Origin: Marivivens donghaensis
GTDB lineage: Bacteria; Pseudomonadota; Alphaproteobacteria; Rhodobacterales; Rhodobacteraceae
NCBI RefSeq assembly: GCF_023541015.1
Contig: NZ_JALNPR010000007.1
Span: 1 to 64,000, forward strand
DNA length: 64,000 nucleotides
Direction of reading: 5' to 3'
Every line of letters starts with the position of its first letter. The first letter of the stretch is position 1. The notes under the pieces were generated by a model that worked only from the letters and a program-made list of their open reading frames with translations, was not told where the DNA came from and did no database searches. Below, piece by piece: positions 1-64,000 of this stretch. The position numbers and the translations under genes were made by a program.

Positions 1-213
1 GGGAGAAGGCCCTCGTCAGGCTTTATGGCAATTAGTTGGATAGTGAGGCTTGGCATCGCAAAATCGATCACACTTTACGGGTTCGATTTTGGCGCGACAC
101 CGACCTACTACAATCCTGAGGGCTACAAGACGCCGCATAACTACGACAGAGAGCGGGAAATTGTACTCGAGTGGGAGCGCCTGGGGCGGATCCGAATTGT
201 GCGGTCAGCTTAA
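1..213 (+). CDS. C-terminal fragment of a GT29-like (sialyltransferase-type) glycosyltransferase
   Basis: Frame 1 is open from the first base of the window to the TAA at 211-213, so this is the 3' end of a gene that starts outside; the ATG at 25 is internal. The fragment carries R-P-S-S-G-F followed about 18 residues later by L-Y-G-F-D-F, then Y-Y, then an H-N-Y triplet, and ends in G-R-I-R-I-V-R-S. This order resembles the C-terminal half of GT29 sialyltransferases: the small sialylmotif (P-S-T-G ... V-Y-G-F), the downstream His-containing motifs, and a final K-I-R-I-type strand. Family assignment is by motif order only, from about 70 residues. GT42 or another Rossmann glycosyltransferase with a similar motif is the alternative. 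It converges on the broken lptD copy. Confidence 0.55.
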   Translation, partial: GRRPSSGFMAISWIVRLGIAKSITLYGFDFGATPTYYNPEGYKTPHNYDREREIVLEWERLGRIRIVRSA

Positions 214-305
214 TTTAGGTCTTCACATTTAGGCGCTACAGCATGCCCGACACGGGAGCTCTTTTTATATTCTGAGGTCTAAATTTAACTTTAATGCTAG
301 CCTTA

Positions 306-2645
306 CTAGCCACACGTCCGAGCCCTCTCAGCCCCGAAACTACCGAGGCGCAATTCAATAGAGAGCTCTGTCGTACCGTCGAGCCCAGTGGCAGCATTCT
401 TAACACGCGTGACACCCGCAAGGAACTCCACACACTCGTTGCTGTATTCAAGCCCGAGACCGAACCGGCTGGTTGTATCGAAGTCGTCTGAGTGAATGGC
501 GTAAAGATCGCCACCCCAGTCCATTCGCCGGCGGATTTCTGCATCGACTTGGTCGTAGCGCTCGAGATCTCGGTCGTAGCGGCCACTGATTGATGCACGC
601 CACACCTCACCGTCATCATAATTCAATGCACCAGTGGCAAAAGAATCATCGGTTTCAAACCCATTAAACGTTGTGCCAATTGCCCCACTCAAATGCGAGG
701 TCAGTGGCGCAGAAATATCGAGTGACCAGCGCTCTAGGGCTTGTGCATTGGCGAAGGCCGGGTCCAAGTCCTGCCTGACATATGCCCCCGACACCATGAG
801 GCGATCAATCGGCACCGAAAATGAGGCCGCGTCGTATATACGATCGGCACTTTGGTTAAACTTGGAGGTAAGCGAATAAGTCAGTCCACTCCCCTCCCGG
901 CCGAGGTCGAGTGTATAGATGCGGCTGTCATCGAGGTTTAAATCGCTCGACGACACGACGAAGTCCTGATTGATGCCACCGCCAAAATAAAACCCGCCAA
1001 TGGCACGGTACTGAAGGGTGACATCCACCTCAACTGTTGTGACGTCGTATGCCACATTTTGGTCTCTATTGAGACGCCTGAAGCGATTTAGGTCCGAGTA
1101 GTCATACGGATCGAGGAGATCAATCGTGGACCCATCGACTGTTGGGAGGTTCAAACCACCAGACTTAAATGTCATAAATTGCAGGCTAGGTATCAAAGTG
1201 GAAGCACCTCAGTCAGATCCTGCGAATGCTATTGGCCGCTCTAATTTTGTGGCGGCCAGGTAGGACGCACCAATCTGTGAATCTTCCCAAGATACATCAT
1301 CAAAGACACGGTAATTATCGAGGAATACGCCCAGATCGGAATGGAGTTTCAGCTGATCGCCTACCTCTCGGCTATCCCGCCACGATAAATTCACTGATCC
1401 ACGAGCAATATCAACCTGACGCGCATTTGCGGACCCAAAGTCATTTGCGTCGACTTGACCAACAACATTTAATCGCACCGTCCCAGGTAATTCACCAAAA
1501 TTTAACTCTCGCATCCACTGCGAGTTAACAACTCGGTTTGGACCGTCATAGAGGTACGAGGGATCACGGAGCGGCGTGAAACCAACGTAACTAAATTCAA
1601 GGATTTCGCCTTCAAGGTGGCGGGTAATCATCAAGTTATCGTTTAGACGATCGTCCTCAAAAACAATTTCATCTCCTCGTCATGTTTTCCGATCGCGATC
1701 AAAAAAATCATACGTCCCGATATATGTCGGGTCGCTCGCGCTCTGTGATTGGAACCTTAAATCAACCCCGTTCTCGAACAGGAAATGGCCATTTGAGAAG
1801 AGGAACGCCCTCAAACTGGCATCGCTCAAGTCGTCTGAGCTCACGGCACCATTGAGCTCAACGTATCCATTTCCGTAAAATCGTCGGTATCGACCCTCAA
1901 CAGTTTGAGACGCGTTACCCCCAATGGCAATATTGGGTGCGACCGTTAGGTCGGCGTAATCCCCAAGTGTTTTGAAATACGGCACCCCAATTCTAGTACC
2001 AAGGCGAGAGTTTACCGACAAAGTGGGCGGAAGAAAGCCATCTGCCCGCGTCACCGAGGGGTCGGGCAATCGAAGCCAGGGCGTGTACGCAACGGGAATA
2101 TCCCGAATTCTGAGCTGCGCGTGTCGATATGTGACTGTCTTTGCTGCCTCATCGTGCACCGCAGCCTCAGCTCTAACTTCCCAGATAGGGATATCAGAGC
2201 CGGAGCATATTCGACAGGAAGACGCTCGAACCCGGCTAAATTCTGTCAAATTTCCGCCACTTCGCGTGACCTGCTGGGCGGCGACTTGCAGGTTATCCTC
2301 GATGACCTGGCGCACCGCGTAAATCACGCCCTCCGCTAGATCGGGAGAGAGTTCAGCAAATTCACCGTAAGTGACGGAGGTCCCGCTCGCATCGGACAAT
2401 ACAAACGGGCCCTCAATGCTGAACCGATCGCCGCCCTGATCATAGGTCACACTCGGCGCCGTGAGTTTTGCACCATCAAAATAAACTTCAACATTTCCGG
2501 TCGCGGTAAAAATTTGACGCTCAGGATCTACGGTCAGACTATCGGAAATTAGGAGCGGAGCCGACTGTGGTGAAGCCGCCTGAGATAATAATGATAGGCA
2601 AATGGCTAAGGACAAAGTCCTGAGGGCAGATGTCACCGACGCCAT
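306..2645 (-). pseudogene. lptD: lptD-like LPS-assembly outer-membrane protein interrupted by two in-frame TGA codons
   Basis: One reading frame runs from ATG 2645 to TAG 306 (779 codons), with TGA at 1680-1682 and 1209-1211 and no frame change. The first piece has a signal peptide, an OstA/LptA-like domain (S-D-S-L-T-V-D ... T-A-T-G-N-V-E-V-Y) and the start of the LptD barrel (P-W-L-R-L-P-D-P-S-V-T-R-A-D-G-F-L-P-P). After each TGA the homology continues: R-G-D-E-I-V-F-E-D-D-R-L after the first and L-I-P-S-L-Q-F-M after the second. The barrel ends at L-G-L-E-Y-S-N-E-C-V-E-F-L, where LptD normally ends. Total length is near that of full LptD (700-800 aa). The likeliest reading is a redundant copy inactivated recently by nonsense mutations. 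Readthrough or sequence error is possible. LptD inserts LPS into the outer membrane and is normally essential, so an intact copy should exist elsewhere. Confidence 0.8.
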
Positions 2646-2990
2646 TTTTCAACTCCGCTCCCCAGACTACATTAATTTTCACTCTACAGGTAGTTACGCA
2701 CTGGTACCAGTGCGCCTAGCTGCCAAATGAGAACGCCCGCAAGTCCTCGCATAAATATTCTCAAAATGTAGCCAAGAATGAAGCCCGCTTTGAAGACCCT
2801 ACAATTCAGAACCGTTTTTACGGCCTCCGAAAACTCGCCACCACCAAACAAGGCCGCGCTCTAAATGCCCGATAACACCCACCCCCGGCCACCCAACGCA
2901 TCGCGTGACCCAGCGCAAAGCGATCAATCAATGGAGCCAAAATCAAAGCCTAACTATGAGAATGACGCAGCCAGCGCGACAGCGCCCAGG
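2646..2990. other. Gene-free interval between lptD-like pseudogene and fbp
   Basis: No convincing gene is visible on either strand. Short open stretches exist near 2800-2950 but have no start with a ribosome site and no recognisable similarity. The interval should hold the promoter of the lptD-like gene and the 3' end of the fbp transcript. I see no strong hairpin with a T-run. Confidence 0.5.
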
Positions 2991-3953
2991 TTATGTCGGA
3001 CCAACTTGCGTTAACCGCTTAACCTCAGACTTCGCCCCGAGGATCAGCCCCACACGCTGGTGGTGATCCTCGGGCTGCAGGTCGAGGATATCGCTCACGC
3101 CGTTCGTCGCTGCAGCGCCCGCCTGTTCCATGATCATCGCCATCGGGTTCGCCTCATACATCAGACGCAACCGACCGCCCTTATCCCGCAGCTTTGCATC
3201 GACGGGATACATGAACACGCCGCCCCGCATCAGGATGCGATGAACCTCAGCCACGAGGGAGGCAATCCAGCGCATGTTGAAATCCTTGCAGCGCGGACCG
3301 TCTTTGCCAGCGAGGCAGGCCTCAACATACTCCCGCACAGGCGCATCCCAGAACCGCATCCGCGACATGTTCACCGCGAACTCAGCCGTTTCTTCGGCCA
3401 CGCGAATATCGCCGTGGGTCAAACGGAAATCACCCGTCCCGTGCCGCGCAGAGAACCCGTGGACCCCCTGCCCCATCGTCAGTACCAGCATCGTCGACGG
3501 GCCATAAATCGCATAGCCCGCCACGATCTGATCCCGCCCCTTACGCAAAACCGTCCGATCGCCGTCCGCCTGCACCTGCATGACCGAAAAGATCGACCCG
3601 ACGGTCATGTTTACGTCCAAATTGGACGACCCATCCAGCGGATCAAAGTAGAGGATGTAATCCCCCGCCTTCGGCTCCTTGAGCCACTGAACCTCATCCA
3701 TCTCCTCGGAGACCAGCGCGGCCACATGGCCACCGTTAAACGTCTCAAGGAAGATATCGTTTGCCACGATATCGAGCGGCTTTTGCGCCTCGCCCTGAAC
3801 GTTCGTCTCATCCGTCTGCCCAAGGTTTCCCTCAAACGCCATGTCGCGCACATGGCTGGCAATACGGGCACAGCTCGCCGCGATATCTTCGATCAGGAAA
3901 ACGAGCGACGGATCAGTGTCCGAGGCCGTTAGGAAATGACGCAAGCTCTGCAT
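2991..3953 (-). CDS. fbp: Class I fructose-1,6-bisphosphatase
   Basis: Hydrolyses fructose-1,6-bisphosphate to fructose-6-phosphate in gluconeogenesis, which fits a cell living on acetate and lactate as the rest of the window implies. The class I signature D-P-L-D-G-S-S-N-L-D-V-N with its metal-binding acidic residues is present near residue 110. Further conserved elements are V-S-E-E-M-D-E and, towards the C-terminus, G-G-R-L-R-L-M-Y-E-A-N-P-M-A. Length (320 aa) is normal. I chose ATG 3953 because G-A-A-A-G-G lies seven bases before it; the TTG at 3968 would place that Shine-Dalgarno inside the gene. No cbb genes accompany it, so a gluconeogenic rather than Calvin-cycle role is more likely. 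Confidence 0.95.
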   Translation of the reverse strand: MQSLRHFLTASDTDPSLVFLIEDIAASCARIASHVRDMAFEGNLGQTDETNVQGEAQKPLDIVANDIFLETFNGGHVAALVSEEMDEVQWLKEPKAGDYILYFDPLDGSSNLDVNMTVGSIFSVMQVQADGDRTVLRKGRDQIVAGYAIYGPSTMLVLTMGQGVHGFSARHGTGDFRLTHGDIRVAEETAEFAVNMSRMRFWDAPVREYVEACLAGKDGPRCKDFNMRWIASLVAEVHRILMRGGVFMYPVDAKLRDKGGRLRLMYEANPMAMIMEQAGAAATNGVSDILDLQPEDHHQRVGLILGAKSEVKRLTQVGPT

Positions 3954-3969
3954 GGCGGGACCTTTCAAA

Positions 3970-3994
3970 TGCAGGGCAGATGTACCGCCCTGCA
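3970..3994 (-). terminator. Hairpin terminator after the Asp/His-rich protein gene
   Basis: An 8-bp perfect stem (TGCAGGGC / GCCCTGCA) with a 9-nt loop lies between the stop of the gene ending at 4015 and the start of fbp at 3953. The T-tract on the minus strand is short, so termination may be partial and fbp could receive some readthrough. Confidence 0.5.
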
Positions 3995-4014
3995 GCTTTG
4001 GTCACAAGCGACGA

Positions 4015-4608
4015 TCAGTCGTCGTCGTGGTCCGAACCGTGATCATCGTCATGATCGGAACCATGATCATCATCGTTGCCGTTGTCATCATAACCACCAG
4101 AGTGATCATCCGACCCGCCTACATGATCGTTGTCATCGTTCGAACCGTGATCATCTACTTCGACGTAAACCGTCTCACCGGATGCTGTGGTTACGGTCGT
4201 ATATACATCGTCGCTACCAGCTTTTGGCGCGCTGCGAAGCTCACCAGCTTCGACCAAAATCACTTCGCCAGTTGCAGTCGTAACTTCAACCAGCACGTCG
4301 TCGGACCCAGCAACTTCGCCAAGGTGCTTCTGTTCGATCTCTTGGATCGTGCCCGCAACAACTGCTGCATCATTGGTCTCAACGCGCTGGCTCACAACTT
4401 CGCCGGTCGAGTTATCGAGGACGACAGTCGTTTCCAGACCAGTCGGCGAATAGGCCTCAACCGAAGAATTCAGAACGCCGCGGCGAACCGAAAAGTGTGT
4501 GTAGCCCTGCGCAAACAGGCTGTCAATCTGCGCTTGAACAAAGTCCTGAGCAGAAGCAGCAGAAACCGAAAGTGCGAGCGCGATGGCGGCAAACGAAAGT
4601 GTTTTCAT
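4015..4608 (-). CDS. Secreted Asp/His/Gly-rich protein of unknown function
   Basis: A 197-aa protein with a clear signal peptide (M-K-T-L-S-F-A-A-I-A-L-A-L-S-V-S-A-A-S-A-Q). It has a central part with two related strands, V-L-V-E-V-T-T-A-T-G-E-V and Y-T-T-V-T-T-A-S-G-E-T, reminiscent of PepSY-like folds. The last ~45 residues consist almost only of D, H, G, N and S, as repeats of D-H-G-S-D-H-D-D-D. Such tails bind divalent metals (Ca, Zn, Ni or Cu) in other proteins; that role here is inference. ATG 4608 is chosen because the coding signal upstream is poor and GGAG precedes this start; the longer frame to 4857 lacks support. It is transcribed divergently from the membrane LuxR regulator at 4799, which could control it. 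Confidence 0.75.
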   Translation of the reverse strand: MKTLSFAAIALALSVSAASAQDFVQAQIDSLFAQGYTHFSVRRGVLNSSVEAYSPTGLETTVVLDNSTGEVVSQRVETNDAAVVAGTIQEIEQKHLGEVAGSDDVLVEVTTATGEVILVEAGELRSAPKAGSDDVYTTVTTASGETVYVEVDDHGSNDDNDHVGGSDDHSGGYDDNGNDDDHGSDHDDDHGSDHDDD

Positions 4609-4798
4609 GTCTAGTCTCCAAGTGTTCGACGCAACGTTGTCTACTGCGCCTTCGATGGGACCGTTATGACCGCCGCATCCCCACCCCCAAATATGCCAAA
4701 GGTGTATTTTAAGCCGTTTTTGGCCTCTATACCGATGGTTTATGGCAATTTTAGCAGGATTAGCCCTAAGTCTAGACCTCATAAAAAAGGGCAATCCA

Positions 4799-5338
4799 AT
4801 GTATTCCACCACCAAATTCGAAAATGCGACCTTCGCGACCATCATTTTTTGGGGCATGGGGATTTCAGGACTTTTCTTCGCTCAGGATGTCATCGTTGAC
4901 CTGCGCGAGCACATCAGCGAAGGGCGCGGTTACCAATTCGGTGACCTCTCACACCTCATTTTCGAGATTCTCGCCGTCACCGTACTTGGATTCGGCATGG
5001 TGCTTTTGTCGGTCTACATCACCGAGCTAAAGACAAAGAACGCCCGCCAACGCGAAACACTCCATTCCCTTCGCCACGATTTCGACAGCCACGTTCACGC
5101 GCAATTCAACGAATGGTCCCTCACCCCGTCCGAGTCTGACATCGCGCTTTTGCTTATGCGCGGGCTGGCATCCAAAGACATCGCTGAACTGCGCAATTGC
5201 ACCGTCGGCACGGTCAAGGTTCACTCGCACAACGTCTTTCGCAAGGCAGGCGTAACGTCTCGCGTAGAACTCATGTCGCTGTTCTTGGATGAATTCATGG
5301 ATGTTGGCATGCAATCCGCCCCGCAACAGCCATCGTAA
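4799..5338 (+). CDS. Membrane-tethered LuxR-type (GerE HTH) transcriptional regulator
   Basis: A 179-aa protein with two predicted N-terminal membrane helices (around residues 10-27 and 50-72), then a short charged linker and a GerE/LuxR helix-turn-helix. The HTH reads L-T-P-S-E-S-D-I-A-L-L-L-M-R-G-L-A-S-K-D-I-A ... G-T-V-K-V-H-S-H-N-V-F-R-K-A-G-V. There is no receiver or autoinducer domain. Start ATG 4799 has AAAGGG about eight bases upstream; the frame extends further up to 4742 without a ribosome site. It ends two bases from the convergent hybrid histidine kinase. That neighbour suggests, but does not prove, that the two form an atypical signalling pair in which the DNA-binding protein sits in the membrane. 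Confidence 0.8.
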   Translation: MYSTTKFENATFATIIFWGMGISGLFFAQDVIVDLREHISEGRGYQFGDLSHLIFEILAVTVLGFGMVLLSVYITELKTKNARQRETLHSLRHDFDSHVHAQFNEWSLTPSESDIALLLMRGLASKDIAELRNCTVGTVKVHSHNVFRKAGVTSRVELMSLFLDEFMDVGMQSAPQQPS

Positions 5339-5339
5339 G

Positions 5340-7856
5340 TCACCCCGCCAAGAACTCCATCAAGGCTTCGCTATCCAGCGGCTTTGACATCACCAAATCC
5401 GCGCCCGCGTCAGTGAAACGATCCATGTCGTTGCCAACGGCCGCCGCCGTCAGGCCAATCATCACGTAATCATGATCCAACTCTTTCAGAGCACGGATCA
5501 ACTGATCGCCCTCCATCTTGGGCATGAATAGGTCCGTTATCAGAAGGTCGGGCGGGTTTGCTTGGGCCATGACCAGCGCATCCTCACCATTCCGCGCCAA
5601 AGTCACATTCGCGAAAATCTTGTTCAGCCGCGTCTTTGTCACCTCGGCCACCAGCGGGTTATCCTCGACCAACAGCACATGCAGAACGGACAGGTCGACC
5701 GCGTCGCGCACGGTCGGCTCAACTGGCTCTACATCGGTCGCGATGTCCTCTGGTAGTCTGATCTGATAACATGCGCCCCGCGCCCGTTCGATATATGTGA
5801 TCGACCCGCCCAGCAGCTCCACCGCTGTCTTCGCGATATAGAGGCCCAGCCCGCTGCCATCCGCCTGATTGCGTGGATCTTTGCCGCCCCTCTCGAATGG
5901 TTCAAACAGTCGATCGACCTCATCGGGCGGAATCCCGATCCCATCGTCGCGCACAGTCCAAACGGACCACATTTGCCCATTTTCCTCAGGCTGCGCTTCA
6001 AAGATAATCTCGACCGTCCGGCCCCGCGAATGCAGCAAGGCATTGCGCACAAGGTTCCCAACCAACTGCTTTGTCCGCAACTGATCCCCTATCCGCCGAA
6101 CATCCGCCCCCGCGCCGAGCTTGAGCTTGATGTTCATGTGGTTCTTCTTGGCCTGCGCTTGATAGGTATTGCGCACCGTCTCGGCCAATTCCGCAGGCAC
6201 ATAGGGCGATTTAACCACAGCGAGGTTTTCTTCGGGGTTCACCGCTTGCCGCATGTCGCTCAGCACACCCAACAACTGGTTCGACGCCTCGGCGAGTTTT
6301 GGCTTCATCGCCGCGGTCTGCAACGGCTCCAAATCCTCGATCAACATCGCCATCACCGACGCAGGCGTGCGTATTTCATGCGAAATGATCGAGAACATCC
6401 GCCGCTGCTTTTCATCCCGCGCCTCAAGATAGGTCAACGCATGACGCAACGCGGACTCTGTCGCTTGTTCGTCGGTAATATCCAGCACCAGCCCGTAGGC
6501 CAGTTTTGCCCCGCTCTCGGCATATTGCGCCCAGACAAAGATGCGGATCATGCATTCGTCACCAGGTCCGCGAATGACCCGCAAAACATGCTTATACGTT
6601 TGCCCCGGCTCAACGATCCCCATCTCAGCCATCCGCTGACGGGACTCGGGCGCGAACCGAGCATAGATGTCCCGCACCGGCGTATATACAGTATCGACAC
6701 CCAATACCCGCATGCTCGTCGGGTCAAGCTGCACCATGCCGAGGTTCTGATTGACCTGAAAAATCCCAACGCCCGCGAAATCGCGCGCTGCGTCGAGCCG
6801 TTCGTTACTGTCCCGCGCCAATTGCAACCGACGTTCCATATAGCCGCGAAGCGCCAGAATGTAGGTCCCCAAATTCAACAGGACCGTGCCGTAGTAATCC
6901 ATCGCATTTTCATGCGCGGTCTCGGGTACCAGATCGGTTAGGAATGTGCCCGTCAGCACAGCATAGCATCCAACCCCAGCGACAAGGCTCAGCGGAGCGA
7001 TAGCCTGCGGCATAACCAAAGCCATGACCATAATCACAAGGCCAGCTTCCATCTGGTTGCTTTGCCCAAAGCCAGACGCGTGAATAACCCCAAGCGTCGA
7101 GAACACAAAAATTGAAGGCAGCAGGTAGAGCAGCTCTAGCTTCTGCGGGCGATGTAGAAACAGCAGCAAAAATACCAAAATTACCGCGCACCCGCGCAGC
7201 ACACGTTTCAGCGCGAGGTCAAAGTAGTGTTCGTCGTAACCAACCAAACCCTGAAGATCCGCAGGCAGCGACTTCATCACGTTCACGAAAATCGCGATCA
7301 TGATCAGGTTCACGATGAAGAACACGACCTGCGCCAAAAGCGCGAGAAGAAGATCCGCCGTGTAAGGTAAGAGCCTGCTTCGGAATAACCCGATCGTCTC
7401 TCTCGCGACCACGCCGACGATCAACGCCGCAATCAGGTTCACCACAAAGAACGCGATGACCACTTGCGGCGCACGCACCAGCAATTCGTGCCAAACCGAC
7501 ATATCGACAAAGGGTAGGAGGAACGGCGCGCAAAGGGCGAATAGAAACACCAGCGCAGGCACCCAGATCAGTCTGGTTGGATAGATCAGAACACCAAGGG
7601 CGAGCACATAGAACGAGATCGACGGGGAGTATTGAACCGCAAAGGCATTATGACCGAAAATCGCGGCCCCATAGGACATCGGGTATGTCCACAGCAGAAC
7701 AACAGGCAAGAAATACAGCAAAAACCCAAGGGGTTTTCTGCGCACAAACCGACGCATACGGTATAGCCGTGATACCGCAAATCCATCGTGCAACGGCTCC
7801 GACACCAACGGCCCGCCACCGACATTGATGCGCAAGTTGTTAAGTATTCCGAACAC
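5340..7856 (-). CDS. Hybrid sensor histidine kinase/response regulator with polytopic membrane sensor
   Basis: An 838-aa protein. Residues ~35-340 contain many hydrophobic segments (a 7TM/MASE-type sensor region). A PAS-like region follows (~355-465), then a HisKA domain with phosphoacceptor His near residue 493 in S-H-E-I-R-T-P. The HATPase has N-box L-V-R-N-A-L-L-H-S and G-boxes D-D-G-I-G-I-P and G-S-G-L-G-L-Y-I. The C-terminal receiver has its phosphoacceptor Asp near residue 775 (L-I-T-D-L-F-M-P-K). All catalytic motifs look intact. There is no Hpt domain and no partner with an output domain other than the convergent LuxR-type gene. The assigned start is GTG 7856 with a weak ribosome site; a start inside the first ~35 residues is possible. 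The ligand is unknown. Confidence 0.88.
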   Translation of the reverse strand: MFGILNNLRINVGGGPLVSEPLHDGFAVSRLYRMRRFVRRKPLGFLLYFLPVVLLWTYPMSYGAAIFGHNAFAVQYSPSISFYVLALGVLIYPTRLIWVPALVFLFALCAPFLLPFVDMSVWHELLVRAPQVVIAFFVVNLIAALIVGVVARETIGLFRSRLLPYTADLLLALLAQVVFFIVNLIMIAIFVNVMKSLPADLQGLVGYDEHYFDLALKRVLRGCAVILVFLLLFLHRPQKLELLYLLPSIFVFSTLGVIHASGFGQSNQMEAGLVIMVMALVMPQAIAPLSLVAGVGCYAVLTGTFLTDLVPETAHENAMDYYGTVLLNLGTYILALRGYMERRLQLARDSNERLDAARDFAGVGIFQVNQNLGMVQLDPTSMRVLGVDTVYTPVRDIYARFAPESRQRMAEMGIVEPGQTYKHVLRVIRGPGDECMIRIFVWAQYAESGAKLAYGLVLDITDEQATESALRHALTYLEARDEKQRRMFSIISHEIRTPASVMAMLIEDLEPLQTAAMKPKLAEASNQLLGVLSDMRQAVNPEENLAVVKSPYVPAELAETVRNTYQAQAKKNHMNIKLKLGAGADVRRIGDQLRTKQLVGNLVRNALLHSRGRTVEIIFEAQPEENGQMWSVWTVRDDGIGIPPDEVDRLFEPFERGGKDPRNQADGSGLGLYIAKTAVELLGGSITYIERARGACYQIRLPEDIATDVEPVEPTVRDAVDLSVLHVLLVEDNPLVAEVTKTRLNKIFANVTLARNGEDALVMAQANPPDLLITDLFMPKMEGDQLIRALKELDHDYVMIGLTAAAVGNDMDRFTDAGADLVMSKPLDSEALMEFLAG

Positions 7857-7975
7857 CCCGTAGATTTACGCCCCAGCTTAGGAACCGAGCCTATGCCGAC
7901 GGGCGCAGAAATCAACCCGATCCCGCGCCCGCCCGACAAACAAACCACGAATGTTCAAGGTGATAGGCCGTCGGC

Positions 7976-8140
7976 CTAGTTCGGTAGCGCCCCACAGAAC
8001 CCACCAGCCGTTGATAACCCCGACCCAATAGCGAGGATTGGCGGTGCCGCATAAGGATTCGGCGGGCTGGCCTTTAGGTCCCAGCCAATCAAACCAGCGA
8101 CGGCCAGAACGGCGATACCTGCTGTAAAACGTCTGGTCAT
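7976..8140 (-). CDS. 54-aa membrane-anchored or exported small protein of the sulfur-transport operon
   Basis: ATG 8140 overlaps the TGA of the upstream YeeE-type gene as ATGA, the usual sign of translational coupling. The product has one hydrophobic N-terminal segment (A-G-I-A-V-L-A-V-A-G-L-I-G-W), then a Pro-rich stretch and a Gly-rich end with one Cys (G-G-F-C-G-A-L-P-N). I do not recognise a family. Its position makes it a candidate accessory subunit or periplasmic partner of the thiosulfate transporter. The evidence is position, start overlap and a plausible membrane segment. Confidence 0.55.
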   Translation of the reverse strand: MTRRFTAGIAVLAVAGLIGWDLKASPPNPYAAPPILAIGSGLSTAGGFCGALPN

Positions 8141-9267
8141 GACCGTGCCTCCAATCCCAGAATGGGACGCAGTTTGATCCCATAAATCGACCCGACAAAG
8201 GCGGCGCCGAACCAGACCCAACCGTGCAGGCTCCCCGTGGAAATCCCTGAAAAGAACGCACCTACATTGCAACCAAAGGCCAAACGCGACGAATACCCTA
8301 GCAGGAACCCCGCCACGATTGTCCCGACCCACGCCCGCGCGGGCAAGGATGGCAGTTTCGCCGATAGACCCCCTACCCTCCAGCTCGCGACAAAGAACGC
8401 GCCGAGGATGATGCCGATATCCGTCAACGACGTGTAGTCGGTCAGCACAGAACTGGTGACACGTTCTGCCGTCGCCGGTGCTGCCCAAAACGCAGAGCCC
8501 GACAGGTCCACGCCCGCCGCTACTGCACCCTTCGCCACCCAAAGGCCGAGCCCGTAAACCACGCCCCACGGCTGGCCAGAGATCAACAGGTTCGCCAGCG
8601 CCAGTGCCGCGATCACGACCGCCGCAATCACCAATCGACGCGGCAATACCCGTTTCTGGGGCGTTGCGAATTTCCACGCCACCATCGCGACCGAAAACAG
8701 CAGTCCAAGCGTGATGAGAACACCGCTCCACCCTTCAAAGTTCATGATCGGCAGCGCCCCCAAGCCCGTCCACCAGAACAGGTGATATGCGCCCGCGAAA
8801 CTCCCGATGGCAAAGAATGGCAGCGCGACCAACGACACGGGGTTCCCAGACCCCGCGTTAACCAATGTGCCCGACCCGCAGCCCAAAACGACCTGCATCG
8901 CGACACCGAACACAAAGGCCCCGGCGATCATCGCAAAACCAATCGGGGCTTGCGCGCCGTTCAATTCGCCACCATGGTTCGCAATCAACGGCAGGGCAAA
9001 GACGGTGACGATCCCAATCGCCAACAACTGCGCCCACAATCCCGACGGCTCGCGCCGCAGGATCATCGCCCGCCACGGTCCCGCAAATCCGAACCGCAAC
9101 CCTTCGAGGGCGAGGCCAAAGCCCAGCCCCACCGCCAGCAGCAGCCCATATCGAGCCCCCGCCAGCGCAGCCACGGCCAAAACGACGAACACGGCAGCCA
9201 CAATCAGGCCACCGCGCTTTAGGATCGGACGGGGGGCCAAAGCCCCCGCAATCACGTGTTCAGACAT
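8137..9267 (-). CDS. YeeE/YedE (TsuA-type) thiosulfate/sulfur transporter, two-repeat form
   Basis: An inner-membrane protein of 376 aa with about ten hydrophobic segments. It contains two copies of the family Cys motif: V-V-L-G-C-G-S-G-T-L in the first half and L-A-F-G-C-N-V-G-A-F in the second. Related TsuA proteins import thiosulfate using conserved cysteines in the channel. ATG 9267 follows directly on the rhodanese stop (TAAAATG), so the earlier TTG at 9279 is unnecessary. The operon order rhodanese, transporter, small protein supports thiosulfate capture, sulfur transfer and import. Confidence 0.85.
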   Translation of the reverse strand: MSEHVIAGALAPRPILKRGGLIVAAVFVVLAVAALAGARYGLLLAVGLGFGLALEGLRFGFAGPWRAMILRREPSGLWAQLLAIGIVTVFALPLIANHGGELNGAQAPIGFAMIAGAFVFGVAMQVVLGCGSGTLVNAGSGNPVSLVALPFFAIGSFAGAYHLFWWTGLGALPIMNFEGWSGVLITLGLLFSVAMVAWKFATPQKRVLPRRLVIAAVVIAALALANLLISGQPWGVVYGLGLWVAKGAVAAGVDLSGSAFWAAPATAERVTSSVLTDYTSLTDIGIILGAFFVASWRVGGLSAKLPSLPARAWVGTIVAGFLLGYSSRLAFGCNVGAFFSGISTGSLHGWVWFGAAFVGSIYGIKLRPILGLEARS

Positions 9268-9268
9268 T

Positions 9269-10192
9269 TTAGAAACCAATCTGGTTCAGCAAGTTACGGA
9301 ACAGGCCCGGAGTGTTTTCCATCGGAAGACCCGCGTTGGAATATTCAACCATCGACCCTGCGTAGAGTTTCACGTTGTCTAGCTCAGCCAGCTCCGAGAG
9401 TGCAAACCAGTTCGTTGCCGCCCAGTGACCCGTGTTGCAGAAGGACACGATGTCTTTGCCCTCTTCGACGCCCAAAGCCACCTTCAACTCATCCACATTC
9501 GACGCCCCACGGATCGCCGCAGCGCCGTCATCAAAGAACGAAGTGTAGACGTAGTTAACGGCACCCGGCAGCGTGCCCGGACGGTCAGCCGCGTCATGGC
9601 CCTTGCGACCCAGATAGAAATCTTCAGGACGCGCATCGACGAGGATCGCTTGCGCCGCACCTGTGGTCACAGCCTCAACATCCGAGGTTTCCGCCAGCCA
9701 CTCGTGGCTAAAGGACAGATTCAATTCCGACGGGATCGACGACTCGACTGTCGCGTTGATCGGCAAACCCGCCGCCGCCCAAGCCGCCTGACCACCGTTC
9801 AGGATCGACAGATCGGTAAAGCCTGTAGATTTCAGCGTCCAATAAACCCGCGCCGCAGCACCAAAATCAGTGTCTGTTTTGCCTTCAGTGATGATCACGA
9901 TCGGCAGATCATACTCCAGACCCAACTGTTCGAGGTTCCCCTCAAGCGCGGTCAGATCAACCAGCGCACCTGGGTTTTCCGCAGGACCACGGAACATCCG
10001 ATACGGCGCCCAAAGCGCGCCATCAACGTGCGCCTCGGCATAACCATCATTGCGAATATCAACGAGGATCGGTTGCACGTCATCAATCGACGCCGCCAAT
10101 TCAGCAGGCGTCACCAGAGGCCCATACGTGTTCGCTTCAACAGCAGAGGCAAAGCCAAGAGCGGCTACAAAAGCAGGAGCAAGGAATTTCAT
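9269..10192 (-). CDS. Periplasmic two-domain rhodanese (thiosulfate sulfurtransferase)
   Basis: A signal peptide (M-K-F-L-A-P-A-F-V-A-A-L-G-F-A-S-A-V-E-A) precedes two rhodanese-like domains. The N-terminal one, starting at V-T-P-A-E-L-A, lacks an active Cys. The C-terminal one carries the loop S-F-C-N-T-G-H-W-A-A, with Cys as the persulfide-forming nucleophile. The family moves sulfane sulfur from thiosulfate to an acceptor. An export signal together with the adjacent YeeE-type transporter places the reaction in the periplasm, feeding or detoxifying reduced sulfur; that coupling is inferred. It is the first gene of the three-gene unit. Confidence 0.88.
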   Translation of the reverse strand: MKFLAPAFVAALGFASAVEANTYGPLVTPAELAASIDDVQPILVDIRNDGYAEAHVDGALWAPYRMFRGPAENPGALVDLTALEGNLEQLGLEYDLPIVIITEGKTDTDFGAAARVYWTLKSTGFTDLSILNGGQAAWAAAGLPINATVESSIPSELNLSFSHEWLAETSDVEAVTTGAAQAILVDARPEDFYLGRKGHDAADRPGTLPGAVNYVYTSFFDDGAAAIRGASNVDELKVALGVEEGKDIVSFCNTGHWAATNWFALSELAELDNVKLYAGSMVEYSNAGLPMENTPGLFRNLLNQIGF

Positions 10193-10392
10193 TTCGACAC
10201 CTTAAAGTCTTGTTCGAAACCGCAGGTAGTTGGAATTATTTTCTCTTTCAAGTGCCACAGCCCACCAAATTTCAGAACAAAATTCTCACATAACGCAGGC
10301 GAAAATGCTAAAATCCAAAACCCATCCCAAAAACAGAAAAAGCCGCCTAGCAGCACCAGACGACTCAAAACTCTGATCTTAATTTACGCGGC

Positions 10393-10426
10393 CCAAAGAA
10401 AAATGGCGGGCCTAAACCCGCCATTT
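10393..10426 (-). terminator. Rho-independent terminator of the SapC gene
   Basis: A 10-bp perfect stem (AAATGGCGGG / CCCGCCATTT) with a 6-nt loop, followed on the minus strand by a T-rich run (TTTTTCTTT). It lies 13 bases past the SapC stop. The stem is symmetrical enough to act weakly in the other direction too. Confidence 0.8.
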
Positions 10427-10438
10427 AACTTTTAGCAC

Positions 10439-11176
10439 TTATCCGCGGATTGCTGCCCACCGTTGCTGCGAAACGAGGTGCATATAGACCACGGGCAGCG
10501 CGCCAGTCTTGCGCAGGGCGAGGAAATCACCGTCGGACAGCGCCGACAGTTTCGACTCGTTCACAACGCGGAAACCACCGATGCGGGACTTGGTTCCGTT
10601 GGCGAGGGTCACTTCGACCTGACGCTCTTCGAGGAGGTCCAGCGTCTCCAACTGGCGGATGATGGTCGCGGTCCGCTCCATGTCCATGATGAAGGATTTG
10701 CTGAGCTCCAACATCCGCTCGGTCGCCTTGGACGGCTGATCGCCATCAAACAGCGGATCGCCGATTTTCGCATGGATCATCTCGGACTCGGGATCGATCG
10801 CCATGTTGTAGGTCGTGCCGTCTGGCGACTTCACCAGCATAAAGGGATAGCGACGGACGTAGGCGGGAACATACGCGCCTTTCTTCCACGCACCGTCTTT
10901 CGACACGAACATGTTCTCGCCCGTCTTACGACCTGTCACCGCAAAGGCGGTCGGCTCTGCGCCCTTGCCGCTGAAGACGATCGGGTAGTCGTGGCTGGCC
11001 GAGGCAAATTCAGATCCTGCCAGAACGATGGAGTTTGCCTTCGCCGCAAAGCTCATCGATTTCGCAGGGCGCAAACGCAGGTCGCCGTGGGCCGCTTTGT
11101 TCAGCAGCGCGAGCGATTTGTAGAACATGGGCAGCTGCGGTGCTGCGGTCTCTGCTTTGGGGGTGTCAGTCGCCAT
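10439..11176 (-). CDS. SapC family protein
   Basis: A 245-aa protein matching the SapC family (named after a Caulobacter S-layer-associated gene). It has the typical opening (P-M-F-Y-K-S-L-A-L-L-N-K-A-A-H), the central K-K-G-A-Y-V-P-A-Y-V-R-R-Y-P-F block and the acidic G-D-P-L-F-D-G-D motif. There is no signal peptide, so it is probably cytoplasmic. The biochemical role is unknown across the family, and no S-layer gene is seen here. It stands as a single-gene unit with its own terminator. Confidence 0.85.
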   Translation of the reverse strand: MATDTPKAETAAPQLPMFYKSLALLNKAAHGDLRLRPAKSMSFAAKANSIVLAGSEFASASHDYPIVFSGKGAEPTAFAVTGRKTGENMFVSKDGAWKKGAYVPAYVRRYPFMLVKSPDGTTYNMAIDPESEMIHAKIGDPLFDGDQPSKATERMLELSKSFIMDMERTATIIRQLETLDLLEERQVEVTLANGTKSRIGGFRVVNESKLSALSDGDFLALRKTGALPVVYMHLVSQQRWAAIRG

Positions 11177-11266
11177 AATCGTCCTCAGTTCAAAATACGT
11201 TACAGGCCCCAGTGGCCCGCGTTGCGCATAGTTTTAACTGAAACGACAGAAGCCTAAAGCCGAAAA

Positions 11267-11812
11267 TCAGGTGGTGAGTTCCGCTTCGATCAAATCGAGG
11301 ATTTGGCGGTTGTCAGGTTTCGTGGTGCTGCCCCATGTGCCCTTGACCCGACCATCGGCACCAATCAGCACTTTGTTGAAATTCCACTGCGGGACAAAGC
11401 CATGATCCGTGGCGAGCCATTGATAGAACGGATGCGCCTCTGGCCCTTTGACATGGGTGATGTCGGTCATCGGTAGGGTCAGGTTAAAGTTCAGCTCGCA
11501 GAACTCTTTGACCTCATCAATCGACGACAACTCTTGGCGGAAGTCGTCGGACGGCACGGCGAGGACGATTAGACCGCGATCCGCATAGGCATCGTAGACT
11601 GCCTGCATCGCGTCATACTGCGGCGTGAACCCGCAGCGACTGGCCGAGTTGATCACCAGAACAGGATGCCCCGCCCAATCGGCGCTGTCGTGCATCCCAC
11701 CATCCGCATTTACAAAGCTTACCCGTGGAAGAGGACTATCCCCCGCCGCAAAAGACGGCAGCGCAGCAGTGGCGCAGAGGGTGCCCAGAATAGAACGGCG
11801 CGTCAGGGTCAT
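11267..11812 (-). CDS. Exported glutathione peroxidase family protein (Cys type)
   Basis: A 181-aa thioredoxin-fold peroxidase. The family signatures are visible: V-I-N-S-A-S-R-C-G-F-T-P-Q-Y (peroxidatic Cys in place of selenocysteine), the second block L-A-V-P-S-D-D-F (degenerate relative to the usual F-P-C-N-Q-F), and W-N-F-N-K-V-L-I with the conserved Trp/Asn. The N-terminus T-L-T-R-R-S-I-L-G-T-L-C-A-T-A-A-L-P-S-F-A-A has a twin-arginine-like signal, implying export. The altered second motif removes the usual resolving Cys region, so reductant use may differ from classical enzymes. It is divergent from the acyl-CoA ligase gene. Confidence 0.87.
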   Translation of the reverse strand: MTLTRRSILGTLCATAALPSFAAGDSPLPRVSFVNADGGMHDSADWAGHPVLVINSASRCGFTPQYDAMQAVYDAYADRGLIVLAVPSDDFRQELSSIDEVKEFCELNFNLTLPMTDITHVKGPEAHPFYQWLATDHGFVPQWNFNKVLIGADGRVKGTWGSTTKPDNRQILDLIEAELTT

Positions 11813-11918
11813 AGTGTCCTCCGATTGAGGTGTGCAACCTAAGATGGGGGTGAATGTAGCGCAGCCAGCGGCGTCGGCAACTCTGGTCCGATAGAGAGGG
11901 TTGCGCTATGGATTGGTC

Positions 11919-13097
11919 ATGTCCGTCGCCACCGCCCCCCTGCGCCTCGCGCCATCACCTACTACCCGTTTGCTCTGCAACGGGGTAGAGGTGACGCGCC
12001 CCTATGTGGCTCGCGCCACGGGTGGCCCTGTCGATGTGATCGCGCCAAGCCCTCTGGCGACCGCCCTGCCCCGCCTCTTGGAGGCACTACACAGCGGTCA
12101 GAGCTTCTGCATTTCGCCCCGCCTGTTCGAGGCCGATGACGAGCCAGAGTATATACACACGCTCACCTCTGGTTCGACGGGCGCACCGAAACGTATCCGC
12201 CGTAGCTACGCGAGTTGGGTGAGCAGTTTCGCCGTGAACCGTGACCTCTTTGGAATTACTCCTGACGACCGTTCTGCGATCCTCGGCAGCTTGGATCAGT
12301 CGCTCGCGCTCTACGCGCTCTGCGAGGGTCTGTGGCAGGGCATCACCGTCGACGTCCTCAGCGACCTGCGCCCCGACCGTCAGACCGCCGCGATGGAGCA
12401 GACGACGATCCTTTACGCGACCCCCACGCAATTGCGCAGCGCCCTCCTCCGCCCCCTGCCCGCCTTGCGGCTGATCCTCGTCGGTGGCGGCCATCTGGAT
12501 GCAGCGACCAAAGCACGCGTCGCTCAGATGGCACCGAACGCGCGGCTGCATGAATTTTACGGGGCGGCTGAGACGAGCTTTATCACCCTATCGGATGTAT
12601 CCACGCCCGAGGGGTCCGTTGGCGCGCCCTACCCCGGTGTTGAGATCGACATTCGCGATGGCCTCGTTTGGGTCCGTTCACCCTACCTTTTTGACCACTA
12701 CGTTGAGGGCTCCAGCGCCACCACTCAAACCCGCAAAGGCTGGGTCACCGTTGGCGAGATGGGAGAGATGCGCAACGGCCACCTCTTCCTCACAGGTCGT
12801 GCGGATCGCATGTTCACCGTCGCAGATCGCAACTACCACCCCGAAGCCGCAGAGGCCGCCCTATCCCAAATCGACGGCGTGCATGGGGTCGCTGTTTTGC
12901 CGATGCTGGACGACATGCGCGGGGCGGTTCCTGTGGCGCTCTATCACGGGATGATCACGCCCGAGGACCTCCAGTCCGCAGCCCGTGCCAATGGCATCCA
13001 AATCCGCCGCGCTTACCGTCTGTCGGACTGGCCCGCCTTACGCTCGGGCAAACCGAACCTCACCGCGCTGGCCGCTTTGCTGAGGAACCTCACATGA
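11919..13097 (+). CDS. Short AMP-forming acyl-CoA ligase/synthetase (YhfT-like context)
   Basis: An adenylate-forming enzyme: the ATP-binding loop T-L-T-S-G-S-T-G-A-P-K, the substrate/AMP motif E-F-Y-G-A-A-E-T-S and G-R-A-D-R-M-F before the C-terminal lobe are all present. The C-terminal R-S-G-K-P-N carries the catalytic Lys. At 392 aa it is shorter than the usual ~500 aa because the N-terminal lobe is reduced. ATG 11919 is preferred but lacks a good ribosome site; TTG 11901 directly after GAGAGGG is an alternative. Its stop overlaps the thiolase start as ATGA, so the two are co-translated. A ligase and thiolase beside a BioY transporter recall the B. subtilis yhfUTS unit of the biotin regulon. 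The acyl substrate is unknown. Confidence 0.78.
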   Translation: MSVATAPLRLAPSPTTRLLCNGVEVTRPYVARATGGPVDVIAPSPLATALPRLLEALHSGQSFCISPRLFEADDEPEYIHTLTSGSTGAPKRIRRSYASWVSSFAVNRDLFGITPDDRSAILGSLDQSLALYALCEGLWQGITVDVLSDLRPDRQTAAMEQTTILYATPTQLRSALLRPLPALRLILVGGGHLDAATKARVAQMAPNARLHEFYGAAETSFITLSDVSTPEGSVGAPYPGVEIDIRDGLVWVRSPYLFDHYVEGSSATTQTRKGWVTVGEMGEMRNGHLFLTGRADRMFTVADRNYHPEAAEAALSQIDGVHGVAVLPMLDDMRGAVPVALYHGMITPEDLQSAARANGIQIRRAYRLSDWPALRSGKPNLTALAALLRNLT

Positions 13098-14167
13098 CAC
13101 CCCGCATCATCGCCGCCCGCCGCACCATCGTCGCGCCCAAGGGTGGCGCTTTGTCGGGATACGCGCTGCACGACCTCGCGGCACCTGTAATACTGGCGTG
13201 CCTCGCGGACGCTGGATTGCGCCCAGAGGACGTGGACGAGGTCATCCTATCGAACGCCATCGGTGGCGGCGGCAATCCCGCCCGTGTCGCCGCACTCGCC
13301 GCTGGTCTGCCGAGCCGCGTCGCGGGCCTGTCGATTGATCGGCAGTGCGCGGGTGGCCTCGATGCGATTGGGATCGCGATGGCATTGGTGCGCTCTGGTC
13401 AGGCCAAGGTCGTTTTGGCGGGCGGCGCAGAGTCCCATTCGCAACGACCGATCCGCATGGCGCAAACGCCTGACGGTCCCGTTGCCTACGACCGCCCCCC
13501 GTTCACCCCGTGGCCCGACCGTGACCCCGATCTGGCCGAGGCCGCGAATGCGCTGAACGTGCCTCGTGAACGGCAGGATGCTTGGGCCATTGATAGCCAT
13601 GAAAAGGCGCTCTCTGCACGCACGGCGCTTCGGTTTGAAATCGTGCCCTTGGGCGATGAATTGGACGACCCGTTCACCCGCCGCCTTGCCCCGCGTTTGG
13701 TCGCCCGCGCCCCTGTCGTCACCGGAGAGTTGACAGCTGTCAACACCGCTGTCTCTGCCGATGCCGCCGCGTTCTGCCTTGTCGTGGCGGATGACGTTTT
13801 ACCCGACCGCAATGCGCTGCTGCTGACCGACTACGCCTGTGTTGGCGGCGACCCGATGAACCCCGCGCTCGCCCCGATTGCCGCGATCAAAGCGGTCACG
13901 GACACCCCCGTCGATCAGGTCGAAATGATGGAGGCCTACGCCGCCCAAGCCATCGCCTGCGTGGAAGGCACACCGATCGATCCGCGCACCGTGAACCTCA
14001 AGGGCGGCGCATTGGCCCGTGGTCATCCGATTGGGGCCTCTGGCGCGATCCTGATGGTGCGTCTGTATCACGACCTTGCAGGGACGAACCGCACAGGATT
14101 GGCCGCAATTGCAGCGGCGGGCGGCATCGGTTCAGCGATCAAAGTGCAGGGTTTTGGAAAAAGTTGA
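13094..14167 (+). CDS. Thiolase-family protein lacking the second catalytic cysteine
   Basis: A 357-aa thiolase-fold protein (usual length ~390). The acyl-accepting nucleophile is Cys85 in D-R-Q-C-A-G-G, and the catalytic His311 is in G-H-P-I-G-A-S-G. The motif that normally reads C-I-G-G-G-Q/M-G near the C-terminus is A-A-A-G-G-I-G (340-346), so the proton-shuttling Cys is Ala. It may therefore do only half the Claisen chemistry, for example acyl transfer or CoA-ester hydrolysis (inference). A parS-like palindrome encodes its E-L-T-A-V-N stretch, and a second palindrome contains its TGA stop. The partner ligase overlaps by four bases. What the pair acts on (pimelate, biotin side-chain or another acid) cannot be read from the sequence. 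Confidence 0.75.
   Translation: MTPRIIAARRTIVAPKGGALSGYALHDLAAPVILACLADAGLRPEDVDEVILSNAIGGGGNPARVAALAAGLPSRVAGLSIDRQCAGGLDAIGIAMALVRSGQAKVVLAGGAESHSQRPIRMAQTPDGPVAYDRPPFTPWPDRDPDLAEAANALNVPRERQDAWAIDSHEKALSARTALRFEIVPLGDELDDPFTRRLAPRLVARAPVVTGELTAVNTAVSADAAAFCLVVADDVLPDRNALLLTDYACVGGDPMNPALAPIAAIKAVTDTPVDQVEMMEAYAAQAIACVEGTPIDPRTVNLKGGALARGHPIGASGAILMVRLYHDLAGTNRTGLAAIAAAGGIGSAIKVQGFGKS
13729..13744. repeat. parS-like palindrome 1 (inside thiolase CDS)
   Basis: GTTGACAGCTGTCAAC, a perfect 16-bp palindrome. It fits the centromere consensus GTTNNCNGCNGNNAAC known for repABC replicons and is identical to the copies at repC. It is read as E-L-T-A-V-N in the thiolase. Confidence 0.75.
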
Positions 14168-14178
14168 CAGCTGTCAAC
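14163..14178. repeat. parS-like palindrome 2 (contains thiolase stop codon)
   Basis: GTTGACAGCTGTCAAC, perfect, with flanking A and T bases extending the symmetry to 14160-14181. The TGA at its third to fifth bases is the thiolase stop. Confidence 0.85.
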
Positions 14179-14197
14179 TTTGGGATCGGCTGGAAAA

Positions 14198-14213
14198 GTT
14201 GACAGCCGTCAAC
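14198..14213. repeat. parS-like palindrome 3 (contains nitroreductase stop codon)
   Basis: GTTGACAGCCGTCAAC, one central base different from the other copies but still within the GTTNNCNGCNGNNAAC consensus. Read on the minus strand, its TGA ends the nitroreductase. It lies 35 bp from palindrome 2. Confidence 0.8.
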
Positions 14214-14880
14214 TTTCAAACCCACGGAAGGTCGCAAAGACATCCAGCGCGTCCCGCTCTGTCCGAAATTCGTTCACAGGATGGTCCGCCGCATAGCCAA
14301 TCGCCACGCCTGCCACGACCATTTCATCGGCATCTAGCCCCAGATGGTCATGGATCAGATCACCGTAATTCGCCATAGCCCCGATCCCACAGGCCGCTAG
14401 CCCCGCATCCTGCACGGCGAGCAACATCGTCTGGATCGCCATCCCGAGGTCCATAAAGCACCCTGCGCCCATCTCACGATGGATCGTGATGATCATGCCC
14501 ACAGGCGCGCCAAAGAAACGGTAATTGTGCTGAAACTGAACCTTCCGTCCCTCAAGGTCGCGTTTCTCTATGCCCAAAGCATCGTAGAGCGCAAAGCCAG
14601 CGGCCCTCTGACGGGCTTTTAGATCGGCGGGCATAGGGCGGGGGAAGTAGCTGTATTCGCTGACCTGAGGCCGATCCTCTGCAATTCCGTCGAGCAGGGC
14701 ATCGGATAGGGATTTCAACGGTGCGCCAGTCAGGACATGGAACCGACCGGGCTGAAGGTTTGCACCCGAAGGCGCACAGCGGGCCAAGGTCAAAATCGTC
14801 TCTAATACAGCGCGATCCACGGGTTGATCCGTGAACGCCCGAACCGATCGACGATCCTCTATGGCCCGCCGCATTTCCAT
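14209..14880 (-). CDS. Nitroreductase-family flavoprotein
   Basis: A 223-aa FMN-dependent nitroreductase-fold protein: R-R-S-V-R-A-F for FMN phosphate binding at the N-terminus, A-P-S-G-A-N-L-Q-P in the usual place, and the C-terminal G-V-A-I-G-Y block. Members reduce quinones, nitro compounds or enones with NAD(P)H; the substrate cannot be assigned. The start ATG overlaps the bioY stop (TAATG), so it belongs to the bioMNY transcript as last gene. That suggests a role in handling imported biotin or a vitamer (inference). Its stop codon lies in a parS-like palindrome. Confidence 0.82.
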   Translation of the reverse strand: MEMRRAIEDRRSVRAFTDQPVDRAVLETILTLARCAPSGANLQPGRFHVLTGAPLKSLSDALLDGIAEDRPQVSEYSYFPRPMPADLKARQRAAGFALYDALGIEKRDLEGRKVQFQHNYRFFGAPVGMIITIHREMGAGCFMDLGMAIQTMLLAVQDAGLAACGIGAMANYGDLIHDHLGLDADEMVVAGVAIGYAADHPVNEFRTERDALDVFATFRGFES

Positions 14881-15431
14881 TACTGACGCGACAGAAGGCT
14901 TTGCGGACGGGCCTTAACCAAGGCACCAACCACGATGGCGGTCAGTACGACCTTAACCAGATCGCCAGGGATATAGGTCGCCATGATGGTGATCGAGGCC
15001 ATCAGACCCTTGTCCGTCAGCATCCAGAACCCGCCAATACCCATGACATAAAGCACGACAATCCCACCGATCAGCGACGCGATGCCAGATGCAACCATCG
15101 CATCAATACGCAGGTTCTGCATCACAACACCCGTTACAAAGGCCGCGACGGGGAAACCGACGACAAAACCAGCGGTCGGCGATACGAAAACGCCCAAACC
15201 ACCGCGTCCCCCCGCCAAAAGCGGCAGACCCAAGGCCACGAGGCCAATAAACAACAGCATCGACAGGCCGCCACGTTTCGCGCCCAAAACAGCGCCCGCA
15301 AGCATCACACCAAGGCTCTGCGCCGTCACAGGAATGCCCCAAGGCATCGGAATCGCGGGCAAAAGGCCCAAAACTGCAACGAGCGCCGCGAAAAGCGCGA
15401 TCATCACAAGATCATTTTCTTTGGTTTGCAT
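14880..15431 (-). CDS. bioY: BioY, substrate-binding (S) component of the biotin ECF transporter
   Basis: A 183-aa integral membrane protein with about six hydrophobic segments. It has the BioY hallmarks P-V-T-A-Q-S-L-G-V-M-L-A-G-A-V-L-G near residue 35-50 and G-G-R-G-G-L-G-V-F-V-S-P-T-A-G-F-V-V-G-F-P in the centre. BioY binds biotin with high affinity; the ATPase BioM and the transmembrane protein BioN, encoded just upstream in the same direction, power uptake. There are 30 bases between the bioN stop and this start. No BirA- or BioR-like operator was evident. Confidence 0.93.
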   Translation of the reverse strand: MQTKENDLVMIALFAALVAVLGLLPAIPMPWGIPVTAQSLGVMLAGAVLGAKRGGLSMLLFIGLVALGLPLLAGGRGGLGVFVSPTAGFVVGFPVAAFVTGVVMQNLRIDAMVASGIASLIGGIVVLYVMGIGGFWMLTDKGLMASITIMATYIPGDLVKVVLTAIVVGALVKARPQSLLSRQ

Positions 15432-15461
15432 AATGTGTCCCCTGATTTGCGGGACGACATA

Positions 15462-16079
15462 TCAGGGATTAAACGCTCCATCCAGCCCGCCGCGTGCACG
15501 CAGCGCGAGCGCCACATGATCGGCATCTTCGAGAACGCTGACGATCAGGGGCAGAATGATGTAAAACGTGGGCCGTTTCGTGGACCGAGCACGAAAAGCG
15601 TCCGCCATATGATTGGCCCGTTCCAAAAGCACAGGTACAAACCGCACAACGAGGGCAATTGAGAGCGCCAGAGGTTTGGGTGACAGTCCGATAAAGCGGG
15701 CAGGGGAGGCGAGCCAGATCACAAGGTCGATCAGATCGTCCAAACGGGTCGAAAGCGTCACTAAATTGGCCAAACTCACTGCAGTTGCCAATCGCAACAC
15801 AATCGCGAAACCCGTGGCCGCATCACCCAAAATGACCTGCCAAAGCAGGATAAATCCGAGGAAAAACCGCAGTGGTTTCAGCATCCGGAGACCTTGGGCC
15901 GCGAATTTCGCACCAAACGACCGATAGAGCAGGGCGGTAAGTCCCGCAGCACCAGCAAGCAAAACTGGCGATTTCAGCAGGTATAGGGTCACAATAGCGA
16001 TGGAAAGCAGTCCAAGTTTGACCCCAGCCCGCCAATTATGGAGCGGAGTGTGAATGTCAGAGGTGAGCGCCAGCATCAT
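15462..16079 (-). CDS. bioN: BioN, transmembrane (T) component of the biotin ECF transporter
   Basis: A 205-aa CbiQ/EcfT-family membrane protein with about five hydrophobic segments. The family's cytoplasmic coupling helices are represented by R-A-N-H-M-A-D-A-F-R-A-R and A-L-A-L-R-A-R-G-G-L, the A-R-G motifs that contact the ATPase. The reading frame starts 23 bases inside the bioM gene, so the two are translationally coupled. BioN links BioM ATP hydrolysis to biotin passage through BioY. Confidence 0.9.
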   Translation of the reverse strand: MMLALTSDIHTPLHNWRAGVKLGLLSIAIVTLYLLKSPVLLAGAAGLTALLYRSFGAKFAAQGLRMLKPLRFFLGFILLWQVILGDAATGFAIVLRLATAVSLANLVTLSTRLDDLIDLVIWLASPARFIGLSPKPLALSIALVVRFVPVLLERANHMADAFRARSTKRPTFYIILPLIVSVLEDADHVALALRARGGLDGAFNP

Positions 16080-16755
16080 CCGCCTCCATCACCCGCAGAT
16101 ATTCGGGCAAAACGGTCTCTGGCGCACCATCTGCGATGATTTTTCCACCTTCGATCCAGAGAACGCGGTCATAATCCGCTATCATCGCAGGGTCATGCGT
16201 GATGTGAATCAGAGTCTGATCTAGCTGATTTAGTCTCTTTTGCAGGGCGCGTGTCGTGGGAATGTCCAACCCGCTGAACGGTTCGTCTAGAATGATCACC
16301 GAAGGCGCCATTGCGAGGACGGACATGAGGCACACAAGGTGGCGTTGCCCCTGACTTAGGGTCGAAACGGGGCGTTTGGCCCAGTCCGATTTGCCGAAAT
16401 TGGCGAGGGTTTCATCGGTTTTCGTCGATGCATCGGCCTTAGAGTGCCCGAGCTGGCGTAACCCGAAGGAAATTTCCTCTTCAACAGTCGGGAAAATGAT
16501 CTGATGATCGGGGTTCTGGAACAAAATGCCCACCGCAGAGAGCGAGGATTTTCGGTCGTTTAGGACGTCGATGCCGTTGATCAAAATTCGACCCTGTTCT
16601 GGGCGTATTAGACCCGAAAATGCCCGCGCCAGTGTCGATTTTCCAGAGCCATTTCGACCGACAATACCCACCCGCGCCTGGGTCAATTCGAGGGTGATTG
16701 TGTCGAGCACGGTTTTGTCGCCGTATTGGCAGGAAAGGGACTGTATCTGGATCAT
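16057..16755 (-). CDS. bioM: BioM, ATPase of the biotin ECF transporter
   Basis: A 232-aa ABC ATPase: Walker A G-R-N-G-S-G-K-S-T, Q-loop L-F-Q-N-P-D-H-Q-I-I-F (typical of the CbiO/EcfA branch), signature T-L-S-Q-G-Q-R and Walker B V-I-I-L-D-E-P-F-S-G-L-D. It is the first gene of bioM-bioN-bioY-nitroreductase. The upstream region from 16756 to 16799 is very short and is closed by parS-like palindrome 4, whose TTGACA could double as a -35 box for this operon. Confidence 0.92.
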   Translation of the reverse strand: MIQIQSLSCQYGDKTVLDTITLELTQARVGIVGRNGSGKSTLARAFSGLIRPEQGRILINGIDVLNDRKSSLSAVGILFQNPDHQIIFPTVEEEISFGLRQLGHSKADASTKTDETLANFGKSDWAKRPVSTLSQGQRHLVCLMSVLAMAPSVIILDEPFSGLDIPTTRALQKRLNQLDQTLIHITHDPAMIADYDRVLWIEGGKIIADGAPETVLPEYLRVMEADDAGAHL

Positions 16756-16799
16756 GGAGTTAGGGGGTCATAGCTGAAGTACGATGTAAAGGGGTGAGA

Positions 16800-16815
16800 G
16801 TTGACAGCTGTCAAC
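16800..16815. repeat. parS-like palindrome 4 (contains repC stop codon)
   Basis: GTTGACAGCTGTCAAC, perfect. On the minus strand its TGA (16813-16811) is the stop of repC, and it lies directly upstream of the bioM promoter region. Confidence 0.85.
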
Positions 16816-17932
16816 TTTGTCGACGAGACAGAGCAATCATCATCGGCATCGGTGAAAATCCGCCTTGTTCGGCCTTTTGGGTGAGGCGGCGAAGGTAACC
16901 ACCAGGTGATTTGATCTCTCCCATGCGCTGAAGGATGCCAGCACAGACAACAGAGGTGTTTTTCGGCCCCATGATTTTCATGGCATGATCCCACGTTTCA
17001 GCCGAGATACCCATCATGGCCTTAATGACCGACATTGCAGAGATGAAATCGTGCCAACTGCGAAGCGGTCGATTGGTAAAATCCGCGACATCGGGACAAG
17101 CGGTTAGAACCATCGGAAGCGGAACGGTGCTTTGTTCAGATTCAATAGTAGTATCATTTGAATTAGATTGGTGCCGGTCATTTTGGCTGTCGGTGCCGCT
17201 CATTTCTGATGATTTACCAACAGTCATTCCTAGCAAGTGATGGAGGTTTTCCACAAGCGCGTGAAGCCGCGTTTTGAGCGATGTTAGTGTCGAAATGTCC
17301 AGTTTACGGCGGAGCATTTTGCCGAGTTCGATCAGCGCCTCGCGAGGTTTGGTCCAGCGATCGTCGGCGTGATCTTCCATGCCAAAACTAATGAGTTTGT
17401 CGGCATCGCGTTTTAGGATCACGACTGTGTCGCGCAGTTCTTTTTTTTGCGCGTCCTCTTCGCGGATCTTTGTGGCGGCTTCGATGATTTCGTCGGCGCG
17501 CACCAAAAGGGGCCGAAGATCAAAGCCGTAGGCCCGTAGAACGCCGGTTCTACTTTTGACGGCGTAGCGTTTACCGTTCGGGCTGTCGTTGCGCAGAATG
17601 ATGCCAGCCTCGACCAGAGCGGCGATGTGACGGCGGAGCGTGCTTTCGGGCATGCCGTGAGCGCGGGATGAGAGCGTTTCATTGGATGGAAACACGATCA
17701 ACTGCTCGGACGCAGAGAGGTCATCGCCGCGATGAAAGGTTAACAATGCGTTCAGGACCGTGAGATCGCGGTCAGAGAGACCGAATTCTTTGCGCGCGGT
17801 GCAAAGTTCGCGGAAAAGCTCCCATTTATTCGCGTTCGGGAGGGCAGGGGCCTGTTGGCGAAGGGCGGCGCGTTCGATCAAACCAGCCGTTACTGGTCGC
17901 CGCCCAAAAGGCGTCGTTGCGTAAATGTCCAT
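16811..17932 (-). CDS. repC: RepC replication initiator of a repABC replicon
   Basis: A 373-aa protein with the RepC N-terminal winged-helix features: G-R-R-P-V-T-A near residue 10, L-T-V-L-N-A-L-L-T-F-H and V-F-P-S-N-E-T-L-S-S-R-A-H-G-M-P-E-S-T-L-R-R-H-I-A-A-L. RepC binds the origin, which in characterised repABC plasmids lies within repC itself, so an origin is expected inside this gene. It is the third gene after repA and repB. The 186-base leader contains palindrome 5 and a candidate antisense RNA. There is no clear ribosome site before ATG 17932, in keeping with leader-controlled translation. The stop sits in palindrome 4. Confidence 0.93.
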   Translation of the reverse strand: MDIYATTPFGRRPVTAGLIERAALRQQAPALPNANKWELFRELCTARKEFGLSDRDLTVLNALLTFHRGDDLSASEQLIVFPSNETLSSRAHGMPESTLRRHIAALVEAGIILRNDSPNGKRYAVKSRTGVLRAYGFDLRPLLVRADEIIEAATKIREEDAQKKELRDTVVILKRDADKLISFGMEDHADDRWTKPREALIELGKMLRRKLDISTLTSLKTRLHALVENLHHLLGMTVGKSSEMSGTDSQNDRHQSNSNDTTIESEQSTVPLPMVLTACPDVADFTNRPLRSWHDFISAMSVIKAMMGISAETWDHAMKIMGPKNTSVVCAGILQRMGEIKSPGGYLRRLTQKAEQGGFSPMPMMIALSRRQS

Positions 17933-17978
17933 AGTTCATCACGGAGCAAAACTTTTTTGCCCGCCAGATTCGACGCCT

Positions 17979-17994
17979 GTTGACAGCTGTCAAC
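17979..17994. repeat. parS-like palindrome 5 (repB-repC intergenic)
   Basis: GTTGACAGCTGTCAAC, perfect, and the only copy wholly outside coding sequence. Transcribed in the repC leader it could fold into an 8-bp hairpin just before repC. Confidence 0.88.
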
Positions 17995-18008
17995 TTTAGC
18001 CTGATATT
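17980..18008 (+). promoter_or_regulatory. Candidate promoter of the repABC antisense RNA
   Basis: The palindrome supplies a perfect -35 hexamer TTGACA (17980-17985). Seventeen bases later is GATATT (18003-18008), a weak -10. Transcription would run opposite to repC, as for known ctRNAs of this family. Confidence 0.45.
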
Positions 18009-18010
18009 CG

Positions 18011-18066
18011 GAAGTGCTAGAACACGAATAGGGCTCTCTGAGGTATCTGCTTTGGGGGGCCTTTTT
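18011..18066 (+). ncRNA. Candidate counter-transcribed RNA (incA-type) repressing repC
   Basis: About 55 nt downstream of the candidate promoter, the plus strand forms a stem of GGCTCTCT (18032-18039) and GGGGGGCC (18054-18061), using G-U wobbles, with a 14-nt loop. It is followed by TTTTTC. Known ctRNAs of repABC plasmids are roughly 50-60 nt, lie between repB and repC, and end in such a terminator. The RNA would pair with the repC leader and limit copy number. Position and architecture support it; transcription is not shown. Confidence 0.55.
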
Positions 18067-18118
18067 CTTTGGGTTTTGCTGGGTCGTGCCTCCTAAGTTG
18101 TTGTTACTGCTCTATTAT

Positions 18119-19015
18119 TCAGCCGTTCGACTGTTTCCAGTCGCGGTGAATTTCTTCCAGATGCGCCACCAACCATTCGTCAAAGCCGTCTTTGGGCAGG
18201 GTGAGCACTGTTTTATTCGGTTTGCGGGCAACCTGTGCGATCTCGGCACCGTTGGCGGTGATCCGGTTCGGTTTGGCTGCTGGCGTTTTGGGCAAGGTTA
18301 GAGACTTAAACACGGCCTCGAACCGCTGATCCGATCCTTCACCGACGGCGTTCGCAGTGAGATCCCGACCGTTGAGCTGATCGGCTAGTTTGCTCCACCG
18401 ATCGCGGCCGATGGAGGGGGCCGCGCCGATGGCTTCGATCAGGGGTAGGGGGATCGAGTCGACGATCGATAACATCCGCGAAATGACGGTTTTATCGACG
18501 TTGAGCGCGTCACAGATCACTTTGCGTTCGTAACCAGCGTCCCGCATTTGGCGGGCAAAGTTGGCGCGTTCGATGAACGACAGATCGCGACGGGCAGAGT
18601 TTTCCTGACCCTGGGCAATCACCAGTTCGCGGTCATTCAAGACCCTAACCATGGCCGCAATGGGCTGTTTCAGCAGTTTTAGAGCCGCAACACGCCGCCG
18701 ACCGTAGACCACCTGATAGCGTTCGGGGTCATTCGGATTAGGGCGGAGCAGAACGGGGACTTGCTGTCCGTAAAGTTTGATACTTTCTGCAAGGGCAGGG
18801 ATGTCATCCGTTTCCAGACGGTCCTGCATACCCGCATCGTCGATCATCCGCGGATCGACCTGAATGATCGAGCGAGACTTGAGTTCGGCGATGGATTGGC
18901 TCACGGCACCGATGGCGCCCTTGCCGTAACGGGGTTTGGAGGGATCGACGCGCGTTTCGGTTGCGGGCGCAGCGGTGTTGTCCATCAAGCCGGTCAGAAT
19001 ACCTTTACGCGCCAT
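18119..19015 (-). CDS. repB: RepB, ParB-family centromere-binding partition protein
   Basis: A 298-aa ParB-like protein: the family start M-A-R-K-G-I-L-T-G-L-M, the ParB motif V-V-Y-G-R-R-R-V-A-A-L and the E-N-S-A-R-R-D-L-S box. A helix-turn-helix follows (Y-E-R-K-V-I-C-D-A-L-N-V-D-K-T-V-I-S-R-M-L). ATG 19015 is chosen because it gives the typical RepB N-terminus; it overlaps the repA end by 11 bases. RepB should bind the GTTGACAGCTGTCAAC sites and, with RepA, segregate the replicon; it usually also helps repress repA. Confidence 0.93.
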   Translation of the reverse strand: MARKGILTGLMDNTAAPATETRVDPSKPRYGKGAIGAVSQSIAELKSRSIIQVDPRMIDDAGMQDRLETDDIPALAESIKLYGQQVPVLLRPNPNDPERYQVVYGRRRVAALKLLKQPIAAMVRVLNDRELVIAQGQENSARRDLSFIERANFARQMRDAGYERKVICDALNVDKTVISRMLSIVDSIPLPLIEAIGAAPSIGRDRWSKLADQLNGRDLTANAVGEGSDQRFEAVFKSLTLPKTPAAKPNRITANGAEIAQVARKPNKTVLTLPKDGFDEWLVAHLEEIHRDWKQSNG

Positions 19016-20204
19016 TGGTCCGCCCCCATGCCTCTTGAACAAGCGTCTCTATTTCACCGCAAACGGCTGAAATACTCTCAATCGCGCGGTCATAGGTGGA
19101 CCGCGTGAATTGGGACTTTTCGATCTCCCACAAGGTTTGTTTTGTCAGGCCAGCGTCTGAGATCGCAGTTGATTTCAGCATCGTGTGGTTCAAAACATGC
19201 TCACCAAACATGGAGCGCATGAAAGATACCATCTGGTTCTGCGGGCCATCGCCGGGTTCATACCGGGTCACCACGTAGCGCAGCCAGTCATAGGACATGT
19301 CGCCGCCTGCTTCGGCTACAACGCCGAGGAGGTTCGATGTCATCAACAGGAACTGACACATCGACATCACGTCGAGCATCTGCGGGTGAACCGTCACTAA
19401 CACGGCGGTCGCGGCCGAAAGGGCCGACATTGTTAAGAACCCCAATTGGGGCGGGCAGTCTACGATAACCACGTCATAATCCTCTTCCACATCAGCGAGC
19501 GCGTCTCCCACTCTAGTGAAAAAAAGGTTACCATCCCGTTGGGCCAGCGCGCGGGGGGTATCGTGCTCGAACTCCATGAGGTCGAGGTTCCCCGGAATAA
19601 TGTCCAGATTTCGGAAGTAAGTCTTTTGAATCACGTCACGAATTGGAACGGGGTTGTCATAGCGGATCGCGTCATAAAGCGTTCCACCGTCCAGTAGGTC
19701 GAACTCTGGCTGGAACCCATGCAACGCAGAGAAAGACGCCTGAGGGTCGATGTCGATCGCCAAAACGCGGTATCCGTCGAGAGCCATCTTCTGCGCGAGG
19801 TGCGCCGAGGTCGTCGTTTTACCAGAGCCACCTTTGAAGTTGATGACCGAAATCACCTGTAGATGATCGCCATCGCGACGACCGGGCATATAGGTGCCGG
19901 GAACCTTCGCGCCTTTTTCGAGGTATTCGCGAAGAGCTACGATATCGTCGGGCGAATAATAGCGGCGTCCGTTGCCACGGATTTCAGGATCGGGGCCTTT
20001 GGAATCGAGACTAAGCTTGCGCAAATAGGCATCTTTGACGCCAAGCAGGTCAGCGACTTCACCACTGGTGAATTTGCGCAGCTCTTTGGTCGCGTTCGGC
20101 GGAAAAAGCTGGGCACGGTGTGCTTGCAACCGCTCTGATAGCATCGCGGCGTGTTGACCAACGATGGTATCAATACGTAGGTTTGTCTTGGGTTCTTGAC
20201 CCAT
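19005..20204 (-). CDS. repA: RepA, ParA-family partition ATPase
   Basis: A 399-aa protein. The N-terminal MerR-like DNA-binding part (F-T-S-G-E-V-A-D-L-L-G-V-K-D-A-Y-L-R-K-L) precedes the ParA ATPase with the deviant Walker A motif K-G-G-S-G-K-T-T and V-D-C-P-P-Q-L-G as Walker B region. RepA-RepB drives segregation and represses its own operon. ATG 20204 has AGAGGG a few bases upstream; the frame extends to 20234 without a better start. The 220-base gap to the divergent regulator at 20425 is AT-rich and should hold the operon promoter and operator, including a short imperfect dyad (ACGG/CCGT) near 20245. Confidence 0.94.
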   Translation of the reverse strand: MGQEPKTNLRIDTIVGQHAAMLSERLQAHRAQLFPPNATKELRKFTSGEVADLLGVKDAYLRKLSLDSKGPDPEIRGNGRRYYSPDDIVALREYLEKGAKVPGTYMPGRRDGDHLQVISVINFKGGSGKTTTSAHLAQKMALDGYRVLAIDIDPQASFSALHGFQPEFDLLDGGTLYDAIRYDNPVPIRDVIQKTYFRNLDIIPGNLDLMEFEHDTPRALAQRDGNLFFTRVGDALADVEEDYDVVIVDCPPQLGFLTMSALSAATAVLVTVHPQMLDVMSMCQFLLMTSNLLGVVAEAGGDMSYDWLRYVVTRYEPGDGPQNQMVSFMRSMFGEHVLNHTMLKSTAISDAGLTKQTLWEIEKSQFTRSTYDRAIESISAVCGEIETLVQEAWGRTNGA

Positions 20205-20424
20205 CTGACCCTCTCTTCTCGCCTCTGTGGCCACCGTTTGTTACGGTTTTTGCCGTTATTTTCGTATTTTGCGTATATTACTGCGACAGGATTTGGATTC
20301 TGGCAAGAGTTTTCCACAGATTTTGTGCAAACTTCTTTTTAGGTTGTGTGGTTGCACTTCCGCGTGAGTTGAGACCAAAGTCGCGACGTTGCTCGATAAG
20401 ACTATATGTTAAGGCTTTTGCGAC

Positions 20425-21396
20425 ATGACTCGTAGCTCTCATATCGACCGCGTGATGCAGTCCCTTTCGTCCGGATCGGCGGCGGCGCGATCGCGTTTGG
20501 CAGCGTCGTGGCTACGGTCGGCTAAGAACTACGGTTTGGATCCCGCGATGCGCGAAATGCGCGACTCGCTCGATTCTTCGTCGTTGAAGGGTCGCATGGC
20601 CGCGATGGAGCGGGTGTTGCACGTCGCGTCGCCGAAACTGGACAACCTCTTTGGTCTGATCGGGCATTCTGGTTGCGGCGTTCTATTAACGGACGCGGAT
20701 GGGATCGTCCTGGAAAAACGCTGTTCCGACGGGGACTCGGAAGTGTTCAAGGAATGGGGCCTCTGGCCTGGTCACGACTGGAGCGAGGCTGCCGAGGGCA
20801 CGAACGGCATCGGCACCTGTTTGGCAGAGCAACGACAGATCACCATTCACCGCACCGACCATTTCATGGCGAAAAATATCGCGATGAGCTGTATGGATGC
20901 GCCGATTTTCGGGCCTGATGGCGCGTTAATTGCCGCGCTGGATGTGTCGTCGGCGCGGGCGGACCAGACCGAAGGCTATAACCGTTTGATCGGCGCGATG
21001 GTCGTTCAAACCGCCCAACAGATCGAAGCGGAGGTGTTTCGGTCGTCGTTCGCGGGCAAACGCATCCTTGTGGCCGAAGGCGACGCGACGGGTGCGGCGC
21101 TTTTGGCGGTGGATGGGGACGATATCGTTGTCGGTGCGACCCGCGCAGCCCGTAAGGCCTTTGGTCTGAACGCGATGGGGCACCTCGCGCCGCGTCCTGC
21201 CGTGGACCTTTTGGGGCGTGACGGACAAGAAACTGGCTTTGATCGTGGGGAAAAGGCGGCGGTGAAACGTGCGCTTGTTCGTGCAGAGGGCAACGTGTCG
21301 GCGGCGGCGCGGGCCTTGGGTATTGGGCGCGCCACGATGTATCGCCGTATGAAACGCCTCGGTCTCAGCGAAAGTGGCGCTGACCTGTCTCAGTAG
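20425..21396 (+). CDS. AcoR-like GAF regulator with Fis-type HTH and no AAA+ domain
   Basis: A 323-aa protein. The N-terminal S-W-L-R-S-A-K-N-Y-G-L-D-P region and the GAF domain (~80-205, with T-N-G-I-G-T-C-L-A-E) match AcoR-type activators. After a linker comes a Fis helix-turn-helix (V-K-R-A-L-V-R-A-E-G-N-V-S-A-A-A-R-A-L-G-I-G-R-A-T-M-Y-R-R-M-K-R-L-G-L). The sigma-54-interacting AAA+ module between GAF and HTH in true AcoR is absent, so it probably acts as a conventional activator or repressor. It is 110 bases upstream of the aldehyde dehydrogenase gene, in the same direction, with an inverted repeat over its stop codon. It likely senses acetaldehyde, ethanol or a related metabolite (inference). 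Confidence 0.85.
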   Translation: MTRSSHIDRVMQSLSSGSAAARSRLAASWLRSAKNYGLDPAMREMRDSLDSSSLKGRMAAMERVLHVASPKLDNLFGLIGHSGCGVLLTDADGIVLEKRCSDGDSEVFKEWGLWPGHDWSEAAEGTNGIGTCLAEQRQITIHRTDHFMAKNIAMSCMDAPIFGPDGALIAALDVSSARADQTEGYNRLIGAMVVQTAQQIEAEVFRSSFAGKRILVAEGDATGAALLAVDGDDIVVGATRAARKAFGLNAMGHLAPRPAVDLLGRDGQETGFDRGEKAAVKRALVRAEGNVSAAARALGIGRATMYRRMKRLGLSESGADLSQ

Positions 21397-21426
21397 TGAG
21401 ACAGGTGGGGCAGGGCGGCTGAGACA
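21383..21426. promoter_or_regulatory. Inverted-repeat operator candidate before the aldehyde dehydrogenase gene
   Basis: ACCTGTCTCA (21383-21392) and TGAGACAGGT (21397-21406) form a perfect 10-bp dyad with a 4-base spacer spanning the regulator's stop codon. A third half-site TGAGACA lies at 21420-21426. With no T-run after the stem, an operator for the GAF-Fis regulator is more likely than a terminator. Confidence 0.55.
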
Positions 21427-21506
21427 CCCCCCTGCACAAGGCACCGTGATTCCATTCATCTCTTCTGCATACCGCGGCAAACGCGGTTCTTAGGAGGAGA
21501 AATCAC

Positions 21507-23027
21507 ATGAACCAGATGACCCAAGTCGTCGACTATTTCGTTAACCCATTCAAAGATCGCTATGACAACTTTATCGGCGGCAAATGGGTTGCCCCAGTTT
21601 CCGGCAAATACTTTGACAACATCACCCCGATCACCGGTGAAGTGGTATGTCAGGTTGCCCGCTCCGACGCAGCAGACATCGAGCTCGCACTCGACGCAGC
21701 ACATGCTGCAAAAGACGCATGGGGCAAAACTTCGCCCGCAGAGCGTTCGAACATCCTGCTGAAAATCGCAGACCGTCTCGAAGAAAACCTGCACCAGCTG
21801 GCATCCGCTGAAACCTGGGACAACGGTAAGCCGATCCGCGAAACCGTAAACGCTGACATCCCGCTGTCGGTTGACCACTTCCGTTACTTTGCTGGCGTTC
21901 TGCGCGCTCAAGAAGGCAACATGTCGGAAATCGATCACGACACCGTTGCGTATCACTTCCACGAGCCTCTCGGCGTTGTTGGTCAGATCATTCCGTGGAA
22001 CTTCTCGGTTCTGATGGCGGCATGGAAACTGGCGCCTGCGCTGGCTGCGGGTAACTGCATCGTGCTGAAACCAGCAGAGCAAACCCCTGCTGCGATCATG
22101 GTTCTGATCGACATCATCGCAGACCTTCTGCCTGCTGGCGTTCTGAACATCGTAAACGGCATGGGCGCAGAAGTTGGCGCACCGCTGGCACGTTCGCCGC
22201 GCATCGCGAAAATCGCGTTCACTGGTTCGACGGAAACTGGCCGCAAAATCATGCAGGCAGCGACCGAAAACCTGATCCCTGTGACTCTGGAACTCGGCGG
22301 TAAATCCCCGAACATCTTCTTCTCGGACGTTATGGCCGAAGACGATGCGTTTCTCGACAAAGCGGTCGAAGGTTTCGTTCTCTTTGCCTTCAACCAAGGC
22401 GAAGTTTGCACCTGCCCGTCGCGTGCTCTGATCCAAGAAGACATCTACGATCGCTTCATCGAAAAGTGCATCGAGCGTGTGAAGGCGATCAAACAAGGCG
22501 ACCCGCGCGATATGAACACCATGGTTGGTGCTCAGGCGTCCCAAGAGCAGCAGGATAAAATCATGTCCTACCTGCAAATCGGTCGTGACGAAGGCGCGGA
22601 AGTTCTGGTTGGTGGTGATGCTGCTCGTTTCAACGGTGACATCGCGAACGGTTTCTACGTTCAGCCGACCGTTCTGAAAGGCCACAACAAGATGCGCGTG
22701 TTCCAAGAAGAGATCTTTGGACCGGTCGTCTCTGTCACCACCTTTAAAGACGAAGCAGAAGCGCTGCAGATCGCAAACGACACCATGTACGGCCTCGGCG
22801 CTGGTGTATGGACCCGCGATGCAACCCGTTGCTACCGCTTTGGCCGCGCCATCGAAGCTGGCCGCGTCTGGGTAAACAACTACCACGCATACCCTGCACA
22901 TGCTGCATTCGGCGGCTACAAGCAGTCGGGTATTGGCCGTGAAACTCACAAGATGATGCTGGACCACTACCAGCAAACCAAAAACATCCTGATGAGCTAC
23001 AACCCGAACAAGCTGGGCTTCTTCTAA
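21507..23027 (+). CDS. NAD-dependent acetaldehyde/aldehyde dehydrogenase (AcoD/ExaC type)
   Basis: A 506-aa ALDH. The catalytic Glu is in [10 protein letters not shown] and the nucleophilic Cys in [10 protein letters not shown]; the NAD site F-T-G-S-T-E-T-G-R and P-W-N-F-S are present. The C-C pair E-V-C-T-C and the end [25 protein letters not shown] are typical of acetaldehyde dehydrogenases that form acetate from ethanol or acetoin breakdown. A strong ribosome site (TAGGAGGAG) precedes ATG 21507. Codon use strongly favours CTG, GGT and GTT, suggesting high expression. The product acetate would feed acs, 2 kb downstream. Confidence 0.93.
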
Positions 23028-23082
23028 GCCTTGCTTCCTCCAGCTGCGGACCCTTAGCCGGGGTCCGCAGTCCCTAATTATC

Positions 23083-23126
23083 AACGGCCACGCCCCTCCT
23101 CCCAGAGGGCGTGGCCGTTTGTTTAT
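23083..23126 (+). terminator. Strong terminator after aldehyde dehydrogenase
   Basis: A 13-bp perfect stem (AACGGCCACGCCC / GGGCGTGGCCGTT) with an 11-nt loop followed by TTTGTTTATT. A second 10-bp hairpin (CTGCGGACCC / GGGTCCGCAG, 23044-23070) lies just before it, so the transcript ends in tandem stems. Confidence 0.85.
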
Positions 23127-23151
23127 TGGGGTGCTGCTTTGAGGCCTGTGG

Positions 23152-24039
23152 TCAACGTAGGCGTTGTTTGGGAATGTTATCGAAGTAGCGGTTGATCACA
23201 TCCTCAGTGATCACCGACCGTTCCACCAGAATATCGAGCGCATAGAGCGTCACATCGAACAGGCCCATGATCGCATCGCCGATGATGGCGAGCTTTTTGA
23301 GCTGTTCGTCGGTGAAGCTGTCCACGATCCGCAAATCCCGGACAAAGAACGCGTCGCCATCGACGGCTTGGGCGAAGTCATGACGACGGATTCGGCCACG
23401 GTGCCGACGGGCGAGGCTGACGTGTTTCATTGACGCGAACCGCAGGAATTCGAACCCCTGCGCGACGATCTCGGCCTCTAGCTCTCCGTATCTGGGTTCA
23501 CCACGGTAGAGCGGGAACATGCGGACTTCGGTTTGGAGAGCGATCGCGTTGGAGAGTTTCTGTTTCCCGTGTTCGAGGATCGCTTTTTCGCTGCCCTGCA
23601 CATCGATTTTGAGGAAATCGACGGTGGGCACCTCTTTGAGACTGTCCAGCTTGCGTGTCTTGATTTTGATCGTGCCTTTTTCAGTCATGCCCTTCACGAA
23701 CCCAAGGTAGCGGGCACTGTCCTCATCGGCGGGGAAAATCGAGGTAAATCCGCCCTGCTGGTTGAGGTGTAACGTTTTTGACGTTCCATCTCCTAACGCG
23801 TGGGGCAGGTAGGTTTCATGGGCTGATTTGCGGTCATTTAGCGCGGCGAGGGCGTCCTCTTGGGGTTCAAAACCAAACACTTCGGCGTGTCCGTGGTCGA
23901 GGAGCGGTTTGTAGGACACATCCCCTTCGATCAGGGGGTTGGCGCCGATATCCAAGACCCGCAGGCGTTCCTTCGGACGCAAGTCGGCGATCAGCGTGTT
24001 CATTCGGTGAACGTCAGCAGGTGTCATATCAGTGCCCAT
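23152..24039 (-). CDS. FkbM-family methyltransferase
   Basis: A 295-aa SAM-dependent methyltransferase. L-D-I-G-A-N-P is the SAM motif I, V-F-G-F-E-P-Q-E-D the acidic motif II, and L-K-I-D-V-Q-G-S-E the FkbM signature. These enzymes O-methylate sugars or small molecules, often in surface glycans; the acceptor is unknown. The C-terminal third has no clear domain. It is isolated between the aldehyde dehydrogenase terminator and the GntR gene on the same strand. The nearest glycan genes are ~10 kb away. Confidence 0.82.
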   Translation of the reverse strand: MGTDMTPADVHRMNTLIADLRPKERLRVLDIGANPLIEGDVSYKPLLDHGHAEVFGFEPQEDALAALNDRKSAHETYLPHALGDGTSKTLHLNQQGGFTSIFPADEDSARYLGFVKGMTEKGTIKIKTRKLDSLKEVPTVDFLKIDVQGSEKAILEHGKQKLSNAIALQTEVRMFPLYRGEPRYGELEAEIVAQGFEFLRFASMKHVSLARRHRGRIRRHDFAQAVDGDAFFVRDLRIVDSFTDEQLKKLAIIGDAIMGLFDVTLYALDILVERSVITEDVINRYFDNIPKQRLR

Positions 24040-24087
24040 TTCCTCATCCCCGAACAGGGTGACGGCTCAGGGCCTTGAGTTCAACCT

Positions 24088-24762
24088 CTACTTCCGACCC
24101 AATCCTGCCTCGACCGCGCTTGCGTGTTTGCGGAAGTGGCGGTCGATGAGGTGGGCGGCGTCGTCGGCTTTGCGGGCGATGACGGCGTCAAAGATGTCTT
24201 GGTGTTCGGCGCGGCTGTCGATGGGCATCTTGCGCCATGGGGCCGCGATCTGGATGTAACGCATCCAGTGGGTCTGGTGCAGATCGCGCATATCGGCGAG
24301 CCAGCGGTTGCCGTGGGCGGCGACGGTGGCATCGTGGAAATCGCGGTTCGCCTGTTCCCAGTGTTTTGCGCGTTCGGCGGGGATCGACTCTTCGACGCGG
24401 GCGAGGCGGTGGTGGGCAACGACAAGGCCGCTTTCCCAATCCTGATCACCGCGTTCGATCGCCAATCGGACGCCCTGCACTTCGATCATGCAGCGCATAT
24501 CGACCAATTCGCGGAAGTCGGACAGGGACACTGGCGCCGCCTTGAACCCGCGCTGGCCTTCGGTCGTAACGAGGTTTTCAACGAGCAGACGCGACAGCGC
24601 TTCGCGCACGGTAGAGGAACCGACGCCATAGCGCGCGCGCAATTCTTCGACTCGCATTTTCGCCGAGGGCGCGATGGCCCCGGTGAGAAGGGAGTCGCGC
24701 AGGTCAGCGTAGACGCTTTCGATGGCGGTCTTGAACCCGTCTATGTCGCGTTGAAAAGCCAC
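24088..24762 (-). CDS. GntR-family regulator (FadR/FCD subfamily)
   Basis: A 224-aa protein. It has an N-terminal winged helix (M-R-V-E-E-L-R-A-R-Y-G-V-G-S-S-T-V-R-E-A-L-S-R-L) and a C-terminal all-helical FCD ligand domain with metal-binding His/Asp residues (D-F-H-D-A-T-V-A-A-H, E-H-Q-D-I-F and D-R-H-F-R-K-H). The start is GTG 24762. It is divergent from acs, making acs or the FkbM-side genes its possible targets; the ligand would be a small carboxylate (inference). Confidence 0.87.
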   Translation of the reverse strand: MAFQRDIDGFKTAIESVYADLRDSLLTGAIAPSAKMRVEELRARYGVGSSTVREALSRLLVENLVTTEGQRGFKAAPVSLSDFRELVDMRCMIEVQGVRLAIERGDQDWESGLVVAHHRLARVEESIPAERAKHWEQANRDFHDATVAAHGNRWLADMRDLHQTHWMRYIQIAAPWRKMPIDSRAEHQDIFDAVIARKADDAAHLIDRHFRKHASAVEAGLGRK

Positions 24763-25056
24763 CGGCCCGTTTTTCCCATTCTTTGGTCGTATGTGCGTAT
24801 ATCGGTTGTCTGCTGGCTTCTGTCAAAGGTCAGAAAGTGCCGTTGCGTCAAAGTGCAGAAAAACAAAGGAAATTTTGCGAATCTGCAAAACGGTTTACTG
24901 TTTTTCAATTCTGTTGGTAAAAGATTTTACAAAAAAATACTGTTAGCGCTTATGTTTATGCGACCGTTGACAGGAAAATGGTGTATGACCACAGTCAAGT
25001 AAGCTTGGGGAGAGGAGCCCCGAGCCGAGATTTACAAAATGCTCGGGAGGAATTTC
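24763..25056. promoter_or_regulatory. Divergent GntR/acs regulatory region
   Basis: AT-rich and gene-free. A dyad TTTTGC-N6-GCAAAA lies at 24873-24890, and CAAAG recurs three times between about 24825 and 24870. Short-chain acyl-CoA regulators of the RamB/ScfR type use related TTTGC/GCAAA elements, so this is a candidate acs operator. The long A/T stretch at 24900-24955 probably contains the acs promoter. Confidence 0.4.
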
Positions 25057-27009
<1,953 letters not shown>

Positions 27010-27016
27010 ACCGTAT

Positions 27017-27126
27017 GAACGCGGGAACTTCACCCGCGTTCTACTAAAACCCCGAAAGGGGGGAGGGAGCAGGGCGTACGCGCCCTGTTATATTACCCTT
27101 CGGTTGAGGGACCGAAGGTGGGGTAA
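27017..27126 (+). terminator. Three consecutive hairpins between acs and the permease genes
   Basis: Stem 1 is GAACGCGGG/CCCGCGTTC (27017-27041). Stem 2 is CAGGGCG/CGCCCTG around a TACG tetraloop (27070-27087). Stem 3 is CCTTCGGT/ACCGAAGG (27097-27118), embedded in TTAC...GTAA. None has a long T-run, so attenuation or mRNA processing and stabilisation is as likely as full termination. Stem 3 ends ten bases before the DUF4212 ribosome site. Confidence 0.55.
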
Positions 27127-27141
27127 CTTGGAGGAAATTCA

Positions 27142-27399
27142 ATGGCTAACAATGGCGACAACAACGCCTACTGGGCAGCCAACAAGCGGATCATCGGCAT
27201 CAGCCTCGTGATCTGGTTTGTTGTTTCGTTCGGTTTTGGCATCCTGCTGCGTCCGGTGCTTTCGGGCATCGCAATCGGTGGCACCGATCTGGGCTTCTGG
27301 TTCGCACAACAAGGTTCGATCCTTGTCTTTCTTGTTCTTATCTTTGTCTACGCTGCAAAGATGAACAAGCTCGACAAAGAGCACGGCGTGGACGAGTAA
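27142..27399 (+). CDS. DUF4212 small membrane subunit of the acetate-type symporter
   Basis: An 85-aa protein with two membrane helices (about residues 18-38 and 55-72) and the family motif Y-W-A-A-N-K-R near the N-terminus. DUF4212 proteins are encoded immediately before VC_2705-type sodium:solute symporters and are thought to assist them, like YjcH with ActP. GGAGG precedes the ATG, and the next gene starts 12 bases after its stop. Confidence 0.88.
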   Translation: MANNGDNNAYWAANKRIIGISLVIWFVVSFGFGILLRPVLSGIAIGGTDLGFWFAQQGSILVFLVLIFVYAAKMNKLDKEHGVDE

Positions 27400-27411
27400 G
27401 GAGCACAACCA

Positions 27412-29166
27412 ATGGATCAGTTTACGCTTAACCTGCTGGTTGTTGGTGCGACTTTCGCGCTCTACATCGGCATCGCGATCTGGGCTCGCGCCGGATCTAC
27501 TTCTGAATTCTATGCTGCAGGCCGTGGTGTTCACCCGGTTCTCAACGGCATGGCGACCGGCGCTGACTGGATGTCGGCAGCATCGTTCATCTCGATGGCT
27601 GGTATTATCGCATTCGGCGGCTACGACACTTCGGCTTACCTCATGGGTTGGACCGGTGGTTACGTTCTGCTCGCAATGCTTCTGGCACCTTACCTGCGTA
27701 AGTTCGGTAAATTCACCGTGCCGGAATTCATCGGCGACCGTTTCTACAGCCAAACTGCACGTACCGTTGCGGTTATCTGTCTGATCATCGCATCTGTTAC
27801 CTACGTTATCGGTCAGATGACCGGCGTTGGTGTTGCGTTCTCGCGCTTCCTCGAAGTGTCGAACTCGACCGGCCTGTTCATCGGTGCTGCAATCGTATTC
27901 ATGTACGCTGTTCTCGGCGGCATGAAAGGCATCACCTACACTCAGGTTGCTCAGTACGTTGTTCTGATCATCGCATACACCATTCCGGCTGTGTTCATCT
28001 CGCTCCAGCTGACTGGCAACCCGATCCCGGGTCTGGGTCTGTTCTCTGACTCTGTTGCGACCGGCCAACCGATCCTTCAGGACCTCGAAGGTCTTCTGAG
28101 CGATCTCGGCTTCAAGTCGTACCTCGCACAGTCTGACACCACCCTGAACATGTTCCTGTTCACCGTATCGCTCATGATCGGTACTGCAGGTCTGCCGCAC
28201 GTTATCGTTCGCTTCTTCACGGTTCCGACCGTTAAAGACGCACGTTCGTCGGCTGGTTGGGCTCTGGTGTTCATCGCGCTTCTGTACCTGACCGCTCCGG
28301 CTGTTGGTGCAATGGCTCGTCTGAACCTGATCAACACCTTCTACCCGAACGGCACATCGGAAGCTGCGCTTTCGCTTGCTGAAATCGAAGCTGGTGTAGA
28401 CGCACAGGGCAACGACGTGAACTGGGTGAACAACTGGGCTAAAACCGGTCTGCTGTCGTTCGACGACAAAAACGGCGACGGCGCTATCACCTATGCAAAC
28501 GGCGACGCAAACGAGCTGACCGTTAACCGTGACATCATGGTTCTGGCTAACCCTGAAATCGCACAGCTTCCGGGCTGGGTGATCGCACTGGTTGCTGCTG
28601 GTGGTCTTGCTGCTGCGCTTTCGACCGCTGCGGGCCTTCTGATGGCTATCGCATCGGCTGTTTCGCACGACCTGATCAAATCTCAGATCAACCCGAACAT
28701 CTCGGAAAAAGGCGAACTGATGGCTGCACGTGTTGCAATGGCTGTTGCTATTGCAGTTGCAACCTGGCTCGGCCTTAACCCTCCGGGCTTCGCTGCACAA
28801 ACCGTTGCTCTCGCATTTGGTCTGGCTGCTGCGTCGATCTTCCCTGCGATCCTGATGGGCATCTTCTCGAAGCGCATCAACAACAAGGGTGCAGTGGCTG
28901 GTATGCTCGCTGGTCTGATCACAACCATCGTTTACATCTTCCTGCACAAAGGTTGGTTCTTCGTCGCATCGACTGCGTCCTTCTCGGATGCTGACCCGCT
29001 GCTTCTGTCGATCAAATCGACCTCGTTCGGTGCTGTAGGCGCTCTGATCAACTTCATCGTAGCTTACCTCGTGTCCAACGCGACCGAAGAAGTTCCGGCT
29101 GACGTTCAGGAGCTGGTTGAAAGCATCCGCATTCCGCGCGGTGCAGGTTCGGCTATTGACCACTAA
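27412..29166 (+). CDS. Sodium:solute symporter, VC_2705/ActP-like (probable acetate uptake)
   Basis: A 584-aa SSS-family transporter with about 13 hydrophobic segments. The conserved opening Y-A-A-G-R-G-V-H-P-V-L-N-G-M-A-T-G-A-D-W-M-S-A-A-S-F and G-G-M-K-G-I-T-Y-T-Q are present. Between helices there is a ~60-residue hydrophilic insert holding an EF-hand-like loop, D-D-K-N-G-D-G-A-I-T-Y. Substrate acetate or propionate is inferred from acs and DUF4212. Codon use is of the highly expressed type. A strong terminator follows. Confidence 0.9.
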   Translation: MDQFTLNLLVVGATFALYIGIAIWARAGSTSEFYAAGRGVHPVLNGMATGADWMSAASFISMAGIIAFGGYDTSAYLMGWTGGYVLLAMLLAPYLRKFGKFTVPEFIGDRFYSQTARTVAVICLIIASVTYVIGQMTGVGVAFSRFLEVSNSTGLFIGAAIVFMYAVLGGMKGITYTQVAQYVVLIIAYTIPAVFISLQLTGNPIPGLGLFSDSVATGQPILQDLEGLLSDLGFKSYLAQSDTTLNMFLFTVSLMIGTAGLPHVIVRFFTVPTVKDARSSAGWALVFIALLYLTAPAVGAMARLNLINTFYPNGTSEAALSLAEIEAGVDAQGNDVNWVNNWAKTGLLSFDDKNGDGAITYANGDANELTVNRDIMVLANPEIAQLPGWVIALVAAGGLAAALSTAAGLLMAIASAVSHDLIKSQINPNISEKGELMAARVAMAVAIAVATWLGLNPPGFAAQTVALAFGLAAASIFPAILMGIFSKRINNKGAVAGMLAGLITTIVYIFLHKGWFFVASTASFSDADPLLLSIKSTSFGAVGALINFIVAYLVSNATEEVPADVQELVESIRIPRGAGSAIDH

Positions 29167-29211
29167 GGTTGACGTAGGTCAGTGCAAAACCTGACCCGTG
29201 ACAATATGATC

Positions 29212-29241
29212 GGGCGCGGGAGTATATCCCGCGCCCTTTTT
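29212..29241 (+). terminator. Terminator after the symporter gene
   Basis: A 10-bp perfect stem GGGCGCGGGA / TCCCGCGCCC with a 5-nt loop and five T. It ends 17 bases before the DUF294 gene, so that gene needs readthrough or its own promoter. Confidence 0.85.
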
Positions 29242-29257
29242 CGATCACGAGGCTCCT

Positions 29258-31069
29258 TTGGAACACGCAGATATTATTCGGTTTCTCGCAACCACTCACC
29301 CTTATGACGGACTAGAGCGGCACGACATTAAAACGGTTGGTGCGGGGCTGATCCGCCGTGATGTTGTGACGGGCGAAACGATCTACAGCCATGATGATCC
29401 GCTCGAAGGGGTTTACCTGATTGAGGACGGCACGGTTGAGGTCACGGATGCGTCTGGTGCTTTGGTGTCGATCTTGGGCGCACGAAACCATTTCGGCGAA
29501 AGGGGTCTCTTGCGGGACGGGAAGGCCGCAACCAATGCCCGCGCGGCGAGCGATTGTGTGCTTCACCTATTTCCCGCTGATGCGTTTTTGAACGCGGTCA
29601 AACACTTCGCGACATTTAACCGATATTTCACCCGTGGCGGTGCCCGTGGCATCACCCAAGGCGGGATTTTAACGCTGCATGTCGCGGACATGTTGGCGCA
29701 TGAACCGATCACCTGCGTGCCCGATCTGGCGATCAAGGACGCCGCGCGGCTGATGCGGGATGAACGGATTTCATCGCTCGGGGTTGAGGAAAACGACAAG
29801 CTGGTCGGCATCCTCACCGTGCGCGATATGAACAACAAAGTTCTGGCAGAGGGTCTAAATCCTGACCTGCCTGTCTACACCATCATGACCCGCAACCCTG
29901 TGACGCTGGACCCGTCAGCCTTGGGGTCGGACGTGATGCATATGATGATCGACCACCGCATCGGTCACTTGCCGATCGTTGAGAATGGCAAGTTCCGTGG
30001 GATGATCACCCAGACCGACCTGACGCGGTTCCTCGCCACCTCGCAGGCGCATATGATCGCCGATTTGGGCCGCGCGACCAGCGTTGAGGAAATGTCCGAG
30101 GTGACGAAACGTCTGCCCGATTTCCTCATGCAGTTGGTCGGTAGCCACCTTGCCCACGACGTTGTTACCCGCAAAGTCACCGACGTGGCCGACATCGTAA
30201 CCCGTCGTCTGCTTAAGATGGCTGAGGTTAAATTCGGCCCCGCACCCGTGCCCTATTGCTGGGCCGCGTGTGGCAGCCAAGGTCGCCGCGAACAAACGGG
30301 CGTGTCGGATCAGGATAATTGTTTGATCATCCACGACAGTGCGACCGACGATGATATGAAGTATTTCGCGCAGCTCGCGACCTTTGTTTGTGACGGACTG
30401 AACGCCTGCGGCTATGTCTATTGCCCCGGTGATATGATGGCGACAGCCGACCGTTGGCGGCAGCGCCTGTCGGTCTGGCAGAGCTATTTCCGCATGTGGA
30501 TTGCCAAACCGAACGAAGAAGCGCAGATGTTGGCCTCCGTCATGTTCGACCTGCGGCCTATCGCGGGGGACGAGACGCTCTTTTCCGAACTTCAGGGCGA
30601 TACGCTGGCGATGGCGGCAAAGGATTCCATCTTTGTCGCGCATATGGCGTCGAATTCGCTCAAACACGTGCCGCCGCTGTCGCTGTTCCGTGGGTTCGCG
30701 ACGATCAAATCAGGTGAACACCGCAATACGCTCGATATGAAACACAACGGCGTTGTGCCGATAGTCGACCTTGGGCGGATTTATGCGCTCAAGGGTCAGA
30801 TCGCTGCGGTGAATACACGCGCGCGCATCGATAGCGCGATCGAGGCCGGCATTGTGTCCGAGGCAGGGGGCGCCGACCTCTTGGCCGCGTATGACACCAT
30901 CGCCACTGTGCGCCTAAACCATCAAGCGGCGCAGGTCCGTTCGGGGCAAAAGCCCGACAACTACCTGACGCCATCATCGTTACCAGCTTTCGAGCGGTCG
31001 CACCTTCGCGACGCGTTCGTCATCGTAAGAACCATGCAAAGCGCCCTGTCATCCTCGGCAGCGCGTTAA
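29258..31069 (+). CDS. cNMP-binding/CBS/DUF294 putative nucleotidyltransferase
   Basis: A 603-aa cytoplasmic protein. The order is a cyclic-nucleotide-binding fold (~1-125), a CBS pair (~150-270, with H-R-I-G-H-L-P-I-V), a GlnD-like nucleotidyltransferase domain DUF294 with G-S-Q-G-R-R-E-Q-T-G-V-S-D-Q-D-N (~335-355), and its C-terminal helical partner. The acidic S-D-Q-D pair is the expected metal site. The start is TTG 29258; no ATG is near and AGG lies seven bases upstream. Homologues accompany DUF4212/VC_2705 transporters and are thought to signal for acetate uptake; a nucleotidylated target is unknown. It is followed by a small membrane gene and the receiver/exonuclease pair, apparently as one operon. 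Confidence 0.88.
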   Translation: MEHADIIRFLATTHPYDGLERHDIKTVGAGLIRRDVVTGETIYSHDDPLEGVYLIEDGTVEVTDASGALVSILGARNHFGERGLLRDGKAATNARAASDCVLHLFPADAFLNAVKHFATFNRYFTRGGARGITQGGILTLHVADMLAHEPITCVPDLAIKDAARLMRDERISSLGVEENDKLVGILTVRDMNNKVLAEGLNPDLPVYTIMTRNPVTLDPSALGSDVMHMMIDHRIGHLPIVENGKFRGMITQTDLTRFLATSQAHMIADLGRATSVEEMSEVTKRLPDFLMQLVGSHLAHDVVTRKVTDVADIVTRRLLKMAEVKFGPAPVPYCWAACGSQGRREQTGVSDQDNCLIIHDSATDDDMKYFAQLATFVCDGLNACGYVYCPGDMMATADRWRQRLSVWQSYFRMWIAKPNEEAQMLASVMFDLRPIAGDETLFSELQGDTLAMAAKDSIFVAHMASNSLKHVPPLSLFRGFATIKSGEHRNTLDMKHNGVVPIVDLGRIYALKGQIAAVNTRARIDSAIEAGIVSEAGGADLLAAYDTIATVRLNHQAAQVRSGQKPDNYLTPSSLPAFERSHLRDAFVIVRTMQSALSSSAAR

Positions 31070-31079
31070 GGGAGGACGC

Positions 31080-31568
31080 ATGTTATATGAATTAGTCGCG
31101 GTCGTGATCGCGGGCGTGGGGATGGCAGGGATTGCCTTCGGCATACGGAAAATCACTCGTAACCGCGCACCACAATGGATCGTGCCTGTGATGGCTGGCC
31201 TCGGGATGTTGGGGCTGAGCGTCTACAACGAATACTCGTGGTTTGAAGTAACCTCGGGGGGCCTGCCCGAGGGCGCAGAAGTCATCGACACCGCAGAGGT
31301 CAAAGCGTTTTACAAACCGTGGACCTACGCTTGGCCGCAGGTCGAAGGCTTTTTGGCCGTTGCAGATGTCACTGACACAGCGGCGACAGGTGAACGCGAG
31401 GCGGTTCTCTATCGCATGATGCGTTGGCAACCCGAGCAGGTGATTGCTGTTCGGTTCAAATGTGAAACCTCGGAAATTGCGCGGGTTTTGGCGGATGGCG
31501 GTGCTGAACCCTTTGCGCCGCTCGACCCCCAAGACCCAATGATGCAGGCGGTGTGTTCCCGCTCTTAA
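31080..31568 (+). CDS. Small membrane protein of the acetate cluster, unknown function
   Basis: A 162-aa protein with two N-terminal membrane helices (about 5-22 and 32-48). A hydrophilic domain containing S-W-F-E-V-T and W-T-Y-A-W-P-Q follows, and the protein ends in two Cys-containing strands. I do not recognise a named domain. It starts ten bases after the DUF294 stop and ends 18 bases before the receiver gene, so co-transcription is likely. A role in membrane localisation of this signalling unit is only inference. Confidence 0.65.
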   Translation: MLYELVAVVIAGVGMAGIAFGIRKITRNRAPQWIVPVMAGLGMLGLSVYNEYSWFEVTSGGLPEGAEVIDTAEVKAFYKPWTYAWPQVEGFLAVADVTDTAATGEREAVLYRMMRWQPEQVIAVRFKCETSEIARVLADGGAEPFAPLDPQDPMMQAVCSRS

Positions 31569-31586
31569 TGTTGTGTGGAGAGTAAA

Positions 31587-31967
31587 ATGGGTGAGAAAAA
31601 AGTCCTCTTGGTCGAAGACGAACGACCGATAACCAAGGCAATCGCGACGATGTTGGGCGCGAATGGTTTGGTGGTTGATGTTGCCTCAACGGCTGAAATG
31701 GCTCTCACCCAGATTGCCTCGAACGGTTACGACCTCTTGGTCATTGATGCGAGCCTGCCCGATCAATCGGGATTTGCCTTGTGTCAAACGTTACGCCTGC
31801 GCGAAGATTTCGACGCGCTGCCGATCATCCTGATGACCATTCGCAACACCGACATTGAGGTCCGCAAGGCTAAGGCCGTCGGTGCGACCGCGACCCTGAC
31901 CAAACCTTTTGGCCCCGCAGAGTTGCGCGCGACTCTCGCGCCGTTTGTGCAGTTGGAGAGCCTATGA
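31587..31967 (+). CDS. Stand-alone response-regulator receiver
   Basis: A 126-aa CheY-like receiver: V-L-L-V-E-D-E-R for the acidic pocket, phosphoacceptor Asp in L-L-V-I-D-A-S-L-P-D, the Thr in I-I-L-M-T-I-R and the Lys in L-T-K-P-F-G. There is no output domain. ATG 31587 has GGAG at the right distance; the upstream GTG at 31575 does not. Its stop overlaps the start of the sensor-exonuclease (ATGA), so a physical or regulatory partnership is likely. Confidence 0.9.
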   Translation: MGEKKVLLVEDERPITKAIATMLGANGLVVDVASTAEMALTQIASNGYDLLVIDASLPDQSGFALCQTLRLREDFDALPIILMTIRNTDIEVRKAKAVGATATLTKPFGPAELRATLAPFVQLESL

Positions 31968-34051
31968 TGAAGCTAGACCGCCTACATCTGCGTCTTCGGA
32001 TTCTGCTGTTCTTTGTGTTCATGACCCTCGGCGGGTTGGGGATTTTTGGCGCTGGCCTGTGGCTGGGCAGTCAGCGCGAACAGGACGGTTTCCTCTTTGC
32101 AGAGATCATTGGTGGTTTTGGCTTTTTGGGGCTGATGACGTGGATTTGGTATCTGTTTGACGAAAACCTCGCCAAGCCGATGCAATGGCTGGCGGGTGCC
32201 CTGATCGCGCGGGCGCATACGGACATTGAAGAGGAACTGGACCCGAAAACCGCGCGTTACCTTGGTGATCTCGCCCCTGCCGCACGTGAGGTCACACGCC
32301 ACCTCGCGCAGACCCGCAACGCCTTGGCCGAGACGGTGGCGCAGGAAACCACGCGGTTGATCAATGAAAAACAGCAGCTCGTCGCGATGGCGGCGGATGT
32401 GCCGTTCGGTGTGGTGCTCTGTTCGGGAACGCATAAAATAGCGTTCTACAACTCTGTAGCTGCTGAAATGCTGGACGAGGACCACCATCACCCTGGCCTC
32501 GACCATTCGCTGTTCGACTTCCTCGAACCTGAACCGATTTTGGATGCCTATAACCGCCTTTGCGCATACGGGCAGGGGCCCGATATGGTCATCCCGACCT
32601 TGGTTACGACCGTATTGGGGCATCGGACGCTCTCTGCGCGGATGCGGTTGACCCACGCCGCCGACGAAAGCGATGCGACGCCCGGTTACGTGATGTCGAT
32701 CGACGATGTGACCCATGATTTGGCGGTGGTCGGACAATCGACGGCGCTGCTCACGCGTGTTTTTGCGGACTTGCGCCCGCATATGGCGTCGCTTCGCACG
32801 GCGATTGAGTTCCGCAAACGGGACGCCGCCCTCGCCGCTGATCCGGAAATGACCGAAGGGTTGATCGACGGGCTAGACACGATGCTGCACAGCATTGGTG
32901 ATCATTTTGACGAATACGACAGCAGTCGTGGATCACTTTGGCCGATGGAGGATGTCTCGGCCCGTCAGATCGTCAACGCGGTGAAATCGCGGCTGGAGAT
33001 CAACGATCTGACCGTCGAAGGTCCAGATGCAACCCGACTGCATGTCGCCGCGCTGCCGATTATCGTGCTGCTCGCGCATCTGTGCGACCGCGTGGTCAAT
33101 CAGCACGGCGGGCGGGTGCCGTCACTGATCGTCGCGGACGAAGACGATTGCCCGATGATCGCCGTGGGTTGGAGCGGTGATGCGCTACCCTTTGATATTA
33201 TGTCTCAGTGGCTGGATGAGCCTCTCGATTTTGGCGTGCCTGGCGTGACGGGGCGGTCGGTTCTGCGGATTCACGCGACTGATTGCTGGCCAGAGTTCGG
33301 GCGCTTTGGACGGTCGGTCCTGAAAATCTCGCTGCCACATCTGGCGGGTCGCAAGCTGCCGTCTATGCAGCGGGGGGTCGAATATGACTTTGACCTTATG
33401 CAGAAAACGCCACCCGCCAAACTGACAAAGGCAAAGCTGTCTGACCTGACTTTTGTTGTGTTCGATACCGAAACCACGGGTCTGTTGCCGTCCCAAGGCG
33501 ACGAGATTTGCCAAATTGCTGCTTTGCGCGTTGTGAATGGCCGCATCGTTGAGGGTGAGCAGATCAATCGGCTCGTGAACCCTGAACGTCCGATCCCTGC
33601 GCGGTCAACCGAGGTGCATGGGATCACCGACGAAATGGTCGAGAACGCCCCAACTATCGAAGTTGTGGGCGCTCAATTCCATAGCTTTGCCCGTGGGTCG
33701 ATCTTGGTCGCGCATAACGCGCCGTTCGACCTCGAATTTCTAAGGCGCCATGAGGCTGGGATTGGCAAAGCCTTTACTAACCCCGTGTTAGACACTGTTT
33801 TGCTCTCTGCGATCGTGTTCGGTCAGGACGCGGAACATACGCTCGATGCGATTTGTCAGCGGTTGGGGATCGTGATTCCGCCCGAACAAAGGCATACGGC
33901 TATGGGCGATACGATTGCCACGGCCCACGCCTTTATCAAGATGACGGCGATGTGCGAGGCGCGCGGAATTGAGACGTTTGGCGATGTCATTGCCGAAGGG
34001 CGCAAGCATAAACGGCTTATTCAGGATCTAAATACCGACCTAGAAATCTAG
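31964..34051 (+). CDS. Membrane PAS/pseudokinase-like sensor fused to a DEDDh 3'-5' exonuclease
   Basis: A 695-aa protein. Two membrane helices (~12-33, ~44-64) are followed by a helical linker (~65-135) and a PAS-like region (~140-250). A region of histidine-kinase length (~250-475) follows without a recognisable phosphoacceptor His or HATPase N/G boxes. The C-terminal DnaQ/RNase T-type domain (~495-680) has all five catalytic residues: D501 and E503 (F-D-T-E-T-T-G), D589 (A-P-F-D), H644 and D649 (H-T-A-M-G-D). Separate exonuclease genes accompany DUF294/symporter clusters in other proteobacteria; the sensory half here makes a membrane-bound, possibly signal-gated nuclease (inference). Substrate unknown. 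It overlaps the receiver gene by four bases and the convergent kpsT by four. Confidence 0.85.
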   Translation: MMKLDRLHLRLRILLFFVFMTLGGLGIFGAGLWLGSQREQDGFLFAEIIGGFGFLGLMTWIWYLFDENLAKPMQWLAGALIARAHTDIEEELDPKTARYLGDLAPAAREVTRHLAQTRNALAETVAQETTRLINEKQQLVAMAADVPFGVVLCSGTHKIAFYNSVAAEMLDEDHHHPGLDHSLFDFLEPEPILDAYNRLCAYGQGPDMVIPTLVTTVLGHRTLSARMRLTHAADESDATPGYVMSIDDVTHDLAVVGQSTALLTRVFADLRPHMASLRTAIEFRKRDAALAADPEMTEGLIDGLDTMLHSIGDHFDEYDSSRGSLWPMEDVSARQIVNAVKSRLEINDLTVEGPDATRLHVAALPIIVLLAHLCDRVVNQHGGRVPSLIVADEDDCPMIAVGWSGDALPFDIMSQWLDEPLDFGVPGVTGRSVLRIHATDCWPEFGRFGRSVLKISLPHLAGRKLPSMQRGVEYDFDLMQKTPPAKLTKAKLSDLTFVVFDTETTGLLPSQGDEICQIAALRVVNGRIVEGEQINRLVNPERPIPARSTEVHGITDEMVENAPTIEVVGAQFHSFARGSILVAHNAPFDLEFLRRHEAGIGKAFTNPVLDTVLLSAIVFGQDAEHTLDAICQRLGIVIPPEQRHTAMGDTIATAHAFIKMTAMCEARGIETFGDVIAEGRKHKRLIQDLNTDLEI

Positions 34052-34746
34052 CACTGATAGGCCCAGATTGCATCGTTCACATTGTCGAACCACATGAGGT
34101 GCCCGTCGCGGAGCACCATTCCCGCGCTGCACAAATTGCGCAACTGGTCCATATTGTGGCTGACCATGATCGCGCCCGCGCTTTCCATGCGTGACTTAAA
34201 GGCCATCGCGCTTTTTGCACGGAATTTGGCATCGCCCACGGCAGTCACTTCGTCCACGAGGTAGAGGTCAAATGGCAGCCCCATCGACAGGGCAAAAGCC
34301 AAACGTGCCCGCATTCCCGACGAATACCCCCGCACCGGATTGTTGATCTGATCGCCTAGGTCGGCAAAATCGGTGACGAAGTCCAACAGGGCTTCGGTGT
34401 CGACGCCATAGGCCCGCGCGACAAAGCGTGTGTTTTGCGCGCCCGTCAGATCGCCGTGGAATGATCCCGCAAAGCCAACGGGCCAACTGACCGTGCCGTT
34501 GCGCAGGATACGGCCCGCGTCGGGGCGCAAACTGCCACTGATCATGCTAAGGAGCGTCGATTTCCCCGCACCGTTTTCCCCAAGCAGCGCAACTGCCGTG
34601 CCCGCCGGGATAGTCATAGAGATATTGTCTGCCACCACGATGTCGCGTCCTTGGCCGCGAAAGGCTTTGGTCACGCCGTTGATCTGAACAATCGGCGCAT
34701 GATTGCGAGGAGGGCTTGGCTGGTCTGGTCGAAACTGAAAGGTCAT
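34048..34746 (-). CDS. kpsT: ABC transporter ATPase for polysaccharide export (KpsT-like)
   Basis: A 232-aa ATPase: Walker A G-E-N-G-A-G-K-S-T, signature Y-S-S-G-M-R-A-R-L (the KpsT/Wzt-type Y-S-S-G-M), and Walker B L-Y-L-V-D-E-V. The D-E-V-T-A-V-G-D-A-K-F stretch is characteristic of capsule exporters. Chosen start M-T-F-Q-F-R-P at 34746. The cognate permease KpsM is 7 kb away at 41756-42535 on the same strand, so the transporter genes are split. It energises export of capsule polymer together with KpsE and the Wza/KpsD-like protein. Confidence 0.9.
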   Translation of the reverse strand: MTFQFRPDQPSPPRNHAPIVQINGVTKAFRGQGRDIVVADNISMTIPAGTAVALLGENGAGKSTLLSMISGSLRPDAGRILRNGTVSWPVGFAGSFHGDLTGAQNTRFVARAYGVDTEALLDFVTDFADLGDQINNPVRGYSSGMRARLAFALSMGLPFDLYLVDEVTAVGDAKFRAKSAMAFKSRMESAGAIMVSHNMDQLRNLCSAGMVLRDGHLMWFDNVNDAIWAYQC

Positions 34747-34877
34747 CGTTACACCACTACATTCGGCACCTTTCGCACGGCTCACACTAACCTTGCGTTT
34801 AGGTGGATATGGTTAACTATCGCAAAGCGTGCGCGAGAAGTGTGTAATTCTTTCGGGTATATCATTATCCCCAAAGG

Positions 34878-36017
34878 TTATAGCCTATCCCTTAGGGAAT
34901 AATAAATCAGCGCCATCACCGCCCAGCCCAATGTGGTGAATAGAAGGATCAGGCCCAAGATCACCTCGCGGCGGGGATAGCTCGGTCGTTCTGCTAAAGT
35001 CGGTTGGATATAGGACGCAAGGTAGAGCGATTGGCGCTGCGCTTCGGCAATAGCGGCGTCATAAGCCTGCCGCGCGGCCCCATAGGCGAGCTCTGCAAAT
35101 TCGCGATCCGCGGCGAGGCGTTCGTAGTCCGCGATGGTCGTCGCATAGGCAGGATCACCGTTTTCGCCCGCACCAAATTTGCCCCGTTCCTCGTCGATAC
35201 GGGCGCGGATCACTTCGATCCTACGGGTGATTTGGTCGAGCCTCGGGTCCCCGTCGCGCACAGTGCCGGATAGAAGGTCGAAATCGATCAACGCTTCGGC
35301 CAGTTGCGCCTGAAGCGTGGTAAGGAGGCCCATTTGCCCCGCAACGTCCGCCTCTGGATCTACGATCTGGTTGCGAGTCCGAAATTCGGTCAGCGCCTCG
35401 CGGATGTCACGCAGACGGTCCTCTGCGCGGGTGAGGTCTTCGGCGGCATAGCGGGTGGCGTCGAGACGAGCCTGATCCGAAAGCGCGTTTATCATCACCG
35501 TGCTCTGGTCATAGATTGCGGTCGCGATTGCCTTGGCGTCCTCGGCGGTAAAGGCAATCGCCGAAACCTCCATCATGCCCGTGCCCGTGTCATAGGAGAT
35601 TTTGAGCATCCGTTGCCAATAATCGGTCAGATCCTCAATCGTGCCCTCAGGGTTAAACCCCATGAGCGGATCGCTGGTATAATGCACGGAATAGAGACGA
35701 CGCAGGTCCAATTCCGCGTCGATTTTCGCGACGATGTCTTGGCTGCGGATGAAAGCGTAGAGGATGTCGCTCTCGGATGACGAGGACGCGCCGAGGGTTC
35801 GTCCCAATCCGCTAAAGAGGTCCGTGTTGATTGACGTTTCCTCTTTGCGGACCGTGAAGCCGAGCGTTGAGGCGAATTGATCCTTTGCGATCAGATAGAG
35901 ATAAGCGGCAGCAATCGCGGCAGGGAGAATAACGATCAGCACAAACGACCAGAGGAGCCCGCGATGGCGGGGGCGCAGGGTGGCCGCATGGGCTGGTGGC
36001 AGAGGCGATTGCGTCAT
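34878..36017 (-). CDS. kpsE: Capsule export inner-membrane protein (KpsE-like)
   Basis: A 379-aa PCP-family protein with one membrane helix near each end (~22-42 and ~353-375) and a long helical periplasmic middle (A-E-D-L-T-R-A-E-D-R-L-R-D-I-R-E-A-L-T-E-F-R and R-I-E-V-I-R-A-R-I-D-E-E-R). This is the KpsE/BexC topology linking the ABC transporter to the outer-membrane channel. It is 21 bases downstream of the GlfT2-like gene, in the operon glf-GT2-kpsE-kpsT. Confidence 0.88.
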   Translation of the reverse strand: MTQSPLPPAHAATLRPRHRGLLWSFVLIVILPAAIAAAYLYLIAKDQFASTLGFTVRKEETSINTDLFSGLGRTLGASSSSESDILYAFIRSQDIVAKIDAELDLRRLYSVHYTSDPLMGFNPEGTIEDLTDYWQRMLKISYDTGTGMMEVSAIAFTAEDAKAIATAIYDQSTVMINALSDQARLDATRYAAEDLTRAEDRLRDIREALTEFRTRNQIVDPEADVAGQMGLLTTLQAQLAEALIDFDLLSGTVRDGDPRLDQITRRIEVIRARIDEERGKFGAGENGDPAYATTIADYERLAADREFAELAYGAARQAYDAAIAEAQRQSLYLASYIQPTLAERPSYPRREVILGLILLFTTLGWAVMALIYYSLRDRL

Positions 36018-36038
36018 CGTTTCTCCTTTGGTCAGAGC

Positions 36039-36977
36039 CTAGTCCTTTGCCCGTGGCCGCGCCAGATGTAGCGGATCATACCGCCCGCGTTTTCGCCGCA
36101 GCCCATGCCAGAACGCACGGGCAAAGATCGCAAAATAGGCGCGCTGTTCCCCGCCGCGTAGCCTCAGCCCCCGCTTGGTCCAGACCAGAACGAGGTAGGC
36201 AAGCGCAGCGGGGAACATCCATCCTGCGGCAACACGGGCGACTTCGACCCCGTTGCGGATGGTGTAGTGGTTTTTCCATAACGGACGGTAAACATCGCCC
36301 GAAGCGAGCGTCTCGCAATCATGGATGAACTGCATCTGGGGCAGGGTGCGAATACGCCAGCCCGCCTTGCGCAGGGCGAGGCTATAGAGAATGTCGTCCG
36401 AATAGAGGAATAGGCCCGCCTCTGGTTTCGGGATTTTTCGCGCGACAGACCCGCGCAGGGCATAACCGACAAAGGTCGCCGCATCGATGTCGCGGGCAGT
36501 GTCGGCAGGCACGGTAAATCCGCCGCGCCCGTGGCGAAGGGTGGTCAGAGCGCGATCCTTGAGGCTCCAGAACGGGTTGATGATCGGGCGGTTCATGTCA
36601 GAAGCAGTTCCATCGGACAGTCGAACATCGGCGGCAAGAACGGCAATGTCGGGCGAAATAGTCTCTAACTCAGCCCAAAGCTGGGTCATTGCGCCGCCAG
36701 CGGGCCAAGCATCATCGTCGAAAAGTACCAGCCAATCAGCATTTTCTGCAGCCTCTATCCCCGCCGCAAAGCCTCCTGCGCCACCGATGTTTTCGGGGAG
36801 GTTGATAACAGTCAGCCGAGGATCATTGATGTGCGCTAAAACCTCTGCCGTGCCGTCCGTCGAGGCATTGTTCACCACGAACACCTGATCGAACGGTTCC
36901 GCCAAGGTGCGATCCAGCGTCCACCGCAAGCGATCCGCCCGATTGTAAGTCACGATCACGGCGGCGATGCGGGTCAT
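36039..36977 (-). CDS. GT2 glycosyltransferase, galactofuranosyltransferase-like (GlfT2 type)
   Basis: A 312-aa GT-A enzyme: A-A-V-I-V-T-Y-N-R-A-D-R at the nucleotide end, N-N-A-S-T-D-G-T, L-P-E-N-I-G-G-A-G-G-F-A-A-G and the D-D-D-A-W-P metal motif. The I-G-G-A-G-G-F and D-D-D-A combination is typical of galactofuranosyltransferases. It overlaps the end of the UDP-galactopyranose mutase gene by four bases (ATGA), and that neighbour makes the Galf donor. Its product is probably the exported polysaccharide. Confidence 0.85.
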   Translation of the reverse strand: MTRIAAVIVTYNRADRLRWTLDRTLAEPFDQVFVVNNASTDGTAEVLAHINDPRLTVINLPENIGGAGGFAAGIEAAENADWLVLFDDDAWPAGGAMTQLWAELETISPDIAVLAADVRLSDGTASDMNRPIINPFWSLKDRALTTLRHGRGGFTVPADTARDIDAATFVGYALRGSVARKIPKPEAGLFLYSDDILYSLALRKAGWRIRTLPQMQFIHDCETLASGDVYRPLWKNHYTIRNGVEVARVAAGWMFPAALAYLVLVWTKRGLRLRGGEQRAYFAIFARAFWHGLRRKRGRYDPLHLARPRAKD

Positions 36978-38122
36978 AGCGGGCGCACCGAAAATACAGG
37001 CGGGCAGGTTCTGTTTGCCGTGGCCGAGAGGTAAGCGGCGGCGGTGTCCAGCGCCTCGCGGATGGTCACGTCCATGTCGATGTAACGGTAGGTGCCCAAG
37101 CGGCCCACGAATGTAGTGTTGCTTGTCGCCTCTGCCGCCTCAACATAGCGGGCCAGCAGCTCCCGCTGATCCAATCGTCGCGTCGGGTAATAGGGCACAT
37201 CGTTCGGCCCGCAGTCGATCGCGGTTTCCGCATAGAGCACGGATGCATCGTGATTTTCCCACGGCGCGAGGTGCTTTTGTTCAGTGATCCGTGTGTAGGG
37301 GACGGTTTCATCCCCGAAATTCATCACCGCACAGCCCAGCCAATCACCCCGTTCGCGGAACTCATCAAACCGAAGGCTCCGATACCCGAGCCGTCCGAAT
37401 TGATGGTCAAAAAACCCATCGAGAGGGCCAGTCCAAAAGGTATGATCGTAGGTTGCTAGATCAGCCTGCGTCATTGGTTGACCCAGTTGCACAGTGATCA
37501 AAGGATGGTCCAAAATAGACTCTATTAAGGCCGTATACCCATCCGTTGGCATCCCGATGTAGGGATGGTCAAAGTAGCTGTCATCGTAGTTGAAACGCAG
37601 TGGCAACCGTCGAAACACCGCGGCTGGGATTTCCGTCGGCGGGCAGCCCCATTGTTTCACCGTATAACCGCGAAAGAACGCCTCGTAGAGCGCGGGCCCG
37701 ATGGAGGCGAGCGCGGCTTCTTCAAAGTTGGCGGGGTTCGGGATGTCGACGCATTGCGCGGCGATAAACGCGCGTGCCTCGTCTGACCGCATCGCTGTGC
37801 CGAAAAACTGGTTAATCGTCTGGAGGTTTATGGGCAGAGAATAGACGTTCTCTGCCACCGTTGTCCGCACCGCGTGGCGATAGGGGTGAAACGCGGCAAA
37901 GCGGTTTACGTAATTCCAAACGTCCCGATCCCCCGTGTGGAAAATATGCGGCCCATGGTGGTGGAGCAGGATTCCAGTCTGCGCATCACGTGAGGTGTGG
38001 CAGTTTCCGCCGACGTGATCACGGCTCTCGATCACAGTCATGGTCAACCCAGCATCGGCCAATTGGCGGGCAATGACAGCGCCCGAGAATCCCGCCCCTA
38101 CAACAACGATGCCTTTAGCCAT
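36974..38122 (-). CDS. glf: UDP-galactopyranose mutase
   Basis: A 382-aa flavoenzyme interconverting UDP-Galp and UDP-Galf. FAD-binding G-A-G-F-S-G-A-V-I-A, E-S-R-D-H-V-G-G-N, H-H-H-G-P-H-I-F-H-T, the W-G-C-P-P-T-E-I region, and the C-terminal G-R-L-G-T-Y-R-Y-I-D-M-D block are all present. The start M-A-K-G-I-V-V-V-G at 38122 is chosen over the longer frame. It heads the operon running through GT2, kpsE and kpsT, and is divergent from the Wza/KpsD-like gene across 38123-38292. Confidence 0.94.
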   Translation of the reverse strand: MAKGIVVVGAGFSGAVIARQLADAGLTMTVIESRDHVGGNCHTSRDAQTGILLHHHGPHIFHTGDRDVWNYVNRFAAFHPYRHAVRTTVAENVYSLPINLQTINQFFGTAMRSDEARAFIAAQCVDIPNPANFEEAALASIGPALYEAFFRGYTVKQWGCPPTEIPAAVFRRLPLRFNYDDSYFDHPYIGMPTDGYTALIESILDHPLITVQLGQPMTQADLATYDHTFWTGPLDGFFDHQFGRLGYRSLRFDEFRERGDWLGCAVMNFGDETVPYTRITEQKHLAPWENHDASVLYAETAIDCGPNDVPYYPTRRLDQRELLARYVEAAEATSNTTFVGRLGTYRYIDMDVTIREALDTAAAYLSATANRTCPPVFSVRPL

Positions 38123-38292
38123 GGACGCCCTCTGTTTACTCACCGCTAGGTAACGTGGTGGCCGCACGATTTACCAGTCGAAACTACCAAATATTGTGGG
38201 TAAAGCCGCGAAGGGGCCTACAAGTTATTGACCATATCCATTTGGGTAGTATGGTGCAAAGACTGCTTATCATAGCCACTCCCGGGGGGGAC

Positions 38293-39405
38293 ATGGGGTT
38301 TTCATATCGTCATCTGATGGCCGCTGGCCTTTGTGTCACCCTAGCCGCGTGTAACACGCCGCGTGGTGCTGGTTTCCAGTCAGAAGTGATCGCTGCCGCG
38401 CGACCCTCCCAATCTGGCGAAGAGGCTGCGTTCGAAGTGGTCGCTGTCACCCGTGATACCCAATCAGGTCTGGCTGCGTGGCCTGTGGTTGGTGACACGT
38501 CGCGGTCGTGGATCCGCAATGCAGGTCAGCCGTCGTCGTTAATCATTAACACCGGCGATGTTGTTACTGTGACCGTTTGGGAAACGGGCGAAAACGCGCT
38601 GCTTGCTGGCGCGGGGGGAAGTGCGGCGCAGCTCCAAGACGTTGTGGTGTCCTCGAACGGTGAAGTGTTCTTGCCCTTCGTTGGGGATCTGAAAATCTCG
38701 GGCATGTCGCCTGAAACGGCGCGTCAGCGGATTGAGGAAAAATACCTCGAAACGATCCCGTCTGCGCAGGTGCAGATTGCTGTGACCCCAGGCCGTGCGA
38801 ATACCGCAAACCTCGTTTCTGGCGTTGGTGCGCCGGGTGTGTATCCGCTCGAAGGTCGGAACGTGACGGTTCTGTCGCTGATCGCCCAAGGTGGCGGCGC
38901 GCGCGGCGGTATGGCGAACCCGCAGGTAAAGCTGATCCGTGGCTCCTCCGTTTATGGCATCTCGCTTGATCGTCTGTTCGATAACCCCTCGCTGGATGCT
39001 GAAGTGCAGGGCGGCGACCGTATCCTCATCGAAGAAGACGACCGTACCTTCCTCGCGCTCGGCGCTGCAGGCACACAATCCGAATTCGTTTTCCCCGATG
39101 ATCGCGTGACCGCGCTTCAGGCGCTTTCGCTGATCGGCGGCGTGGATGCTGGCCGTGCGAACCCCAAAGGCGTGTTGGTTCTGCGGGAATACCCCGCATC
39201 AGTCCTGCGCACCGACGGCACTGGCCCCGCGAAAGAGCGGGTCGTGTTCACCGTGGACCTCACAACCGCAGACGGCCTCTTTGCCGCCCGCAACTTTGAG
39301 ATCATGTCTGGCGACCTCGTTTATGCCACCGAAAGCCCGATCAATTCCGCCCGCAGCGTGCTGGGTCTGATCGGTTCCGCACTGGGCATTTCGAACAGTC
39401 TGTAG
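38293..39405 (+). CDS. Outer-membrane polysaccharide export lipoprotein (Wza/KpsD family)
   Basis: A 370-aa protein with a lipoprotein signal ending in L-A-A-C (Cys near residue 20). A Poly_export domain follows (I-N-T-G-D-V-V-T-V-T-V-W-E, S-S-N-G-E-V-F-L-P-F-V-G-D-L-K-I-S-G), then SLBB-type repeats (G-V-G-A-P-G-V-Y-P-L; T-A-L-Q-A-L-S-L-I-G-G-V-D-A). ATG 38293 is chosen because it gives the lipobox and follows a G-rich ribosome site; the frame upstream to 38155 lacks these. It forms the outer-membrane exit for the capsule made by the flanking genes. Confidence 0.9.
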   Translation: MGFSYRHLMAAGLCVTLAACNTPRGAGFQSEVIAAARPSQSGEEAAFEVVAVTRDTQSGLAAWPVVGDTSRSWIRNAGQPSSLIINTGDVVTVTVWETGENALLAGAGGSAAQLQDVVVSSNGEVFLPFVGDLKISGMSPETARQRIEEKYLETIPSAQVQIAVTPGRANTANLVSGVGAPGVYPLEGRNVTVLSLIAQGGGARGGMANPQVKLIRGSSVYGISLDRLFDNPSLDAEVQGGDRILIEEDDRTFLALGAAGTQSEFVFPDDRVTALQALSLIGGVDAGRANPKGVLVLREYPASVLRTDGTGPAKERVVFTVDLTTADGLFAARNFEIMSGDLVYATESPINSARSVLGLIGSALGISNSL

Positions 39406-39407
39406 GT

Positions 39408-40943
39408 CTAAAACCCCCAATCCGTGTCTCCGTTGACCATCTGTTTTAAGGTGTCATCGGGGATGTCGACCGTTCCGCAGAACCGCCACAGCACGTCTTG
39501 TAGGGACGGGTCGATGGCATCGTTGTTTTCGTCGATCATCGTGAGGTTTGAATAGCGATCGATGGGCACGAGGTCGTGTAGGACGAGTTGATCCCATGTC
39601 AGCGGGTTTGACGATTGGATATGCAGTGTTTCCTCGCCGTAGGTCAGCGTGAGGCCATCCTGCGTTTCGGTGTAGCCGATCTGGGACAAATTACGGATGA
39701 GGCCCCAACTGCTGATGTCGATGCGGTCCTCGCCGAGTGTGAAATCGGTGATCGTGTCAGGGGTGCCGTCGGGGATAAAGATGAACACATCTTCACCTGC
39801 GCCACCTGTCAGCATGTCGATCCCGCCGCCATCGAAGATCAGGTCGTCGCCGTCGGTGCCCAATAGCGTTTCCGCCGAATTAGTGCCTGATATCGTCGCC
39901 CCATTGGGGTCGAACGTGAGGTGGGTGATGCCCGTCTCGCTCGCTGATCCGACGTAGATGTCGATGATCCCATCGGTGCTGCCAAGTTCAATCGTGGACA
40001 CATCGGCGAGGCCCGCTGTGACGGTGTCGGCCACGTGCGCGACGGGTTCCAACATACCGTTGGGGAGGAGGGAAAAGACGCTCACCCCGTCATCCGCGCC
40101 GCCTGCCGCGACCCACGTTTCGCCGTCGACTTGGATCGTGGCCAGTGCTGTGACGCCTGCGAACCGCGTGTCTAAGTCGTCGATCACATGGTCGATCACG
40201 GACATGGCGCCTGTTGCATCCAAGGTGACGACTGAGAGCGATCCGCTGCCCGCTGCGGCAACGATCATGTAGGTATTCGCGCCGATCACTACGGTTTCAA
40301 TCGCGGTGGGGGCCGAGATCCACAGCCCGTCCGAGGCGTCGACTGTATCTTCGACCCAGAGGTTGCCGTTGTCTGCCACCGACCACAGGGTAAGGCCGTT
40401 CATCTCTTGGGCCAGGGTCACGATATACTGTGTGGTGCCAAAGTTCGCCTTGGTCATCGCTGTGATGCCAGAGGCGTAGGATTGCGCGGTGTCGGGCGTA
40501 TAGCCTGTGCCGAGGAGCGCGCCATTGCCCGAAAACTGGAGCCGCGCGATACCGTCCTCACCCCAGAAGCCGCCGTAAAATCCGATACGGCCTGAGGCTA
40601 ACGTGACGGCTGAGCTGGCGGTGATGTCAGACGGCCACGAGAATTCGCCGTAGTCTATTGCCGTGGACAGAGCGCCATCTGTTAAGCTGATCAATTGTAG
40701 GCTGCCGTTTGCGCCGCCTCCTGTCAGCAGAGCGGGGCCGTCGGAAAAGTTGACAACTGTCAACTCCGCCTCGCCTCCTACGGTATCGGTGCGAGTGTGA
40801 GCGAGGCTGTCGATTTGGCTGAGGTCGCTCGTCCAACTTTCAATCGCGCCGCCGTAACGTGAGGTGCCGACCAGCACGCCATCAATCACCACCAGATCAG
40901 TATAAAGCGCCGCCCCTGCGCGGCCAGCATAGTCGATGTTCAT
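39408..40943 (-). CDS. Secreted RTX/hemolysin-type calcium-binding protein with propeller-like N-terminus
   Basis: A 511-aa protein. Residues ~1-330 have repeating beta-strand units (for example L-T-V-V-N-F-S-D-G-P-A-L-L-T-G-G and T-Y-M-I-V-A-A-A-G-S-G-S-L-S-V-V), suggesting a beta-propeller. RTX nonapeptides follow (L-L-G-T-D-G-D-D-L-I-F-D-G-G-G, L-T-G-G-A-G-E-D-V-F-I-F), then the D-T-I-T-D-F-T-L-G-E-D-R-I-D motif that usually ends such domains. There is no N-terminal signal, as expected for type I secretion. ATG 40943 has GGGAG six bases before it. The one-mismatch palindrome 6 encodes its E-L-T-V-V-N stretch. Confidence 0.8.
   Translation of the reverse strand: MNIDYAGRAGAALYTDLVVIDGVLVGTSRYGGAIESWTSDLSQIDSLAHTRTDTVGGEAELTVVNFSDGPALLTGGGANGSLQLISLTDGALSTAIDYGEFSWPSDITASSAVTLASGRIGFYGGFWGEDGIARLQFSGNGALLGTGYTPDTAQSYASGITAMTKANFGTTQYIVTLAQEMNGLTLWSVADNGNLWVEDTVDASDGLWISAPTAIETVVIGANTYMIVAAAGSGSLSVVTLDATGAMSVIDHVIDDLDTRFAGVTALATIQVDGETWVAAGGADDGVSVFSLLPNGMLEPVAHVADTVTAGLADVSTIELGSTDGIIDIYVGSASETGITHLTFDPNGATISGTNSAETLLGTDGDDLIFDGGGIDMLTGGAGEDVFIFIPDGTPDTITDFTLGEDRIDISSWGLIRNLSQIGYTETQDGLTLTYGEETLHIQSSNPLTWDQLVLHDLVPIDRYSNLTMIDENNDAIDPSLQDVLWRFCGTVDIPDDTLKQMVNGDTDWGF
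40749..40764. repeat. parS-like palindrome 6 (one mismatch, inside RTX gene)
   Basis: GTTGACAACTGTCAAC differs from the others at one central base that is invariant in the consensus. It is 23 kb from the rest, so it may be a distal weak site or chance. Confidence 0.45.
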
Positions 40944-41050
40944 CGCCATCTCCCGTGTTCCACCGAACCAATGGTCAGTGGGCGGACGGTCAGGGGCAGG
41001 GGCGAAAATGAGGCGTAATGGCGGCCTTTGGGTCGGGTTTAATCCAAAGA

Positions 41051-41680
41051 TTATTCGAGTTTTAAGTTCTCCAACCGTGCGGAAATCTGGCTGTCGGTAT
41101 CATCGCTGTCCGCGGACAGGGCCAAACCAACAAGGGCAGTCGCCTCACCACCAAAAGCGCGAGCATAGTCGGCGGCGAGATTGACGGATTCCGTGTAGCT
41201 GCCCCTGCCCGCCGGTCTCCGAATGATCGTTCGACCCCGATCACCGAGGTAAGGAGAGGGCAGGACATCGCCGATCTTATGATCGCCGCCAAAGACATAC
41301 ATCAGCACCCGCGCCTCCTCGACCGCGAGGAGGCTGCGGATTGAGGCGGATTGATTTTGACGCGCTACATCTTCGGGCATGAACACGAAATAGAGCGATA
41401 GGTTCCGATCATCGCCACCCTTTTGCGTGAGGTCGGTTGGCGGCACGCTCGTTGTGACGGACCAATCCCAGCGGGCCCGACGCGTTGACCAGTCAGACGG
41501 GAGGAGCGCGGTCCACAACATCGACACTGTTCCCGCGCTTTGCACATCAACTGATGTCTCGGTCGCGGTATAATCGTTTGATGAAAACAGCGCGAATTTC
41601 TGTTCTGTCCAATTGGTCATGGGATTGGCCGCTGCATTGCTTGCGGCGAGGGTGAATAGGGCGGCGATTAGGTTGCGCAT
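41051..41680 (-). CDS. DUF3047 family exported protein
   Basis: A 209-aa protein with a signal peptide (M-R-N-L-I-A-A-L-F-T-L-A-A-S-N-A-A-A). The DUF3047-type pattern includes A-R-W-D-W-S-V-T near residue 65-75, then a beta-rich body with L-M-Y-V-F-G-G-D and a final L-V-G-L-A-L-S-A-D-S-D-D-T-D-S. The family is found in marine proteobacteria and its function is unknown. GGAGG precedes the ATG. It lies between the RTX protein and kpsM on the same strand. Confidence 0.75.
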   Translation of the reverse strand: MRNLIAALFTLAASNAAANPMTNWTEQKFALFSSNDYTATETSVDVQSAGTVSMLWTALLPSDWSTRRARWDWSVTTSVPPTDLTQKGGDDRNLSLYFVFMPEDVARQNQSASIRSLLAVEEARVLMYVFGGDHKIGDVLPSPYLGDRGRTIIRRPAGRGSYTESVNLAADYARAFGGEATALVGLALSADSDDTDSQISARLENLKLE

Positions 41681-41755
41681 TTGTGTCCTCCGTCACGGTA
41701 TAGGTAACGGGCGGCGCTGATCTGTAAACGCTCCTCTAGCGAACGTGATAGGCTG

Positions 41756-42535
41756 TCACAAAATCCTGTCGTGATTGGCGCGGAGCAGGATTAGACCGAA
41801 AACCAGTGCAATCAGGCCGAAGCTATAGCCGTAGGTGAGCGAGGCGTAGGTGGCCTCATAGGTTGGATAAAACCCCGCGCGAACCAGCCCGACGCCATGG
41901 ATCAGCGGGTTCCACCAGAGCCATGTACGCAATGGCTCTGTCACGTTGTCGAGGATGAAGAACACACCCGAGGCAAAGAAGATCGGGCGCGAGGCGATGG
42001 CCCAGATGCGGCCCCAAAATTCGAACCGACCTGTGAGGTAGCAGTTCAGCGTACCGATGCCTGCGCCGAGGAGGGCGACCATGCCGATGCCTTGGGCTAT
42101 TGGGATGGGGTCGATGTCTGCCTCGGCTGATGTCAGCGCGATGATGCCGCCGATCACGAGGATCGAGACGACGATCCCTGTCAACAGGTGCAAGGCCACG
42201 CGCGCAAGGATCGCATCGATCCACAGCACCCGCGGATAGGCCAAGAGCATCCGTGAATAGCGCAGAGTGTTCATCACCTTTGTTGAGAGTTCGCCGTAGA
42301 TGTGGATCGGCAAAAACCCTGTCGCATAGAACAGCATAAAATTGCTGCCCAAGGACGGTTTGTTGATCATCAGTGAAAACCCGAACGCCATGATCGCGAT
42401 GGCGCCCAAAGGTTCTAACACGGCCCAAAGATAGCCACCGGGTGAGCGACCATAGGTCGATGCCATCTCACGCAGGATCAAGGCCATGATCGAACGGAGC
42501 GTGGTGAATCTGGGGCGAGACAGGGTTGCGGTCAT
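41756..42535 (-). CDS. kpsM: ABC transporter permease for polysaccharide export (KpsM-like)
   Basis: A 259-aa ABC-2 type permease with six hydrophobic segments. The characteristic N-terminal block L-I-L-R-E-M-A-S-T-Y-G-R-S-P-G-G-Y-L-W-A-V-L-E-P is present, as is the C-terminal W-N-P-L-I-H-G-V-G-L-V-R region. It pairs with the KpsT-like ATPase, 7 kb downstream on the same strand. The separation and the intervening RTX and DUF3047 genes suggest rearrangement of an ancestral kps cluster (inference). The ribosome site is weak. Confidence 0.88.
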   Translation of the reverse strand: MTATLSRPRFTTLRSIMALILREMASTYGRSPGGYLWAVLEPLGAIAIMAFGFSLMINKPSLGSNFMLFYATGFLPIHIYGELSTKVMNTLRYSRMLLAYPRVLWIDAILARVALHLLTGIVVSILVIGGIIALTSAEADIDPIPIAQGIGMVALLGAGIGTLNCYLTGRFEFWGRIWAIASRPIFFASGVFFILDNVTEPLRTWLWWNPLIHGVGLVRAGFYPTYEATYASLTYGYSFGLIALVFGLILLRANHDRIL

Positions 42536-42679
42536 CGGGCTGCTTTGGTTCGTTTGGGTCGACTATAGACAGCGATATCGGCTTTGTCTTTCGGATCGGT
42601 AAAACAGTGGGCTTGGGTTGCTTGTGGCGGGTGGGATGCGGGGCTAAGAAGGATGTCCAGTTCGTATTTGGAGGCCCCT

Positions 42680-44992
42680 TTGGACACCATCACCCGCATT
42701 GCAGCGACCATCGCGCAGGACATTAACGCCACCCCGAAACAGGTCACCTCTGCCGTGGAGCTGTTGGACGAAGGGGCGACGGTTCCCTTTATCGCGCGCT
42801 ACCGCAAAGAGGTGACGGGGGGACTGGACGACACGCAATTGCGCACCTTGGCCGAACGTTTGACCTACCTGCGGGAATTGCAACAGCGCCGCGCGGCCAT
42901 CGCGAAAGAGATTACGTCGCAGGGTAAGATGACCGACGATCTGGCGCTGTCGATCCACAAGGCCGCGACGAAGGCCGAGTTGGAAGATATTTACCTACCC
43001 TACAAACCCAAGCGCCGCACCAAAGCGATGATCGCCCGCGAAAACGGGTTGGAACCATTGGTTGATCTGATCTTGTCCGATCGGGCGACCGATCCCGAGG
43101 TCCACGCGGGGGGCTTTATCACTGAGGCGGTTCCGTCGACCAAGGACGCGCTGAACGGTGCCCGTGATATTCTGGTCGAAGGTCTGGCGGAAAACGCGGG
43201 TCTGTTGCGTGATCTTCGTGAGTTCATGAAGCGTGAGGCGGTGATTTCCGCCCGCGTGATTGAGGGCAAAGAAAAGGATGGTGCGAAATTTTCTGACTAC
43301 TTTGCCCATAGCGAAAAATGGGCGAGTGTGCCGTCCCACCGTGCGCTTGCGATGCTGCGCGGCGCGAACGAGGGCTTCCTCACCATCGATATCGCCCCTG
43401 ACGAAGAGGGCGCTGCACGGGCCGTGTCGCTGATCGCCTCCGAACTGGGTGTTCGTTCGGGGACTGCGGGCGACAAATGGCTTGCTGGCGTTGCGGGTTG
43501 GACATGGCGGGTGAAGCTGTCGATGACTATGATGCTCGACCTTTTGGGCGACATGCGCAGCACGGCTCACGAGGAAGCGATCACCGTTTTTGCACGTAAC
43601 CTCAAGGACTTGTTGCTGGCCGCACCTGCGGGCGCGAAGGCCACGATCGGTCTTGATCCGGGGATCCGCACAGGGGTGAAGGTCGCTGTCGTTGATGCAA
43701 CGGGTAAAGTTCTGGACACCGCGACGATCTACCCGTTCCAACCGCGCATGGATGTGCAGGGATCGCAGGCTGTGATCCTCGCGCTCATCGCGAAACACAA
43801 CGTTGATTTGATCGCGATTGGCAACGGCACGGCGAGCCGTGAAACCGAACGGTTGGTCGCTGAAACGCTGAAACGCTTGCCGTCCTCGGTCAAAGCCCCG
43901 ACCAAGGTCGTCGTGTCCGAAGCGGGCGCGTCGGTCTATTCGGCGTCCGAACTCGCGGCGCGGGAATTCCCCGACCTCGACGTGTCTTTGCGCGGGGCGG
44001 TGTCGATTGCGCGGCGTCTGCAAGACCCTCTCGCCGAATTGGTTAAAATCGAACCCAAGGCCATCGGCGTCGGTCAATATCAGCACGACGTGGACCAGCA
44101 CAAACTGGCGAAATCGCTAGAAGCGGTGGTCGAGGATGCGGTGAACGCCGTGGGCGTGGACCTGAATACGGCATCTGCGCCGCTCTTGGCCCATATCTCG
44201 GGCCTTGGCCCAGTTCTCGCCGAGAGCATCGTGGCGCACCGTGACAGCAACGGCGCGTTTACATCTCGCAAGGACTTGCTGAAAGTCGCGCGACTTGGGC
44301 CGAAAGCCTACGAACAATGTGCGGGCTTTTTGCGGATCACGGGTGGGAAGGAACCGCTCGACGCGTCCTCCGTCCATCCCGAAGCTTACGGCGTGGCTCG
44401 CAAGATCGTTGCGGCCTGTGGTCGAGATGTGCGGGCGCTGATGGGCGATGCGCAAGCCCTTCGCGGGCTAAGAGCCGAAGACTTTGTCGATGAGACATTC
44501 GGCCTGCCCACCGTCCGCGATATTCTGACCGAGTTGGAAAAGCCCGGTCGAGACCCGCGCCCGACATTCAAAACGGCAAGCTTTGCCGATGGGGTCGAGG
44601 AAATCACCGACCTGAAACCTGGGATGGTGCTTGAGGGAACAGTCACTAACGTGGCGGCTTTCGGTGCTTTTGTGGACATCGGCGTCCATCAGGATGGCTT
44701 GGTCCACGTCAGCCAATTGGCCGATAAATTCGTCAAAGACCCGCATGAGATCGTCAAAGCAGGGGACGTTGTGCGCGTCACCGTGACCGAGGTCGACGTG
44801 CCGCGCAAGCGCATCGGATTAACCATGCGCAAAGATGGTGGAGCGAGCGCGAAAGAGACCCGTAATGAACGCGGTCAGGATCGTCCGCGGGGCCAGGTTC
44901 CGTCCCGAATGCGGACACAGGCGAGCCCGCCGAAGCAGGCTGAAACGGGTGGTCTGGGGGCTGCGCTCCTTGAGGCGATGCGCAAGAAATAA
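42680..44992 (+). CDS. tex: Tex, RNA-binding transcriptional accessory protein
   Basis: A 770-aa protein with the Tex order. N-terminal helices carry P-F-I-A-R-Y-R-K-E. The YqgF/RNase H-like domain has [16 protein letters not shown] near residue 325. Helix-hairpin-helix repeats ([13 protein letters not shown]) and a C-terminal S1 domain ([31 protein letters not shown]) follow. I place the start at TTG 42680 because GGAGG lies five bases upstream and homologues begin with [10 protein letters not shown] 42653 is the alternative. It is a core chromosomal-type gene, notable on a repABC replicon. Confidence 0.93.
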
Positions 44993-45019
44993 CCCACGTT
45001 CGAATTTGGAACTGCGGTT

Positions 45020-45047
45020 GCGCCGCACCCGATGGGTGCGGCGCTTT
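45020..45047 (+). terminator. Terminator after tex
   Basis: An 11-bp perfect stem GCGCCGCACCC / GGGTGCGGCGC with a GAT loop, followed by TTTGCTTTG. It sits between the convergent tex and asparaginase genes. Confidence 0.75.
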
Positions 45048-45087
45048 GCTTTGAAAAAGCAGGTCGAAATTTTTGAAATTTGGCCGC

Positions 45088-45942
45088 TTAATTGAGCCAA
45101 AGGTGGATCAAGGCGGCCTCTGGCGTCTCTAACCCGCCATTTTCAACGCCCGCCGCCCATAATTCCGACCCCGCCGCATAAGCACCCGGTTCTAACCCGC
45201 CCGTCGTGCTTTGGCTGACAGCACGGATGCGTTTGCCGTCTGCGATCGCGGATTTCAGGGCGTTATAGAGCGCGGGATTGTTCATCGCGGTCCCTGCACC
45301 AAACACCCGCAACACCGCGCCATCCAATTCGGACAGCATTGCAGATAGGGCAGCGACGGGAAAATCGGGCGTCAACGTCACGACGGCGAGGCGTTGCGCG
45401 TCAAACTGACGACGGGTCGGGGCGGATGAAAGTGTCTGTGGAATGTAGCGGAAAGCATCGTCCGCGTGGCTGTCGTATTTTGTCAGGCCATCAGCGGGTA
45501 AGAGCTTGCCCGCAAAGGATAAGTACACGCCCGCGTCGCTGTGGTTCAGCGCGGCATCAAGCGCGAGATCGAGGTTCCCTTCGGCATCACCGCCCGTGTT
45601 CAAGGGTTGCATCGATCCGCACAGAATGACCCGACGGTCCAGATCCGCCAGCGCCTGTGACAGAGCTGCGCCGGTGAAGGACATCGTGTCGGTGCCATGC
45701 GTTACGATCGCGGGCATAACGGGGTGATCGGTCAGCACCGATAGAATTTCGTTCCAGTGCTTTGGCCCAACATCAGCCGAGTCCAAAAGCGGATCAAAAA
45801 CGTGCTGATGCAAGGTCACGCCAGTGGGTAGCCGCGCCGCGATTGCGTCCTCGACCACGCCCTTTTGCGGGGCGAGGCCGTTGGCCGTGGGCACCATGCC
45901 GATGGTGCCGCCAGTATGTATCAAAAGTAGGTCCATACCCAT
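45088..45942 (-). CDS. L-asparaginase (type I family)
   Basis: A 284-aa amidohydrolase that makes aspartate and ammonia from asparagine. Both catalytic Thr motifs are present: I-H-T-G-G-T-I-G-M near the N-terminus and V-T-H-G-T-D-T-M-S-F near residue 80. G-S-M-Q-P-L and the C-terminal S-Q-S-T-T-G-G-L-E-P-G-A-Y also fit. No signal peptide, so cytoplasmic. Starts at GTG 45945, ATG 45942 and ATG 45936 are close together and cannot be separated; I use 45942. Confidence 0.9.
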   Translation of the reverse strand: MGMDLLLIHTGGTIGMVPTANGLAPQKGVVEDAIAARLPTGVTLHQHVFDPLLDSADVGPKHWNEILSVLTDHPVMPAIVTHGTDTMSFTGAALSQALADLDRRVILCGSMQPLNTGGDAEGNLDLALDAALNHSDAGVYLSFAGKLLPADGLTKYDSHADDAFRYIPQTLSSAPTRRQFDAQRLAVVTLTPDFPVAALSAMLSELDGAVLRVFGAGTAMNNPALYNALKSAIADGKRIRAVSQSTTGGLEPGAYAAGSELWAAGVENGGLETPEAALIHLWLN

Positions 45943-45975
45943 CACTAGCCTGATCGAGCGCGGCTCGGCAATCCG

Positions 45976-46737
45976 TCAAAACAGGTCATGCCATTGGGTG
46001 CCGTCGTAACACCGCAGCTTTGTCGTTGTGTCGTCGAAATAGAGCATCCCAGCGGTGGGCGAGGTGGGGGCGGTCGTCGGCGTTAAGGTTAATGCCTGAG
46101 ATAAGGTGACGTTGCCATTGGCCGCCGCGACTGAAAGGGCGGTCGTCCAGGTGCTTCCATCCGCACTGACCTTCACCGCGAAATCGTCCGTTCCCGCGAG
46201 GCCCATCTCGGCGCGGCCCGACCAATTCGATTGGAAAAGGAGGCTGGCAGTGTCGGCAGGTGTTGCCTTGTTCACCTTCACCTGATGACCGGCGCCCGCG
46301 TGGTTCAAAAGCACCGCGTCAGAGGAAATTGACAGGCGATTGGTGCTGTCGGCAGAGGCGTTGATCCCGAGTTCGGGGAGGTTATGGAGCGCAGACTGAT
46401 TGCGTGCATCGACCCAAGTTCCGGCAGAATAGAGCCTAATATCACCACTCTCGGTCGTCGCTAGCCAACCGTTTTGTGGGATGACATAGACCCAGCCGCC
46501 GTTCTGAAACACGGCGAGTTGCCCCGCGTTACCGATCCAGTCTCCAGTTGGAGTTTGGCCAATCGCGTAGCAGTCGCCTTCGGTCGGGTTGGCGGGGGGA
46601 TTGGCCGCGTCGAATTCGCTGACAACGAGCTGCACAACGAGGTCGAGACGGTCGAGGGCATCGTTATGTGTGACGTGTTTTTGCGCCTGAGCGGGCATCA
46701 GATAGGGGAGCGAAAGGGTGGCGGACGTATCGGGCAT
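45976..46737 (-). CDS. DUF2793 protein (phage/GTA-type structural fold), orphan
   Basis: A 253-aa protein with the DUF2793 opening: L-P-Y-L-M-P-A-Q-A-Q-K-H-V-T-H-N-D-A-L, then G-D-C-Y-A-I-G and N-G-G-W-V-Y-V-I-P-Q-N-G-W-L-A. A repetitive beta-rich middle and a C-terminal tail-fibre-like end follow (P-T-S-P-T-A-G-M-L-Y-F-D-D-T-T-T-K-L-R-C-Y-D-G-T-Q-W). DUF2793 occurs in gene transfer agent and prophage surface proteins of Rhodobacterales. No other phage gene is nearby, so this is an orphan or domesticated copy. ATG 46737 follows GAGG. Confidence 0.83.
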   Translation of the reverse strand: MPDTSATLSLPYLMPAQAQKHVTHNDALDRLDLVVQLVVSEFDAANPPANPTEGDCYAIGQTPTGDWIGNAGQLAVFQNGGWVYVIPQNGWLATTESGDIRLYSAGTWVDARNQSALHNLPELGINASADSTNRLSISSDAVLLNHAGAGHQVKVNKATPADTASLLFQSNWSGRAEMGLAGTDDFAVKVSADGSTWTTALSVAAANGNVTLSQALTLTPTTAPTSPTAGMLYFDDTTTKLRCYDGTQWHDLF

Positions 46738-46875
46738 AGGGACCTCTGGGGCTGAAATTTTCATCAACATTAAGGTTAAATTCCCAAGGTTCGGCTAATG
46801 CGGCGTTCGCTCTGGTAAGGGCCTGTTAACCTTGATTGTCTTTCTATGGCGCATATGGTCGGGTAGGAATTAACT

Positions 46876-48129
46876 ATGACGGAAGCGCCAGAAAGATTGC
46901 CTTATGAGTCCCTGCTGGCCGCTGGCTATCAGGTTGCCCCGTTCGTTGTAGAGCGTTTGCTCTATATTCGGGAACGACTGTTCTCTCGTCAGATTGGGCG
47001 GCATCAATGGCGTCCGTTGAACGGCATTCTAATGGGGGATCGAACCCGACCTGACCACGCAAAACCGCCTGCGATCCTCATAGGAATGCACTGGTTTGCG
47101 GTCGGCGGGGCCGAGACGCTCGCGCGGGATTGCATCGAATGGGCGCGGGATTTGGGGCTGCGGGTGTTCGTCGTGGCCGAGCGATCACGGGGCGTTGCGC
47201 CCGAGGGCGTGACGGTGCTGGATTGGCTTGATCGTCCCCGTTCAGAGTGGGGCGTACTCGTTCAAGATGTTGTTTTGCAAGAGAATATCATTGCAATTCA
47301 TATCCATCATTGCGTTCCCCTTTACGCCGCTTTGCCTGTGATCCGCCGTCAACTGCCGTGGGTTCGGACCTATGACAGCACGCATATTGTGGAGCATATG
47401 GACGGCGGGTTTGTTCGGATTTCAGGGGTGTGGAGCGGGCACCTTGATCGGACGCATGTGATCAGTCGTAAGTTGGTTAACTTTTATCGAGATCGGTTTG
47501 ACTGCCCTGTTGATCTTGGGCGGATGATTGAAAAGAGAGAAGTCGCGGCTGTTCGGATGCAACCCCGGCAGACCGCGCTGCGGGTCGCCTTTGTCGGGCG
47601 GATGGCCTACCAGAAGCGACCTATGACGGCGCTTTGGGCGATGGCTCGTTTGGTGCGGTGGGGGCGAAAGAACGGTGTGGACCTGCGGTTTGATATGGTG
47701 GGCGAGGGGCCATTTTTGCGGTTTGCTCGGCAGATCGCCGAGGCCAAGGGTTTGTCCGCTCGGATTACATTTCATCCGAGCGGCGCGGATGTGCGGGCGG
47801 TTCTAAGGGGTGCGGATATATTGATCCTGCCGTCCGCGAATGAGGGCCTCGCGCTTGTCGCGATTGAGGCGATTGAAGAAGGGGTGATCCCGATTGCCAC
47901 CGACGTCGGTGCGATGGGTGAACTGCTGTCGCAAGACCTGTTGACGCCGCAAGAGCCTGCGCAGACTGTTCGGGGGATAGTGCGCATCGTGGACCGTTTG
48001 TGGCGGGATGGGGCGTTTTTGGAAAAACAGGCTCTAACTTTGTGGAAAAACCTAGAAACGTTTATTGCTGAGCCTTCTGCGGAGGATGTGATTACGGGGT
48101 ATTATCGCGAGGCGCTGGGGGCCAAATGA
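46876..48129 (+). CDS. GT4-type glycosyltransferase
   Basis: A 417-aa GT-B enzyme. The N-terminal domain begins at A-I-L-I-G-M-H-W-F-A-V-G-G-A-E-T-L-A. The C-terminal half has V-A-F-V-G-R-M-A-Y-Q-K-R-P, V-G-E-G-P-F-L-R-F and the donor-binding L-P-S-A-N-E-G-L-A-L-V-A-I-E-A (the E-x7-E motif). It is the first gene of a three-gene unit with ATGA overlaps. Donor and acceptor are unknown. It likely builds a surface glycan together with the following GT2 and sulfotransferase. Confidence 0.88.
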   Translation: MTEAPERLPYESLLAAGYQVAPFVVERLLYIRERLFSRQIGRHQWRPLNGILMGDRTRPDHAKPPAILIGMHWFAVGGAETLARDCIEWARDLGLRVFVVAERSRGVAPEGVTVLDWLDRPRSEWGVLVQDVVLQENIIAIHIHHCVPLYAALPVIRRQLPWVRTYDSTHIVEHMDGGFVRISGVWSGHLDRTHVISRKLVNFYRDRFDCPVDLGRMIEKREVAAVRMQPRQTALRVAFVGRMAYQKRPMTALWAMARLVRWGRKNGVDLRFDMVGEGPFLRFARQIAEAKGLSARITFHPSGADVRAVLRGADILILPSANEGLALVAIEAIEEGVIPIATDVGAMGELLSQDLLTPQEPAQTVRGIVRIVDRLWRDGAFLEKQALTLWKNLETFIAEPSAEDVITGYYREALGAK

Positions 48130-48992
48130 CCAAACTTGCCGCTGTCATCGTCACCCATAATCGGGCGGATAAACTGGCGAAAGTTCTGGCCGCGCTGCGT
48201 GGTCAGACGCGCGTTCCAGATGTGATTTACGTGGTCGATAATGCCTCAATGGATCATACGGCTGAGGTCGCGATTGGCGTCGAGTATCTGCGTTTGCATG
48301 AGAATATCGGCGGGGCGGGTGGCTTTAACCTCGGGCTGAAACGCGCCTATGTGGATGGTGCCGATCTGGTTTGGGTGAGCGATGACGATGCCTATCCCGA
48401 GCCGACGGCGATTGAGCGGCTCGAACAGGCTCTAGCCCAGTTCGAAACGAACGCGGGGCGGTGCGCGCCGTTTGCCTGTTCGTGGGTAAAATGGACGGAT
48501 GGCGGGCATTGCGAGATGAACACGCCTGCGCCCGTTTGGGATTGGCCGCGGTTTTATGCGCCTGACGCGCCGGTGTTCCTCGTGTCGTCTTGTTCGTTCG
48601 TGTCCTGCCTGATCCCGCGTTGGGCGATTGAGGCGCATGGGCTGCCGATTTCGGACTACTTCATTTGGTATGACGATGCGGAGTATACGCAGCGGTTGGC
48701 GCGGTCCCATCCCGGTCTATTCGTGCCTGAAAGTGTGGTCGTGCACGATTTGCCCGTTAACCAAGGAGTGAATTACGGGTTGATCACGCGGGAGACGCTC
48801 TGGAAATTCAGGTACGGAGCGCGGAACGAAACTTCGGCGCGGCTGCGGATGATGGGCTGGGCTGGCGTGGCAGAGTTCTGGCTTCGGGCGAACCGTCAGA
48901 TGCGTGGGACGCCTTGGCAGTTTCGGCGGGCGATTTATGCTGCGTTTTGGCGTGGGCTTTGGTTCCGACCAGAGATTGAGAGGGTCAAATGA
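48126..48992 (+). CDS. GT2 glycosyltransferase, GlfT2-like paralogue
   Basis: A 288-aa GT-A enzyme closely patterned on the one at 36039-36977: A-A-V-I-V-T-H-N-R-A-D-K, V-D-N-A-S-M-D-H-T, L-H-E-N-I-G-G-A-G-G-F-N-L-G and S-D-D-D-A-Y-P. This again suggests galactofuranose or a related donor. It overlaps the GT4 gene (ATGA) and the sulfotransferase gene (ATGA). Confidence 0.85.
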   Translation: MTKLAAVIVTHNRADKLAKVLAALRGQTRVPDVIYVVDNASMDHTAEVAIGVEYLRLHENIGGAGGFNLGLKRAYVDGADLVWVSDDDAYPEPTAIERLEQALAQFETNAGRCAPFACSWVKWTDGGHCEMNTPAPVWDWPRFYAPDAPVFLVSSCSFVSCLIPRWAIEAHGLPISDYFIWYDDAEYTQRLARSHPGLFVPESVVVHDLPVNQGVNYGLITRETLWKFRYGARNETSARLRMMGWAGVAEFWLRANRQMRGTPWQFRRAIYAAFWRGLWFRPEIERVK

Positions 48993-49672
48993 GCCATCGT
49001 TTTGATGCCACATACCCCAACCTCAAGGGCTGTATTTTCATTGTGACCTATGGGCGCAGTGGGTCAACGCTATTGCAGAACTTGTTGATGACGATTGATG
49101 GCGCCACGATCCGTGGTGAAAACCACAACGCGATGGAGTGTATTTGGGGCGCGGCGCGGCGGGTGCGGATGACACGCTATTCGTGGGGGGAAGAACCGCG
49201 CGGTCCTGATCATCCGTGGCACGGTGCCGATCAGATGCGGCCGGTGAAATTCGGGGCGGCCTTGGTCGATGCCTTTGTGGAAAACGTGCTGACGCCGCCC
49301 AATGATGCGCGTTGGTTCGGGTTTAAGGAAATCCGTTACAACGCCTTGGGTGATGATTTCCCAATGGTCCTCGATTTCATGCACCATCATTTCAAAAACG
49401 CTCGGTTCATTTTCAATACGCGTGACGTGGATGAGGTGGCACGTTCTGGGTGGTGGAAAGACTGGGATCGCGAAGACGTGCACCGTTTGGTCGAAGGGAT
49501 GGATGCACGGTTTGCAAACTATGCCGCGCAGTATCCAGAGCGTGCGATCCTGACGAATTATGCGACGTTTTATGACGATCCTTCTGGATTAGAACCTGTT
49601 TTTGACTGGCTGGAGGAGCCGATTGATACGGCTAAAACGGCAGCAGTTTTGGCGTGGCGGTTGGACCATTAG
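48989..49672 (+). CDS. Sulfotransferase-like protein
   Basis: A 227-aa P-loop protein. I-V-T-Y-G-R-S-G-S-T-L-L-Q-N-L-L is the 5'-phosphosulfate-binding loop expected in PAPS-dependent sulfotransferases, with F-I-F-N-T-R-D-V-D-E-V-A-R-S as the 3'-phosphate motif (R and S in place). It would sulfate a sugar of the glycan made by the two overlapping glycosyltransferase genes (inference). The length is at the short end of the family. Confidence 0.83.
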   Translation: MSHRFDATYPNLKGCIFIVTYGRSGSTLLQNLLMTIDGATIRGENHNAMECIWGAARRVRMTRYSWGEEPRGPDHPWHGADQMRPVKFGAALVDAFVENVLTPPNDARWFGFKEIRYNALGDDFPMVLDFMHHHFKNARFIFNTRDVDEVARSGWWKDWDREDVHRLVEGMDARFANYAAQYPERAILTNYATFYDDPSGLEPVFDWLEEPIDTAKTAAVLAWRLDH

Positions 49673-49673
49673 T

Positions 49674-51998
<2,325 letters not shown>

Positions 51999-52006
51999 CG
52001 AACGAG

Positions 52007-52032
52007 AGGCCGGTGGAAACACCGGCCTTTTT
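52007..52032 (+). terminator. Terminator after katG
   Basis: An 8-bp stem AGGCCGGT / ACCGGCCT with a 6-nt loop and five T. It ends at the stop codon of the convergent protease gene. Confidence 0.8.
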
Positions 52033-54149
52033 CAAAACAGGTAGATGTCGTCAACGATGTCGTTGGCATCTTCCCAATCGTCGAGGGTCAGCGTGTTCCC
52101 TCCGCCGAAATCCCAAAACAGCGCGGTATCGAGTTGGGTCGCCATATCGGCAATTTCTTGGGCTGAGAGGCCGTTTAGACCGAGTGCGGCACTGTCTAAG
52201 GACAGGCGATCAACGTCGTTTAGGAAATCCCCGATCCGATCATTGCCTGCATCGTAAACAAATGTATCAAACCCTTGGCCGCCGCGCATGAGGTCGTCAC
52301 CCGCGCCGCCTGACAGTGTGTCATTCCCCGTCGCGCCATAGAGTTGGTCGTTTCCGTCCATCCCGTAGAGCGTGTCGTTGCCTTCGTTTCCTGCAAGGAA
52401 ATCATTGCCTTCGCCACCGCGCAGCAGGTCGTTCCCGTCCCAACCATGCAGGGAGTCATCGCCTGTAAAGCCATAGAGCTCGTCATCGCCAGACCCGCCA
52501 ATGAGGATGTCGTTGCCTTCTTCGCCCGCGATGAAATCGTTATCCGCGCCGCCGTGGATGTAGTCGTCCCCTTCACCGCCGTTCAGGATATCGCGTCCTC
52601 GGTCGCCAAAAATGCTGTCGTTGCCAGCCTCGCCGTAGATGCGGTCATGGCCGATGTAGCCGTAGAGCTGGTCATCGCCATCGCCGCCGTAAACTGTGTC
52701 GTTGCCCCAGCCCGCGCGGACATCGTCAGCGCCGCTACCTGCGCGGATCACATCGTGGTTTAGGTTGCCGAACAGGTGGTCGTCGCCCGCGCCGCCGTTG
52801 ATGGTGTCATTGCCCGACAGTCCGCGGATCGTGTTGGCGTATTCATTGCCATTGATCGTATCCGCCGCCGTGCCGCCGATTCCGTTTTCGATCACAGCGC
52901 CATAGGCGATTGAGACGTTGCCGTCATATCCGCCGATGTTGGAAAACGCCCCATCATTAAGGTCGAGGAGTTGGCCTGTAGTAAAATCTGACAGGTCGAT
53001 GGTGTCCGACCCACTCCCGTCCCAAATGCTGAGGAGAGGGGACGTGTTGGTCGAGAAGTCAAACACGCCGCCCACGTTCGAGTTAAACCCGTAGACAGAG
53101 TCGCCGCCGTTGGTCGTCGTATTCGCACCGTAGAGCATTTGCAGCGCGTAAATGTCGTAGAGCATATATGTCTGCGGATAGAGCCCCATGTTCTGCATGG
53201 TGTTGGCTTCGTCGAAATAGCTCATCACCGAATATTGGTGGCTGTCCGAGATGAACTGAGCGGCTGATGAATAGGTGATCGTCGTTCCCGCGACCACGTC
53301 ATAATCACCAGGGTGGGACAGGCCGATGGCGTGACCGAATTCGTGCAAGAAAACGAAGTAGGAGTAGCTGCCAACGTCGAGCGAACTGGTCGACACCCAG
53401 CGGTTGTTCACCCAAAGATCACCCGCCGCGTTTGAGGCAGCGGTGCTCCCTGGGAAATAGGCATAGGCCCCTGCGCCGTCGGTCGATGACGTGTAGCCAG
53501 CCAAGAGGATCGTGGCATTGTTCGTGGTTCCGCCAGCGGCGACTTGGGTCAGTGTCAGGTTTGTGAGGCTCGCTGCGTAGGTTACAACCTCGGTTGCGGC
53601 ATCCATTTGGGCGGCGGAGAGTTGGGAAAACGGGGCCGCTTTGCCGTCTGCGTCTAGCGCAGTGCCACTGTCCCGAAATCCCCACGTGACAGTCGCGCCT
53701 GTCGCGGGGGCGCTGGACCACGTGGAGTCCGAGCGGATCAGCGCGGATGACCCCATCGCGAGATCGTAGTCCGCCTTGGTCCCGATGGCCAAAGACACTG
53801 CAAAGTCGCCGCTGCTGCCGCCATTGTAGCTGCCTGCAGCGAGGTAATAGGTGCCCGTGGTCGTGGGGGTATAGGTCAGGTTGGAGTAAAGACCGGGGCC
53901 ACTGTCATCGTCGACCGTAATATTGCTGCCGTTTGAGGAATAGAGGGTTAGGTAGGTATCAGACACCGCGGCCGACTGCGTGCCCAAACCGGCCATCGCA
54001 GCCGTGTAGGTTGTTCCAGCGGTTAAAGTGACCTCTATCCAGTCTTCGTTATTTTGGGCGAGGTAGCCGACAAAATAGTCACCCACAGAGATCGCATAGG
54101 GCGTCTGTGTCGATGCGACGGCATCGTTGGTTTCGGTGACATAGGCCAT
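52032..54149 (-). CDS. Serralysin-like M10 metalloprotease with RTX repeats
   Basis: About 705 aa. A pre-peptidase beta domain (~1-130) precedes the zinc protease domain with F-L-H-E-F-G-H-A-I-G-L-S-H-P (the three zinc His and catalytic Glu) and the Met-turn Y-S-V-M-S-Y-F. The C-terminal half is a long RTX array of G-G-x-G-x-D nonapeptides (for example I-N-G-G-A-G-D-D-H-L-F-G), ending in a D-W-E-D-A-N-D-I-V-D-D-I-Y-L-F tail typical of type I secretion signals. Secreted protease activity is expected; the T1SS genes are not in the window. Starts M-A-Y-V-T-E at 54149 and ATG 54155 are both possible. Confidence 0.9.
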   Translation of the reverse strand: MAYVTETNDAVASTQTPYAISVGDYFVGYLAQNNEDWIEVTLTAGTTYTAAMAGLGTQSAAVSDTYLTLYSSNGSNITVDDDSGPGLYSNLTYTPTTTGTYYLAAGSYNGGSSGDFAVSLAIGTKADYDLAMGSSALIRSDSTWSSAPATGATVTWGFRDSGTALDADGKAAPFSQLSAAQMDAATEVVTYAASLTNLTLTQVAAGGTTNNATILLAGYTSSTDGAGAYAYFPGSTAASNAAGDLWVNNRWVSTSSLDVGSYSYFVFLHEFGHAIGLSHPGDYDVVAGTTITYSSAAQFISDSHQYSVMSYFDEANTMQNMGLYPQTYMLYDIYALQMLYGANTTTNGGDSVYGFNSNVGGVFDFSTNTSPLLSIWDGSGSDTIDLSDFTTGQLLDLNDGAFSNIGGYDGNVSIAYGAVIENGIGGTAADTINGNEYANTIRGLSGNDTINGGAGDDHLFGNLNHDVIRAGSGADDVRAGWGNDTVYGGDGDDQLYGYIGHDRIYGEAGNDSIFGDRGRDILNGGEGDDYIHGGADNDFIAGEEGNDILIGGSGDDELYGFTGDDSLHGWDGNDLLRGGEGNDFLAGNEGNDTLYGMDGNDQLYGATGNDTLSGGAGDDLMRGGQGFDTFVYDAGNDRIGDFLNDVDRLSLDSAALGLNGLSAQEIADMATQLDTALFWDFGGGNTLTLDDWEDANDIVDDIYLF

Positions 54150-54270
54150 TGGCATCCGCGACTGGATTGTACGTATACTCCAGTAACTTATACGGCGCTT
54201 TGTTAATGACTGCCAAACGCAGAAGCGCAAACTTTAGTTTATTCGGGTCAATCTTCCGCGATTGGGGCGC

Positions 54271-55962
54271 TTAGTCTTGCTCCGCATAGTGTTTGCGTTT
54301 CGACATTTTGCCTAAGCCCGGATTGAGGCTGTTGGTTGGGTCGATGGATTTGTAGAAGTTGGCGAGGTCGGGTTTCGCCGCGTAAAGGTGGCCGACGTTG
54401 TGCTCTGCTGGGTATTCAGCGCCGCGTTCATCAATCAGTTTAAGCATCGCGGTTTTGATCGCTTTGACGTCCGCGCCTGCTTTGACCACGTAATCCTGAT
54501 GCATCACGTGGCACATGAAGTGACCGTAGTAGAGGCTATAGGTCAGGTGTTGCGAAATCTCAGACGGGAGCCGTTCGAGGAAATCCTCGTCGTTTCGGCG
54601 CAGCGCAATATCGAGGGCGATGATGTCCTCGACCTCTGCAGCGTGAATCGCTTTGTATCGGATTGCAGCGCCCGCAGCGGCAAAGCGGAGGAGGCCCGCC
54701 ATTTTCGCTTCGCGCGGGTCACATTCAAAGAACGACAGGCGGCCGTCGCTCGCCATCTTGTCGAGGAGCGCGCGCGCCTCGGCAATGCCGTCGTCGCGCA
54801 TCTTCAGGATCAAGTGGTGTTCGTGTTTGGCCCGCATATCGCGGAGCAATGCAGGCAGGATGTCGGGCCAAACACGCGACAGGGTTTGCATGAACTGATC
54901 CGTAAAGCGGCCCATGAACGGGACCTTCGCCAGTCGCGCATCAACCCAACCCTTGATCGCAAAGAACATGGGCAAACGGTCGGTGCCCAGTTTGTCGATC
55001 ATGACCATCGTGTCTTTGCCGTAGCGGTCCGAGATGTCGAACACGTCGGCGTGCATGTATTCGGCGCTGACGGGCAGGGAGGCGAAATCAGACAGGATCG
55101 CGCGGCGCAGATCGGTCAACGCGGCGGTGTCATCGGTGCCGATGTAGAAGGTGCGCTCTGACGTGTTCTTTTCAAAGGTGTCCAGACGCACCGCAAAAAC
55201 AGCGAGCTTGCCGGCGCAGCCAGCGGCCTCGTACAGGCGGCGTTTGTCGGCGTTAAAACGGGCAGGGGTGTCGGCTGTCACATCACGGACGCGGGTCACG
55301 TAGTCGGTGTCTGACCCTTTACGATTGGTGTCGTCGATGTCAGTCTCTGTAAAAGAACCAGATTCCAAACGGGTCAGGATCTCTTGTGCTGTGTCGCCCA
55401 GATTGATCCCGAGGTGGTTCACAAGTTCGAGCGTGCCGTCTGCGGTGATCTGCGCGTAGAGCGCCATTTCAGTGTAGGACGGGCCGCGTTCGACCAATGA
55501 GCCGCCAGAGTTGTTGCAGACGCCACCAACGACAGATGCGCCGATGCAGGACGAGCCAATCACGGAATGGGGCTGACGGTTCAGCGGGTCGAGGAGCTTT
55601 TCAAGCGCAAAGAGCGTCGCCCCTGGAAAGCTAATGACCTGTTTGCCGTCACGGATCAGGCGCAGGCCATCCATGCGGCGGGTGTTCACCAAAACCACGT
55701 CACGGTCATAGGTGCCGTTCGGGGTGGAGCCTTCGGTCAGGCCCGTATTCGCGGCCTGCATGATGACGATCTTATCGGCGGCCACGCAGGCTTTGAGGAT
55801 TTCCCATTGCTCAAGCAGGGTTGCGGGTTGGACAACGGCCAGAACCTCGCCTTCACCCGACCGAAACCCTTTGCGGAACCGCTGGGTTGCGCGGGGAGAA
55901 GTGAAAATATGACGACGTCCAACGATCTGACGTAGTTCAGCGAGAAGCGCGCGGTTGTCCAT
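54271..55962 (-). CDS. dld: Quinone-dependent D-lactate dehydrogenase
   Basis: A 563-aa peripheral membrane flavoenzyme oxidising D-lactate to pyruvate with electrons to quinone. It has the FAD-binding PCMH region (Q-A-A-N-T-G-L-T-E-G-S-T-P, S-V-I-G-S-S-C-I-G-A-S-V-V-G-G-V-C-N-N-S-G-G) and the Dld-specific C-terminal part ending K-S-I-D-P-T-N-S-L-N-P-G-L-G-K. ATG 55962 is set by GGAG six bases upstream. It is the last gene of the dctP-dctQM-lldD-dld run, 12 bases after lldD. Confidence 0.93.
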   Translation of the reverse strand: MDNRALLAELRQIVGRRHIFTSPRATQRFRKGFRSGEGEVLAVVQPATLLEQWEILKACVAADKIVIMQAANTGLTEGSTPNGTYDRDVVLVNTRRMDGLRLIRDGKQVISFPGATLFALEKLLDPLNRQPHSVIGSSCIGASVVGGVCNNSGGSLVERGPSYTEMALYAQITADGTLELVNHLGINLGDTAQEILTRLESGSFTETDIDDTNRKGSDTDYVTRVRDVTADTPARFNADKRRLYEAAGCAGKLAVFAVRLDTFEKNTSERTFYIGTDDTAALTDLRRAILSDFASLPVSAEYMHADVFDISDRYGKDTMVMIDKLGTDRLPMFFAIKGWVDARLAKVPFMGRFTDQFMQTLSRVWPDILPALLRDMRAKHEHHLILKMRDDGIAEARALLDKMASDGRLSFFECDPREAKMAGLLRFAAAGAAIRYKAIHAAEVEDIIALDIALRRNDEDFLERLPSEISQHLTYSLYYGHFMCHVMHQDYVVKAGADVKAIKTAMLKLIDERGAEYPAEHNVGHLYAAKPDLANFYKSIDPTNSLNPGLGKMSKRKHYAEQD

Positions 55963-55974
55963 TTCCAACTCCGG

Positions 55975-57120
55975 TTAGCGGAATCGCAGGTTATCGCGGG
56001 ACAGTTGGCTGACCGAGGTCACGCCCATCAGTTTCATCCCGCGTTCGATCTCGGCTTTCATCAGGCCAAGCGCGCGTTCGACACCCGCCTGTCCAGCTGC
56101 GGCCAAAGGGTAAAGGTAGAACCGCCCGCCGCCAACAGCCTTGGCGCCCAGCGACAGTGCCTTGAGCACATGGGTGCCGCGCTGAATGCCGCTGTCCATG
56201 ATAACGTCGATTTCGTCCCCGACCTCGTCCACGATTTCCTTGAGCTGATCGAAGGGCGTGCGCGATCCGTCCAGCTGGCGGCCACCGTGGTTCGACAGAA
56301 CGATGCCAGTACAGCCGATGTCCACGGCGCGGCGAGCGTCCTTGGCGGTCATGATGCCCTTGAGGCAGAATTGACCGTCCCATTCCTGCACCATTTCCGC
56401 CACGTCGTCCCAGTTCATCGACGGGTCGAGCATGTTCGAGAAGTAGTTGCCGATCGACGAGGTACCACCGCCCATGTTCACGAACTTATCCAGCTGCGGC
56501 ATCGCGAATTTTTCGTGGGTGACATAGTTGATGCCCCACATCGGCTTCATTGCGAATTGCATCATCCCACCAAGTGTCAGGCGGAAAGGGATGGAAAATC
56601 CGGTGCGCAGGTCGCGTTCGCGGTTGCCGCCGGTGATGCTGTCCACGGTCAGCATCATGACGTTCACTCCGCTTTCCTTGGCGCTTTGCATCATGGCGCG
56701 GTTCAGCCCACGATCTTTGTGGAAATAGAACTGGTAGCACTGCGGGTTTTTGTGTTTGGCCCGCATTTCCTCGATGCTGACGGTGCCCAGAGAGGACACG
56801 CCGAACATCGTGCCGTATTTTTCTGCCGCTGCCGCGACAGCGCGTTCCCCGTCATGGTGGAACAGACGCTGGAGCGCGGTTGGCGAACAGTAGATCGGCA
56901 TGTCGAGCTTCTGGCCCATCACCGTGACAGACATATCCACGTCCTGCACGCCGGTCAGAACCGAAGGCAGCAGGTCACAGCGATCAAAGGCAGCTGTGTT
57001 TTGGCGATAGGTCACCTCGTCATCGGCAGCCCCGTCGATATAGTTGAAGATCGGACCGGGCAGACGACGGCGGGCAAGTTCGCGGAAGTCGTGGAAATTG
57101 TGGCAATGGGCCAGACGCAT
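55975..57120 (-). CDS. lldD: L-lactate dehydrogenase (FMN, quinone-linked)
   Basis: A 381-aa FMN-dependent alpha-hydroxy-acid oxidase: N-Y-I-D-G-A-A-D-D-E near the N-terminus, the active-site block L-S-N-H-G-G-R-Q-L-D-G with catalytic His and substrate Arg, and G-G-R-F-Y-L-Y for FMN. It oxidises L-lactate to pyruvate at the membrane. ATG 57120 has GGAG seven bases before it. With the next gene (dld), both lactate isomers are covered. The TRAP transporter genes are directly upstream. Confidence 0.94.
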   Translation of the reverse strand: MRLAHCHNFHDFRELARRRLPGPIFNYIDGAADDEVTYRQNTAAFDRCDLLPSVLTGVQDVDMSVTVMGQKLDMPIYCSPTALQRLFHHDGERAVAAAAEKYGTMFGVSSLGTVSIEEMRAKHKNPQCYQFYFHKDRGLNRAMMQSAKESGVNVMMLTVDSITGGNRERDLRTGFSIPFRLTLGGMMQFAMKPMWGINYVTHEKFAMPQLDKFVNMGGGTSSIGNYFSNMLDPSMNWDDVAEMVQEWDGQFCLKGIMTAKDARRAVDIGCTGIVLSNHGGRQLDGSRTPFDQLKEIVDEVGDEIDVIMDSGIQRGTHVLKALSLGAKAVGGGRFYLYPLAAAGQAGVERALGLMKAEIERGMKLMGVTSVSQLSRDNLRFR

Positions 57121-57132
57121 TTTCAAGCTCCG

Positions 57133-59199
57133 TTAATAAGCGACAGAGGGCAACCAGGTGGCAAGCTGTGGCCAGAGGTAGACCAGCATAAGACCAGTCA
57201 GCTGAAGCAATACGAAGGGGATGATGCCTTTGTAGATGTCGATCAGGCGGATTTCTGGCGGGCAGACACCCTTGAGGTAGAAGAGCGCAAAGCCAACAGG
57301 CGGCGTGAGGAAGCTGGTCTGCAAGGTCACAGCCACCATGATCACGAACCACAGAAGCGCGGGTTCATCAATTTCCCCAAAGCCCGGAATATCGAGGCCG
57401 AGGCCATTCACGATCGGGCGCATCAGCGGCAGAACGATCAGCGTGATCTCAATCCAGTCGAGGACGAAGCCCAAGAGGAACACGAGGAACAGGATCATAA
57501 AGATTGTGCCTTCGGGGCCAAAGCCAGCGCCGCGAATAATGCCTTCGATCAGTTCGTCGCCGCCGAGTTCACGCAGCACGTATGAGAACACCGTCGCACC
57601 AAGGAAAATCGCAAAGATATAGGCCGTGGTATTGAAGGTGGACTTCAGCACGTTGACCAGTTTGCGAAGGGTGAGTTTGCGGTAGAGCATCGCAAGGAGG
57701 GTCGCACCCAAGGCGCCAACGCCAGAGGCTTCGGTCGGGGTGGTGAGGCCCGCAAAGATGGAACCCAGAACCGACAGGATCAGAAGAAGGGTCGGGATAA
57801 CGGCGATCAAAACGTCTTTCACGGCGGCCCAGTCAGGGCGAACAGCGCCTTCGGGAACGGGGGCGAGGTCGCGATTGATCAAGGCGACGACAAAAATGTA
57901 CACCAGATACAGACCACCGATGATCACGCCCGGGAATACGGCAGCCATAAAGAGGTCACCAACCGAAAGTGCCATTTGGTCAGCCATAATCACCAGCATG
58001 ATCGACGGCGGGATCAGAATACCCAGCGTGCCAGAGGCAGAGACCACGCCAGCGGCCAAACGCGGGCTATATTTCTGCTCCATCATCGTGGGCAGGGATA
58101 GGACGCCCAAGAGAACGACCGATGCACCGATGATACCAGTGGAGGCCGCGAGGATAATGCCGATCAGCGTCACAGTGATCGCAAGACCACCGCGCACGGT
58201 GCCGAACAAACGCTGCATCGAGCGCATGAGTTTTTCAGCCACGCCGCTTTCGTCCAGCATCAGGCCCATGAAGATGAACATCGGCAGCGCCACAAGGATC
58301 GGGTTCGACATCGTGGAATAAACACGGTTCACAGTCGCGCCCAGGGTCAGATAGTCGAGGCCCGTGAGTGTCCGCTTGAGCCCTGTCCACGCCATGAAAT
58401 TGTTGTCGAACAGGTAAGCGATACCGCAATACATCACGCCGACACCCGCCAGCGTCCACGCAACGGGGAAGCCCGTGAACAACAGCATGATAAAGGTCAG
58501 GAACATCGCGATGACGAGCTTTTCCTCGGTGTATTTGACGAGGAACGTCAGCGCGACAGTGACCGCGATAAAGATAACGAGGGTGACGAGGATGGTGCGG
58601 AGGCTGCCGCCTTCGCGTTCGTCTGCGTAGTTCATCCAAAGCGCATGAACGTCGTGGATCAAACGCGCGACCGCAGCGAGCGCCAGAAGGCAGAAGCTGA
58701 TCGGGATGATCGCTTTGAATGCCCAACGATACGGCAGACCCAAGGGGCTAGAGGACCGTTCGTCAACGCGGAAGCTCTCGTAGAAATAGTCGTAGCCTTG
58801 GTCGATCATCAGATAGATGAACGGGAACAAGAGGCAGAGGATACCGATGACTTCGATCACGCGCTGGCCGCGGCGGGACACCTGCATGTGCAGCACGTCC
58901 ACACGCACGTGGCTATCGGTTACAAGGGCAAAGGAAATGCCGATCATCGTCACCAACCCGTAGAAATGCCATTGGATTTCATCGAGTTGTGGGAAGTTTT
59001 GGTTCAGAGCATAGCGAAAGGCCACCTGCGTCACGATCGCGAGGATCAGCAGCACGTTGGTCCACATCACGACCAAACCGACGCTTTTCACAACGCTGTC
59101 TAGCGCGTTTGCAATCGGCTGAATGTCGCGGTCGGGGTGCTCTTGAAGGGTTTCATAAACCTCAACGGGGTCTTCGGACGAATGGATGGTATTCGACAT
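57133..59199 (-). CDS. Fused DctQ-DctM TRAP transporter membrane subunit (probable lactate)
   Basis: A 688-aa protein. The first ~210 residues are the small DctQ part with four membrane helices (V-V-M-W-T-N-V-L-L-I-L-A-I-V and W-H-F-Y-G-L). The rest is the DctM part with about 12-14 helices, including F-T-G-F-P-V-A-W-T-L-A-G-V-G, S-G-T-L-G-I-L-I-P-P-S-I-M-L-V and T-E-A-S-G-V-G-A-L-G-A. Separate Q and M genes are more common; the fusion is also known. A GAGGAGGAA ribosome site precedes the start. It imports the ligand of the upstream DctP with Na+. Confidence 0.93.
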   Translation of the reverse strand: MSNTIHSSEDPVEVYETLQEHPDRDIQPIANALDSVVKSVGLVVMWTNVLLILAIVTQVAFRYALNQNFPQLDEIQWHFYGLVTMIGISFALVTDSHVRVDVLHMQVSRRGQRVIEVIGILCLLFPFIYLMIDQGYDYFYESFRVDERSSSPLGLPYRWAFKAIIPISFCLLALAAVARLIHDVHALWMNYADEREGGSLRTILVTLVIFIAVTVALTFLVKYTEEKLVIAMFLTFIMLLFTGFPVAWTLAGVGVMYCGIAYLFDNNFMAWTGLKRTLTGLDYLTLGATVNRVYSTMSNPILVALPMFIFMGLMLDESGVAEKLMRSMQRLFGTVRGGLAITVTLIGIILAASTGIIGASVVLLGVLSLPTMMEQKYSPRLAAGVVSASGTLGILIPPSIMLVIMADQMALSVGDLFMAAVFPGVIIGGLYLVYIFVVALINRDLAPVPEGAVRPDWAAVKDVLIAVIPTLLLILSVLGSIFAGLTTPTEASGVGALGATLLAMLYRKLTLRKLVNVLKSTFNTTAYIFAIFLGATVFSYVLRELGGDELIEGIIRGAGFGPEGTIFMILFLVFLLGFVLDWIEITLIVLPLMRPIVNGLGLDIPGFGEIDEPALLWFVIMVAVTLQTSFLTPPVGFALFYLKGVCPPEIRLIDIYKGIIPFVLLQLTGLMLVYLWPQLATWLPSVAY

Positions 59200-59266
59200 G
59201 GTTCCTCCTCCTTGGAAACGTGCGGAAAAGGGTCAGTGACCCCGTAGAATTGTTCGGAGATGTGGT

Positions 59267-59293
59267 GTGGGAGGGCCTCCTCGACCCTCCCAC
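59267..59293 (-). terminator. Intercistronic hairpin between dctP and dctQM
   Basis: A 9-bp perfect stem GTGGGAGGG / CCCTCCCAC with a 9-nt loop lies ten bases after the dctP stop with no T-run. Such stems usually protect the binding-protein mRNA so that it outnumbers the membrane subunit. Confidence 0.6.
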
Positions 59294-59302
59294 GATTGCG
59301 AC

Positions 59303-60352
59303 TTACCGCGGCAAGAACGCGTTTTCTTTCCAGATTTGGTAGCCTTCGCGGAACTCGTTCAAGTCGGCGAGGACGGTGGCAAAAAATTCGTCGTTCGCAG
59401 CTTGTTCTGCAGCGACTTCTTCCCAACCAGCTTTGAAGGTGTCGAGCATCTCTTGGTTCCACTGACGGATTTCGACGCCGTTGTTTTCGACGTTGTCCAT
59501 CATGACCGAGAACTGCATCGCTTCGCCTTCTGCGAAGGAGTCAGCCATCGACGCTTTACATGCGCTTTCGATGATTGCGCGCTGGGTGTCGGATGCTTCG
59601 TTCCAAGTGTCGCCGTTGATCAGAAGTTCAAAGACGGTCGCTTGCTGGTGCCAACCCGGGAAGTAGTTGAACTTCACCAGTTTGTAGAAGCCGAGGCGGG
59701 TATCAACTGCGGGCAGCGAGAATTCGGTTGCGTCGATTGCACCGTTTTCCAGAGCCGAGAAGATTTCGCCACCCGGCAGGAGCGAGGTCGCAACGCCGAG
59801 TTTCTGCATGACTTCACCGCCGAGGCCGAAGAAGCGCATTTTCAGACCCTGCAGGTCTTCGGGCGAGTTAACTTCGTTTGCGAACCAGCCCGAGGTTTCA
59901 GGTGCGGTGATTGCGCAAGGCAGCACGTGCACGTTGTAGCCAGCATCATCATACATCTGTTGATACAGGGTCATGCCGTTGCCGTAGTAGAGCCACGCCA
60001 TGTATTCACCAGCTTCGGGGCCGAACGGAACAGCCGAGAACAGTGGTGCCGCAGGGATCGAGCCAGCCCAGTAACCAGCAGTGGTGTAGCCAGAGTTGAT
60101 TTTGCCTGTCGAGACAGCTTCGAGGATTTCGAACGGCGGAACCAGTTCACCCGGCTCATAGACGCGCATCCGCAGGCTACCGCCCGACATCAGTTCAAGC
60201 TGTTCAGCAACGCGCGGGATCGGCGAACCGAGACCCGGAAGGGCGGTGTTAAACGCAACAGGGGTTTTGAGCAGGATTGGATCGTCTTCTGCCATTGCTG
60301 CGGGCGCTGCGAGTACCAAAGCGGATACAGCGAGTGCGGTGAATTTATTCAT
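59303..60352 (-). CDS. TRAP transporter periplasmic binding protein (probable lactate binder)
   Basis: A 349-aa DctP-family protein with a signal peptide (M-N-K-F-T-A-L-A-V-S-A-L-V-L-A-A-P-A-A-M-A). It has the family's G-G-S-L-R-M-R-V-Y-E-P-G-E-L strand and the E-N-G-A-I-D-A-T-E-F motif, followed by a long connecting helix. The sequence G-Y-W-A-G-S-I-P-A and the context with lldD and dld suggest lactate, as for the Thermus calcium-lactate TRAP protein. GGAGGAGAG precedes the ATG. It is the first gene of the lactate operon, under a promoter flanked by inverted arms at 60409-60460. Confidence 0.88.
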   Translation of the reverse strand: MNKFTALAVSALVLAAPAAMAEDDPILLKTPVAFNTALPGLGSPIPRVAEQLELMSGGSLRMRVYEPGELVPPFEILEAVSTGKINSGYTTAGYWAGSIPAAPLFSAVPFGPEAGEYMAWLYYGNGMTLYQQMYDDAGYNVHVLPCAITAPETSGWFANEVNSPEDLQGLKMRFFGLGGEVMQKLGVATSLLPGGEIFSALENGAIDATEFSLPAVDTRLGFYKLVKFNYFPGWHQQATVFELLINGDTWNEASDTQRAIIESACKASMADSFAEGEAMQFSVMMDNVENNGVEIRQWNQEMLDTFKAGWEEVAAEQAANDEFFATVLADLNEFREGYQIWKENAFLPR

Positions 60353-60408
60353 TGTCTCTCCTCCATTTAAACTGTCGACACTCGGGCCGTTGGCGCCGAA
60401 TGGGATGG

Positions 60409-60460
60409 AGTGGTAAAGACAATATACCTCAGCCTACAGTCAACAATAAAATTTACCACT
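60409..60460 (-). promoter_or_regulatory. Promoter and flanking operator arms of the lactate operon
   Basis: AGTGGTAAA (60409-60417) and TTTACCACT (60452-60460) are perfect 9-bp inverted arms 34 bases apart. On the minus strand a -10-like TATATT (60421-60426) and a -35-like TTATTG (60444-60449), 17 bases apart, lie between them. The arms thus bracket the dctP promoter, as expected for repression by the divergent FadR-type regulator. Confidence 0.5.
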
Positions 60461-60672
60461 GATGGCAATCGGAGGGAATTGTAGGTCAGTAGACTTCCAT
60501 AAAAGTGTGTTCTGTTCGGATGTCTGACGACCTGCGAGCGGTGAATTTCTCACGAAATTACAACGGCAAAGGACGGCGGGTAAGGAGTGCCTGCGGAGGC
60601 TGCTTGAATTTTTGGCTGGAAAATTTAACTTACCTCTCTACTTTAGTTCTGAAGTTGAGGAGGGGCCGTTCA

Positions 60673-61455
60673 ATGGTGAAGCAGAGCGCATTATTCGAAC
60701 CGATTTCTCACGATTCGGTAGCTGACGCAGTGGTCCATCAGATCGAAACGATGATCGTGAATGGCATCCTCAAAGAGGGTGCGCGGCTGCCGTCCGAACG
60801 CGAAATGGCTGAACGGCTAGAGGTGTCGCGGCCTAAACTGCGTGAAGCCCTGAAGCAGCTTGAAGACGAAGGGTTGCTGATTGTTCGCCATGGCGAAGGG
60901 TCGTTTATTGCGCAGCTAACTGGCACCGCAATGACGCCTGCGTTCCTCGATCTTTATGCGCGGCACCCTGCGGCGTTCTACGATTATCTGGAGTATCGCC
61001 GCGAACAGGAAGCCTTTGCTGCGCGGTTGGCAGCACAGCGGGCGACCCAGACTGATAAGGACATTATCGCGTCGATCTTGGATCGCATGGTGAAAGCGCA
61101 TGAGGATCAAGACTTAGAAGCGTCAAAGGTTGCGGATATCAGTTTCCACTCTGCCGTAGCGGATGCGAGCAACAATTCCACGCTCATCCATATGATGGCG
61201 TCGATCTATGATTTGACCCGTAGAGGGGTGTTCTATAACCGCAATTTCCTGCGTACGATTGATACTGCGGGCGATCGGCTGCTCGAACAACACAAGGCCA
61301 TTGCGGAGGCGATTTTTGCCAGCGATCCCATCGCCGCAGAGGCCGCGGCTCGCGCCCATATTGATTTCGTCGAGACGTCGTTTCGTTTGGGCCACGACCG
61401 TGATCAGCGTGAACGTATGGCAGAAAAGCGAAAACTGCTGTGGGATAAGGGCTAA
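60673..61455 (+). CDS. GntR-family regulator (FadR/LldR type) of lactate genes
   Basis: A 260-aa protein. Its winged helix (L-P-S-E-R-E-M-A-E-R-L-E-V-S-R-P-K-L-R-E-A-L-K-Q-L-E-D-E-G-L) and C-terminal FCD domain with E-Q-E-A-F-A-A-R, F-H-S-A-V-A-D-A-S and A-A-R-A-H-I-D-F are clear. ATG 60673 is chosen because GAGGAGGGG lies eight or nine bases upstream; the frame extends to 60505 without such a site. It is divergent from dctP-dctQM-lldD-dld. LldR-type proteins repress lactate genes until lactate binds; the same is inferred here. The 320-base gap before it holds the lactate promoter and otherwise no gene. Confidence 0.9.
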   Translation: MVKQSALFEPISHDSVADAVVHQIETMIVNGILKEGARLPSEREMAERLEVSRPKLREALKQLEDEGLLIVRHGEGSFIAQLTGTAMTPAFLDLYARHPAAFYDYLEYRREQEAFAARLAAQRATQTDKDIIASILDRMVKAHEDQDLEASKVADISFHSAVADASNNSTLIHMMASIYDLTRRGVFYNRNFLRTIDTAGDRLLEQHKAIAEAIFASDPIAAEAAARAHIDFVETSFRLGHDRDQRERMAEKRKLLWDKG

Positions 61456-61578
61456 TCGGCGGTATCAATAAATAACGGGACAAATTTAAAATTTGCCTTA
61501 GGTTGACGCCTGTTCGGTCACCCCGCCGTCATGGGGCACAAATAGAACCAGTTGGAAGGGAGGCTGACTGTCGTTCGT

Positions 61579-62691
61579 ATGGAGTTCGTAGAGTTTTCTC
61601 ATAACCTATGGCTGATAGTGGCGTCGTTCGCGGTGGCGCTAATGGCGGGCTTTACGGGCCTGAGCCTTACCAACGGGTTGTCTACTTATTCCTACACGCA
61701 GCGCAAAATCGCGATCTCGTTCGCGTCTATTGCGCTAGGGGGCGGCATTTGGTCGATGCACTTTGTTGCGATGCTCGGGCTGCAGTTACCGTTTGTGTTT
61801 TACTATGACGCCGCAGTTACGTTGACCTCGGCCTTGGTCGCGATCCTTGTGGTCGGCACGGCGCTGTTGATCCTGCACTTTGGTAAACGCACACGGGCAA
61901 AGCTATTGCTCGCAGGTGTGATTGTCGGCGTTGGGATCGGCGCGATGCATTACATTGGCATGGCTGCGCTCGAATTGTGTCGAGCGGTCTATACGCCGCT
62001 TGGGATCGGGATTTCGATCGTGGCGTCCTGTGTGCTGAGTGTGATCGCCTTTGGCATTGCTTACGGTCGGCGCAATCGGCGGAACATCTTGCTGGGCACT
62101 GTAGTATTTGGATTTGCAGTCTGTGGTGTGCACTTCGTTGCGATTGCGGGGACGAACTTTGTTCAAATGCTTGTACCGTCACAGGTCGGGCCGATGATCG
62201 GGAACGAGACATTGGCGATTGGCGTTGTTCTGACGAGCTTTGCTCTTTGTGGAGCGTTCTTGCTGTCGACGACGACGTTCTTGCCGTCGGAAAACGTGGC
62301 GGTGGCAGAGCCTGTCGAGGCGCAGCAAGTTGAAGAGGTGGCAACACCCACGCCCATCGCAACCCGCCAGATCCCTTACGAACAAGAGGGTCGCACGCAG
62401 TTCATTGATGCGTCGAATGTGGCAGCTATTCGGGCCGAAGGGCACTACACCTACATCTATACCAAGTCGGGCCAGTTCTTTTGTGCGTGGTCGATTGCGG
62501 ATGCTACAAAACGCCTCGCGAATTCGAACTTTATTAAGACCCACCGTAGCTATCTGGTGAACCCCGCGATGGTCACTGGTTTCGAACGGCTAAAGGACAC
62601 GGGTGTCTGTTACTTCAATTTGCCCGAGCTTCCGAAGGTTCCCGTGAGCCGTTCGCAGCTCAAACCTGTGCGTGACGTTTTAGGCGTTTAA
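61579..62691 (+). CDS. MHYT-sensor LytTR transcription factor (CoxC/CoxH-like)
   Basis: A 370-aa protein. The N-terminal ~225 residues form a seven-helix MHYT domain with the repeating metal/gas-binding motifs W-S-M-H-F-V-A-M, A-M-H-Y-I-G-M and C-G-V-H-F-V-A-I. After a variable linker, the C-terminus is a LytTR DNA-binding domain (I-D-A-S-N-V-A-A-I-R-A-E-G-H-Y-T-Y-I-Y ... F-I-K-T-H-R-S-Y-L-V-N). MHYT domains are proposed to sense O2, CO or NO through copper. CoxC and CoxH of CO-oxidising bacteria share this MHYT plus LytTR arrangement. It precedes coxM by 135 bases, which contain phased repeats. The start ATG 61579 has a poor ribosome site, so it may be a few residues off. Confidence 0.88.
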   Translation: MEFVEFSHNLWLIVASFAVALMAGFTGLSLTNGLSTYSYTQRKIAISFASIALGGGIWSMHFVAMLGLQLPFVFYYDAAVTLTSALVAILVVGTALLILHFGKRTRAKLLLAGVIVGVGIGAMHYIGMAALELCRAVYTPLGIGISIVASCVLSVIAFGIAYGRRNRRNILLGTVVFGFAVCGVHFVAIAGTNFVQMLVPSQVGPMIGNETLAIGVVLTSFALCGAFLLSTTTFLPSENVAVAEPVEAQQVEEVATPTPIATRQIPYEQEGRTQFIDASNVAAIRAEGHYTYIYTKSGQFFCAWSIADATKRLANSNFIKTHRSYLVNPAMVTGFERLKDTGVCYFNLPELPKVPVSRSQLKPVRDVLGV

Positions 62692-62699
62692 CGCTTTCG

Positions 62700-62750
62700 C
62701 ATTTCGTGCGGGCCTATTCGCGTTTCGTGAAAATTCCCTCGTTTTTCGCT
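62700..62750 (+). promoter_or_regulatory. Three 21-bp-phased repeats, candidate LytTR binding array before coxM
   Basis: TTTCGTG at 62702-62708, TTTCGTG at 62723-62729 and TTTCGCT at 62744-62750 start exactly 21 bases apart. The first two share CGC(A/G)TTTCGTG. LytTR proteins bind direct repeats about two helical turns apart, and the gene directly upstream encodes one. The rest of the interval to 62826 contains the coxM ribosome site (GGGAGG). Confidence 0.55.
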
Positions 62751-62826
62751 GACGAACCGCTGACGGCGGTGTGCTTCGGTATGCAGTCTCCTCTCATCTG
62801 ATCATTGCCGGCAGGGAGGGCCACTA

Positions 62827-63681
62827 ATGATTCCAGCCTCATTCGATTACCATCGACCATCCGATATGGACGGGGTCATCGCGCTCTTGAAGGAGCACGG
62901 TGACGACGCTCGTGTGTTGGCCGGTGGGCATAGCCTCATTCCGATGATGAAACTCCGTATGGCAGAGGTGCCACACCTCATCGACCTTCAGTCGATCGAA
63001 AGTCTGCGCGGGATTTCCATCAACGGGTCACGCGTGACCATCGGTGCGATGGTCACGCAGCATGATATCATCAACCACTCGGAGCTGACCAAGGTGGCTC
63101 CGATCATGCGCGAAACCTCATTGCAGATCGCGGACCCGCAGGTGCGGTACATGGGCACCGTCGGTGGCAACGTCGCGAACGGCGACCCAGGCAACGACAT
63201 GCCGGGTTTGATGCAGTGCCTCGATGCGACGCTGCATTTGGTGGGCCCCGATGGCACCCGCGAAGTTGCGGCTCGTGACTACTACGAGGCGGCATATGTC
63301 ACTGCACGCGAAGAGGACGAAGTCCTCACCGCGATCAGCTTTGATGCGCCGTCGGGTGGGTATTCCTACGAAAAGCAGAAGCGCAAAATCGGCGACTATG
63401 CCACCGCTGCCGCTGCCGTCACCATCCAAACTTCAGGTGGCAAAGTGTCGAGCGCGTCTATCGCGATGACCAACCTCAGCGACGTGCCTGTGTGGTCCGA
63501 AGCTGCGGCTGATGCTCTGGTTGGCACCGCCTGCGATGCAGACGCGATCAAAGCCGCCGTCAACGCGATGCTCGATGACATCGACCCGACCGAAGACAAC
63601 CGCGGGCCAGTTGCGTTCAAACGCCATGTGGCCGGCATCATCCTCACTCGCGCGATCACCCGCGCTTGGGACCGCGCGTAA
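62827..63681 (+). CDS. coxM: CO dehydrogenase medium (FAD) subunit
   Basis: A 284-aa FAD-binding subunit of the xanthine-oxidase family: [13 protein letters not shown] and the second FAD motif [14 protein letters not shown] are characteristic of CoxM. It transfers electrons from the molybdenum-copper subunit via the iron-sulfur subunit to the respiratory chain. The order coxM then coxS matches form I (OMP) CODH operons, usually coxM-coxS-coxL; form II operons begin with coxS. coxL lies beyond the window, so the form cannot be confirmed. Confidence 0.92.
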
Positions 63682-63691
63682 GGAGAGACCC

Positions 63692-64000
63692 ATGTCAAAC
63701 AAGATGCACATCAAACTCAACGTGAACGGCGAGGGCCACGAATTTCTGGCCGAACCGCGCGAACTGTTGATCTACACGCTGCGCGAACGCCTGAACATCA
63801 CGGGTCCGCACATCGGCTGCGAAACGTCCCACTGTGGCGCTTGCACCGTCACCATCAACGGTAAGTCGGTGAAAGCCTGCACCATGTTCGTCGCCCAAGC
63901 TGACGGCGCAGACATCACCACCATCGAAGGTCTGGGCGGCCCCGACAACATGCACGTCCTGCAAGAAGCATTTCGTGAACACCACGGGCTTCAGTGCGGA
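63692..64000 (+). CDS. coxS: CO dehydrogenase small (2Fe-2S) subunit, truncated by window end
   Basis: The first 103 codons of an iron-sulfur subunit. The N-terminal plant-type [2Fe-2S] motif [12 protein letters not shown] ... K-A-C-T-M is complete, and the second cluster domain begins at H-G-L-Q-C-G at the edge. It starts ten bases after coxM with ribosome site AAGGAGAG, so the two are co-transcribed. It passes electrons from the Mo-Cu site to CoxM. Confidence 0.92.

Follow-up and report, generated by a model that had tools for sequence, protein, structure and literature searches.

The question raised by this locus is why a membrane-bound sensor protein, encoded alongside a receiver and a solute symporter, should end in a nuclease. 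The window, by which is meant the whole stretch of 64,000 nucleotides of Marivivens donghaensis that was analysed, contains a cluster ordered acs, DUF4212, symporter, cNMP/CBS/DUF294, small membrane protein, receiver and sensor-exonuclease, with its 3' end at position 34051, where a convergent ABC-transporter gene faces it. The features of the cluster are the following:

25039..27009, + strand: acs, acetyl-CoA synthetase (Pfam AMP-binding, E = 1.1e-91; ACAS_N)
27142..27399, + strand: DUF4212 symporter small subunit (PF13937, E = 2e-34; TIGR03647)
27412..29166, + strand: VC_2705-family sodium/solute symporter, not ActP proper (TIGR03648, 820 bits)
29212..29236, + strand: strong stem-loop resembling an intrinsic terminator, between symporter and DUF294 gene (10 pairs, 9 of them G-C, TTTTT tail; consensus match only)
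29258..31069, + strand: cNMP-binding/CBS/DUF294 nucleotidyltransferase protein (PF00027, PF00571, PF03445 with E = 2e-44, PF10335)
31080..31568, + strand: small membrane protein with no Pfam family (one clear N-terminal hydrophobic stretch by hydropathy)
31587..31967, + strand: stand-alone receiver (Response_reg, E = 2e-23; phospho-Asp D54 at 31746-31748)
31964..34051, + strand: sensor-exonuclease, 695 aa (AlphaFold mean pLDDT 88)

The coordinates and 695-aa length given in the preliminary description are correct, as is the four-base overlap between receiver and sensor (31964-31967). The receiver starts at an ATG (31587), with an alternative GTG start possible at 31575, and the start codon of the DUF294 gene, as called, is TTG. 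Gene order is nearly constant over 109 loci of the group to which the window belongs, chosen to include long, intermediate and short frames; acs opens the conserved cluster in most loci of the family, and a profile built for the small membrane protein matches the family set almost without exception. Rhodobacter capsulatus (L142) also carries the cluster. The designation of the transporter as an acetate symporter needs correction. The family is VC_2705 (TIGR03648), the score against the ActP equivalog TIGR02711 (147 bits) falls far below the cut-off of 1099, and acetate as the substrate is suggested by the adjoining acs gene. Given the terminator-like stem-loop that follows the symporter gene, the genes from DUF294 through receiver to exonuclease may be expressed separately or at a lower level.

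Within the sensor-exonuclease, five parts could be distinguished:

31988..32161, + strand: residues 9-66, pair of membrane helices of the intramembrane type, joined outside by a very short loop (AlphaFold, hydropathy)
32408..32707, + strand: residues 149-248, PAS domain (PAS_4 in 40/60 relatives; model)
32711..32938, + strand: residues 250-325, DHp-like helical hairpin (phosphoacceptor site A268 at 32765-32767; conserved R271)
32948..33331, + strand: residues 329-456, degenerate CA (ATPase-fold) domain (N-box Asn mostly Arg; G1 Asp = Trp403)
33431..34033, + strand: residues 490-690, DEDDh (DnaQ/PolC-like) 3'-5' exonuclease (RNase_T; PDB 2p1j, 2gui)

The C-terminal domain had been described as a complete DnaQ-type nuclease and this is borne out, with RNase_T (PF00929) matching residues 498-657 (E = 2e-39) and all five residues D501, E503, D589, H644 and D649 present in the window protein and invariant in 169/169 aligned rows. 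The nearest structures are PolC/DnaQ exonucleases, including 2p1j (E = 5e-29) and 2gui (TM 0.86 to the target, rmsd 2.1), and identity to the solved epsilon and PolC exonuclease domains is 30-39 %. On the basis of the RNase_T fold and the five residues, the domain is a predicted member of the DEDDh 3'-5' exonuclease family. It shares the catalytic domain of the DnaQ/PolC enzymes, but is fused to a membrane sensor rather than forming part of a polymerase.

Such a fusion could have arisen by chance, or as an annotation artefact, in this genome alone. This explanation has a negligible likelihood and can be ruled out by the genus survey, in which 187/397 genera sampled from the family carry a relative of the exonuclease, and by the recurrence of this architecture in named Alpha-, Beta-, Gamma- and Deltaproteobacteria, Nitrospirota and Acidobacteriota. 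A form joining membrane helices, PAS and exonuclease was also found in two Flavobacteriales-type MAGs. The architecture is thus old, occurring in about half of the sampled genera of the family and in several phyla. In Piscinibacter aquaticus (L188:7521-9887) sensor and exonuclease lie in two consecutive frames, through a genuine split of the gene or through a frameshift in sequencing. Stand-alone distant exonucleases of ~260 aa (L245-L248, L258, L259), which lack strong DUF294 or symporter neighbours, were set aside as probably belonging to another family.

The N-terminal half of the protein is built like a sensor. Both membrane helices named in the preliminary description are supported by the AlphaFold model (residues 9-36 and 42-85, the second extending into the cytoplasm) and by hydropathy peaks (7-35 and 43-61). 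Similarly, the PAS-like region is corroborated by PAS_4 matches in 40/60 relatives, several of them above the cut-off, and by a PAS-like fold at residues 149-248 of the model, in which a long helix lies between membrane helices and PAS; Pfam detected no PAS domain in the window protein itself. As the protein has no periplasmic domain, the source of its input would be the membrane, where the symporter or the small membrane protein could signal to it, or else the cytoplasm, by way of the PAS domain. BceS is an active kinase that works with an ABC transporter, and the sensor-exonuclease resembles such intramembrane-sensing kinases in its two membrane helices, very short outer loop and gene association with a transporter; it differs in that BceS is catalytically active and has an ABC transporter as partner, the interaction of the sensor-exonuclease with the symporter being a putative one. 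A true kinase of the same genome, which carries the motif RIAHEIKNPLTPIQ, shares 27 % identity with the part comprising membrane helices and PAS, and this is consistent with descent of the sensor-exonuclease from an ordinary sensor kinase.

Between PAS and exonuclease lies what had been described as a kinase-length region without phosphoacceptor or ATP-binding boxes. The absence of these boxes was confirmed, but the homology of the region to histidine kinases had gone unseen. Neither HisKA nor HATPase_c has a Pfam match in the window protein, and a scan of the whole genome gave 23 HATPase_c matches, with the middle region of the sensor-exonuclease absent among them. Ten distant relatives scanned singly yielded no kinase Pfam domain above the cut-off, and among 60 relatives HATPase_c is absent from the 25 families listed, with a weak HisKA match in 4/60. 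A profile of the region built from 57 relatives, compared by hhalign with ten true kinases of the same genome, nevertheless aligned end to end (probability 97.3, E = 2.5e-11, 205 columns), against at most 2.2 for shuffled, reversed, PAS and EXO controls. AlphaFold confidently predicts both the DHp hairpin (250-325) and the CA fold (329-456), and in Foldseek searches the middle region alone matched HK853 (E = 7e-11), DivL (4q20; E = 2e-9), BceS within its transporter complex (E = 1.5e-7) and WalK. On the strength of the profile alignment, predicted fold and structural matches, the region is a histidine-kinase core by descent.

This core has lost the catalytic residues. No His occurs at the phosphoacceptor position of the family alignment (0/56 relatives), where 45/56 carry Glu or Asp and the window protein Ala268; the G1-box Asp is replaced by Trp in 55/57 relatives and the N-box Asn mostly by Arg. 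The most conserved residue of the hairpin core is the Arg three positions past the phosphoacceptor site (Arg271 in the window; 48/56), an Arg also common in ordinary kinases. The protein thus lacks both the phosphoacceptor His and the HATPase_c N and G boxes of a sensor histidine kinase, and the middle region is a pseudokinase, its DHp-CA fold homologous to kinases but devoid of their catalytic residues. It could be argued that the region is still an active kinase with an acidic phosphoacceptor and a non-canonical ATP site, given the acidic residue kept in 45/56 relatives and the retained CA fold. However, with Ala268 in the window protein, the G1 and N-box replacements and no HATPase_c match in 60 relatives, this alternative is very improbable and was rejected. 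A functional HATPase, which would have spoken against the original reading, was accordingly not found in the profile searches for PAS, HisKA and HATPase.

If the kinase core is dead, its relation to the adjacent receiver becomes the central issue. The receiver keeps D11, E12, D54, T84 and K106, and thus the acidic pocket, phospho-Asp, Thr and Lys of a functional receiver, and in most lineages the phosphorylation site is retained. In two related genomes the phospho-Asp is replaced by Asn, as in L036; phosphorylation-site residues are also lost or changed in L037, and the receivers of L105 and L045 are degenerate. These altered sites suggest that versions acting independently of phosphorylation exist.

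Three forms of the protein occur in the Rhodobacteraceae, namely a short form (~470 aa) with PAS joined straight to the exonuclease, a hairpin-shortened form with the CA domain, and a long form. The receiver gene is present with long forms, L107 being the one exception, and absent with the other two, while L045 combines a reduced hairpin with its degenerate receiver. A supported clade in which only the hairpin is shortened, by ~25 residues, and the CA region is kept lacks the receiver. Across the family, an adjacent receiver accompanies 56/57 proteins with the hairpin versus 1/46 without it (table 56/1/1/45; Fisher 6e-27), the hairpin cut-off of 50 residues having been set after the lengths were seen and four members of the hairpin-shortened clade (40-41 residues) being scored as without hairpin; a hand count outside the Rhodobacterales gave the table 27/11/0/9 (p = 1e-4), and as the rows are phylogenetically related and independent contrasts few, these Fisher values overstate the evidence. 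On the tree there are six changes for the receiver and eight for the hairpin, with two independent contrasts on fully supported branches and six on all branches. The association is clear but phylogenetically clumped. Mirror-tree partial correlations of the receiver with DHp (0.28), TM-PAS (0.34), CA (0.09) and EXO (0.13) are too weak to tell the DHp and the N-terminal part apart. Of the Rhodobacteraceae loci examined, a set picked by frame length, roughly one in three lacks both pseudokinase and receiver, and receiver control is thus not essential to the core function.

The DHp hairpin is the place where receivers dock on kinases, and the co-inheritance of the two points to docking of the receiver on the dead kinase, by analogy with DivL and DivK. 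In Caulobacter, the dead, PAS-bearing kinase core of DivL reads the phosphorylation of the single-domain receiver DivK through its DHp surface, and R553, three residues past the phosphoacceptor site and matching Arg271, is needed to bind DivK~P (PMC4211667). The DivL structure 4q20 is among the Foldseek matches described above. The systems differ in output, which is the kinase CckA for DivL and a covalently attached exonuclease here, where docking is our proposal, and in the phosphoacceptor site, a Tyr in DivL and acidic or Ala in the sensor-exonuclease family. Alternatively, the pseudokinase might be a purely structural transmitter from PAS to nuclease, with the receiver acting elsewhere, for example on a true kinase. 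The short forms without a middle region would agree with this, as would 11 distant members that retain the hairpin without an adjoining receiver; yet the receiver tracks the DHp hairpin specifically, even in the clade that keeps the CA domain and shortens the hairpin, and the Arg used in receiver docking is conserved, making the transmitter explanation improbable. The earlier reading of a membrane signalling protein ending in a nuclease and coupled to a receiver is supported by architecture and co-inheritance alike, and gating of the nuclease by the receiver appears reasonably likely.

CrbS/MxtR histidine kinases (SLC5-STAC), which function in acetate use, join an SSS-family symporter domain with PAS and kinase modules. 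They carry symporter and active kinase in one protein, whereas the window has a separate symporter, a dead kinase and a nuclease output, and the sensor-exonuclease, with just two membrane helices, lacks the N-terminal SLC5 domain. A CrbS-type kinase was also considered as partner and rejected, as none of the 23 HATPase_c proteins of the genome has an open frame longer than 897 aa and none of the stretches compared resembles the symporter; the comparison is suggestive rather than proof since the stretches reach just ~500 residues upstream.

The second recurrent partner is the DUF294 protein. Its nucleotidyltransferase motif GSQGRREQTGVSDQD is intact in the window and present in 107/109 family loci, and the DUF294 family has one good match in this genome. 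The expected association with DUF294 and symporter genes is nearly constant in the Rhodobacteraceae; among 53 distant loci outside this family, some of them incomplete, DUF294 lies within the fetched locus in 36 and the symporter in only 21, so that the symporter part holds less well. In six genomes (L059, L260-L264) exonuclease, CBS and DUF294 form one polypeptide; these proteins (L059:4509-6776 and those of L260-L264) are 700-820 aa long and come from several alphaproteobacterial genera. We know of few established substrates for DUF294 nucleotidyltransferases. From these gene associations, in which both active sites are intact, a common substrate is proposed, tentatively and with rather less than even confidence.

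A nuclease output was initially thought to have no established explanation in acetate uptake, but this overlooked PP_0353/PP_0354 of Pseudomonas putida, an operon of an exonuclease and a CBS protein, in which the acetate regulator ErdR (MxtR/ErdR system) binds the PP_0354 promoter and deletion of PP_0353 impairs growth on pyruvate but not on acetate (PMC9927547). A role in mRNA decay was put forward there as speculation (PMC9927547). In P. aeruginosa the homologues adjoin actP, and the PA3232-PA3235 cluster is induced on propionate (PMC9765439). As PP_0353/PP_0354 are published under acetate control, the link between exonuclease/CBS proteins and acetate is not new. This MxtR/ErdR or CrbSR regulon resembles the window cluster in its RNase_T exonuclease and CBS protein, acetate two-component control and actP link, the likeness of PP_0353 to the window exonuclease resting on the published RNase_T match and the operon. 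It differs in that neither sensor domains nor a receiver partner are mentioned for the exonuclease, and the control described there is transcriptional (PMC9927547).

Two accounts of the nuclease can be weighed on this basis. In the first, on which the balance of probability falls slightly, the protein would be a membrane-anchored exonuclease derived from a histidine kinase, whose core would have ceased to phosphorylate and would now serve as docking platform for the receiver encoded just upstream. Signals from membrane helices and PAS (possibly via the symporter or small membrane protein) and the phosphorylation state of the receiver would be integrated by the DHp/CA pseudokinase to switch the DEDDh 3'-5' exonuclease fused to it, which would most likely act on the substrate of the neighbouring CBS-DUF294 protein, the one adding and the other removing nucleotides at a shared RNA 3' end or nucleotidylated target. 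This activity may tune how acetate or related monocarboxylates are taken up and used. The physical docking, direction of control, kinase of the receiver, substrate and physiological effect are the elements that we infer. In the second account, the exonuclease would act in RNA decay, clearing particular mRNAs or small RNAs on a change of carbon source, with transporter, TCA or glyoxylate genes as candidate targets and DUF294 as a separate sensor in the same regulon. The speculation on PP_0353 and the delayed growth of its deletion mutant on pyruvate (PMC9927547) favour it, as do the DnaQ/PolC exonucleases as closest structures, with RNase T among the weaker PDB matches. It is nonetheless somewhat unlikely, as it fails to account for the repeated single-protein fusion with the DUF294 nucleotidyltransferase and leaves the membrane tethering of the nuclease unexplained.

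The sensor-exonuclease system is real and widespread, and combines known parts, a DivL-like dead kinase with receiver and a nuclease output. Receivers control transcription, second-messenger enzymes and other kinases. Gating of a nuclease via a repurposed kinase core would, if true, represent a new output class in several phyla, in which two-component signalling may switch a nuclease instead of a gene. No exonuclease-kinase-receiver fusion was found described in searches of the literature outside subscription papers, and the pseudokinase-receiver-nuclease architecture thus appears undescribed. The broadest reading, a widespread non-transcriptional two-component branch in which a phosphorylated receiver docked on a dead kinase switches a membrane-tethered 3'-5' exonuclease that undoes what a CBS/cNMP-controlled DUF294 nucleotidyltransferase does, the two forming an add-and-remove nucleotide switch for monocarboxylate uptake, is speculative and rather unlikely. 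The proposed receiver-docked, DUF294-opposed exonuclease offers a testable explanation for the Pseudomonas exonuclease gene, with its effect on pyruvate growth and its control by an acetate two-component system, and the cluster gives a concrete starting point for DUF294 nucleotidyltransferases. The natural short, hairpin-shortened and receiver-less variants represent ready-made controls.

Judging by sequence appearance, the region downstream of the cluster (34048-42535) encodes capsule or polysaccharide export functions (ABC transporter parts and an outer-membrane export protein), a glycosyltransferase and a UDP-galactopyranose-mutase-like protein. By the same measure, a hybrid histidine kinase with a C-terminal receiver is encoded at 5340-7856, adjoined on the other strand (4742-5338) by a small LuxR-type regulator with a hydrophobic N-terminus.
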